Below, in pieces: positions 1 through 38,696 of a DNA stretch of 38,696 nt (positions are counted from its first letter, which is position 1; each line of letters starts with the position of its first letter). The position numbers and the translations under genes are program-made. The notes under the pieces were generated by a model that did no database searches, was not told the DNA's origin, and saw only the letters and a program-made list of their open reading frames with translations. Origin of the DNA: Gammaproteobacteria bacterium. Its GTDB lineage: Bacteria; Pseudomonadota; Gammaproteobacteria; DSM-19610. Where the stretch lies: the NCBI GenBank assembly GCA_030621785.1, contig JAUXGZ010000012.1:1-38696 (forward strand), read 5' to 3'.

Positions 1-2
1 AA

Positions 3-1061
3 CTGGAGTTGCTGGTATCCGGTCCGATGGGTTTCAACCTGTACGGGATGCTGGCGTTCGATACCCTGTTTATCTTTGATCCGTTCAGCTTCATTATCAG
101 TCTTGAAGCAACCCTGGCAATCAGGCAGGGCAGAAGTATCCTGTTTGGCATTCATTTCAGGGGTGTGTTGTCAGGGCCGACCCCCTGGCATGTCGAAGGA
201 TCCGTTACCTTTGGCCTGCTGTTTTTTGACGTTACTATTTCCTTTAGCGAGACCTGGGGCGACCCGCTGGTAGAGATTGCCGCGGAGACCGAGGATTTGC
301 TGGTTTTGCTGCGTAATGAACTGGACGACATAAGGAACTGGCGCTCCATTAGCTCGCAAACCCTGCACCAGGGGATAAGCAGAAAAGCACTCGATGTACT
401 GGATGAAGAGAAACTGCTTATTGAGCCGTTTGGCGAGCTTCAGTTCAGTCAGAGAACCATCCCGCTTGATTTTGAAATAAAGAAATACGGCAATAAACGC
501 CCATTGAACGACAGGAAATTCAGTATCTCGGAAGTCAGGGTAGGAACCCAACTGGAATCCAGCCGGAATCTGGAAGAATTATTTGCTCCGGCGAATTACA
601 CCGATTTGACGGAGCAGGAAAAACTGTCCAGAAAATCGTTTGAGAGATTTACCAGCGGTTTCAGCCTGACCGATACCGGAAAAATCCGCACTCCTGTGCC
701 TCATCTGGACCCGGTAGAACTGGATTATGAGCTTAACTATACGGAGGATGATAAACCACTGACCCTGGCTCTAGTCATGCCATTGAAGGTTTTCAGGCAG
801 GCATCCAGGTCAGCTGCTGTTTCCAGGTCCCCGCTCGGCTGGTCGCAATCCGGCAAGACGGCGCTGAATCGTATCGCGGGAGTGCAGTCGACCGATGGCG
901 GTTACACGATCGCCAATGTCAGCGATCTTAAGGAATATTCTGCTGAACTCCGTTTTTCCAGTCTGGCAGAAGTGAAAGCACAATTTAACAGTCTGATAGC
1001 GGAAAACCCGGATCTGGAAGAAGAAATCCAGATTGTTGAACGTTATGAACTAGCGAGCTAG
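3..1061 (+). CDS. DUF6603-like large protein, C-terminal fragment (5' end outside window)
   Basis: The reading frame is open to the left edge, so only the last ~353 residues are visible and no start can be chosen; the first possible TTG at 9 need not be real. The first ~100 residues are hydrophobic/beta-like and contain LSGPTPWHVEGSVTF followed by LLFFDVTISFSETWG, a pattern I recall from the C-terminal part of large DUF6603 proteins. The remainder is charged and mixed, without a catalytic motif I recognise. The stop at 1061 lies 7 nt before the next start, so it is probably the first visible member of the same operon as the three following genes. Function unknown; the DUF6603 assignment comes from remembered family pattern and is moderately sure. 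Confidence 0.7.
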   Translation: MELLVSGPMGFNLYGMLAFDTLFIFDPFSFIISLEATLAIRQGRSILFGIHFRGVLSGPTPWHVEGSVTFGLLFFDVTISFSETWGDPLVEIAAETEDLLVLLRNELDDIRNWRSISSQTLHQGISRKALDVLDEEKLLIEPFGELQFSQRTIPLDFEIKKYGNKRPLNDRKFSISEVRVGTQLESSRNLEELFAPANYTDLTEQEKLSRKSFERFTSGFSLTDTGKIRTPVPHLDPVELDYELNYTEDDKPLTLALVMPLKVFRQASRSAAVSRSPLGWSQSGKTALNRIAGVQSTDGGYTIANVSDLKEYSAELRFSSLAEVKAQFNSLIAENPDLEEEIQIVERYELAS

Positions 1062-1068
1062 ACAGATT

Positions 1069-4000
1069 ATGAGTTTTGGAAAATATCAGTTTTATTCATG
1101 GGCAAGGAGAGGTATCTCCAGCCAGATTATTGAAAAAGACAGCCTGGGAAAATCGGACGGCAATACTGACGAACGTGCCAGGATACCGATCAAGGTCACC
1201 CTCAACACCGGAGCGGCAGACAAAGGCAAGGAGTTTGCGCTGTTCGGGCCCGGAGATATTACCGGCATCAGCCAGAACATGATCATAAGAACAGAACCGG
1301 GCAATGGTATTGCAGATTTTGAACCAAATTATTTACCCTATATCGAATTTTACGACGAAGACTTTCCCTTTCGGTATACCCCGGCATCCCCGGCCGCGGC
1401 GGACAAACATCTGCGACCGTGGCTGGCATTGATTGTACTGAAAGAAAACGAGTTCCTGGACACAAAAAGAAGAGAGCCGCTGGCATCGATCCGGGTCATC
1501 AGCAAGGATGTTCTGCCGCCACAGGATCAATTGCATTTGTGGTGTCATATGCATTCCAACCTGCCCAATGAAGAGAGTGATTTCGAGGAATTTCTGGATA
1601 ATCTCGAGGAAGATGTAAAAACCGATCCTGACGGGGTTTACAGCCGCCTGCTTTGTCCCAGGAAGCTGGAGGCAAAAGCGCTGTACCACGCGTTTCTTGT
1701 GCCATCCTTTGAGACCGGAAGGCTGGCGGGACTGGGACAGTCAACTGCGGGTATCAAGGCACAGAAATCCTCTTTCTCCGGCGCGGATAGCGAGTTCCCG
1801 GTATATCACCGCTGGTATTTCCGCACCGGTCTGAATTTTGATTTTGAATACATGGTGAAATTGCTAAAGCCACGTCCCATGGATGAACGTGTTGGTGTCA
1901 GGGAAATGGATTGTTCCAGACCTGCCTTCATCCGCGCCGACCGGAATTCTGAAGTCAGGCCAACCAGGCCAAAGGTTCTCCTTCTGGAAGGCGCCTTGCT
2001 GGCCCCGGATGCAAAGAGACGCAATCTGGGTAGTGATTCCCAGCCGTTTTCCAGAGACATGGAAAAGCTGGTGAACCTGAACCGCTTGCAGCAGGAAAAT
2101 CCGGACGAGGATCCAGTCGTTTCGGTCCCGTACTATGGCATGTATCACGCCATGAGAAAAAACAGCCGGTTGTCAGGACGGCCGGCAGCAGCTCCCTTCG
2201 ATCCTTCGTCACGAAACTGGTACAACGAGCTAAACAGAGACCCTGTATGCCGGGTTCCTGCCGGATTTGGCAAGCGGGTCGTACAGGAAAACCAGGATAA
2301 ATTTATGGATCAGGCCTGGAAGCAACTCGGGGAAGTACTGGCTGCCAACAGAAAGATAAAACTGGCCCGGTTTGCCAGGGAAACGATGGGCAAGGTGTAC
2401 ACAAAGACCTTTGCCAAACAGGCCAGGGAGTCGTTTCTTGTCCTTTCCAGTTCGCTGGGTGGCCGGGTGCGGGATGGGGATGTGACTATCAGGACAACAT
2501 TAAAGAGCAGTGTGGTCGCCGATGCCAATTTCGATCCGGCGTTCAGACGTCTCACAAGAAACAATACTTCGATTATCCGGGGGCTTGACCAGAGGGGGGG
2601 GACTGGAAAGTTTTCCTTCAGCAAGATGATCAGACAGGAGAACAGCCCCAATGGATTAAGCACGGAGGTCAGCGAAAAATTCAGGCCGGTGACGGGTCTT
2701 GAAAATGTAACAGCTTTTGAACCACCGGCATCGGTTAACGATGTCAAGGTCTGGAGTAGCCAGTCCAATTTGCAGAAAGATTATGCATTCAACCTGCCCG
2801 GCTTTGCCGGTGGATTACCCAGTGTAACGTTATGGGGGAATGCCTTTCAGCCATCCATGATCGCCACCGTTGCGCTGCCTTCCGGCGGTGCTGCGGTTCC
2901 TGCGCCTGGTGTCGGAACTGCACGGCCGCCCGTCATGGCGCCAGCGCCGGTGCGTCCTCCTGCCCGTCCGGTGGCACGAAGAACTACCGCGACAGTAGCA
3001 AGGCCGACAGGCGCAGCTCCGATGTTGCCTCCGACCGCGGTGCTGCTACCGGTTGCGCCAGCGCCTGCGCCGGTTACGGCAGTCGAAGAGGTGGTGCTGG
3101 TCAATACGACACTGGCAGACCAGAAATTAACAACCCGACAACTTACTGCGCAGCTGAAAAAGGTATACCAGGAGGCTACCACTCGTTTCCAGTTTGAGAA
3201 CGCGGTAACTCCCACGCCGCCTGTGGAAGCCGAAATATTGAACGAAAAGATAAATAAAGTGATAAATCCGCAGTATTCCTACAAGCGCCTGATCGACGCG
3301 CGCTATCGCTTCCCTGCAGGGACACTGATGAAACCAAAAGAGGAGTTTCTTACCGCAATAGCGTACCCGGATATCCCGGTGCCAGCCTATAAATACCTGC
3401 TGGACATCGATAAGGAGTTTTTGTTGCCCAATCTGGAGCTGATCGAGAACAACACCTTATCCCTGTTGAAGACCAATCAGAAGTTTATCGAATCTTATCT
3501 CGTAGGACTGAACTATGAAATGGGTCGTGAGTTGCGCTGGCGTGAATATCCCACTGATATGCGGGGTAGCTATTTCAGGCAGTTCTGGGATGTCGGCGGG
3601 TTTGTTACCCCGGATACCACGCCGGAAGATGCCGATTCGCTGAAAGATATCAAACCGATCGACCGTTGGTCCAGGTCTGACCGGCTGGGAGTGCATAACG
3701 CCAGGGACCCGAATGCAGATACCGAGCAGCTGGTTTTTGTTATTCGCGGGGACCTGCTCAAAAAATACCCCAATACGGTTATTTATGCCCAGAAGGCCAT
3801 CAAAAACAAGCAGGATGGAAAGAAAGAGATTCGTACTGAATTTGACGCTGACGAGGATAAAAAGGAGATCAGGTTCCCCCTGTACCAGGCCGAAATAGCA
3901 CCGGATATCAAATTACTTGGCTTCGATCTGACCGTCAATGAAGCCACCGGCAAGGTAAAGACAAGCGGGTTTAACGATAAATTCGGCTGGTATTTTGTGA

Positions 4001-4347
4001 TTGCCGAGGTACCGGGTGAACCGCGGTTCGGTATGGACCTCACAGCTGCTATAAACACTCCTGGCGATCCGGACTGGAATGACCTGTCATGGAAGCACTT
4101 TAGTGACGGGCTTCAGTTTATACGTTCAGACATAAAACCAACGCTGGGTATACCTCCAGGGATAAAGGAGAAATGGGGGGCATCCTCTTCAGACATGGCG
4201 GCAATACTGCTCCAGAGACCGGTCATGGTCGCCATCCATGCTACCGAGATGCTGAACCGGAAGATCAGCAGCGAGTTATTCGTCGGGAAAGCAATAACAC
4301 TTCAGTCCCATCTATCGGGCATTAACAGGAAATTACTCGATTTATAA
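1069..4347 (+). CDS. Uncharacterised large protein (1092 aa) with Pro/Ala-rich linker
   Basis: Function not recognised. The ATG at 1069 follows the previous stop by 7 nt and the stop leaves 2 nt before the next start, so it is tightly co-transcribed. The N-terminal part has two conserved-looking stretches, YLPYIEFYDEDFPFRYTPA (about 88-106) and LRPWLALIVL (115-124). A middle region has PYYGMYHA (354-361) and, further on, AGFGKRVVQ. Residues about 602-675 are a low-complexity linker rich in Pro, Ala and Val, separating the N-terminal ~600 residues from a charged C-terminal ~400-residue domain. No signal peptide or transmembrane segment is evident. These motifs resemble those of unnamed proteins found in other bacteria next to homologues of the following two genes; this is recall, not a search result. 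Coding is certain; the role is not. Confidence 0.85.
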   Translation: MSFGKYQFYSWARRGISSQIIEKDSLGKSDGNTDERARIPIKVTLNTGAADKGKEFALFGPGDITGISQNMIIRTEPGNGIADFEPNYLPYIEFYDEDFPFRYTPASPAAADKHLRPWLALIVLKENEFLDTKRREPLASIRVISKDVLPPQDQLHLWCHMHSNLPNEESDFEEFLDNLEEDVKTDPDGVYSRLLCPRKLEAKALYHAFLVPSFETGRLAGLGQSTAGIKAQKSSFSGADSEFPVYHRWYFRTGLNFDFEYMVKLLKPRPMDERVGVREMDCSRPAFIRADRNSEVRPTRPKVLLLEGALLAPDAKRRNLGSDSQPFSRDMEKLVNLNRLQQENPDEDPVVSVPYYGMYHAMRKNSRLSGRPAAAPFDPSSRNWYNELNRDPVCRVPAGFGKRVVQENQDKFMDQAWKQLGEVLAANRKIKLARFARETMGKVYTKTFAKQARESFLVLSSSLGGRVRDGDVTIRTTLKSSVVADANFDPAFRRLTRNNTSIIRGLDQRGGTGKFSFSKMIRQENSPNGLSTEVSEKFRPVTGLENVTAFEPPASVNDVKVWSSQSNLQKDYAFNLPGFAGGLPSVTLWGNAFQPSMIATVALPSGGAAVPAPGVGTARPPVMAPAPVRPPARPVARRTTATVARPTGAAPMLPPTAVLLPVAPAPAPVTAVEEVVLVNTTLADQKLTTRQLTAQLKKVYQEATTRFQFENAVTPTPPVEAEILNEKINKVINPQYSYKRLIDARYRFPAGTLMKPKEEFLTAIAYPDIPVPAYKYLLDIDKEFLLPNLELIENNTLSLLKTNQKFIESYLVGLNYEMGRELRWREYPTDMRGSYFRQFWDVGGFVTPDTTPEDADSLKDIKPIDRWSRSDRLGVHNARDPNADTEQLVFVIRGDLLKKYPNTVIYAQKAIKNKQDGKKEIRTEFDADEDKKEIRFPLYQAEIAPDIKLLGFDLTVNEATGKVKTSGFNDKFGWYFVIAEVPGEPRFGMDLTAAINTPGDPDWNDLSWKHFSDGLQFIRSDIKPTLGIPPGIKEKWGASSSDMAAILLQRPVMVAIHATEMLNRKISSELFVGKAITLQSHLSGINRKLLDL

Positions 4348-4349
4348 TT

Positions 4350-7300
4350 ATGGCTACCTTCATAAAAAATCAGGAAAAGGTCCGGACAGAAAGGCAGACC
4401 CTGGCAAAGTCGGAGGCCCGTCTCTACGCAGCACGCCTGAAAGCCCAGCGTGAACAGAATCCGGACACACTCGCTGTGGTGCGGAGTAAACTGGCTGCCG
4501 CCCAACAATCGGTAGCAACCGCAAGGCTGCGACTGAAGAATGCTACTGAAGCACTTTCAACCGGGTCCAGGTATACCGATATTGCCCGTGAACTGGATGC
4601 GGAGTACCCGCTACTGTTACTGCCGGTTCGAATCGAAACGCGACTGGTTACTGTCGAAAGCCGGCAACAACTGTGGCTCCGGGTCTACCCGGATGATATT
4701 CACATCGAGAATTTTGAAGAAAAATTAACAAAGGCGGAAGTTAAAGCGGGACGAGCCTATTGGCGCTTACTACTACGTGCCAACCGGAATACCGTGGAAG
4801 ATCGCGAGGCTGTTAAAACGGAGATATGGAGAAAACTGGTTAAAAAATCCGGCGTGCAGCGGGCTTTATGGCTGGCCAGGCAGAGCATGCCGGTAAACTG
4901 GAAAGTCGACCTGGCGATCGACGATAATGCACTGGAATTTCCGCCTGCCGACGATGTCAAGACACACGACTGGACGCGTGCTCCCCAAACCAGACTGTTA
5001 CCGGATCGGTTCGTCGTACAGATTCATAACAAGCTACGCCGAGCCGGCGACCCGGCGCTGGCGCCAATTATAGGCAACCCCGTTCCCGACACGGTATTTA
5101 CCGGCCCTGATCCATTTCTTGCCGAAAGTGCGTTTAAAGTCAGCGGCAAGGCGATTGAGCTTGATGACAGCTTTTCCTGGACTACTGATTTTGAACAGGC
5201 GCTAAGGCAGGGGCTTGGATTCAAAATACCGCTAAAGGATGAATACCTGAATCATGGGAAGATTGATCGTATTACCGTGACGGGATTGATGGCCAGTGCA
5301 GATCCGCTGGAAAGCCGGAAGATCCTTGAAGAGCACATCCATGCCCAGCGGTTTTCCAGCAAGGGATTCAGTTTTTTGCCGCAGGGCAGCCAGACCAATA
5401 ATACGGGTAAATCAGACTCTGCATATACCCGGAATTATGATGACCTGCCGAAAGGTTATTATGACGGCAGTCTGTCAGGCGATATTGCCGATAAGCCCGA
5501 TTCGGATGGACACCGGTTTGCAAGTCTTCTGGGTATCGATCCCGGACTGTTTAATGATGTAAAGCATGCCGATAAACAGGAAGTGTCAGAAGCCCTGGCC
5601 ATGAATGCAGCACTGTATCCGGCAACCATTGGTTACTTTCTGTCAGTTCTGACCCGACCCGCGATCAGCGCGACAGCACAACCCGCTGTGAAAAAATACT
5701 TCCTTGAAAATGTTTCCGCAACGGGGGCGGTACCTGCGATCCGGGTAGGTGATCAACCATACGGGGTGCTTGTTACCAGTGATATCACGGTGTGGCGAGA
5801 AGCGAAAGTTTTCGATGCAAGACTGACCTTCATACTGCAAGCACTGCAGAAAAAGTGGAATTCAATGATGAAGTCCGGTGTCGCACAGGTTAACAAGAGT
5901 GGCGATGCGGCCGAAATTCTGCTGGAAATACTCGGCTTAAATGCCGGCTCGGTATCGTTCAGGCAGCGTATAGGGCACCTGCACGACTTCCTGCTGAGTG
6001 TAAGCAATCTCACCGGGCTTTCAGGCCAGCTGGCGACCAGACAGAATCTGATTGTAAAATCGATGAAGAGTCTCGGCTATACATTCAGCAGCTTTCCGTT
6101 TATCAGTAACCTTTCCTTTTACGACAAGAGTGAGCGAATTCACACCAATTACATGGTGGACCGGAAGAAGCCATCGAATAGCCGCTACCTGGATAAACTG
6201 GGTTCGGTGAAACTTAACTATATTGAGTGGCTGGAAACGGTAAGGAATATTTCTGATCTTGATAAACACCAACTGCCTGGCGGACAGTTGCCACGTTCGG
6301 TCCTGTGTCTGTTGTTACGGCATGCGCTTCTCAACGACCTTCAGAATGCTGCAAGGGGCATGTATAAAAAAGGTGGAGTTTCTTTTGAGGCTGGCGCATA
6401 CGAGAAGAGTCTGTATAACTTTGACAAGGAAGTGCAGGACCTGGGCAGTTGGGAAATGCTGTACGGTGCGCCAAAAAAGGTCGATGCAGTGAAATTCAAT
6501 ATTGATGCACCCATGGGGGATCACCTGCTGAAACTGAGGTCCGACAGTTCAGCAGTTGCAGCGCTTGCCGGGTATCGGAAAGCACTGAAGAAACTTGCTC
6601 CATTATCGACAGCGCGACTGCATCAGTGTCTGGCAGATCATATCGATTTGTGCTCGTATCGACTCGATGCCTGGCAAACGGGGCTTTTTTCCCGAAGATT
6701 GCAACAAAACCGGAGCAATAAGCAGGACGGACTGTACCTGGGGGCCTACGGCTGGGTAGAGGATCTGAAAATCGTGCCAAAAGAGGTCGTGAAAGTGCCG
6801 GCGGAATTGCAGCCTGAGGATTCGGCCCCGGTTTTTCATTCACCATCGAATGCCGGATTTGTGCACACACCATCACTCAATCACGCTACTGCAGCGGGTG
6901 TACTGCACTCGGGATACAGTCAACAGGCTTCCAGAAAGTCGCCGGGCACCTTCGCGGTCAACCTTTCGTCAGAGCGGGTGAGACGAGCCTTGTTCCTGTA
7001 TGAAGGTGTGCAGAATAACCAGTCTCTGGAAACTTTGCTGGGCTACCAGTTCGAGCGTGCGCTACATGACATTACCACCCGCAATCCGGAAAATAATCTG
7101 AATCAGTATATTCTTGCACTGCGCGACAAATTTCCGGTGGAACATGCCTCGATCCCGCAGCGTGGAACAGAAGCGCAGGAAGCGGCACCGGTCAACGCGG
7201 TGGTGAACGGCCTGAAAATTATAAATGCAGCAAAATCGAGTTTTAAATCGCTGAAAATAAAGGCTGGCCATCTGTCCCTCATTCTTGGTGAAATAGACCG

Positions 7301-9206
7301 TCTGGCAGACAGTCTGGATGCAATTGGTGACTTGCTAAGCTCGGAAACGGCCTATCAAATGGTGCAGGGGAAAACTGAACGGACTGCTGCGGTTCTCAAT
7401 AGCCTGAAAGACGCCGATCTTCCACCTGAGCTTGAGGTGTGTAAAACACCTCGTTCAACACATCTCAGTGTCACGAACAGAGTCTGTATACAATGCTCGA
7501 GTATGGAGTCCACGCGCCTGAACGCCGGCTGGAGTACGGATCCGACGCCCAGGGCGCTGCTTGAGCCGGGGCTGAATGCCTGGCTTTCCGGACAAATAGG
7601 CCGAGCGGACAGAATCGTATGCAGAGTCACTACTATTGACAGCAAAGGCGTGGAATCCAGTCCGGTAACCATTACGCTGGCCGACCTGGAGCTTCAACCC
7701 ATCGACCTGGTCTACTCGGCGGGAATCGATGTCCAGTCCGGCGCCAGGGAGCTGGAGCAGATGGTATACCGGCACTATACGGGGCTGGTGACCGTAGCAC
7801 CGGATGACCGGGTGCAGATCCGTTTTGATGTGCCGAATCTTGCCGCTAACAAGCGCAGCTATTCCGGGGTGCTTCCATTATTAAGATTACTGCATATTCT
7901 GATCACCACAGGGCATGCGGCCAGTGCAAGGGATTTCCTTCCACAGTCAAAAAAGAAAACCGCAGCAGCTGACGACCAGTCTGCCTGGGAAATCGATGAA
8001 CTGGTATTGCGTGCCGATGCTGTGACAGAGCAATTGAACTCCCGACTTCGCAAACTTGACAGCAAGTCACCGAACCAGAGGCAGCCGAAGAGCGAATCGA
8101 ACCCTGCCACGATAAAAGCGCTGTTTGAGCACTACTATTCAACCGGGAAGTCGGTCGAGGTATTCGATGCGATACGGTTAAGCAATTCCACGATTCGATC
8201 CCTGCTGTCGTTGCTGGAAAATGCACAGAAATTTGGTGTCAGGGCAGGTGTTCCGGAGAGTGTTGACAAGCGCAGTCAGACCAGCATTTCGACGTTGCTG
8301 CTGGCTGCCGCACACGTATGGGCCGAGTGTAATAGAAAGGTGGAGAATGCGTTCGCCAGGCAGAAGGAAGCCGCCCTGGAAGAGAAACCGGATCGGAAGG
8401 TCGGGTTATTGATTGAAGCGATTAAATCCGTGGTGGGCGATGATTTTCTGGTTCTGCCGAAATTCAGCTTCAGGAACCGGGGTGATATCAGGTCAACAAT
8501 CAGGGAAAACGGCAAACAGCTCCTGAAGTATGCCGCCGGAAAACAGCAAACCTCACCGAAGCTCGCGGTTGAGTCCTGGCTGGAATCGACTTCGCCCGTC
8601 AGGCCGGGTATGGCGCGGCTCGAACAGATTCGAATGATTTCTGAATTTTCAGGCGGAACAGAAATGCAGTTTGTCGCCGCGCAGATTCCCTACCGGGAAA
8701 ATGACAGCTGGCTGTCGGTGGAATTTCCCGAGCTCGACGAAAAGGGTGATCCGTTTGACATCGTCGATGACACAATATCCCTGTGTATACACGGGCTGGA
8801 GCCGAATAGGGTGTCCCGGCAACAGGCGATCCTGATCATCGATGAGTGGACCGAAGCTATACCTGGTGCGAAGGAAATTACCGGAATCTCCTACAACTAT
8901 AATCAGCCGAACAGCAGTGCGCCAAATTCACTGCTTCTGGCTGTCGAACCTACGAGGGCGAAACAATGGGACTGGGACGTTCTCACAGGGATTGTGGAAG
9001 ATACATTGAACCGGGCAAAGACGCGCGCGGTCGAGCCGGCCCACATACTGAAAGATCCGGAACTGAGCACGCTGAGTCCGATGACGGTGGCCGGTTTCGA
9101 TCTGCATAATTCCGGTGTGTCCCTGGATTATCTGATGGTGGATGACAATTTATTAAAACAGATGAAAGCCGGGAAATTTGAGCTGTACGGGGATTTTAGC
9201 GTATGA
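4350..9206 (+). CDS. Uncharacterised very large protein (1618 aa)
   Basis: Function not recognised. It begins with a highly charged, Ala/Lys/Arg-rich helical stretch (about residues 5-75) likely to form a coiled coil. LLLPVRIETRLVTVE follows at about 88-103, then RLLPDRFVVQ near 215, and VGDQPYGVL near 466, a 'QPYG' box I recall in large uncharacterised proteins of this type. The rest is a mixture of helical, charged and beta-like sequence with no recognisable enzyme motif, no signal peptide and no membrane helix. It starts 2 nt after the preceding stop, so translation is probably coupled. Its size and lack of export signals suggest a cytoplasmic structural or scaffold protein, but that is inference only. 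The single uninterrupted 4.9-kb frame makes coding certain. Confidence 0.85.
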   Translation: MATFIKNQEKVRTERQTLAKSEARLYAARLKAQREQNPDTLAVVRSKLAAAQQSVATARLRLKNATEALSTGSRYTDIARELDAEYPLLLLPVRIETRLVTVESRQQLWLRVYPDDIHIENFEEKLTKAEVKAGRAYWRLLLRANRNTVEDREAVKTEIWRKLVKKSGVQRALWLARQSMPVNWKVDLAIDDNALEFPPADDVKTHDWTRAPQTRLLPDRFVVQIHNKLRRAGDPALAPIIGNPVPDTVFTGPDPFLAESAFKVSGKAIELDDSFSWTTDFEQALRQGLGFKIPLKDEYLNHGKIDRITVTGLMASADPLESRKILEEHIHAQRFSSKGFSFLPQGSQTNNTGKSDSAYTRNYDDLPKGYYDGSLSGDIADKPDSDGHRFASLLGIDPGLFNDVKHADKQEVSEALAMNAALYPATIGYFLSVLTRPAISATAQPAVKKYFLENVSATGAVPAIRVGDQPYGVLVTSDITVWREAKVFDARLTFILQALQKKWNSMMKSGVAQVNKSGDAAEILLEILGLNAGSVSFRQRIGHLHDFLLSVSNLTGLSGQLATRQNLIVKSMKSLGYTFSSFPFISNLSFYDKSERIHTNYMVDRKKPSNSRYLDKLGSVKLNYIEWLETVRNISDLDKHQLPGGQLPRSVLCLLLRHALLNDLQNAARGMYKKGGVSFEAGAYEKSLYNFDKEVQDLGSWEMLYGAPKKVDAVKFNIDAPMGDHLLKLRSDSSAVAALAGYRKALKKLAPLSTARLHQCLADHIDLCSYRLDAWQTGLFSRRLQQNRSNKQDGLYLGAYGWVEDLKIVPKEVVKVPAELQPEDSAPVFHSPSNAGFVHTPSLNHATAAGVLHSGYSQQASRKSPGTFAVNLSSERVRRALFLYEGVQNNQSLETLLGYQFERALHDITTRNPENNLNQYILALRDKFPVEHASIPQRGTEAQEAAPVNAVVNGLKIINAAKSSFKSLKIKAGHLSLILGEIDRLADSLDAIGDLLSSETAYQMVQGKTERTAAVLNSLKDADLPPELEVCKTPRSTHLSVTNRVCIQCSSMESTRLNAGWSTDPTPRALLEPGLNAWLSGQIGRADRIVCRVTTIDSKGVESSPVTITLADLELQPIDLVYSAGIDVQSGARELEQMVYRHYTGLVTVAPDDRVQIRFDVPNLAANKRSYSGVLPLLRLLHILITTGHAASARDFLPQSKKKTAAADDQSAWEIDELVLRADAVTEQLNSRLRKLDSKSPNQRQPKSESNPATIKALFEHYYSTGKSVEVFDAIRLSNSTIRSLLSLLENAQKFGVRAGVPESVDKRSQTSISTLLLAAAHVWAECNRKVENAFARQKEAALEEKPDRKVGLLIEAIKSVVGDDFLVLPKFSFRNRGDIRSTIRENGKQLLKYAAGKQQTSPKLAVESWLESTSPVRPGMARLEQIRMISEFSGGTEMQFVAAQIPYRENDSWLSVEFPELDEKGDPFDIVDDTISLCIHGLEPNRVSRQQAILIIDEWTEAIPGAKEITGISYNYNQPNSSAPNSLLLAVEPTRAKQWDWDVLTGIVEDTLNRAKTRAVEPAHILKDPELSTLSPMTVAGFDLHNSGVSLDYLMVDDNLLKQMKAGKFELYGDFSV

Positions 9207-9257
9207 CAACAGCCCGTGAATAGTTGCGTGGAGATTAATAGTTAGAGGAATGAATCG

Positions 9258-10997
9258 ATGGAAACACTCGTTGCACTGGCCAACCTGAAACTGGAGGCGG
9301 TCAGATACACCCGGCCAAATATAAGAAACTACAACCGCCTGGAAGGGAGCCCGCGATCCAGGGATTTCCAGAGAAATCTTGGCATGGAGTGTCATGATCC
9401 TCTCTGGTTTCTCTGCCGACAGTGGCAGTTTGGAGAATTTCAGGCCGAAGATGCGGCAACGGCCAGCCAGGCAAATGTACTGGGTACCCACACGAGCCCC
9501 GCCGAGATTAAAACGGGTTCCAGGAAGAAGTACCCGATTGATAATACGATACCGATTGAAACCCTGGTCGAGCAGGAAGTCCTGTCCCCGACACTGCAGT
9601 TACGGGCACAAATGGGACGCCATTTGATAAAACTGCTCAAGCGAAAACGTATCAAGAGATACGCCGGAATTCTGGCGACAGATTTTCCGATTTCGCGCAA
9701 AATCGAAGCGGATGACAAGGAGGGCCTGTTTCTGTCCACCGCCTTGTCAAATAAAATACCGGACGGATTTAAAATCCATAAGCGAATGCGGAGTAGTGCG
9801 TTTCGACGCTGGTTCGAAAAACATCCGGATGTGAGAAAAAAGGATCACGCCGCATTGCTGGAGTGTCAGAGGGAATTCAGACGCTGGTTCAGGAATCTCT
9901 ACCAACAACCGGAAGAAAGAAAAGGGGCATGGGATCCGGCCCGCCTGGAGTACAGCTTCGGGCTCAGATCTCCCCATGAAACGAAAGGGGTGCGCCGCCT
10001 GGTTGCAGACCAGTACCCCGGCGGGCATCTGGACTGGAAGGACTTTGATCAGGAGACCAACCCGGCGGGTCGAGTGTCGGCAGTGCTGGGCAAGCCCGAG
10101 TCCAGCGTACAAACATTCATCCCGACTCAATTGAAATTCAGTGGCATGCCACATCCGAGGTTGTGGCAGATGGAGGATAGTGAAACCAATTTCGGGAGGA
10201 TCGATTCATCTCCAACCTCCATCATGAATATATTGCTGGCAGAGTACGGCCTGAATTATTCGAATGACTGGTTTGTTCTTCCCTATGAACTTCCCGTCAA
10301 TACCATCTGCCGGATCGAAGGTATCTTGCTGAAGGATGTTTTTGGCCAGTATATGTTCGTCAAGCCTGCCATTAAGGATCCTGAAACCAACTGGCAGGAA
10401 TTTGCCATGTTTCATCAAACTGAAAGGGATAATGCGACCCGGGATCAAAGTATATTCTACCTCACACCATCAATCGGACAGAAGCTCGAGAGTGAGGATA
10501 TCGAGCGCATTAATTTTGTCCGGGATGAAATGTCGAACATGGTTTGGGCAATTGAGCAGGTCGTGGCTTCGGAAGCCGGAAATGGCCGGATTCTGAAAAG
10601 AAACCTGCCCTCGATTGCAGAATTTACCCCGGTCAGTGAAACTGCAAAAGTCCGCTATATACTCGGGAATACAGTTCCGGATAACTGGATTCCGTTTGTG
10701 CCCGTACATAAAGCTGTTGGTGCAGGTCAGGACCCGAAAGAAATACGGTTGCAGCGCGCCAGAATGCCACAGTCAACGGCTCCCAGGGGGAAGATATTAA
10801 ATGAGGTCCAGCCAGTCTATTTTCTCGAAGAAGAAGAAATCACCAAAGCCGGCGTGATAGTCAGTCGTCGCTTTCAACGGACGCGCTGGTTGAACGGAAA
10901 AACGTTGCTCTGGATGGGGAGACGCAAGAAGGCAGGGCGCGGCGAGGGGGCTGCTAATCTCAGCTTTGATGAGATTGTGGATATCAGTCAGACGTAA
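9258..10997 (+). CDS. Uncharacterised protein with DPLW..RQWQFGEF motif (579 aa)
   Basis: Function not recognised. The ATG at 9258 has a purine-rich AGAGGA nine nt upstream, which supports the start. The clearest mark is DPLWFLCRQWQFGEF followed by QAEDA (residues 47-66), matching a conserved 'DPLW-x-L-x-RQWQ-x-GEFQ-x-EDA' box I remember in unnamed bacterial proteins. Further on the protein is Arg/Lys-rich (about 120-230) and then mixed alpha/beta; near the C-terminus is a basic stretch ending WMGRRKKAGRG. No membrane helix or signal peptide is seen. It is the last gene of the four-gene run, 51 nt after the 1618-aa gene, and a perfect inverted repeat follows about 100 nt after its stop. Confidence 0.85.
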   Translation: METLVALANLKLEAVRYTRPNIRNYNRLEGSPRSRDFQRNLGMECHDPLWFLCRQWQFGEFQAEDAATASQANVLGTHTSPAEIKTGSRKKYPIDNTIPIETLVEQEVLSPTLQLRAQMGRHLIKLLKRKRIKRYAGILATDFPISRKIEADDKEGLFLSTALSNKIPDGFKIHKRMRSSAFRRWFEKHPDVRKKDHAALLECQREFRRWFRNLYQQPEERKGAWDPARLEYSFGLRSPHETKGVRRLVADQYPGGHLDWKDFDQETNPAGRVSAVLGKPESSVQTFIPTQLKFSGMPHPRLWQMEDSETNFGRIDSSPTSIMNILLAEYGLNYSNDWFVLPYELPVNTICRIEGILLKDVFGQYMFVKPAIKDPETNWQEFAMFHQTERDNATRDQSIFYLTPSIGQKLESEDIERINFVRDEMSNMVWAIEQVVASEAGNGRILKRNLPSIAEFTPVSETAKVRYILGNTVPDNWIPFVPVHKAVGAGQDPKEIRLQRARMPQSTAPRGKILNEVQPVYFLEEEEITKAGVIVSRRFQRTRWLNGKTLLWMGRRKKAGRGEGAANLSFDEIVDISQT

Positions 10998-11098
10998 AGG
11001 GCATTTCTTCCACAGAAACGCCGGTACCAGGCAGGCTGCCGGGCTCTCTCCGCTGGAGGAGGTTCTTTCTGAACTCGTGCAGTTTTGTATCGACAATG

Positions 11099-11140
11099 CC
11101 GGGACAGTCGCGCACTCACTAGAGTGCGCGACTGTCCCGG
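11099..11140. terminator. Perfect 19-bp inverted repeat between convergent genes, putative bidirectional terminator
   Basis: The arms CCGGGACAGTCGCGCACTC (11099-11117) and its exact reverse complement (11122-11140) flank a 4-nt ACTA loop. It sits between the end of the four-gene + strand run and the 3' end of the - strand DsrC-like gene. A 19-bp GC-rich stem would be very stable. Only a weak T-rich stretch (GATTTTCTC) follows on the + strand and none on the - strand, so it may end transcription with help, block readthrough from both sides, or stabilise 3' ends. Confidence 0.6.
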
Positions 11141-11152
11141 TAGCGGATTTTC

Positions 11153-11494
11153 TCAGGTATCCGGCGGGGGCATCGGCAGGCCTGCCAGTTTACAGACCTC
11201 GTGTACCGCATCTTTGGGGAACAGCTTGTAGATGTGTTGTTCGTATGCCTTCTGGTCGTGAAACCGGTCACCCTTGTGACCCAGCGTGCGGACCACCGTG
11301 TGCATGGTCGGGTTGGACTGATTCTCTTCGTAGTACCCGCGGAAGTACCAGATCAGCTCCCAGTGATCGACGTACAGCTCCACGCCGTCACGTTTTGCGA
11401 GTTCTTTGCAAACATCTTCACTCCAGTCCTCCAGATTGCATAGATATCCCTGCTCGTTGGTTTCAACTTTCTTGTCATTGACCTCAAGATTCAT
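11153..11494 (-). CDS. DsrC/TusE-family sulfur-relay-like protein lacking the penultimate Cys
   Basis: A 113-aa protein of the DsrC/TusE/DsvC family. DsrC proteins act as sulfur carriers or heterodisulfide partners through a flexible C-terminal arm with two cysteines: the penultimate residue (CysA) and one eleven residues earlier (CysB). Here the family core is present (GYLCNLEDW near the start, NPTMHTVVRTLG in the middle, CKLAGLPMP near the end). Cys101 occupies the CysB position, but the C-terminus is PPPDT, so position 112 is Asp instead of CysA. Extra cysteines lie at 19 and 29. Persulfide transfer as in TusE or DsrC is therefore unlikely; a regulatory or altered-redox role is more plausible. 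The ATG is preceded by GGGAGCAG, a good ribosome site. No dsr or tus genes are nearby. Confidence 0.9.
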   Translation of the reverse strand: MNLEVNDKKVETNEQGYLCNLEDWSEDVCKELAKRDGVELYVDHWELIWYFRGYYEENQSNPTMHTVVRTLGHKGDRFHDQKAYEQHIYKLFPKDAVHEVCKLAGLPMPPPDT

Positions 11495-11689
11495 TCAACT
11501 GCTCCCGTTTTGTTGCCTGGCCTGCGTTGGCCCCGGCCCTGATTGTAGGTCTGTAAACTGGCCGCACCAGTGTGGCCGCAGCCAACATATAACACAAAAT
11601 TTGCGCATTCGAAACGGGGCGAAAAAAGCTGAAAAAAAAGTAAAAAATATTTTTCATCAGAATAAGGCGCTTATAGTGGATTAATTAAC

Positions 11690-11715
11690 CAGATACACAA
11701 TATGTTGTGTATCTG
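11690..11715. promoter_or_regulatory. Perfect palindrome CAGATACACAA-tatg-TTGTGTATCTG, possible operator
   Basis: Two 11-bp arms match perfectly around a 4-nt TATG centre. It lies about midway in the divergent spacer, roughly 200 nt from each flanking start. Symmetry and AT content fit a dimeric repressor or activator site, or a small hairpin in a leader transcript. No regulator gene is adjacent, so the cognate protein is unknown. Confidence 0.4.
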
Positions 11716-11785
11716 TATGAAAAAAGGTTCTTTTTAATACAACGATCCTGTCAGGGTAATTATATTCTAATATCTTTGTATATCC

Positions 11786-11815
11786 TTGACTTACAGCATG
11801 TTTATCCACTACTTT
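11786..11815 (+). promoter_or_regulatory. Candidate sigma-70 promoter for the HMA-like gene
   Basis: TTGACT (11786-11791) is followed after 18 nt by TACTTT (11810-11815). The -35 is close to consensus and the -10 is weak. It would give a leader of about 90 nt for the gene at 11916. Confidence 0.25.
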
Positions 11816-11915
11816 ATGTTGCGCTCGCTAAGGAGGGTTTGCAGTCAAAACAGGAGTTGATGTACACAATGGCTGCAGGGCACAAACCACCACTATTACA
11901 TTCAAGGAGACGTCA

Positions 11916-12143
11916 ATGCCACATGCTACTGGTCTGGTAATGCATATAAGCGACAATCTGGACTCTGGTCACCGCCGCAAGCTGGAAAACAGTATCCAGC
12001 TGCAATCCGGGGTATCCTCGGCACTATTCAACCAGGATCGTCCGCACCTGATGGTCGTAAACTATGATCCCAACCAGATTTCGTCGAGGCAGATCCTGGC
12101 CGAGTTATCCAGCAACAGGGTCCATGCTTCACGAATTAGCTAA
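11916..12143 (+). CDS. Small HMA-like (ferredoxin-fold) protein without CxxC
   Basis: A 75-aa protein. The start is fixed by AAGGAGA five nt before the ATG at 11916. The sequence reads as a beta-alpha-beta-beta-alpha-beta unit resembling heavy-metal-associated domains: a GLVMHISDNL strand, a helix with RRKLENSIQL, a hydrophobic strand in PHLMVVNYDP, then a helix starting SSRQILAEL. The metal-binding CxxC of true HMA proteins is absent, and there is no Cys at all, so classical metal binding is unlikely. It stands as a single-gene unit: a long upstream spacer and a strong terminator right after it. The fold assignment is by pattern only. Confidence 0.75.
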   Translation: MPHATGLVMHISDNLDSGHRRKLENSIQLQSGVSSALFNQDRPHLMVVNYDPNQISSRQILAELSSNRVHASRIS

Positions 12144-12189
12144 ACCGTTTCAGAACGAATAACCGGGTTACTACCACTAAAGAACTTTC

Positions 12190-12220
12190 AAAGAGCCACC
12201 ATTGCGGTGGCTCTTTTTTT
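12190..12220 (+). terminator. Rho-independent terminator
   Basis: The stem AAGAGCCACC (12191-12200) and GGTGGCTCTT (12206-12215) encloses the 5-nt loop ATTGC and is followed by a continuous T run to 12220. It ends the HMA-like gene. The - strand copy also has a short T run, so it may serve the convergent sucrose synthase gene, whose stop codon begins immediately next to it. Confidence 0.92.
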
Positions 12221-14625
12221 CAGACCGATGCGGCGAGCGGTCGATATTGCAGGGCGTAGAACATTTCCAGATAGCGGTGTGTTTCGGAGCGTTCCAGGTC
12301 TGTAACATAGCGCCAGAAGCCGTAGACGCGCGACAGTGTCATCATGCGTTCAGCGTAGCGTTTCCAGGTGTAGCGGGCTGCCACCCGTTCCAGCGAGCCG
12401 CGTGACAGGTTTTCCCAGTGACCGGCGTCATGGCGGGATTGTATAAAGAACTCGGCCATACGCCCGGCCGCAGCTTCACCGTGGTTGGGGTCGATATGAA
12501 ACCCCGATACACCATCCTCAATGATTTCCAGGGGACCACCAAAACAGGTGGCGAAGGTGGGCAGGCCGGTGCTCATGGCTTCCACCACGGTCAGGCCGAA
12601 GGCCTCAAACAGGGCCGGTTGCACAAAGGCGCCGCGCTGGTCGGCGATCACCCGGTACAACTCGCCGGCAAGATCCTTGTCCAGATGTGTGCCCAGCCAG
12701 CGGACCTGGTTATCCAGATTGTGTTCGTCCATCAGGGTATGCATGCGCAGTATCTGGTCGCGCTCCTCGGCATCACTGGAACGTTGCGGATCGATGTGAC
12801 CGGAGATCACGAGCAGATTGGCGACCTCACGCAAGGCTGGAGAATTTGCATACCATTCCACCAGTCCCGTGATGTTCTTGATACGGTCCATACGCGCCAT
12901 TGTGAACAGCAGCGGCTTGTCCGGGTCGCCGAGTTTGCCACGGCTGTCGGGAATCTGTTCCGGACTGAATACCAGTTGATCGATCTCGGCCTGCAGGTGG
13001 GTGAGGCGGGACTCGGTATCGGTAGCCGGAAAATATACATCGGGGTCAGCGCCGGGCGATACAATATTAAACTTGGGGTCGAAGGGATCGATGCCGTGTA
13101 CCACGCGGTACAGGCCGGGCAGGGTGTAGGAGGCATGGCTTTCGTACTGGCCGACGCTTTCGTCGGTACCGGCAATTTCCTGATAGGTGCTGGTTATGAT
13201 GAAGTCAGCCGTGTTCATGGCGATCAGGTCAGCAGTGAACTGGGTAGCGAAATGGTACTGGGCATCATTCTCGCGCCAGTACAGGTCGGAATACAGGTAC
13301 TTGGTTTTCTCAAGCGCATGGGCGATGTTGCACTGGGTGACGCCGAGGCGCTGTGCCAGCAGCGAAGCGACCAGGTTGCCATCCGAATAATTGCCTACGA
13401 CCAGATCGGGGCGTCCGCCCAGCTCAGCCAGTATTTCACGTTCCACGTCCAGGGCAAAGCGCTCCAGGTACGGCCAGATCTCGAAGCGTGAAATCCACTG
13501 TGGTACTACTTCTCCCGAAGCCTCGCGGAATGGTACGCGCAGGATGCGTGCGTGTTCAGTGCCGGCGATGGATTCGATGCGCCGGTCGCAGGTTGTGCCT
13601 TCCGCCTCCGGAATTAAACGGCTAATGACAACGATTTCGGGTTTGATATCCAGTCCCTGCTGGTTAAGGCGCTGGTTCATTTCTTTTTCGAGTGCCCGTA
13701 CCTGGTCAAGAATGTACACCACCTGACCACCGGTATCAGGTCGGCCCAGTACGTTTGCCTGGCCGAACCAGCCGTGTGGTGAAAGGATGGCCAGTGAGAA
13801 AATCATCGGGATGCGGCCCAGAAAGGTTTCCAGCGTATCCGGTGCAGGGGCTTCCAGGATATCAAGCAGCAGGTGCATGGTGTCGCGTACGCGGGAAGCA
13901 TCGTTGCCCCAGCCCGCCTCGAAGCCGAGTGTCCCCAGATCACGCGCCATTTCGGCCCACGGGCGCTCGCCCGGTAAACCGGCCAGCAAATCGTCCGCAC
14001 TGCGCAGTGCGCGTCTGAGTTCGGTGACCGAGGTGATCAGCTCGTTGAGCATGAGTGGTCGGCCCTGGTAGGAATGCATGCTCAGAAAATCCAGTATGCG
14101 CTGCTGGCCCAGTCCCTGTTCCTCGAACAGGCGGCTGGACAGGCGTCGGTTGAGAAACTCCACGCCACGACCGATCGAGCGTGCTTCCTGCGGTTTGAGA
14201 AACTCACGGGAAAACGGGGCCAGGTCCACCTCCAGAATCCATTCCGGTATTTCGTTACCGTCTACGAGTCTTTCCTTGAAACGCAGAAACTGGTTTATGA
14301 CGACTTCTTCGGCTTCCATGGTTTCAAGATGGATACGCAGGTAGAGCCAGCGACCGATACGCGGGCGTAACGCCAGATAGAACCAGTTTGCATCGAGCGC
14401 GGCCTCCTGGCTCATCTGCAGGACTTTGGCCAGCGGCGTATCCTGCAGCAGACTGCAATCATCGCCTTCGCACAAATTCCGGAAACCGTCGAGTATATCG
14501 GTGCGCAGCAGAAAGTGGCGATCGCGGGCGACAAAGTAATGCAGTACCCGGTGCGCATGGTTACGTTCCTCGTTGAGGTAGGTGGCGAGGGCATCGAACA
14601 ATGGTAATGAATGAGTCTGATTCAC
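12220..14625 (-). CDS. Sucrose synthase
   Basis: An 801-aa GT-B glycosyltransferase (GT4 family) interconverting sucrose + NDP and NDP-glucose + fructose in the cytoplasm. Length is typical of sucrose synthases. The N-terminal ~270 residues form the characteristic regulatory/targeting part. The catalytic half opens with [20 protein letters not shown] (about 282-301), whose GGQ loop binds the acceptor. Later come [26 protein letters not shown] and the nucleotide-sugar E-x7-E motif EAFGLTVVE (about 674-682), followed by [12 protein letters not shown]. The start is GTG at 14625, 80 nt after the sucrose-phosphate synthase gene, with only a weak ribosome site; no better in-frame start is apparent. 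The same gene pair is known in Nitrosomonas and some halophilic autotrophs, where sucrose serves as compatible solute and glycogen precursor. Confidence 0.95.
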
Positions 14626-14705
14626 GTTGGTTTCCAGTCTTGAAGGAACGGGGTGTAAAAATCATGATTGTCCGGCGTGTCACCAGCAAGGGAGCGCCGC
14701 CGCAG

Positions 14706-16907
14706 TCATTGATGATTGTTCGCAGGTTCTTCCCGCGGCAGCATGCAGCTGGTGAAAAAATCATAGTGGTCGAGTGCTTCCAGTATGCCGGCGGCATAAC
14801 TGCTGTTGGCGAAATAGATGCGTTCAATATCGGTAAGTTGTGACAGCTCTTCGTGATGCCGGTTGCCGACGACCGCAGCAAGGGTATTGCCGCGCATCAT
14901 GTCCTCGTCCGCACCGGATCCGCCAGCCACCAGGGTTCTTTCCAGCGTGATGCCCCAGCGGTCTGCTACGTAGCGCAGTGCGAAGCCTTTGGATGCCCGC
15001 ACCGGGATAATGTCCAGGAATTGGCCGAAGGACATCTGCACGTTGGCTGCGATGCCATCCTGGCGCAGCAGACTGTTGAGCTCGTCTACACCGGGCGCTT
15101 CGGCAGGGTCGATGTAATAACTGATTTTGAAGCGGCTCTGTTCACTGCGTGGTTGCAGTTTCAGTCCGGTCAGGCCCGCCAGGTGCCGACGAATGATATG
15201 TGGCGTCCACTGGTAGTCAATGTGATGGGGCCAGGCGGTGTCGGCGGTCAGCTTGGGCGCGTAGTAGATCTCGGTGCCGCTGCTGGTGAACAACACATCC
15301 GGCAGTGGTATGCCATATTTGCGCAGTACCTTCAGAGCTGAATCCAGCCGCCGGCCAGTAGCGATTCCGAAGGCAGAACACTTGCGGTTGTCGCGTAAAA
15401 CACTGATCAACACCCGCAGGGCCTCCGGGTCGCCGAGCAGATTCTGGTCCAGATCGCTGAAAATAGCCCGGTCATGGTGCACATTGGCACGCCGCAGTAC
15501 CGGTCGGCGTATGCTGACTTCGGTTCGCTGCAGCATATCCTTGACCATGTTCACATAGGATCGTACATGCGCCGGCCAGGAATAGTGGGCGCGTACACCG
15601 GTGAGCCCGTTGCCGGCCATCGTTTGCCAGGCGTCCTGGTCGGAAAGTACGTCGATCAGTACTGCGGCCATGGCTTCGGCGTCGAGCGGGTCAACCAGTT
15701 TGCCGTTGCGGCAATTGGCAAGGATATCGATGGGGCCGCCATCTTCGGTTGCAACTACCGGTACTCCACTGGCAGCGGCTTCGAGCAGGGTCAGGCCGAA
15801 CGGTTCTGTCAGGGCCGGGTTGATGAATACACCCCGTGAGCCTGCAGCGAGTCGGTACAGTAGCGGAACGTCGCTTCGTTCATGGTGTTTTGGCAGCGCC
15901 ACCTGTCCGCACAGGTCGTGGCGGTCGATGGCCAGCAAAAGCCCTGTGAGTACTTCCCTGGCACCATCGTCCAGGTCTTCAATATCATCGCGGTTACCAG
16001 CCACGATGACGAGGTTGGCCAGTGACTGAAGCTCTTCGGACTCACCGTAAGCGGTAAGCAGAATGCCCAGATTTTTGCGCGGGTCGGGTCGTGATAATGC
16101 CAGTATTATCGGTTTGTCAGGCTGATGCAGAAAACGCCGCAGCTCGTCGGCTATGGGAGAAGCGGATTCGTCGCCACGTGGCGGTGTGAAGTTGGTGAGA
16201 TCGACACCGGGGGGTATGACGCGCATACGTTCCGGCTGGTAGTGGTCGTATAGCTCGTATTGTTCCTCGATTTCCTGGTGGGTACTGGTGATGACACGTT
16301 CGGCAACGGCCAGGGTGTCTTCTTCCGCCTCGATGCGGCGTGTCATGTTGTAGCGCGTTTCAACCTCGTTGCGCGGCAGGCCACTGGCCAGCAGGCGTCG
16401 CCGCTTGACCCGGCCCAGTGAATGACCCGTATGGACCAGCGGGGTACCCAGTTGTGCCGCGAGACGGGTGCCGGCATAGCCGCCATCGGCATAATGGCTA
16501 TGGATGATGTCAGGAACATAGCCTTCGGTATGCAGGAATTCCAGCGCGTTGTCAGAGAACTCGTCCAGGTAGTCCCACAGTTCCTCCTTGGGCAGATACC
16601 CTGCAGGTCCGGCATCGACGCGTATAATACGTGCGCCGTTGCCGAGGTCCTCGCTACGTTGACGGTAGTCATCTGACAGATCAGGGTCTTCCACGCGGCG
16701 CGTGAGCAGGTCGACGCCGGCAATCTGCGGGTGTTGCGACAGTGCACGCGCCAGCTCCACTACATAGAGCGTCTGCCCGCCGGTATCTGCATCACGTCCG
16801 AGTTCCAGATCGTGGTTGCGGATCAGGCCGTGCACACTCACAAGTACAATGTGAAGTGATGCGCCGGCGGGTCTTCCGGTACTCTCGTCGTTACGGGCGT
16901 GACTCAT
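14706..16907 (-). CDS. Sucrose-phosphate synthase with C-terminal HAD (SPP-like) domain
   Basis: A 733-aa protein with two domains. Residues about 15-455 are a GT4 glycosyltransferase making sucrose-6-phosphate from NDP-glucose and fructose-6-phosphate. Key marks are RDADTGGQTLYV (GGQ at 43-45), HSHYADGGYAG, HTGHSLGRVKRRRLL and the E-x7-E motif EPFGLTLLE (368-376). Residues about 480-715 are a HAD phosphatase domain like sucrose-phosphate phosphatase, with IFSDLDQN (Asp485, Asp487), SSGTEIYY, Lys in ASKGFALRYV and GGSGADEDM. The usual Thr of the DxDx[T/V] motif is Asn489, so activity of this half is uncertain. It heads the sucrose operon, and its ATG at 16907 lies 134 nt from the divergent ppnN start. 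Confidence 0.94.
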   Translation of the reverse strand: MSHARNDESTGRPAGASLHIVLVSVHGLIRNHDLELGRDADTGGQTLYVVELARALSQHPQIAGVDLLTRRVEDPDLSDDYRQRSEDLGNGARIIRVDAGPAGYLPKEELWDYLDEFSDNALEFLHTEGYVPDIIHSHYADGGYAGTRLAAQLGTPLVHTGHSLGRVKRRRLLASGLPRNEVETRYNMTRRIEAEEDTLAVAERVITSTHQEIEEQYELYDHYQPERMRVIPPGVDLTNFTPPRGDESASPIADELRRFLHQPDKPIILALSRPDPRKNLGILLTAYGESEELQSLANLVIVAGNRDDIEDLDDGAREVLTGLLLAIDRHDLCGQVALPKHHERSDVPLLYRLAAGSRGVFINPALTEPFGLTLLEAAASGVPVVATEDGGPIDILANCRNGKLVDPLDAEAMAAVLIDVLSDQDAWQTMAGNGLTGVRAHYSWPAHVRSYVNMVKDMLQRTEVSIRRPVLRRANVHHDRAIFSDLDQNLLGDPEALRVLISVLRDNRKCSAFGIATGRRLDSALKVLRKYGIPLPDVLFTSSGTEIYYAPKLTADTAWPHHIDYQWTPHIIRRHLAGLTGLKLQPRSEQSRFKISYYIDPAEAPGVDELNSLLRQDGIAANVQMSFGQFLDIIPVRASKGFALRYVADRWGITLERTLVAGGSGADEDMMRGNTLAAVVGNRHHEELSQLTDIERIYFANSSYAAGILEALDHYDFFTSCMLPREEPANNHQ

Positions 16908-17041
16908 CGCTCACAATCCGGCTGGATACCCCGGTATTTTCTGTAAATTATGGTGCGGAACACTGTATAAGTTACCCTTTTCAGGTGATAATTGCACCAG
17001 ATCGACAGAATAATAGCTTCGGACCATAAAGAACACGCCAT

Positions 17042-18412
17042 ATGAACCACGATGTAATCGACGCACGCATCTCTCCACAGGGGCATCTGGATCTTCTTTC
17101 CCGTGCAGAAGTGAACAAACTTCTGGATACCAGCCAGGGTGGTTTGTACCACCTGTTTCGTAACTGTTCGCTGGCCGTGTTGAGCAGCGGCAGCTTTCTG
17201 GACGATGGCAAGGAATTGCTGGAGCGTTACCCGTCCTTTGATATACGCGTAATCCAGGAAGAACGTGGCATCAAGCTCGAGGTGACCGGAGCACCGGCTA
17301 TTGCCTTTGTTGATGGCAAAATGATCAAAGGCATCAGCGAACATCTGTTCGCCGTATTGCGGGATGTCATCTATGTAAGTGACGAAATCGGTGACAATCC
17401 AAACTTTGACCTGGAGACATCGAGTGGCATAACCAACGCGGTTTTCCATATCCTGCGCAATGCCGATATTCTGCAGCCTGGCACCGATCCGAAGCTGGTG
17501 GTGTGCTGGGGCGGGCATTCGATTTTGCGGGAGGAGTACGACTACACGAAGGAAGTTGGCTACCAGCTGGGGTTGCGTGGCATGGACATCTGTACCGGCT
17601 GTGGTCCGGGTGCCATGAAGGGCCCGATGAAGGGCGCAACCATCGGCCACGCCAAGCAGCGTGTTCGTGGCGGCCAGTATCTGGGCATTACCGAACCGGG
17701 GATTATCGCGGCTGAGTCGCCCAATCCGATCGTGAACGAACTGGTGATACTGCCCGATATCGAGAAACGCCTGGAGGCCTTTGTGCGGACCGGTCACGGT
17801 ATTGTGGTGTTTCCCGGCGGGGCAGGAACGACCGAGGAAATTCTTTATATCCTGGGAATCCTGCTGCACCCGGGTAACGAGTCGATGCCTTTTCCGCTGA
17901 TCTTTACCGGCCCGGCGAGTGCGACCGAGTATTTTAACCAGATTGACCGCTTTATCGGGCGCACCCTCGGCAGCGAGGCGCAGCAACGTTACCGTGTTGT
18001 GATCGGCGATCCGGCCTGTGTGGCGCGCGAAGTGCACACAGGAATCCAGGCTGTACGCGAATTTCGCAAGCAGCAGGGCGATGCCTACTATTTCAACTGG
18101 TATTTGACTATTGACCCGGAGTTCCAGAAACCCTTCGTGCCGAGCCACGAGAACATGCGCAACCTGGAGCTAAATCTGGACCAGCCAGCCCATTCGTTGG
18201 CGGCCAACCTGAGGCGCATGTTTTCGGGGGTGGTTGCCGGCAATGTAAAGGATGAGGGTATACGTGCCATTGAGCAGTATGGTCATTTCGAGATTCGGGG
18301 CGACGCAGATATCATGGAACCCATGGATGCACTGCTGACTTCTTTCGTGGAGCAGCACCGTATGAAGCTGCCGGGAAAGGAGTACGTTCCCTGTTACCGG
18401 ATTGTACGCTGA
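17042..18412 (+). CDS. ppnN: Pyrimidine/purine nucleotide 5'-monophosphate nucleosidase PpnN (YgdH)
   Basis: A 456-aa enzyme of the LOG/lysine-decarboxylase-like family that splits nucleoside 5'-monophosphates into base and ribose-5-phosphate, feeding salvage. It is almost the same length as E. coli YgdH/PpnN. The Rossmann core holds CWGGHS (155-160), GCGPGAMKGPMKGA (187-200) and the nucleotide-binding PGGAGTTEE (258-266), the LOG-family signature. The N-terminal ~130 and C-terminal ~100 residues correspond to the PpnN-specific flanking domains, which in E. coli bind (p)ppGpp. Its stop overlaps the region where the transporter frame begins, suggesting co-transcription with a nucleotide transporter. 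The ATG at 17042 lacks a strong ribosome site. Confidence 0.94.
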   Translation: MNHDVIDARISPQGHLDLLSRAEVNKLLDTSQGGLYHLFRNCSLAVLSSGSFLDDGKELLERYPSFDIRVIQEERGIKLEVTGAPAIAFVDGKMIKGISEHLFAVLRDVIYVSDEIGDNPNFDLETSSGITNAVFHILRNADILQPGTDPKLVVCWGGHSILREEYDYTKEVGYQLGLRGMDICTGCGPGAMKGPMKGATIGHAKQRVRGGQYLGITEPGIIAAESPNPIVNELVILPDIEKRLEAFVRTGHGIVVFPGGAGTTEEILYILGILLHPGNESMPFPLIFTGPASATEYFNQIDRFIGRTLGSEAQQRYRVVIGDPACVAREVHTGIQAVREFRKQQGDAYYFNWYLTIDPEFQKPFVPSHENMRNLELNLDQPAHSLAANLRRMFSGVVAGNVKDEGIRAIEQYGHFEIRGDADIMEPMDALLTSFVEQHRMKLPGKEYVPCYRIVR

Positions 18413-18458
18413 TCATGATGCTGCTTTCTTCCGCTTGTCTGCGCCTTGGTGCCAGGCG

Positions 18459-19844
18459 GTGAACGGCCCGCAGCTATCAAAGACCGAGCGGGTGCTCAGG
18501 ATATTTACCGATGTGCATCCGGGCGAGGGTTCAACGGCGTTGCTTATGTTCGCCAACGTTTTTCTGATTCTTTGCGCCTACTACTTTATCAAGCCGCTGC
18601 GCGAAGGCTGGATTGCGGTCTCCGATATCGGCGGACTGTCCAAGATGGAAGTCAAGGCCTACTCCAGCTTCGTGCAGAGCGTATTGCTGCTGTTTATCGT
18701 TGGCTGGTACGGGCGCCTTGCGAGCCGCTGGGACCGCAGTACGCTGATCACCCGCTCGACACTTTTCTGTATCTCCAACATGTTGATTTTCTGGTTTCTG
18801 CAGCCGGACTACTTTTTCGAGGCACTGCCGGTTTCGGGAGTTGTTTTCTACCTGTGGGTGGGGATGTTCGGTGTTTTTGTCGTTGCCCAGTTCTGGACCT
18901 TCTGTGCAGACGTCTACACCGATGAGCGTGGCAAGCGCATGCTACCGCTGATTGCCGTGGGGGCAACTTCCGGTGCTGCTGCCGGGTCCTGGATCGTCAG
19001 CTCGCTGGTAGACAGCGGTTTGGTGGCAACCGAAATGTTGCTGGTGGTCGCCACCCTGCCGCTGCTCGTATCGATTGGCCTGACTCGCGTTGTGGATCGT
19101 CGGACGCCGATGGATACTCCTGCCGCTGCAGGTGCTGATACGAAAGACGAGGGCCTTGATTTCCTGCTCGATGGAGCACGCCTGGTACTGGTCAGTCGTT
19201 TTCTGCTGGCTGCTGCACTGGTTACACTGCTGACTAACTGGGTCAATACCAACGGCGAGAATCTGCTCTTTCGCGTCGTTCAGGAGACACTGGCAACACA
19301 GGCTACGGAGCAGGGAGTCACAGATTCCCGGGCAGTACTCGAATTTACCCGCGATGGAACGACCGCTTTCTACGGAAATTTCTTTTTCTGGGTCAATATA
19401 GTGGCCTTGCTGTTGCAATCCCTCGTGGCATCGCGCCTGCTGAAATTTGGCGGATTTGCTTCGATCATGCTGATTCTCCCGGTGGTTGCCCTGATGTCAT
19501 ACAGCATTATGGCGCTGTTGCCGATCCTGGCAATTGTCAAGATGATGAAGATTGCGGAGAATGCAACGGATTATTCGATCAACAACACGGCGCGGCACGT
19601 TCTGTGGTTGCCGGTCAGTTCGGAAATGAAATTTCGTGGCAAGCCGGCCATAGATACTCTGTATGTTCGCATGGGAGATGGTCTTGCCGCGATCACTGTG
19701 CTCGTGGGAGTTCACCTGATCGCCATGTCGACCAGGAGCTTTTTTGTGTTCAATGTCGCGCTGGTTCTGCTGTGGATTGTATTTGCGATCATGCTGATAC
19801 GCGAGCATCGCAAGGCCGTGGCCGCGAACACTGTTCAGGACTGA
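18459..19844 (+). CDS. Npt1/Npt2-like nucleotide-exchange (ATP/ADP translocase-type) MFS transporter
   Basis: An integral membrane protein with about 12 hydrophobic segments. The opening IFTDVHPGEGSTALLMFANVF followed by YYFIKPLREGWI is the hallmark of the NTP/NDP exchange transporter (Tlc/Npt) superfamily, whose founding members exchange host ATP in intracellular bacteria; free-living members have unknown substrates. A soluble stretch near TDERGKRMLPLIAVGATSGAAAG lies between helices as in the family. I prefer the GTG at 18459 (461 aa), because the family begins just before this segment. A TTG at 18402 overlapping the ppnN stop would add 19 residues and cannot be excluded. Position directly after ppnN hints at nucleotide or nucleobase traffic. 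Confidence 0.85.
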   Translation: MNGPQLSKTERVLRIFTDVHPGEGSTALLMFANVFLILCAYYFIKPLREGWIAVSDIGGLSKMEVKAYSSFVQSVLLLFIVGWYGRLASRWDRSTLITRSTLFCISNMLIFWFLQPDYFFEALPVSGVVFYLWVGMFGVFVVAQFWTFCADVYTDERGKRMLPLIAVGATSGAAAGSWIVSSLVDSGLVATEMLLVVATLPLLVSIGLTRVVDRRTPMDTPAAAGADTKDEGLDFLLDGARLVLVSRFLLAAALVTLLTNWVNTNGENLLFRVVQETLATQATEQGVTDSRAVLEFTRDGTTAFYGNFFFWVNIVALLLQSLVASRLLKFGGFASIMLILPVVALMSYSIMALLPILAIVKMMKIAENATDYSINNTARHVLWLPVSSEMKFRGKPAIDTLYVRMGDGLAAITVLVGVHLIAMSTRSFFVFNVALVLLWIVFAIMLIREHRKAVAANTVQD

Positions 19845-19927
19845 TTGACCAAGGAAATTTGCGGAGGTTGGCATGCGCTGGTTCCGGCGCGGCATCGAGA
19901 ACGGTAATATCGAGCAGTGTGATACCT

Positions 19928-20755
19928 TCAGTGCAAAGAATCTATGAAGCCTCGTGCGTGCTCGCGGATGGCCTGCTCGAACTCGCGCTGCAGTGTCTTT
20001 AGTACATCGGGCCGGGGCTCGCCCGAGTTCTCGTCCATGAAGACCTTTTTTGCCTCGGTCGGTAATACCAGGGTGTTGTGGTAGTTCCCGCCAACGAAAG
20101 TTGCCTGGTAGCCTCTGCCGTAGAAGACCTCGTTGATTGCTGCCCGGACCTCGATCCCCGGTAGGCGGATGCGGCCCAGTTGCTCGACCCATTGGTCGAT
20201 TAGGGCTTGCCAGCGTTGTGTTTCCAGTTGCTCGGTGCCTATGTTGAAAAGTGGTACATCGCCCATTCCGGGACGCAGGTAGTTGTAGGAGTGGACGTCA
20301 TATACCAGCACCTGCGGGTGCAGTGATTCCAGTTTTTCATAGAGTGCGCCCAGTACGGTATAGAACGCGTTGTGTTTTGCCACGCTGGTTGCTTTCTCCG
20401 TATCACTCAGCGGCTCATTCCAGACTGTCTGCCCCCAGGCCTCCTTGTAGACGCAGGTCTCCGGCGAGCGGTTCAGGTCGTACTCGTAGCGGGAGTCGTT
20501 GGCGACCACCGTAATCGGCATATTCGCGGCAATGTCGGCGGTGTAGGGATCTTCCTCGTGCAGACGTTGCGATTCATCGAGCGCACAGTTCTCCTGCAGT
20601 GCGGGGCGCAGGCGATGGCCGTTGTGAATTGCCGTACAGACGAAATGTGTGTAGTCCTCGATCCTGACAAAGAATGCGCCGTCGCTGACGGAGGCATGAA
20701 ATGTCCTGCCTGCGTGTATCGCCGCTATGCAGTCATTAATATCCAGCTCTGTCAT
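19928..20755 (-). CDS. N-formylglutamate amidohydrolase family protein
   Basis: A 275-aa protein of the N-formylglutamate deformylase family, zinc-type amidases that release formate from N-formyl-L-glutamate in histidine breakdown; paralogues act on other N-acyl amino acids. Family landmarks are HNGHRL (His44, His47), DSRYEYDLNR (87-96) and YDVHSYN (152-158), which hold the metal and catalytic residues. The ATG overlaps the upstream transporter stop by one base (TAATG), which implies translational coupling. No hut genes accompany it, so the substrate is more likely whatever the coupled transporter brings in. Family confident, substrate not. Confidence 0.85.
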   Translation of the reverse strand: MTELDINDCIAAIHAGRTFHASVSDGAFFVRIEDYTHFVCTAIHNGHRLRPALQENCALDESQRLHEEDPYTADIAANMPITVVANDSRYEYDLNRSPETCVYKEAWGQTVWNEPLSDTEKATSVAKHNAFYTVLGALYEKLESLHPQVLVYDVHSYNYLRPGMGDVPLFNIGTEQLETQRWQALIDQWVEQLGRIRLPGIEVRAAINEVFYGRGYQATFVGGNYHNTLVLPTEAKKVFMDENSGEPRPDVLKTLQREFEQAIREHARGFIDSLH

Positions 20756-22884
20756 TATTGAGTTTCCTGTTTCGCTTGTCCGTAGATCCAGTATTCTTCC
20801 AGCTTCTTCATCAATCCCTCGGTTTTTTCAATCTCCAGCCACAGGTTGATGAAATACCGGAAATCGGGCTGGTGTTTCGGCAGTACCAGTGATAACGCAA
20901 GCTTGTATTCCAGGCCTTGTGGGATAACCACTGAATACTGCGGAAATATCAGCGTCCAGGCCGAAGCCGATTCGGCCGAATACATCATGGCGTCAATTTC
21001 CACCTTGCCGGACAGGTAGTCCCTGGGCGAATCGACGGGAACGATTTCAGCATCCTTGAAATACTGCCTGACAATCGGTCGATACAGGTTTTCATCCAGC
21101 ACCTTCAGTATCCCGATACGCAATGGTCCCTCATTACGTATCTTGTCCAGGGTAGAAAAGGCGGAGCGGCGATAGTCGGGTATGATAAGGCCGACGTGCT
21201 CGTACAGGTAAGGCTGGCTAAATTCCCACTCCAGGGCGCGTTCGGTGGTGAGAATCAGTGCGCCGGCGTACACATCGATACGGCCCTCATTCAGCGCTGA
21301 TTCGGCGCCGGTTTTATCCAGTTTCACCAGGTCCAGGCCGACGCCAAGTTTCCCGGCCAGTACACGCATTAAATCGATATCGAAACCGACTACATCGCCC
21401 TGCTTGTTGCGGAAAGCGAAGGGCAGGGCATCGCCCGGGAAACCGACCCGGAGCGTGCCGCGCTGCCTGATGACGGACAGGCGCGGGCTGGATGCAAGAT
21501 CGTTAGCCAGTTTTTCCGGCAGTTTGACGATACGTTCATTATCGACCTTTTCCAGCGAGGTCATTGAAACGAAGGATTCGTAGCCGGTATATTCGTAGGG
21601 CAGGACCCGGGTCAGCACCATACCCAGCCCCCACATGAAGAGTCCCATCACGAACACACTCGCCATCAGCACCTGCAGCAAACCTTTCTTTTTGAGCCAG
21701 CCGAGCATGACGCTGGCGCCGAGCAGGCTGATGACCAGCGCGTGCATGGTTGCCAGTACGGTGGCAAAACGGGCGGTCATGACACTGCCCAGCAGGTAGA
21801 GCTGGAACATATCCGAGGGTAGATGGAAATAATCCAGCATGAAGGGCAGTGCCACAACCATGGTGCCAAATGCCGAAACTGCACCGGTTACCACAAAACC
21901 CGGGTACTGTGTGATATCCAGCGGTGATCCCACGAACCACCCGGAAAACAGGATAAACCCTATACCCAGTAGAGTGCCGACACTGGGGAAACTGTACGCG
22001 GTTGGCACCAGTACATCGATCGCCGTAAGGGCTTCATTGTCTTCACCCTCGACGCCGTGTTCCGCCAGCAGCTGCTTGGCGCGTACAATGATCATGGGTA
22101 ATACCACCAGTACCGTGCCGGCGGCAAAAGACGTGACCATGGGTGTCCTGGCCTCCCGCAGCACATCCCGGTAGCTGAAGGGTGTGGCCCAGGCGACGAA
22201 CATCGGCAGGGTGAAAAAGGTCAGCACCAGCCAGGCGCCGGCATAGACCCACAGGTAGACCTGCAATCGCGTCAGTGACTGAAAATCCAGGGCGCCCGCA
22301 GCGGCTGCGGAAAGTGCAAAAATGCCGATCGGCGCCAGTTTGGCGACGAAGGAGGCCATTTTCATCAGTGTATCGCTGATATTCTGCAATACCTGTAACA
22401 GCCCGTCTTTATTCGGAACCATGATCAGCGCGATACCCGTGGCAATACTGAACACCACGACCGCCGGGACAATGGTATTGGCAAGCACGTGGAACGGATT
22501 GGACGGGATATACAGCGTGAGCGGATCGAAGCTTGCGGGTTTGGTTATCAGACTGCTGCTGAAGAAAGACGCCGAGGTCCAGTCCGGATAGGCGAACGGC
22601 ATGACCAGCAGGGTGAGCATGGTTGTCGCCCACAAAAACAGGATCAGCCCCGCCCCGGCAATACCGATGCGTTTGGCCATGTCCATATTCAGCCGTCCGA
22701 GCCCGCCGATCAGCGAGAACATAATATAAGGCAACACGGTCATCTGCAGCAGGCGAATATAGGCTTCGCCCACAATTTCCAGCTTACCGGCCGGTTTTCC
22801 GACCAGGATACCGAAGATGATGCCGCCGATCAGGCTGAAAATGACCAGTTGGAACGGGCTCGGTTTCAATCTGCGCAGGTTCAT
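20755..22884 (-). CDS. Dicarboxylate/amino acid:cation symporter fused to a periplasmic-type solute-binding domain
   Basis: A 709-aa fusion. Residues about 10-400 are a DAACS (GltP/DctA-type) sodium- or proton-coupled symporter, with multiple helices and the family's hairpin-like segments (for example GTLLGIGFILFSGW). A further hydrophobic helix at about 405-430 follows. From about 460 to 700 lies a type-3 amino-acid-binding domain: RQRGTLRVGFPGDALPFAF, then GDVVGFDIDLMRVLA and DVYAGALILTTERA. A stand-alone symporter ends in the cytoplasm; the extra helix would put the binding domain in the periplasm. It is translationally coupled to the amidohydrolase, suggesting uptake then hydrolysis of an acylated acidic amino acid. 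The ATG at 22884 is the natural start. Confidence 0.9.
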   Translation of the reverse strand: MNLRRLKPSPFQLVIFSLIGGIIFGILVGKPAGKLEIVGEAYIRLLQMTVLPYIMFSLIGGLGRLNMDMAKRIGIAGAGLILFLWATTMLTLLVMPFAYPDWTSASFFSSSLITKPASFDPLTLYIPSNPFHVLANTIVPAVVVFSIATGIALIMVPNKDGLLQVLQNISDTLMKMASFVAKLAPIGIFALSAAAAGALDFQSLTRLQVYLWVYAGAWLVLTFFTLPMFVAWATPFSYRDVLREARTPMVTSFAAGTVLVVLPMIIVRAKQLLAEHGVEGEDNEALTAIDVLVPTAYSFPSVGTLLGIGFILFSGWFVGSPLDITQYPGFVVTGAVSAFGTMVVALPFMLDYFHLPSDMFQLYLLGSVMTARFATVLATMHALVISLLGASVMLGWLKKKGLLQVLMASVFVMGLFMWGLGMVLTRVLPYEYTGYESFVSMTSLEKVDNERIVKLPEKLANDLASSPRLSVIRQRGTLRVGFPGDALPFAFRNKQGDVVGFDIDLMRVLAGKLGVGLDLVKLDKTGAESALNEGRIDVYAGALILTTERALEWEFSQPYLYEHVGLIIPDYRRSAFSTLDKIRNEGPLRIGILKVLDENLYRPIVRQYFKDAEIVPVDSPRDYLSGKVEIDAMMYSAESASAWTLIFPQYSVVIPQGLEYKLALSLVLPKHQPDFRYFINLWLEIEKTEGLMKKLEEYWIYGQAKQETQ

Positions 22885-22943
22885 CGCGGCGAGTATAAGC
22901 TGGAAAGCGGCGCCTGAACAGGCCGCGAGGTATCCAGTACAGC

Positions 22944-24134
22944 TTACGCGAAGACCGCCTGCGGCGTGTTGTTGAAATCCTTTGCGAGGGTGCCGATGGT
23001 GATGCGCATGACTTCACGGAACACCTTGTCCCGGTCGAAATTGACGACGATCGGAATATTTGCCCGGTCGGCTTCGGAGAGGAGGTAGGACTGTAATCGC
23101 CAGATTTCATCAAAATGTTTCAGATAGCGCTCGGCACGACGCTGTGGCACATCGGCCCCACGGCCACTTATTCTTCGCTGCAGTTGCTTGTGTTTCAGCA
23201 CGCCCAGCATGACGGGAATGATGACGGCGTCATCTTCCTGTGCCAGTTTTCCCACGAATGCCGGGTGGATGTGTACGCCTTCCATGATCAGTGATGTCCG
23301 CTCATGCCGGGCACGCTGGATAAAGGCTTCCATTGCGACAGAGAGCAGATCTGCCTGGCTTCGGTAGCCGTTCACCAGCAATGTTTCCGGCACCTCTCCA
23401 ATAGCCTCCGGCTGGCCGGGCAAGGCGGTCCATGCAGTAAATGAGGATGTGTGAAGTACCGGAATAAGCTGTTCGGGCATCATGATACGCATGACCTCGC
23501 GCAGCATGTCCGTCGACTGGGTACGGACGATATCCAGACGGCTTGCCAGCATGGAGGCGACGGTGCTTTTTCCGCAGCCGGCTGTGCCGCCTATAAGAAG
23601 AATCAACGGTCGGCCACTGTTGATGAAATCGTGCCAGACCAGCCAGCGGTGGGCGACTGCCGGTCCCAGCTCACTGGATTGTCGCAGGAACCTGTAAGTC
23701 AGTTTGCCCAGGCGCTTCGAGGTGATCATCTCCATGTGCCGGTCAAGCAGATGTTTGTGAACGGCGGCCATGGCCCCGACGGCTTCTTCACCAGTGAGGC
23801 CGATGGTTTCAAGGCATCGCTGGTATTCGTGCCTGGAAAACGGGGTTACCTGTCCGTCCCGCTGCTCCACATGAATGGCAAAGGTTTTTTTCTGCGCCTC
23901 GTAGCGTGTGATTATATCCGGATCCGCACGTGCCTTGAGCAGCTCGAGAACCTTTTGACGCAGTTCCTGAATAGTGATTACCGGCGTATCACCCAGAGCA
24001 TTGCGGATTTTCGTTGCCATCTCATAGGCGGAATCAAACGATAGCCCCGAGTCTTGCAGGGAGCGAACCAGGATACCGCGCAGGAAGGGAATACTGGTAT
24101 TTTCCTGCTTGTCTTCGACTAGAATTTTTGCCAT
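22944..24134 (-). CDS. 2-phosphoglycerate kinase-like protein (ATP-cone + P-loop kinase)
   Basis: A 396-aa protein. The N-terminal ~95 residues resemble an ATP-cone (PFLRGILVRSLQDSGLS, then helices), as in archaeal 2-phosphoglycerate kinases. The kinase domain carries the Walker A LIGGTAGCGKST (about 180-191), an STDMLREVMR segment, and a later EGVHIHP. In methanogens 2PGK phosphorylates 2-phosphoglycerate to 2,3-bisphosphoglycerate on the way to cyclic 2,3-DPG; bacterial homologues are little studied. I start it at the ATG at 24134, four nt after the ParA-like stop. The open frame extends further upstream, but that part overlaps parA and has no family resemblance. It is the last gene of the CHAD-ParA-2PGK operon. 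Confidence 0.85.
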   Translation of the reverse strand: MAKILVEDKQENTSIPFLRGILVRSLQDSGLSFDSAYEMATKIRNALGDTPVITIQELRQKVLELLKARADPDIITRYEAQKKTFAIHVEQRDGQVTPFSRHEYQRCLETIGLTGEEAVGAMAAVHKHLLDRHMEMITSKRLGKLTYRFLRQSSELGPAVAHRWLVWHDFINSGRPLILLIGGTAGCGKSTVASMLASRLDIVRTQSTDMLREVMRIMMPEQLIPVLHTSSFTAWTALPGQPEAIGEVPETLLVNGYRSQADLLSVAMEAFIQRARHERTSLIMEGVHIHPAFVGKLAQEDDAVIIPVMLGVLKHKQLQRRISGRGADVPQRRAERYLKHFDEIWRLQSYLLSEADRANIPIVVNFDRDKVFREVMRITIGTLAKDFNNTPQAVFA

Positions 24135-24138
24135 ATGC

Positions 24139-24891
24139 TCATTCCCAGTGAGACAGGTGCTGTTTGACTTCCTCCCACAGAGCCTCGTAGCAGCGGGCAG
24201 AGCGGCTGTTGGGGGCAAATTCTCCCAGGGGGGCGCGATGGCTTCCCATGCGTTCCACGTTGCTGTCGTAGGGAATGCTTGTCTCCAGGAGATTTTGCAT
24301 GTCGGTGGGAGAGTCATCCACGATAGAGCAATGCAGTTGCTTGCGGCGGTCGACCATGGAGAAGAACGGCAGGAGCTTGCTCGGGTCCAGCCGGTTTTGC
24401 CGGAAAAACTTCCTGATCTGTTTATAGGTGCGCAGTGACAAGGTGGTCGGTATGGTCGGAACCAGCACCGAGCTGGCCGCGTCGAAGATGTTTTCCGAGA
24501 CCAGGGAAATGCTCGGTGGGCAGTCAAGAAAAACATAATAATATTCGTGTTTGAAGGGCTTGAGCAGTTTGTGAAGCTGGCGTACCGGTTTTTTCGCCTG
24601 CTCCAGGTAAAGATCCATGTTCCGGTAGGAAAAATCTGCGGGTAGAAGATCGAGCCACTCAAAATCGGTACCGCGGATAAAATCGTCCAGATCACGCTTG
24701 CCCTCTATCAATCGCTTGCCACCTCCCTTGATCCTGGGCTTGACCCGGAAGTAATAGCTTGCGGCGCCCTGGGGGTCGAGGTCCCAGATGAGTGTCGGTG
24801 CACCTTCGCGGGCCGCGAGCCAGGCAAGATTGACCGCGGTGGCGGTTTTACCGACACCCCCCTTGATATTGTATGTAGCGATTACTTTCAA
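24139..24891 (-). CDS. ParA/MinD-family ATPase
   Basis: A 250-aa P-loop ATPase. It has the deviant Walker A KGGVGKT (10-16), the Walker A' DLDPQG (37-42) and LDCPPS near residue 118, all typical of ParA/Soj. The start is TTG at 24891, overlapping the preceding CHAD gene's stop as TTGA, with GGAGA just upstream. There is no ParB, centromere-like repeat or replication gene nearby, and the chromosomal par locus normally lies elsewhere, so it is an orphan. Between a CHAD protein and a 2-phosphoglycerate kinase it may position a cellular body, for example a polyphosphate granule; that is inference from context only. Confidence 0.9.
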   Translation of the reverse strand: MKVIATYNIKGGVGKTATAVNLAWLAAREGAPTLIWDLDPQGAASYYFRVKPRIKGGGKRLIEGKRDLDDFIRGTDFEWLDLLPADFSYRNMDLYLEQAKKPVRQLHKLLKPFKHEYYYVFLDCPPSISLVSENIFDAASSVLVPTIPTTLSLRTYKQIRKFFRQNRLDPSKLLPFFSMVDRRKQLHCSIVDDSPTDMQNLLETSIPYDSNVERMGSHRAPLGEFAPNSRSARCYEALWEEVKQHLSHWE

Positions 24892-26453
24892 ACTTGCGGT
24901 TCTCCGCTGGATGCGAACAGTTTCCGGAAATGTCCCTGGTTTTTCGACAGGGAGAAATCCGCGAACCGGCCGGTAAACGTTTTCCGGGCCTGATGCTGGC
25001 GTCTTTCCAGTCCGTCGATGAGCATGCCCATAGCCAGTAGTGTGTCAGGCGAAACTTCGCCTTCCGCCACCATCTGGTGACTAAAGGTTTTCAGGGTCGT
25101 TACCTGTACCTCGTAATCCTGAAAATCACCCAGGTTCTCCTGTAATGTCTTGAGCTTCCGGATCAGTTCCCTGATCCTGGTTGCAGGGTACAGGCTCTGG
25201 AAAAACTCCATCAGGTAGCGCAGTTTTTTGCAGGTTTTGCGCAGTTCGTGCAGGTCATCCGCGGGTGACTCTGCATTGATCGCATTACCCTCCCGGATAA
25301 CGCGCCGGTAGATCCGCCAGATTCGTTCACAGGCGACCTCAGTGACTGGCCGCCAGGAATTTTTCAATGTCGACCGTTCGTTGACCGGTTGCTCGAGAAA
25401 ATCGCGCCAGTTTTTTATCAGCCGGCGATAGCGGGCTGAATTCAGCGCCTTGACCAGAGCCCTGAGTTCGATCTTTTGATGTCTGATGAGGAATTCGCGC
25501 AGCGGTTCGATATCGGCCTGCACGGCGGCCGGCAGGCTGTCACGGTACTTGTCGAAGTTCAGTAGATAGACATCCAGGTCGCGGCTGGGACTGGTTATTG
25601 TTCCCATCCAGGCAAATTCGGTTTTGTAACGCTCGGTGGTCTGTTTCGGGAATACCTCTTTTATCTGGGTAAGCGCTGAACGGGTACGGCGGATTGCGAC
25701 CCGGAAATCGTGCAGGAATTCCGAGTCTGTGCCGGTGCGCGTGCCATCTTCGTTTTGCAGCATAACCTCGAGGAGCCGGTGTAGTATGACCTTGGTGGCC
25801 CGGTCTGCACGCATGGCCGGGTCCAGCTTCAGATTCAGTTTGGACGAGTAGCTGCCGGGTATTTCGCCGATGGTGGCCAGTGCTGCCAGCATTAGATCGT
25901 GCTGCGCCGGGGTCAGCCCCGATGCCTGCAGGAACTTTACCAGTTCATTGCAGGGTTTCGGGTAACCCTTTACCGGGATGATAATGGCCCGGTCGTCAAG
26001 TTTACCCGGGCGTTTCCCTTGCTGTCGTGGCAGGGTGTTTTCCTCGACGACCAGATAGGCCACGGTTTTTTCGTCCCGGTTCAGAACACGCAGGGTATGG
26101 GTCCTGGATCGAATCCGGACTCTGGAAGCCAGCTCGCGCATTTCCAGTACCGGCTCCAGCAAATCGCGAAATTGCCCTGCTGGCAGGTCCCGGGCAAAGC
26201 GGGGCATTCTCCCCGTCCTTAGTCGGAGATCACGGCCTTTACCTTTCAGGGGGCGCCATACCAGCAGGTTTTCGCTGCCATCACGGGTGCCTTCAAGCAG
26301 TGAATTGTTCAGATACAGACGCCAGTCAAAACTGTCGTAATACGTTCGGTCGGCCATCCGTGACGGTTCGGTGAGTATGCGGTTGTTCTTCTGAATCGTT
26401 GACTGCAAATCTTCGAAACGAACGCCTTCGGGGATAATGAATTCAATGCGCAT
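24888..26453 (-). CDS. CHAD domain protein with divergent CYTH-like N-terminus
   Basis: A 521-aa protein. The C-terminal half (about 215-510) is a CHAD domain, a histidine-rich helical fold that binds polyphosphate; its marks are HDFRVAIRRTRSAL (248-261) and, later, DDLHELRKTCKKLRYLMEF. The N-terminal ~190 residues contain YYDSFDWRLY (38-47) and alternating charged strands such as LLVWRPLKGK and RIRSRTHTL, which look like a divergent CYTH (triphosphate tunnel) domain, a usual partner of CHAD. The canonical CYTH ExExK signature is not seen near the start, so catalysis may be lost. It heads a tightly overlapping operon with the ParA-like and 2PGK genes. Confidence 0.88.
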   Translation of the reverse strand: MRIEFIIPEGVRFEDLQSTIQKNNRILTEPSRMADRTYYDSFDWRLYLNNSLLEGTRDGSENLLVWRPLKGKGRDLRLRTGRMPRFARDLPAGQFRDLLEPVLEMRELASRVRIRSRTHTLRVLNRDEKTVAYLVVEENTLPRQQGKRPGKLDDRAIIIPVKGYPKPCNELVKFLQASGLTPAQHDLMLAALATIGEIPGSYSSKLNLKLDPAMRADRATKVILHRLLEVMLQNEDGTRTGTDSEFLHDFRVAIRRTRSALTQIKEVFPKQTTERYKTEFAWMGTITSPSRDLDVYLLNFDKYRDSLPAAVQADIEPLREFLIRHQKIELRALVKALNSARYRRLIKNWRDFLEQPVNERSTLKNSWRPVTEVACERIWRIYRRVIREGNAINAESPADDLHELRKTCKKLRYLMEFFQSLYPATRIRELIRKLKTLQENLGDFQDYEVQVTTLKTFSHQMVAEGEVSPDTLLAMGMLIDGLERRQHQARKTFTGRFADFSLSKNQGHFRKLFASSGEPQV

Positions 26454-26582
26454 TGGCTGTGTTGCCCGGCTTTCTCTTCAGTGATGGTCGTGTTTGTGCT
26501 CAGGTCTGTTAAATCTGGAAACTGCTGGTTACATGGTCTATTTTGTCATTAAAACTGCCTGTCATGCAATTCAGCACAGGCC

Positions 26583-27785
26583 CTAGGTCAGGGAGAGCAG
26601 GGCCGAAACCAGTAGTTCAGCATCATAATACGGCGCGCTTTTCCTGCTGATCAGACGGGTATCAATGACCTGGATATCCGGTTCCTGCAGGATCCGGGTT
26701 GATATCGATGACGGGTATTTGCCTTGTTTGCGGTCAACCAGAACAAAATTGAGCAGTTTCCTGTTGCTGCACCGGTCCGTGTTGTCAGCACGCAGATAAT
26801 CAAGCAGGGTCTGTACTGAACTGTCCAGGCTCATGCCGATCTGTTCCGGGTCTCGCCCGAGGTTGGGAATATAGACTTTCGGACAATCGGTGCCGGCGAT
26901 AGCTGAACCGACTCCTGTGGGCAGCAGGTTGGCTATCAGGCTTGAATAGAAACTGCCGGGGGGGTAGCAGATGAGTTCTGCCCGCTGGATCAATCGCCGG
27001 TTTTTTTTGCGTATTGCCGATTGGGCAGGTACGGGTGTGTCGGGAGAGCTGGACAGGAATAGCCGACTGACAGGCGACTTCAACGGTGTCACTTCCTTGC
27101 CGGTCAGCCGCTGCTGGCCAATTACGCAACTGCCGTCTTCAAGGTCCGCTGCGAGGTGCCGGTCATCATTGACCACGGCGCGTACGGTACCCAGTACGTT
27201 GACCAGTTTCGAGAACAGGAAAATGATCGGGTCCAGGTGCTTGTGGTTATTCAGGTAGCCTCCGGCAAGAATCAGGTTGCCGATGCTGGCGCCACGCAGG
27301 TCAAAATGGTCCGGCATGGCCTCACGGAAGTAACCCAGCTGGTTGCGGATCAGGCGGCGCATGGGATTGGAGATGGCGGCTACCAGTGGTTCCTTGCCGC
27401 GGATCATCAGATCGAGTCTGGCCAATAGCTGGCTGGCCGGTTGGCGGTGAGGAAGGCGATAGGTAACTAGCTGATAAACATCGGGATGCCCGGTAATGTT
27501 CTCATCTGCAAGGGCTACCAGCCGGCTGCGGAGATCGCCGATCGATGGCATACGAAAAGCCTGCCTCAGCGCTGCCGAGCTGCCACCGGAATCGAAGGGA
27601 GTTACCAGGTGGATAGAGTTGTGCGTGTATCGCTTTAATGCCCGGCTGGTAGCAGTGAGGGCCGAGCCACCGCTGAAAAACACCACACATGGTCCCAGTT
27701 CGGGTGCCTTCTGGTAGCGGCTGAGTCGCGCCTGGTCGGGTATTTGTGCGCGGCGGGTAATTCTGATCGAGGTATGTGCGGGCAC
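26583..27785 (-). CDS. CofD-like (YvcK/CofD superfamily) protein, GAK-system type
   Basis: A 400-aa Rossmann-fold protein of the CofD/YvcK superfamily. The opening CVVFFSGGSALTATSRAL is the nucleotide-binding loop, followed by HLVTPFDSGGSS and MPSIGDLRSRL, which correspond to the conserved CofD/YvcK core; GNLILAGGYL near residue 170 is the typical 'GN-L' motif. CofD transfers a phospho-C3 acid in F420 synthesis, whereas YvcK proteins bind UDP-GlcNAc; this variant differs from both and matches the remembered 'GAK system CofD-like' family. The start is GTG at 27785, divergent from the NUDIX gene across 117 nt. The association with an ATP-grasp enzyme and HprK-like kinase downstream on the other strand supports the assignment. 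Confidence 0.85.
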   Translation of the reverse strand: MPAHTSIRITRRAQIPDQARLSRYQKAPELGPCVVFFSGGSALTATSRALKRYTHNSIHLVTPFDSGGSSAALRQAFRMPSIGDLRSRLVALADENITGHPDVYQLVTYRLPHRQPASQLLARLDLMIRGKEPLVAAISNPMRRLIRNQLGYFREAMPDHFDLRGASIGNLILAGGYLNNHKHLDPIIFLFSKLVNVLGTVRAVVNDDRHLAADLEDGSCVIGQQRLTGKEVTPLKSPVSRLFLSSSPDTPVPAQSAIRKKNRRLIQRAELICYPPGSFYSSLIANLLPTGVGSAIAGTDCPKVYIPNLGRDPEQIGMSLDSSVQTLLDYLRADNTDRCSNRKLLNFVLVDRKQGKYPSSISTRILQEPDIQVIDTRLISRKSAPYYDAELLVSALLSLT

Positions 27786-27902
27786 AATGTCAGGTCCGGT
27801 ACTGGTTTCCGGGTTAACCCGCTATGCAGGTTAGTAGTTAGATCCCCGGCGTTTGGCTGCTATGATTGGGCCGTACAATACAACAATCGATACGGCAAGC
27901 CT

Positions 27903-28376
27903 ATGGAAACGATTACTCCTCCGATACGCAATGCGGTCCGTGCACTGATCCGGCGGGGGAATAACATTCTGCTGCTGCGCAAGGACGGCTATGAGCAGGG
28001 TGAGCGGTTTGCCCTGCCGGGAGGTGGCCAGGATCTCGGTGAGACACTGGAGCAGGCACTGCAGCGTGAATGCCTGGAAGAAATCGGCACCCGGGTAGAA
28101 ATTCGTGCTCTTGTCCACGTGGCAGACTGCTTCAAGCCGCGGGATACGTCTCCCGGGAGCAGACGACACCTGGTTGAATTCCTGTTCACCTGTACGGTTC
28201 CCGATGCGTATGTTCCGATAAATGGTCACCACCCGGACAAGCACCAGGTAGAGGTGGTCTGGGTCAGGCTGGACCAGCTCGCCGACATGCCGCTCTATCC
28301 CCGCTCGCTGGCTTCATGCCTGGCGGATTCCGGGAAGAGCACAGGTACTGTCTACCTGGGCTCCATCGACTGGTGA
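27903..28376 (+). CDS. NUDIX hydrolase
   Basis: A 157-aa single-domain NUDIX hydrolase, cleaving a nucleoside diphosphate linked to another moiety. The Nudix box runs from Gly41 to Gly62 (GGQDLGETLEQALQRECLEEIG), matching G-x5-E-x7-RE-x-x-EE-x-G with Glu47, Arg55, Glu56, Glu59 and Glu60 all present. I start it at the ATG at 27903, because the open frame upstream reads into the divergent promoter region and has no similarity. Its stop overlaps the next start as TGATG, so translation is coupled with the PhoU/phosphotransferase gene. The substrate cannot be told from sequence. Confidence 0.88.
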   Translation: METITPPIRNAVRALIRRGNNILLLRKDGYEQGERFALPGGGQDLGETLEQALQRECLEEIGTRVEIRALVHVADCFKPRDTSPGSRRHLVEFLFTCTVPDAYVPINGHHPDKHQVEVVWVRLDQLADMPLYPRSLASCLADSGKSTGTVYLGSIDW

Positions 28377-30016
28377 TGAAGGTTTCGAAAAACATTAGTA
28401 ACAATCTCCGTTTTCTGGTTGCCGAAGTCGCGTCCCAGGTATCCAGTCTGCAATCCTGTTTCGATGCCCCCTCGGCAAGCGTTGCCCGGCGCATCCTCGA
28501 CCGTAGCGGCTACGCCTGTAACCTTATGCTGCGGATACATGACGACTGTCATGCACTGATTATCAAGGCCGGCGATCCAGGTGTCGAGGTTGCCTCTCTG
28601 CGTGCCGTTGAAGCGGTTGCGACAGACCTGGAACGAATTGCCGGACTGTGCCGCGAAAGCATTTTGCAACTGGAACAGCTGAAAGGCAGGCACTGTCCCG
28701 GCGCCGGCACCTGTAAATCCATGCTGGGAAGGGTCATGGGCGGACTGGACCGGATTGAAGGTGCGATTCATCTGAACGATACCCGGCTGGCCCTCAAGAT
28801 TGGTCGGATAAAACCGCGCCTGGACAAGGATTGTCAGAAACTGGTGAAAAAATTTACCGCAGGACTAAAACGCAGGACGCGTACGGAAGACCTGGTGGCA
28901 GGGTTGTTCCTGGTCCATGGCATCGAGAAAATGGGGAGTGTAATGCTCGACGTCAGCGAGGCAATTATATCCGCAAACCTTGGACAGCCCATCAACATCG
29001 ATGGCTACCATTCCCTGCGCGCCTCTATGGACCAGCTGGACAAGGAAAATAACTATTCAGACCTGGTGGTTGAGCCAATTGCAGAAACGCGTTCGGGTAG
29101 CAGTATCTCCGGTATCAGTGCGACGGGGCAGGAAGATGCCGGTTATGTGGCTATCTACAAGGACGGTAAAAAGCGCAAGTTGCGCGAGGAACGCAGGGGT
29201 CTGACAAGCTGGCAGGAAATATTTCCGGGTCTGGCGCCGAAGATTCTTTCGTATCGCAAACGCGGACAGTCGGCCGCGTTGTTGATCGAGCACCTGGCTG
29301 GACTGACTTTTGAGCAGATATTGCTGCACGAGCCGCCTCGTCTGCTCAGGCAGACCCTGAAGCAGCTGAACCTCACTCTGGGAAAGATATGGAACGGGAC
29401 GCGCACCGACAAGACGGTTGCTGCCGGTTACATGCGGCAGCTCTCGAAGCGCCTGGAAGAGGTGTATGCCATCCATCCGGAATTTCGCCAGGATGGCTGC
29501 CGTATCTGCGGCAAACCGGTCCCTTCGTTTGGTGCGTTGCTGAAGCGGGCACACAGCCTCGAGGCTGGTATCAGGGCGCCATTTTCGGTCTATATTCACG
29601 GTGATTTCAATGTGGATAACATCATCTACGATCCGCTGGAGAAGAAAATCAACTTCATCGACCTGCACCGTTCGCGCTACATGGACTACGTGCAGGACGT
29701 ATCGGTTTTCATGGTGTCCAATTACCGTCTGCAGATTTTCGATGCTCCATTGCGCAGGCGTATCATGCTACTGACGCAGGATTTTTACCGCTTCGCAGCA
29801 GCCTACGCCAGGGACTCCGGGGACCGGACATTCGAGCACCGCCTGGCCCTTGGGCTGGCGCGTTCGTTTGCCACGTCCACACGCTTCATCCTTGACAAGT
29901 CACTGTCATGCGCCATGTTCCTGCGTGCCCGTTACCTGCTCGAGCAGGTGCTGGCCGCAGATATTGACGATCCGGCCTCGTTCCACGTTCCGGTCAGGGA
30001 GATTTTCATTGGCTGA
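28376..30016 (+). CDS. PhoU-like domain fused to aminoglycoside-phosphotransferase-like kinase
   Basis: A 546-aa fusion. Residues about 10-220 are helical and PhoU-like (VASLRAVEAVATDLERIAGLC, then a second three-helix unit with GIEKMGSVMLDVSEAI); PhoU domains sense or regulate phosphate traffic. Residues about 255-520 are an APH/choline-kinase-type fold: VYIHGDFNVDNIIYDP (406-421) is the Brenner catalytic loop with Asp411 and Asn416 in the expected places, and INFIDLHRS (425-433) supplies the metal-binding Asp. YVQDVSVFM follows as in the family. A CRIC motif (377-380) sits between. The ATG overlaps the NUDIX stop, and the next gene begins inside this one's end, so it is in the core of the operon. 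The phosphate acceptor is unknown. Confidence 0.85.
   Translation: MKVSKNISNNLRFLVAEVASQVSSLQSCFDAPSASVARRILDRSGYACNLMLRIHDDCHALIIKAGDPGVEVASLRAVEAVATDLERIAGLCRESILQLEQLKGRHCPGAGTCKSMLGRVMGGLDRIEGAIHLNDTRLALKIGRIKPRLDKDCQKLVKKFTAGLKRRTRTEDLVAGLFLVHGIEKMGSVMLDVSEAIISANLGQPINIDGYHSLRASMDQLDKENNYSDLVVEPIAETRSGSSISGISATGQEDAGYVAIYKDGKKRKLREERRGLTSWQEIFPGLAPKILSYRKRGQSAALLIEHLAGLTFEQILLHEPPRLLRQTLKQLNLTLGKIWNGTRTDKTVAAGYMRQLSKRLEEVYAIHPEFRQDGCRICGKPVPSFGALLKRAHSLEAGIRAPFSVYIHGDFNVDNIIYDPLEKKINFIDLHRSRYMDYVQDVSVFMVSNYRLQIFDAPLRRRIMLLTQDFYRFAAAYARDSGDRTFEHRLALGLARSFATSTRFILDKSLSCAMFLRARYLLEQVLAADIDDPASFHVPVREIFIG
29996..30001 (+). promoter_or_regulatory. Ribosome binding site AGGGAG selecting the TTG start of the ATP-grasp gene
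   Basis: AGGGAG lies 7 nt before the TTG at 30009 and inside the end of the preceding coding sequence. It supports this TTG over the upstream in-frame starts, which lie deep within the kinase gene. Confidence 0.55.
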
Positions 30017-30896
30017 ATACAGAGTTGGTGTGGTTGGCATTGCGGGGAAGTGGTCCACGGAAGCCCTGGCCGATGCCGTTGAGGAAAGAACCGGTTACCG
30101 ACTGGTGATTGATATGGGTGAAGTCAGTCTCGATCTGGATCGGCAGCGCCTGATATTCCGGGACCAGGATCTATGCCAGCTGGATGCGCTGATTATCAAG
30201 AAGATCAGTGCCAGCTACAGTCCTGCAACGCTGGATCGCCTGGAACTGCTGCGTGTCGCCGAACAGGCCGGCGTCCGGGTGTTCAGTCGGGCGGTGAATA
30301 TCCTGCGTTTGATCGATCGCCTGAGTTGCACGATCACCCTGCGCAACGCCGGCATTCCAATGCCGGCAACCCGGGTTACCGGGAATCCGGAGGCCGCGTT
30401 AACTGCCGTGCAGGATTTTGGTAGTGCTGTTTTCAAGCCGCTGTATTCCACCAAGGCCCGTGGTATGTGTATTATCGACGCCGACCAGGATCAAACCGGG
30501 ATCGAACGTGAAATTTTCGCTTTTCAGGCAGAAAATCCCATGATGTATATCCAGCAGAAGGTAGCGTTACCGGGGCGGGACCTGGGAATGGTGTTTCTGG
30601 GTGGTGAGTACCTTGGTTCCTATGCCAGGGTGTCGGGGGGGGATGCCTGGAATACGACCATACACAGCGGGGGACGGTATGCTGAACATACGCCACCGGA
30701 TACGGTGATTGAGCTTGCACAACGTGCCCAGGCGTTGTTCGATATGGACTTCACCACGGTCGATGTAGCCGAAACGAACTTCGGCCCGATTGTCTTCGAG
30801 GTATCTGCCTTTGGCGGATTCCGCGGAGCTCTGGAAGGTATCGGCATCGATGCCGCCGCTTTGTATGCAGACCATGTGCTGCGTCAATTAGCGTAA
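30009..30896 (+). CDS. ATP-grasp enzyme (RimK/GshB-like), GAK-system type
   Basis: A 295-aa predicted ligase. The N-terminal ~100 residues are a pre-ATP-grasp Rossmann-like unit (VGVVGIAGKWS). Then DRLSCTITLRNAGIPMPAT (103-121) matches the RimK-type 'N/D-K/R-L-x-T...GIP.P.T' lid, VFKPLYSTKARGM (142-153) the ATP-binding strand, and VDVAETNFGP with VFEVSAFGGFRG (251-273) the metal-binding end, where the usual EVN appears as EVS. Such enzymes join a carboxylate to an amine or thiol through an acyl-phosphate. The start is a TTG overlapping the preceding stop. It belongs to the remembered 'GAK system ATP-grasp' family together with the kinase directly downstream. Substrates unknown. Confidence 0.88.
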   Translation: MAEYRVGVVGIAGKWSTEALADAVEERTGYRLVIDMGEVSLDLDRQRLIFRDQDLCQLDALIIKKISASYSPATLDRLELLRVAEQAGVRVFSRAVNILRLIDRLSCTITLRNAGIPMPATRVTGNPEAALTAVQDFGSAVFKPLYSTKARGMCIIDADQDQTGIEREIFAFQAENPMMYIQQKVALPGRDLGMVFLGGEYLGSYARVSGGDAWNTTIHSGGRYAEHTPPDTVIELAQRAQALFDMDFTTVDVAETNFGPIVFEVSAFGGFRGALEGIGIDAAALYADHVLRQLA

Positions 30897-30915
30897 GGAA
30901 GAAAAGGAAACAACG

Positions 30916-32004
30916 ATGGCCTACACGGTAGAGTCCGATGCGCATGCACTACTGAACGATACGCAGTTATGTGCTGATGAACTGCATCTTGCAGTCGGTG
31001 GATGCATGCTGAGGGTGCGTTCCGGTTCGGCTGAACTTCTGGCGGAGCTTGGCGATTATTTTTCGCATGTTATCGGTGAAAAAGTGACACCCGACATCGA
31101 CATCCTTGCCATCGAACGCGATGCGCCGGAGCTGGGGATGGATTTCATCGACTGGCAACGCGAACCGGGCAAGACCGGGCGCAAGGATTCCTATGTGGAC
31201 CTGCCGGGCGGGCGTCTTGTTCGCAAGGTGCGCACCGGCATGGTTTTCCTGCAGAGTGAGCGCTACCGGATCGCCGCCGGACCGTGCAGGAAGTACATTA
31301 ATCAGGTGGTCAACTTTATCAATTCCCAGTATATGAACTGGCTACAAAACCGGGGCTGGTTGATTTGCCATGCTGCGGGGCTCGTCTACCGGGGCAAAGG
31401 GCTCGGGATCGCCGGATTTTCCGGCGGTGGCAAGTCCACCCTGATGCTGCATTTGCTGGGCAACGACGAAGTGTCTTACCAGAGTAACGATCGTTTATTC
31501 ATCCGCAAGGAGTCTGACCGGACTCTGACACGCGGAATACCGAAGTTACCGCGCATCAATCCGGGTACCATCGTCCATAATCGGAAATTGCACAGGCTCA
31601 TTCCCGAACAGCAGCGCGAAGCCTTGCTACAGTTGCCAGGCGCGGAGCTTTGGGAGCTCGAGGAAAAATATGATGTTCATATCGACCAGGTGTATGGTCC
31701 CGGGCGGATCGTGCCGGAGGCCAGGCTGGCAGCTTTCCTGATACTCGACTGGCGGCGGGACGCCGGACTGGAGCTGCAAGTCGAGCGGGTGGACCTGGTT
31801 GCACAGCGCACCCTGTTGAGTGCACTGATGAAATCTTCGGGTCCGTTCTACCAGTACCCGGATGGCACGTTCCAGGAGGATACGGCAGGCTTCGATGAAT
31901 CTGCCTATCTGGACGCACTTGAAAACACCCCTGTCTATGTCGCCAGGGGACGGGTTGATTTTTCCGCCATGTCAGACCGTTGCCTGCTGGAGTTGCTGGC
32001 CTGA
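30916..32004 (+). CDS. HprK-related kinase (GAK-system type)
   Basis: A 362-aa protein. HAAGLVYRGKGLGIAGFSGG with GKSTLML (about 152-178; Walker A GFSGGGKST at 167-175) and SNDRLFI (about 191-197) match the C-terminal catalytic domain of HPr kinase/phosphorylase, with the P-loop and the following acidic residue. The N-terminal ~145 residues are unlike the HprK N-domain. HprK modifies a serine of HPr; no HPr or PTS gene is in the window, so the target is probably different. It starts with ATG at 30916 after AAGGAAGAAAAGGAAA, 19 nt past the ATP-grasp stop. This is likely the family named HprK-related kinase B in protein-family collections. Confidence 0.87.
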   Translation: MAYTVESDAHALLNDTQLCADELHLAVGGCMLRVRSGSAELLAELGDYFSHVIGEKVTPDIDILAIERDAPELGMDFIDWQREPGKTGRKDSYVDLPGGRLVRKVRTGMVFLQSERYRIAAGPCRKYINQVVNFINSQYMNWLQNRGWLICHAAGLVYRGKGLGIAGFSGGGKSTLMLHLLGNDEVSYQSNDRLFIRKESDRTLTRGIPKLPRINPGTIVHNRKLHRLIPEQQREALLQLPGAELWELEEKYDVHIDQVYGPGRIVPEARLAAFLILDWRRDAGLELQVERVDLVAQRTLLSALMKSSGPFYQYPDGTFQEDTAGFDESAYLDALENTPVYVARGRVDFSAMSDRCLLELLA

Positions 32005-32021
32005 CCATTACGCGAGGTAAC

Positions 32022-32987
32022 ATGACCATGACACGTGAACTCCTGCTTCTTCGGCACGGCAAGTCCGACTGGAGTACCGGTGTTGATGATTACATTCGCC
32101 CGCTGAAGGATCGCGGCAAGCGCGATGCCCAGCGTATCGGAACATGGCTCGCGCAGCAGCGAATAAAGCCCGGACTCGTCGTTACATCACCGGCGGAGCG
32201 CGCCCTGGTCACGGCCCAGAAAATATGCAAGGCCATGGGGGACGGGGACCAGGGTATCCGCGAGGACAGGCGTGTCTACGCGGCAGGACTCAACGAGTTG
32301 CTCAAGGTGCTCGGTGATTGTTCGCAGGATGCAGACCGGGTCATGCTGACAGGCCACAACCCGGGGCTGGAGGAACTGCTGGTCTGGCTGGCGAGAGATG
32401 CCGTTCCGGTGCCGGACGATGGCAAACTGCTGCCGACAGCGACGCTGGCGAGGTTACAGATGCCGACTGACTGGCGAGCGCTGACAGCCGGATGCGCCCG
32501 CCTGGAATCCATTACACGTCCTGGAACGCTGCCGAGAAAATTTCCCTATCCTGCACCGGATGGCGAGGAACGGCGCGATCGGCCCGCGTACTACTATACC
32601 CAGTCGTCCGTGATCCCGTATCGTGTGCGTAACGGTAAACCGGAGGTGCTGGTCATATCGTCCAGCAAAAAACACCACCTGGTGGTCCCGAAAGGCATTA
32701 AGGAGCCGGGGCTTTCCGCCCGGGAATCCGCTGCGAAAGAGGCACTGGAGGAGGCGGGCATCGAAGGCGATGTGGCGGAAACCGCAGTCGGTAATTATAC
32801 CTATAGCAAATGGGGTGCGACCTGTACGGTGACGGTGTATCCCATGAAAGTAACCCGTCTCATACCGGAAGAGGAGTGGCAGGAACGTCACCGGGGACGT
32901 CAGTGGCTGAGCCTGAAAAGAGCTGCACGGCAACTGAAACAGAAGGAGTTGAAGCCGCTGGTGAAAAGACTGGGAGCCGTGTTGTAG
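32022..32987 (+). CDS. SixA-type histidine phosphatase fused to a NUDIX domain
   Basis: A 321-aa two-domain protein. Residues 5-160 are a short-branch histidine phosphatase: LLLLRHGKSDW (His12), TSPAERALVTAQ and LTGHNPGLEEL (second catalytic His112), the SixA pattern known to dephosphorylate phosphohistidine. Residues about 190-321 are a NUDIX domain with VPKGIKEPGLSARESAAKEA then LEEAGIEG, a variant box in which the first Glu is Leu but REx2EEx is kept as KEALEEAG; similar domains act on diphosphoinositol or dinucleoside polyphosphates. The start at 32022 follows GAGG; the ATG at 32028 is an equal alternative. It follows the kinase by 17 nt, so this unit could remove what the kinase and ligase make. 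Confidence 0.87.
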   Translation: MTMTRELLLLRHGKSDWSTGVDDYIRPLKDRGKRDAQRIGTWLAQQRIKPGLVVTSPAERALVTAQKICKAMGDGDQGIREDRRVYAAGLNELLKVLGDCSQDADRVMLTGHNPGLEELLVWLARDAVPVPDDGKLLPTATLARLQMPTDWRALTAGCARLESITRPGTLPRKFPYPAPDGEERRDRPAYYYTQSSVIPYRVRNGKPEVLVISSSKKHHLVVPKGIKEPGLSARESAAKEALEEAGIEGDVAETAVGNYTYSKWGATCTVTVYPMKVTRLIPEEEWQERHRGRQWLSLKRAARQLKQKELKPLVKRLGAVL

Positions 32988-32993
32988 TCCGCA

Positions 32994-33695
32994 ATGGCCA
33001 GATTGATTGCAGCACTGATTCGACATGGCGACTATCGACAGTTGCCGGATACTCCCAGCGCACACCAGCCCTATCCACTCAGCAGCGAAGGTGAAAACCA
33101 GGCGCGGGCAGGTGCGCAGCTTCTGCATGACATGATGGTGAAGAATGGCTGGGTGCTGGAGCCCTGCATCGATTCATCGCGTATGTTGCGTGCCTGGCAG
33201 ACTGCGACGATATTTGCGGACCGGCTTGCGGGACTGGCTTCATCCACACCGGTTATAAAGAGCTATGACGAATTGGCTGAAAGAGGCGTCGGCTGCCTCG
33301 CCAACCTCACGCTTGCACAGATAGAGGTCATTCTGCGGCAGGATCCACGTTTCCCTGATCCACCTGCCGACTGGAAGGTGGATAGCTACTACTGCCTGCC
33401 ATTACAGGGCGCGGAATCTCTCATGCAGGCTGGTGAGCGGGTGGCTACACACCTGGTTCGATCCATGGCGGCATTGCCGCCGGACGAGCATGACAGGGTA
33501 AAGATCTTTACCGGGCACGGTGCAGCTTTTCGTCATGCAGCATGTCATCTTGGCGTGCTGGATTTCGGGCAGATCAGGCAACTGAGTATGTATCATTGTC
33601 AGCCCGTAATGATCGAGTATTTGTCCACAGGGCAATGGCGTCATGCAGCGGGAGAATGGAAAGTCCGCTCCGGGTATAGCCCGTTTACAGACTAG
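32994..33695 (+). CDS. Histidine phosphatase superfamily protein
   Basis: A 233-aa histidine phosphatase. ALIRHGDY (His11) is the catalytic loop, DSSRMLRAWQTA holds the substrate-binding Arg, YDELAERGVGCL supplies the acidic residue and FTGHGAAFRHA the second His. It lies 6 nt after the SixA-NUDIX gene, and the next gene begins within 10 nt of its stop. This is one of three histidine phosphatases here, and all three differ in sequence, so they are not recent duplicates. The substrate, protein phosphohistidine or a small phosphoester, cannot be told. Confidence 0.88.
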   Translation: MARLIAALIRHGDYRQLPDTPSAHQPYPLSSEGENQARAGAQLLHDMMVKNGWVLEPCIDSSRMLRAWQTATIFADRLAGLASSTPVIKSYDELAERGVGCLANLTLAQIEVILRQDPRFPDPPADWKVDSYYCLPLQGAESLMQAGERVATHLVRSMAALPPDEHDRVKIFTGHGAAFRHAACHLGVLDFGQIRQLSMYHCQPVMIEYLSTGQWRHAAGEWKVRSGYSPFTD

Positions 33696-33700
33696 GTGAG
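33693..33700 (+). promoter_or_regulatory. Ribosome binding site deciding the start at 33705
   Basis: The purine-rich stretch TAGGTGAG lies just before the ATG at 33705 and overlaps the GTG at 33696, so the ATG is the better start. Confidence 0.5.
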
Positions 33701-33704
33701 CGTC

Positions 33705-35063
33705 ATGCAATTGAAAAACTCCCACAAGTACCTTCCACGTTACAAGGGTGAATCATGGATTGAAGCCTGCCTTCCGAAGCAGGGGCAGGTCTGGATGCCG
33801 GGAAAACGACACGCCGTTAAAAAAGATAAATACCATAGTGCCGCCTACGCGCAGGAAATGAGCAAGGCTATCGGGCAGGACCCATGGAAATGGCCGAAGC
33901 GTAGCCTGTATTTCATTTCCGACATGCACGCTGATGCAGATGCCTTCATTGCCTCTCTGGTGGCCTCGGGTGGCGTGAAAAAAACCGGGCCGCGAGACCG
34001 GGATTTCAGGCTCACCAAAGCCGGGCGGAAGGCACGCTTTCTCATTGGTGGTGATTGTTTTGACAAGGGTCCGGATACGTTGCGCTTGCTGGATGTCATG
34101 CGCGTTCTGATTGACCGCGGCGGGGATGTGCAGTTACTGGCAGGTAATCATGATATCCGCATGCTGGTCGGAATAATGAAGGTCGGGATGAAACCAGACC
34201 CGAGAATTGATCATTTTTTCATTCGTATGGGACCCAAGATGGTTCCCTTTCTGAGCGAAATCCGTGACCGCTATCTGACGGGAAAACATGCATTGCGTGG
34301 TGTGCCCGATAGCCGCGAGTGTAGACGCTTGCTGTATCCCCCGAAAAGCTGGTTTCGGGAGTTCCCACAGCTGGCCGCATGGGCGATGCCGGATTCGACA
34401 ATCGAACGCGAAGTGGAGAGATTGCGCAGGAAGATGGGGCATTTTGAAGCGGATTGCGAGAAGGCAGGGCTTTCCCGGCGCATGGTGTACGCGGCGGCGA
34501 AGAAATGGCATGAGCTGTTTTTACGCCCGAAAGGTGAGTACGCGTGGTTTTATAAACGCATGCAGCTTGCATACCGTGAAGGTTCCTTTATTTTTGTGCA
34601 CGCCGGTATCGATGACAGAATGGCCCGACTGATCAGTGAAAAAGGCGTGAAGCGTATCAATCGAAAATTCCGCAAGCAGATGTACCGGGATCCATTCGAC
34701 TTTTACTATGGCCCCATGGCGAATATCATTCGTACCAAGTATCGTCCGGTGGACCGGCCCCTGACCCGGCACGGCGTCAGGCTGCTTAGAAAAAATAGTC
34801 ATATACACGCTATTGTTCATGGACATCGTAACCTGCTGCACGGGCAACGCGTCATGTTGAGGAAAGGCATCGTTAACTTTGAGTGTGATACCACGCTGGA
34901 TCGTAATTCAAGGAAAAAAGAGGGGCTTGAAGGACCGGGCGCGGCGGTTACCATCTTCAGGCCCGAAGGGCTGGTGATGGGAGTCAGTACTGACTATCCT
35001 TATATCAAGGTATTTGAACCGGCATCGATCAACCATCAGGCTGCCATTTCCGGACGTACATAA
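33705..35063 (+). CDS. Calcineurin-like metallophosphoesterase
   Basis: A 452-aa protein with the metallophosphoesterase motifs in order: ISDMHAD (D73, H75), GGDCFDKGP (115-123, equivalent to GDxxDRG), LAGNHDIR (145-152) and a late VHGHRN. These bind two metal ions and cleave phosphate esters or anhydrides. The Phe-Asp-Lys variant of the second motif resembles Ser/Thr-phosphatase-like and Ap4A-hydrolase-like branches. The ~60 residues before the first motif are basic and without similarity I recognise, and an insert (about 175-300) separates GNHD from the C-terminal His motifs. It is in the same run as the two histidine phosphatases. Confidence 0.87.
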   Translation: MQLKNSHKYLPRYKGESWIEACLPKQGQVWMPGKRHAVKKDKYHSAAYAQEMSKAIGQDPWKWPKRSLYFISDMHADADAFIASLVASGGVKKTGPRDRDFRLTKAGRKARFLIGGDCFDKGPDTLRLLDVMRVLIDRGGDVQLLAGNHDIRMLVGIMKVGMKPDPRIDHFFIRMGPKMVPFLSEIRDRYLTGKHALRGVPDSRECRRLLYPPKSWFREFPQLAAWAMPDSTIEREVERLRRKMGHFEADCEKAGLSRRMVYAAAKKWHELFLRPKGEYAWFYKRMQLAYREGSFIFVHAGIDDRMARLISEKGVKRINRKFRKQMYRDPFDFYYGPMANIIRTKYRPVDRPLTRHGVRLLRKNSHIHAIVHGHRNLLHGQRVMLRKGIVNFECDTTLDRNSRKKEGLEGPGAAVTIFRPEGLVMGVSTDYPYIKVFEPASINHQAAISGRT

Positions 35064-35102
35064 GGTGTCAAGCGGGAATGCCGGCAACGGATTTATAACA
35101 GC

Positions 35103-35372
35103 ATGAGAAGAGGAAAAAGAAGTTTCCGCCACCAGTCATTGCAGGATAAAAAATCCATCCGGGATATTCTGGAAGCGATCACCAGCGGTGTGGCCAAAGG
35201 CAAGATCAGCTTTAGTGATGAAGATGACAAAATTGTCATGCGACCGGAGGGGCTGCTGGATCTGAAAATAACCGCGACCCAGGAAGAGAATCGCAACCGG
35301 TTCAATATTCGCATAAGCTGGCAGGTAGAAGAGAAAACAGTGAACCGGAAGAAGCAACTGTCTGTGAAGTGA
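35103..35372 (+). CDS. Amphi-Trp domain protein
   Basis: An 89-aa protein. After a basic tail it shows FRHQSLQDKKSIRDILEAI, a helix, then GVAKGKISFSDEDDKIVM, LLDLKITATQEENRNRFNI and RISWQ (Trp73), the alternating pattern of the amphi-Trp domain: an N-terminal helix, then amphipathic strands and a terminal Trp. This small domain is a regular partner of the ATP-grasp and HprK-like kinase genes in the GAK set. Its role is unknown; possibilities are a modification target, carrier or adaptor. The start ATG lacks a good ribosome site and follows the phosphoesterase stop by 39 nt. Confidence 0.78.
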   Translation: MRRGKRSFRHQSLQDKKSIRDILEAITSGVAKGKISFSDEDDKIVMRPEGLLDLKITATQEENRNRFNIRISWQVEEKTVNRKKQLSVK

Positions 35373-35455
35373 TATTTTGATGTTTACGGTGGTGAGGCTG
35401 TAAACTGCCCGTGTACAAGCCTCAGAAAGCCGGTTAATGGGCGCATAAAATAGTG

Positions 35456-35485
35456 TTGAGAATTTTTACAGAACCATGCTACATT
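35456..35485 (+). promoter_or_regulatory. Candidate sigma-70 promoter giving a leaderless transcript
   Basis: TTGAGA (35456-35461) is followed after 18 nt by TACATT (35480-35485). The -10 ends only 7 nt before the ATG at 35493, so transcription would begin at or within a base or two of the start codon. No ribosome site precedes that ATG, which fits a leaderless mRNA. Confidence 0.45.
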
Positions 35486-35492
35486 ACCAGCC

Positions 35493-36203
35493 ATGCGCGC
35501 GATCATAACCAGGCATTATAAAACGCTGATTAATGCGTCTGAGCAGATCCTGGGCTGGGGTGACTCACCGCGTGACAAAGGCTGGATGGCTGATGTCGAG
35601 TTTGTCAGCTCCCGGTTTCAGGAACACGAAATCCATTTCGATGCCGTGTACTCAAGCGATCTGGAACGATCCCGGCAGACTGCAATGTTTCACGCCCGGC
35701 TCCTTGGCATACATATTATCCACGATACGCCGGCGCTGAATGAGGTCAACTACGGGAAGCTGTACAAGAAGAAGAAAAAGTGGGTGGCCGAACACTATCC
35801 ACGGCACAAGAAAGATCCGGATCTGGTCTATCCTGACGGGGAGAGTTTTCGTCAGATGCAACAGCGCAGTGTTGATCATCTCGCCGGCATGGCAAAGAGA
35901 CATCCGGAGGAAACGGTTCTCATTGTCGTGCATGCCGGGGTAATAAGAGGGCTGGTCAGCCATTTTCTTGGCCTGAACTATGCGGATAATCTCAAACACA
36001 AAATCTCACACCGCTATATCGGGGATTTCCGGTTTGACGGGGAAAGCTGTGTGTGTTACGACGAGCTGGGTAGAACTTCCGGATTTGTCGGTGATGGCGC
36101 CATTGAGATACCCTTTTCCTGTCCGGTTGCAGAAGCTCCTGTGATTTCTGCAAGACTGCAGTCTGCGCCGAAAATTTCCACCCGGCCGGCCGGAAGTATC
36201 TGA
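35493..36203 (+). CDS. Histidine phosphatase superfamily protein
   Basis: A 236-aa phosphatase of the broad phosphoglycerate-mutase-like group. The catalytic loop reads IITRHYKT (Arg7, His8), with Tyr in place of the usual Gly. SSDLERSRQTA holds the substrate Arg, NEVNYGKLY the acidic residue and VVHAGVIRGL the second catalytic His. It is separated from the amphi-Trp gene by 120 nt with its own candidate promoter and has no ribosome site, so it may be a separate unit. It ends 6 nt before the end of the convergent Na/Pi transporter gene. The last ~35 residues are low in similarity and rich in Pro/Ala. Confidence 0.86.
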   Translation: MRAIITRHYKTLINASEQILGWGDSPRDKGWMADVEFVSSRFQEHEIHFDAVYSSDLERSRQTAMFHARLLGIHIIHDTPALNEVNYGKLYKKKKKWVAEHYPRHKKDPDLVYPDGESFRQMQQRSVDHLAGMAKRHPEETVLIVVHAGVIRGLVSHFLGLNYADNLKHKISHRYIGDFRFDGESCVCYDELGRTSGFVGDGAIEIPFSCPVAEAPVISARLQSAPKISTRPAGSI

Positions 36204-36209
36204 TTCGGC

Positions 36210-38033
36210 CTATACGTCACTTTCGCCGGGTTCCTCGTTCCCGGCTACTTCTTTTTCCTCGGGTACGACGGCTTTCGCCATTCTCTTGGCGAAGTAGTAG
36301 ATCCGTTTCAGTTTTTCGATAATATCGATCTCCAGCGTGTAGGCCGCCAGCCGGTTTGGTTCTTCGGCAACCAGGCGCCGGGTTTCGTGCATGGCTGCGG
36401 ACTCCATCAGGCGACTGATATCAGATTTCATGGCAATGACTTCCTGGGCCGCTTTCTGATCATTTTCCATGACAGCATCAATGGCCAACTCAGTGGAAAT
36501 CGATACTACGTGATGCAGTTTGTACAGTACCTCGCGCGTTTCCTCGCTGATCGACACCTGTGTCGAGATTCTCTCATTGCCAAGATAGACCATGTCGGTT
36601 TCGATGATGTCGCCAATATTTTCCAGATCGTTGGAGGCGGCCATGAGGTTGACAAGTGCCCGGGTCTGCTGCTCCGTCAATTCATTCTGGCTGACCTGCC
36701 CCAGGTAGGTCACGATGTGGCCATGCAGGATATCGACGTCGTCATCGATCCGGGCAATATCTTTCAGCATCATCCGGTCACCGGTGGAGATGGCAGGCAT
36801 GATGTCCCGCAACATTTCCTTGACGAGCTTACCCATGTGGCCGATCTCGAGGCGAACCCGGTCAAGCGCCAGCGAGGGGGTATCGAGAAGTTCCTCATCG
36901 AGATATTTTGGCCCGGTGACTTTTGCTTCTTCGACCGGTTTATCCGGAACCAGTCTCTCCACCAGGCGGGCGAACTGGCCGGTAAAGCCGATAAACAGCA
37001 ATGTATTCGCAATATTGAAAATAGTATGGGCATTGGCGATCTGCCGCGGCGTTTCGGCAGCCAGCCTGCTGGTACCCGATAATTCCGCATGTGCCGGTGA
37101 CAACAGGGTGACGACTTCTGCGAGGTAGGGGATTAAGCCGATCCATACCAGCACACCGAACACGTTGAACAGCACATGCACAACGGCGGCTCGCACGGCC
37201 TCGCGGGGTTTTCCGATCGCGGCAAGCATGGCAGTAACGCAGGTGCCGATATTGGCTCCGAAGGCGAGTGCAATACCGGCTTGCAGGGTAATAAAACCCT
37301 GGGCGGCCATGACGATGACGATGCCCGTGGTGGCCGAGGACGACTGGATCAGAGCGGTAAAACCGGCTGCCACCAGGATCCCGATTAGCGGGTTGTCCAT
37401 ATGGGACATCAGGTCGAGAAAAGGCTGGTAGCTGCGCAGGGGACTCATGGCGTCACTCATAACGCTCATGCCGAAGAATATCAGTCCAAGTCCCATCAGC
37501 ATGTTGCCGTACTGCCTGATCTTTTCCTGTCTGGAGAAGAACAGCATGCCGAACCCGCCCGCGATCATCAGCAGGGCGAATTTTGTTACTTTGAAAGCGA
37601 CGATCTGGGCGGTAATCGTGGTGCCGATATTGGCCCCCATGATGACACCAACGGATTGGGCCAGTGACATCAGTCCGGCCGTAATGAAACCCACGACCAG
37701 TACCGTAGTGACTGACGAGGACTGGATGATGGCGGTCACGAAAGCCCCGGTTGCCGCTCCCATGATGCGGTTGCTTGTGAGTTTTGCCAGGATGGTCTTC
37801 ATGCGCTCGCCGGCGACAGCCTTGAGCGCCTCCGCCATCTGGTCCATGCCAAACAGAAACAGGGCCAGACCGCCGAGCAGCTTCATGCCCATGTCCCACC
37901 AGCTGATTCCGCTGTCTGCCCCGGATGCGGCGAACGCCGGACTTACCGAGAATACCGCCATGACGGCAAAGGTGGTCAACAGGTTACGGGACGACGAACA
38001 AGCTGGAGTTGTGAAACGGAAGCGGCTGAACAT
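36210..38033 (-). CDS. Na/Pi-cotransporter family protein with C-terminal PhoU domain
   Basis: A 607-aa membrane protein. Residues 18-36 form a hydrophobic segment ending SPAFA-A, which looks like a cleavable signal peptide. Two inverted repeats each carry the QSSS motif of the SLC34/NptA family (QSSSVTT at 104-110 and QSSSATT at 230-236), which coordinates sodium and phosphate. The C-terminal ~200 residues form a PhoU-like helical domain (NDLENIGDIIETD). Such bacterial proteins move phosphate or regulate it. Start ATG at 38033 has GGGGTAA upstream. It is transcribed toward the third histidine phosphatase and follows the universal stress gene in the same direction by about 100 nt. Confidence 0.93.
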   Translation of the reverse strand: MFSRFRFTTPACSSSRNLLTTFAVMAVFSVSPAFAASGADSGISWWDMGMKLLGGLALFLFGMDQMAEALKAVAGERMKTILAKLTSNRIMGAATGAFVTAIIQSSSVTTVLVVGFITAGLMSLAQSVGVIMGANIGTTITAQIVAFKVTKFALLMIAGGFGMLFFSRQEKIRQYGNMLMGLGLIFFGMSVMSDAMSPLRSYQPFLDLMSHMDNPLIGILVAAGFTALIQSSSATTGIVIVMAAQGFITLQAGIALAFGANIGTCVTAMLAAIGKPREAVRAAVVHVLFNVFGVLVWIGLIPYLAEVVTLLSPAHAELSGTSRLAAETPRQIANAHTIFNIANTLLFIGFTGQFARLVERLVPDKPVEEAKVTGPKYLDEELLDTPSLALDRVRLEIGHMGKLVKEMLRDIMPAISTGDRMMLKDIARIDDDVDILHGHIVTYLGQVSQNELTEQQTRALVNLMAASNDLENIGDIIETDMVYLGNERISTQVSISEETREVLYKLHHVVSISTELAIDAVMENDQKAAQEVIAMKSDISRLMESAAMHETRRLVAEEPNRLAAYTLEIDIIEKLKRIYYFAKRMAKAVVPEEKEVAGNEEPGESDV

Positions 38034-38135
38034 TGTTATTACCCCGAAAATTGTTTGCCATCGCCGGGTGGATGAAATCGGGGCCGGATCCGATGCTGCA
38101 GGAGTCAGTCCCTGTTGTCAGGTGATGCCGTTTTG

Positions 38136-38618
38136 TCAGGACTGATGTTTTTCGCCATTCTTGACGATCATGACCGGCACCGGCGCCAGGCGTACGATCT
38201 GTTCTGCCTTGGAGCCCAGCATGGCGCGAGCGAGTCCGGTCCGACCCTGGCTACCCATAATGATCATGCGCGCGTGGATTTTTTTCGCCGCCTCCAGAAT
38301 CCGGTTGACCGGTAGCCCGACAACCAGCATGGTCGCCGCGTGTTCCAGGGCCGGCAATCCGGAATGTTGTCTCTGCATCCGGTGAACAAATTCATCCAGC
38401 ATCTCGGCAGCAACGTCCTCCATGCGTCGCAGCTGTTTGTTTCTTCCCTTGACTGAATAATAGCCGGGTGCTTCCCCTGGATCATGGACAACATGCAGTA
38501 TAACGAGCTTGTTGCCCAGTGTTTTTGCCAGTTCGGCCGCGCACAGCAGCGCCGACTCGGAATGAGATGAAAAATCAACGGGGACCAGGATTGGTTGGTT
38601 TTTTTCTGCGGTGGCCAA
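38136..38618 (-). CDS. Universal stress protein (UspA family)
   Basis: A 160-aa USP-fold protein, starting ILVPVDFSSHSESAL near residue 10. The ATP-binding signature G-x2-G-x9-G-[ST] is present as GSQGRTGLARAMLGS (about 122-136), followed by KAEQIVRLAPVPVMIVK, so it is probably an ATP-binding member. The only plausible start is TTG at 38618; the frame upstream is closed by TGA at 38628-38630 and the next Met lies far inside the domain. No clear ribosome site precedes it. Loose linkage to the Na/Pi transporter suggests a stress or energy link, not more. Confidence 0.9.
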   Translation of the reverse strand: MATAEKNQPILVPVDFSSHSESALLCAAELAKTLGNKLVILHVVHDPGEAPGYYSVKGRNKQLRRMEDVAAEMLDEFVHRMQRQHSGLPALEHAATMLVVGLPVNRILEAAKKIHARMIIMGSQGRTGLARAMLGSKAEQIVRLAPVPVMIVKNGEKHQS

Positions 38619-38627
38619 GATCGAAAT

Positions 38628-38696
38628 TCACTCGCTGTACTTGAGACGGTTGTGAAAATGATTCAGGAGCTTCTTGCGCAACTTGGACTGCTGGTG
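38628..38696 (-). CDS. Possible C-terminal end of a further upstream gene (partial)
   Basis: The frame is open for 22 codons from the right edge to a TGA at 38628-38630, ending LLNHFHNRLKYSE. It stops 9 nt before the UspA start, as operon genes often do. Too short to name. Confidence 0.35.
   Translation of the reverse strand, partial: HQQSKLRKKLLNHFHNRLKYSE

Follow-up and report, generated by a model that had tools for sequence, protein, structure and literature searches.

A conserved block of kinase and phosphatase genes around the GAK proteins of marine bacteria, with phosphate-related neighbors in some loci

The window analyzed here, a stretch of 38,696 nucleotides of gammaproteobacterial DNA, carries a forward-strand operon that opens with a NUDIX hydrolase with an intact NUDIX box (27903..28376; Pfam NUDIX, 65.5 bits). 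This gene overlaps by 1 bp with that for a fusion of a PhoU-like N-terminal domain to an APH-type kinase (PhoU–APH, 28376..30016; Pfam APH, 32.3 bits), which in turn overlaps by 8 bp with the gene for the RimK-related GAK ATP-grasp protein (30009..30896). Next come the HprK-related kinase B (HprK-B, 30916..32004), a fusion of a SixA-type histidine phosphatase to an Ap4A-hydrolase/DIPP-like NUDIX domain (32022..32987), and a branch-1 histidine phosphatase with an RHGxYxQ motif (32994..33695; Pfam His_Phos_1, 55.6 bits). The calcineurin-like metallophosphatase gene (33696..35063; Pfam Metallophos, 27.6 bits) starts at the base directly after the end of the latter, and the operon continues to the amphi-Trp protein (35103..35372). 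On the reverse strand, the GAK CofD-like gene (26583..27785) diverges from the operon, with an intergenic control region (27786..27902) lying between it and the NUDIX gene. Beyond it, on the same strand, the genes for a CHAD-domain protein (24888..26453; Pfam CHAD, 208 bits) and a ParA-like ATPase (24139..24891; Pfam AAA_31, 109.8 bits) overlap by 4 bp. The other flank features a further histidine phosphatase on the forward strand (35493..36203; Pfam His_Phos_1, 103.4 bits), followed on the reverse strand by a Na/phosphate cotransporter with a PhoU domain (36210..38033; Pfam Na_Pi_cotrans, 220.6 bits) and a universal stress protein (38136..38618). Thus, both the interleaving of NUDIX, histidine phosphatase, PhoU/APH and metallophosphatase genes with the named GAK genes and the overlapping or near-abutting starts reported in the initial annotation are real.

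GAK is a named yet unexplained entry in protein-family databases. The four proteins previously assigned to it, with coordinates and families that we find to be right, all exceed the cut-offs of the corresponding NCBIfam models: the ATP-grasp protein that of grasp_GAK (TIGR04356; 450.6 bits, cut-off 300), HprK-B that of HprK_rel_B (TIGR04355; 348.2 bits, cut-off 200), the amphi-Trp protein that of TIGR04354 (64.4 bits, cut-off 31) and the CofD-like protein that of CofD_rel_GAK (TIGR04357; 541.9 bits, cut-off 340). In RefSeq, the same four proteins carry GAK names on Rhodobacterales plasmids. The XXXCH protein (TIGR04358), which we take to be a further GAK-associated model, had no match in the window's own genome (75% complete), nor in any control genome. 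A literature search returned nothing on GAK, amphi-Trp or the HprK-related kinase, and no paper was found that combines four of the terms PhoU, SixA, NUDIX, ATP-grasp, HPr kinase and gene cluster.

We surveyed 89 related loci from Gamma-, Alpha- and Zetaproteobacteria and Planctomycetota, excluding antisense ORFs from the clustering of neighbors and counting each gene only in loci extending far enough to include it; the denominators therefore differ. Across these loci, six genes recur in a single order, often with short overlaps, namely PhoU–APH, ATP-grasp, HprK-B, histidine phosphatase, metallophosphatase and amphi-Trp. Each is present in 94–99% of the loci extending far enough (e.g., PhoU–APH in 82/85, the core histidine phosphatase in 61/65, the metallophosphatase in 56/59 and amphi-Trp in 58/59), and the six-gene set is absent at all 20 control loci around other RimK-like genes. 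The SixA–NUDIX fusion (48/65) and the single-domain NUDIX hydrolase (47/78) are frequent, and no fusions joining domains of separate core genes were found. This block of six to nine genes for phosphate-adding and phosphate-removing enzymes moves laterally between marine bacteria. Since PhoU–APH, the histidine phosphatase and the metallophosphatase occur with roughly the same regularity as the named GAK proteins, a co-occurrence that bears out the earlier proposal, the concept of a kinase and phosphatase module is well founded: these extra enzymes belong to the GAK locus and are not hitch-hikers. The homologs, rather than lying apart, are kept together as a block in the 89 loci, and the conserved unit is larger than GAK as defined in NCBIfam. 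The CofD-like protein is listed as a component both in the initial annotation and in the database. However, it is encoded on the opposite strand, divergently from the operon, occurs nearby in only 32 of 68 loci, is missing from 9 of 14 GAK genomes and, in many such genomes, is either lacking or far away; hence, it is dispensable, an optional part and not a member of the core.

The catalytic motifs of the kinases and phosphatases are conserved. The APH-type kinase motif HGDFNxxN is intact in the window and kept in 89/91 PhoU–APH proteins, whose N-terminus is represented here by a match to the NCBIfam PhoU model PRK11115 (E 7.7e-6 over 38–235). The metallophosphatase displays the ApaH/PPP-like motifs GDxxDxG and GNHDxR, the first of which is conserved in 77/77 sequences, and in HprK-B the P-loop (S167–S172) and H150 are invariant (numbering of the aligned segment, 30922–31995). 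HprK-B matched no Pfam family at E ≤ 0.001 and showed just a weak profile match to HPr kinase models (82% probability). Its AlphaFold model (pLDDT 95) aligns over its full length with the Thermus PEPCK (Z 17.1, 296 residues, rmsd 4.3), with which it shares the P-loop half and the two-domain outline, whereas HprK/P matches the P-loop half alone (Z 14.1, 134 residues inside 145–358, rmsd 2.4). It differs from PEPCK in its low identity (13%) and in the catalytic lysine pair (EMKK motif), of which the KK is invariant in the seven PEPCKs compared: in the profile alignment, which is uncertain at ~13% identity, HprK-B shows no conserved Lys–Lys opposite it. HprK-B is accordingly modeled, and predicted, to be a compact PEPCK-fold kinase; because its resemblance to PEPCK extends over the full length, and that to HPr kinase is confined to the P-loop half, its probable substrate leans to a small molecule. 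A separate match to HprK_rel_A lies on a different contig (G000:C63), where it marks an ordinary HPr kinase (Hpr_kinase_C, 196.7 bits), and was set aside.

The structural comparisons also bear on a protein-tagging circuit, wherein HprK-B would phosphorylate, and the ATP-grasp enzyme ligate a moiety to, the amphi-Trp protein as a small carrier. The near-universal presence of amphi-Trp in the loci, its HPr-like size of about 89 residues and its near-invariant FxHxS motif are compatible with such a role. However, its model (pLDDT 86; one helix followed by four strands) has no match to any solved fold at E ≤ 0.001 in Foldseek searches, and the best match in a second structure comparison reached only Z 2.4; we therefore did not retain it as an HPr analog, although an HPr-like fold is still conceivable. 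Further, among its invariant positions (F8, S12, G33 and P48), the conserved Ser lies just before the helix at 16–32 and may be a structural cap, and the N-terminal half of HprK-B is PEPCK-like, with HPr kinase matching the other half only. We consider this circuit quite unlikely. Thus, of the writer and eraser circuit initially envisaged, the holding together of phosphorylating and dephosphorylating enzymes stands, while amphi-Trp as its carrier or target is unsupported.

The GAK ATP-grasp protein, with 56–67% identity to its counterparts in 12 other genomes, shares its fold family and overall sequence with the RimK/LysX/MptN ligases: its nearest PDB entries are RimK/LysX (E 1e-18). Nevertheless, it falls below the cut-off of the RimK-family model TIGR00768 (94.3 against 143.4 bits), and the RimK/LysX signatures RGG and EVN are altered to SGG and EVS across the GAK sequences. 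An alternative is a biosynthetic route to a cofactor or modified metabolite, by analogy with the way F420 or tetrahydromethanopterin is assembled (CofD, CofF, MptN), in which the kinases and phosphatases would catalyze successive steps and the ATP-grasp and CofD-like enzymes would perform couplings. The matches of the ATP-grasp protein to MptN (135 bits) and of the CofD-like protein to the Pfam CofD model (124.6 bits) are consistent with this, as is the constant gene order. Against it are the absence of CofD from most GAK genomes checked, the altered RimK/MptN-type signatures, and the presence of several phosphatases and NUDIX hydrolases, which exceeds the usual need of a pathway; we regard it as a somewhat improbable explanation.

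Another precedent is the eukaryotic PPIP5K/DIPP inositol-pyrophosphate circuit, as described in PMC11323792 and PMC11836120. An inositol-pyrophosphate-like messenger circuit for phosphate homeostasis would combine a PPIP5K-like ATP-grasp and histidine phosphatase with DIPP-type NUDIX enzymes; the same folds (ATP-grasp, histidine phosphatase, DIPP/Ap4A-like NUDIX) occur in the GAK loci, alongside a phosphate context, so that the logic of kinase, phosphatase, NUDIX eraser and phosphate tie is alike. However, the inositol-3-phosphate synthase (PF07994) was found in 0 of 35 genomes, including 15 GAK carriers, a result that bears on de novo synthesis and not on uptake, and the sequence kin of the ATP-grasp protein in PDB are RimK/LysX and not inositol kinases. 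For want of the synthase, inositol pyrophosphates were dropped as the leading idea, and this chemistry appears very unlikely.

Phosphate-related genes neighbor a minority of the loci. PPK1 lies within 11 kb of GAK in five loci, which are not five independent events because three of them (L049, L050 and L052) are close kin; in L050 and L052, PPK1 follows at the position of the universal stress protein. The further histidine phosphatase 3′ of the block is likewise shared by the closest relatives (L049–L053). PstS is near GAK in six loci, and among the 48 loci with full flanks, the CHAD and ParA pair recurs beside GAK in seven and the Na/phosphate–PhoU symporter in five. One genome without the GAK ATP-grasp has the CofD-like gene adjoining a Na/phosphate symporter. 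A 2-phosphoglycerate-kinase-like gene beside the window's locus recurs in 0/48 loci, and weak matches to this family overlapping ParA in L049, L050 and L052 were taken as out-of-frame artefacts of an over-long-frame profile. In Streptomyces, ppk, a CHAD gene (pptA) and a NUDIX gene form a single Pho-controlled operon, and genes for NUDIX enzymes and histidine phosphatases often lie downstream of ppk (PMC8003754); polyphosphate is a ligand of CHAD domains (PMC6537752). The GAK loci resemble this operon in bringing together NUDIX, CHAD and polyphosphate kinase with signs of phosphate control, but PPK1 and CHAD are just occasional neighbors of GAK, and ATP-grasp, HprK-B, PhoU–APH and amphi-Trp are not described in that system (PMC8003754).

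Pho-box-like sites are enriched upstream of the operon in a subset of the relatives. The pattern TGTMAY-N5-TGTMAY is found there in 8/79 loci versus 0.03 expected, a density 54 times that in the rest of the loci. With a weight matrix at the 5% threshold, 22/79 GAK operons score above it versus 31/338 other genes; at the 1% threshold, 8/338 control genes pass, three of which share their intergenic stretch with a GAK operon. A strong site is missing in most of the 79 loci, and the window's own operon has no Pho-box-like site upstream (best weight-matrix score 2.5).

A laterally transferred circuit of marine bacteria that makes and erases a novel phosphorylated messenger, or a carrier of phosphate, and is linked to phosphate/polyphosphate status, i.e., a counterpart of PPIP5K/DIPP in logic and not in chemistry, is conceivable, though we hold it doubtful. 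The explanation that we favor, tentatively and with a little less than even confidence, is a laterally transferred module linked to phosphate or polyphosphate that phosphorylates and dephosphorylates small metabolites. One or several phosphorylated small metabolites would be made by PhoU–APH, the PEPCK-fold HprK-B and the ATP-grasp enzyme (acting as a ligase or kinase), perhaps aided in certain lineages by the CofD-like protein. Their breakdown would fall to the histidine phosphatase and the metallophosphatase, joined by the NUDIX enzymes in loci that have them, and the PhoU domain and amphi-Trp might serve as regulatory or binding parts. In favor of this reading are the conserved six-gene core and its catalytic motifs, the enrichment of Pho-box-like sites, the phosphate-related neighbors, the Streptomyces precedent and the PEPCK-like architecture of HprK-B; against it are the missing Pho-box-like site in the window, the minority of loci with strong sites or such neighbors, and the fact that kinases alternate with phosphatases in ordinary biosynthetic pathways too. 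Control of the operon by PhoB is expected in some lineages, and the module would thereby respond to phosphate supply.

These results redefine the GAK core as six genes that bring kinases and phosphatases together, with CofD being optional. The putative compact PEPCK fold of HprK-B alters which substrate to seek, and the Pho-box-like promoters and polyphosphate neighbors make an open annotation testable; were the metabolite to be new, it would add to the phosphate-response chemistry of marine bacteria. The phosphate and polyphosphate context itself is an addition to the initial annotation, from which it was absent.

Ten proteins of the window were read and scanned with family models, and the initial annotation's assignment of four of them to the GAK system was borne out: the ATP-grasp protein (30009-30896), HprK-B (30916-32004), the CofD-like protein (26583-27785, reverse strand) and amphi-Trp (35103-35372) exceed the curated NCBIfam cut-offs by wide margins. 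The interleaved genes also match its list, namely a NUDIX protein (27903-28376), a PhoU-like plus APH kinase protein (PhoU-APH; 28376-30016), a SixA-NUDIX fusion (32022-32987), a histidine phosphatase (32994-33695) and a calcineurin-like metallophosphatase (33696-35063). With gene starts adjusted by eye, guided by the conserved alignment start, 27903-35372 forms a co-directional block in which adjacent genes are spaced by 0-39 bp or share 1 or 8 bp, and from which the CofD-like gene diverges. As a GAK member the locus is complete, and its gene set is fuller than the four database models cover; its source genome is 2.15 Mb and 75% complete. A search of the open-access literature found no paper describing the GAK system.

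Locus-derived profiles were run against all open frames, with partner counts limited to loci reaching far enough. The ATP-grasp gene is accompanied by PhoU-APH in 82/85 loci, HprK-B in 69/70, the histidine phosphatase in 61/65, the metallophosphatase in 56/59 and amphi-Trp in 58/59, and by SixA-NUDIX in 48/65, NUDIX in 47/78 and CofD in 32/68, fractions that are descriptive, the profiles being derived from the very loci counted. The contrast with 20 control regions of 20 kb each surrounding non-GAK RimK-like genes is clear: these contain none of the partners, the sole match being one weak SixA-NUDIX score (34 bits). Of the 14 GAK genomes tested, 9 yielded no CofD, and in two it is distant from the operon. 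Given these counts and absences, we define a core of six genes, with CofD as an accessory. One locus (L137, G006:C1) has the CofD-like gene adjoining a Na/phosphate symporter, and no ATP-grasp of that genome exceeds the GAK cut-off. A cofactor-type pathway is, in our estimate, a possible but less likely reading of the system. Separately, three rearranged operons (L064:4671-5798, L067:12946-14088, L068:13231-14388) enclose an opposite-strand gene beside a third NUDIX gene; by its motifs, the product resembles the endonuclease/exonuclease/phosphatase family.

The best reading, which we favor tentatively, is a phosphate- or polyphosphate-linked circuit phosphorylating and dephosphorylating small molecules. 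Catalytic motifs, counted with a few duplicate loci included, are largely kept: HGDFNxxN in 89/91 PhoU-APH proteins, GDxxDxG in 77/77 metallophosphatases, RHGxYxQ in 73/81 histidine phosphatases and an intact first NUDIX box in 41/55, while the second NUDIX domain retains EAxEEAG but lacks the glutamate that opens the classic box. In the ATP-grasp, the KPLxSTKARGM loop is near-invariant, but the RGG and EVN positions differ from those of RimK-type ligases; hence, glutamate ligation cannot be assumed for it. Across residues 1-358, the predicted HprK-B structure (pLDDT 95) matches that of ATP-dependent PEP carboxykinase (PEPCK; Z 17.1, 296 residues, rmsd 4.3), whereas HPr kinase matches only within residues 145-358 (Z 14.1, 134 residues, rmsd 2.4); profile-profile comparison gave 86.6% for PEPCK and 82.5% for HPr kinase, weakly supporting each. 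In the profile alignment with PEPCK, a histidine ~21 residues before the P-loop lysine pairs with the PEPCK histidine; the two PEPCK lysines have no conserved equivalent. We read HprK-B as a probable PEPCK-superfamily kinase, which would act on a small anion.

The predicted fold of amphi-Trp consists of one helix and then four strands, and has no significant match among solved structures; F8, S12, G33 and P48 are invariant, and H10 is near-invariant. It is possibly a phospho-carrier, its conservation being the sole positive evidence; protein tagging via amphi-Trp is, as a reading of the locus, possible but rather unlikely.

The strict pattern TGTMAY-N5-TGTMAY, selected only after an initial consensus scan of identical regions, lies upstream of the operon in 8/79 loci (0.03 expected under a first-order Markov model), at 54x its density in the remainder of the loci. 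With a weight matrix from nine sequences that we take to represent E. coli-like Pho boxes, the 1% threshold was exceeded by 8/79 operon upstream regions and the 5% threshold by 22/79, against 8 and 31 of 338 other genes of the same loci; of these eight other genes, three have their intergenic region in common with a GAK operon. The window's own operon has no Pho-box-like site upstream. PPK1 is present within 11 kb in L049, L050, L052, L068 and L119, coming after a universal stress gene in L050 and L052, at a point corresponding to the end of the window's contig. PstS is likewise present in six loci, and a CHAD-ParA pair and a Na/phosphate symporter recur. CHAD domains bind polyphosphate (PMC6537752), and in Streptomyces a ppk-CHAD-NUDIX operon is under Pho control, with NUDIX proteins and histidine phosphatases common downstream of ppk (PMC8003754). 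An inositol-pyrophosphate circuit is the least probable of the readings, and unlikely. CNNM/CorC-type genes also recur near the operon in several gammaproteobacterial loci (L049, L050, L052, L055-L059, L067, L068, L071).

The system is patchy, with the ATP-grasp above cut-off in 13/398 genomes of a phylum sample and CofD in 2/17 of the window's genus, its own genome included. A scan of named genomes yielded 80 loci, many of them either from genera that we take to be marine or halophilic or, judged by name, from sediment or invertebrate-symbiont genomes. In the ATP-grasp tree, Planctomycetota nest within a mostly alphaproteobacterial clade (100/96), and Stappiaceae cluster with the gammaproteobacterial Marinobacterium (100/97); together with plasmid-borne operons in Tritonibacter, Pseudooceanicola and Qingshengfaniella, this supports lateral transfer.

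Elsewhere in the window, an ATP-cone plus P-loop protein (22944-24131, reverse strand), which we take for a 2-phosphoglycerate-kinase relative, adjoins ParA and CHAD; no such gene was found adjoining other GAK loci. At 9-1061 and 1069-9206 (forward strand), a DUF6603 protein precedes two very long open frames of 1092 and 1618 aa, the former with no Pfam match. Adjacent sucrose synthase and sucrose-phosphate synthase/phosphatase-like proteins (12220-16907, reverse strand) lie upstream of the GAK region, and a dicarboxylate symporter fused to an extracellular solute-binding domain (SDF + SBP_bac_3; 20755-22884, reverse strand) adjoins an N-formylglutamate amidohydrolase-like gene.
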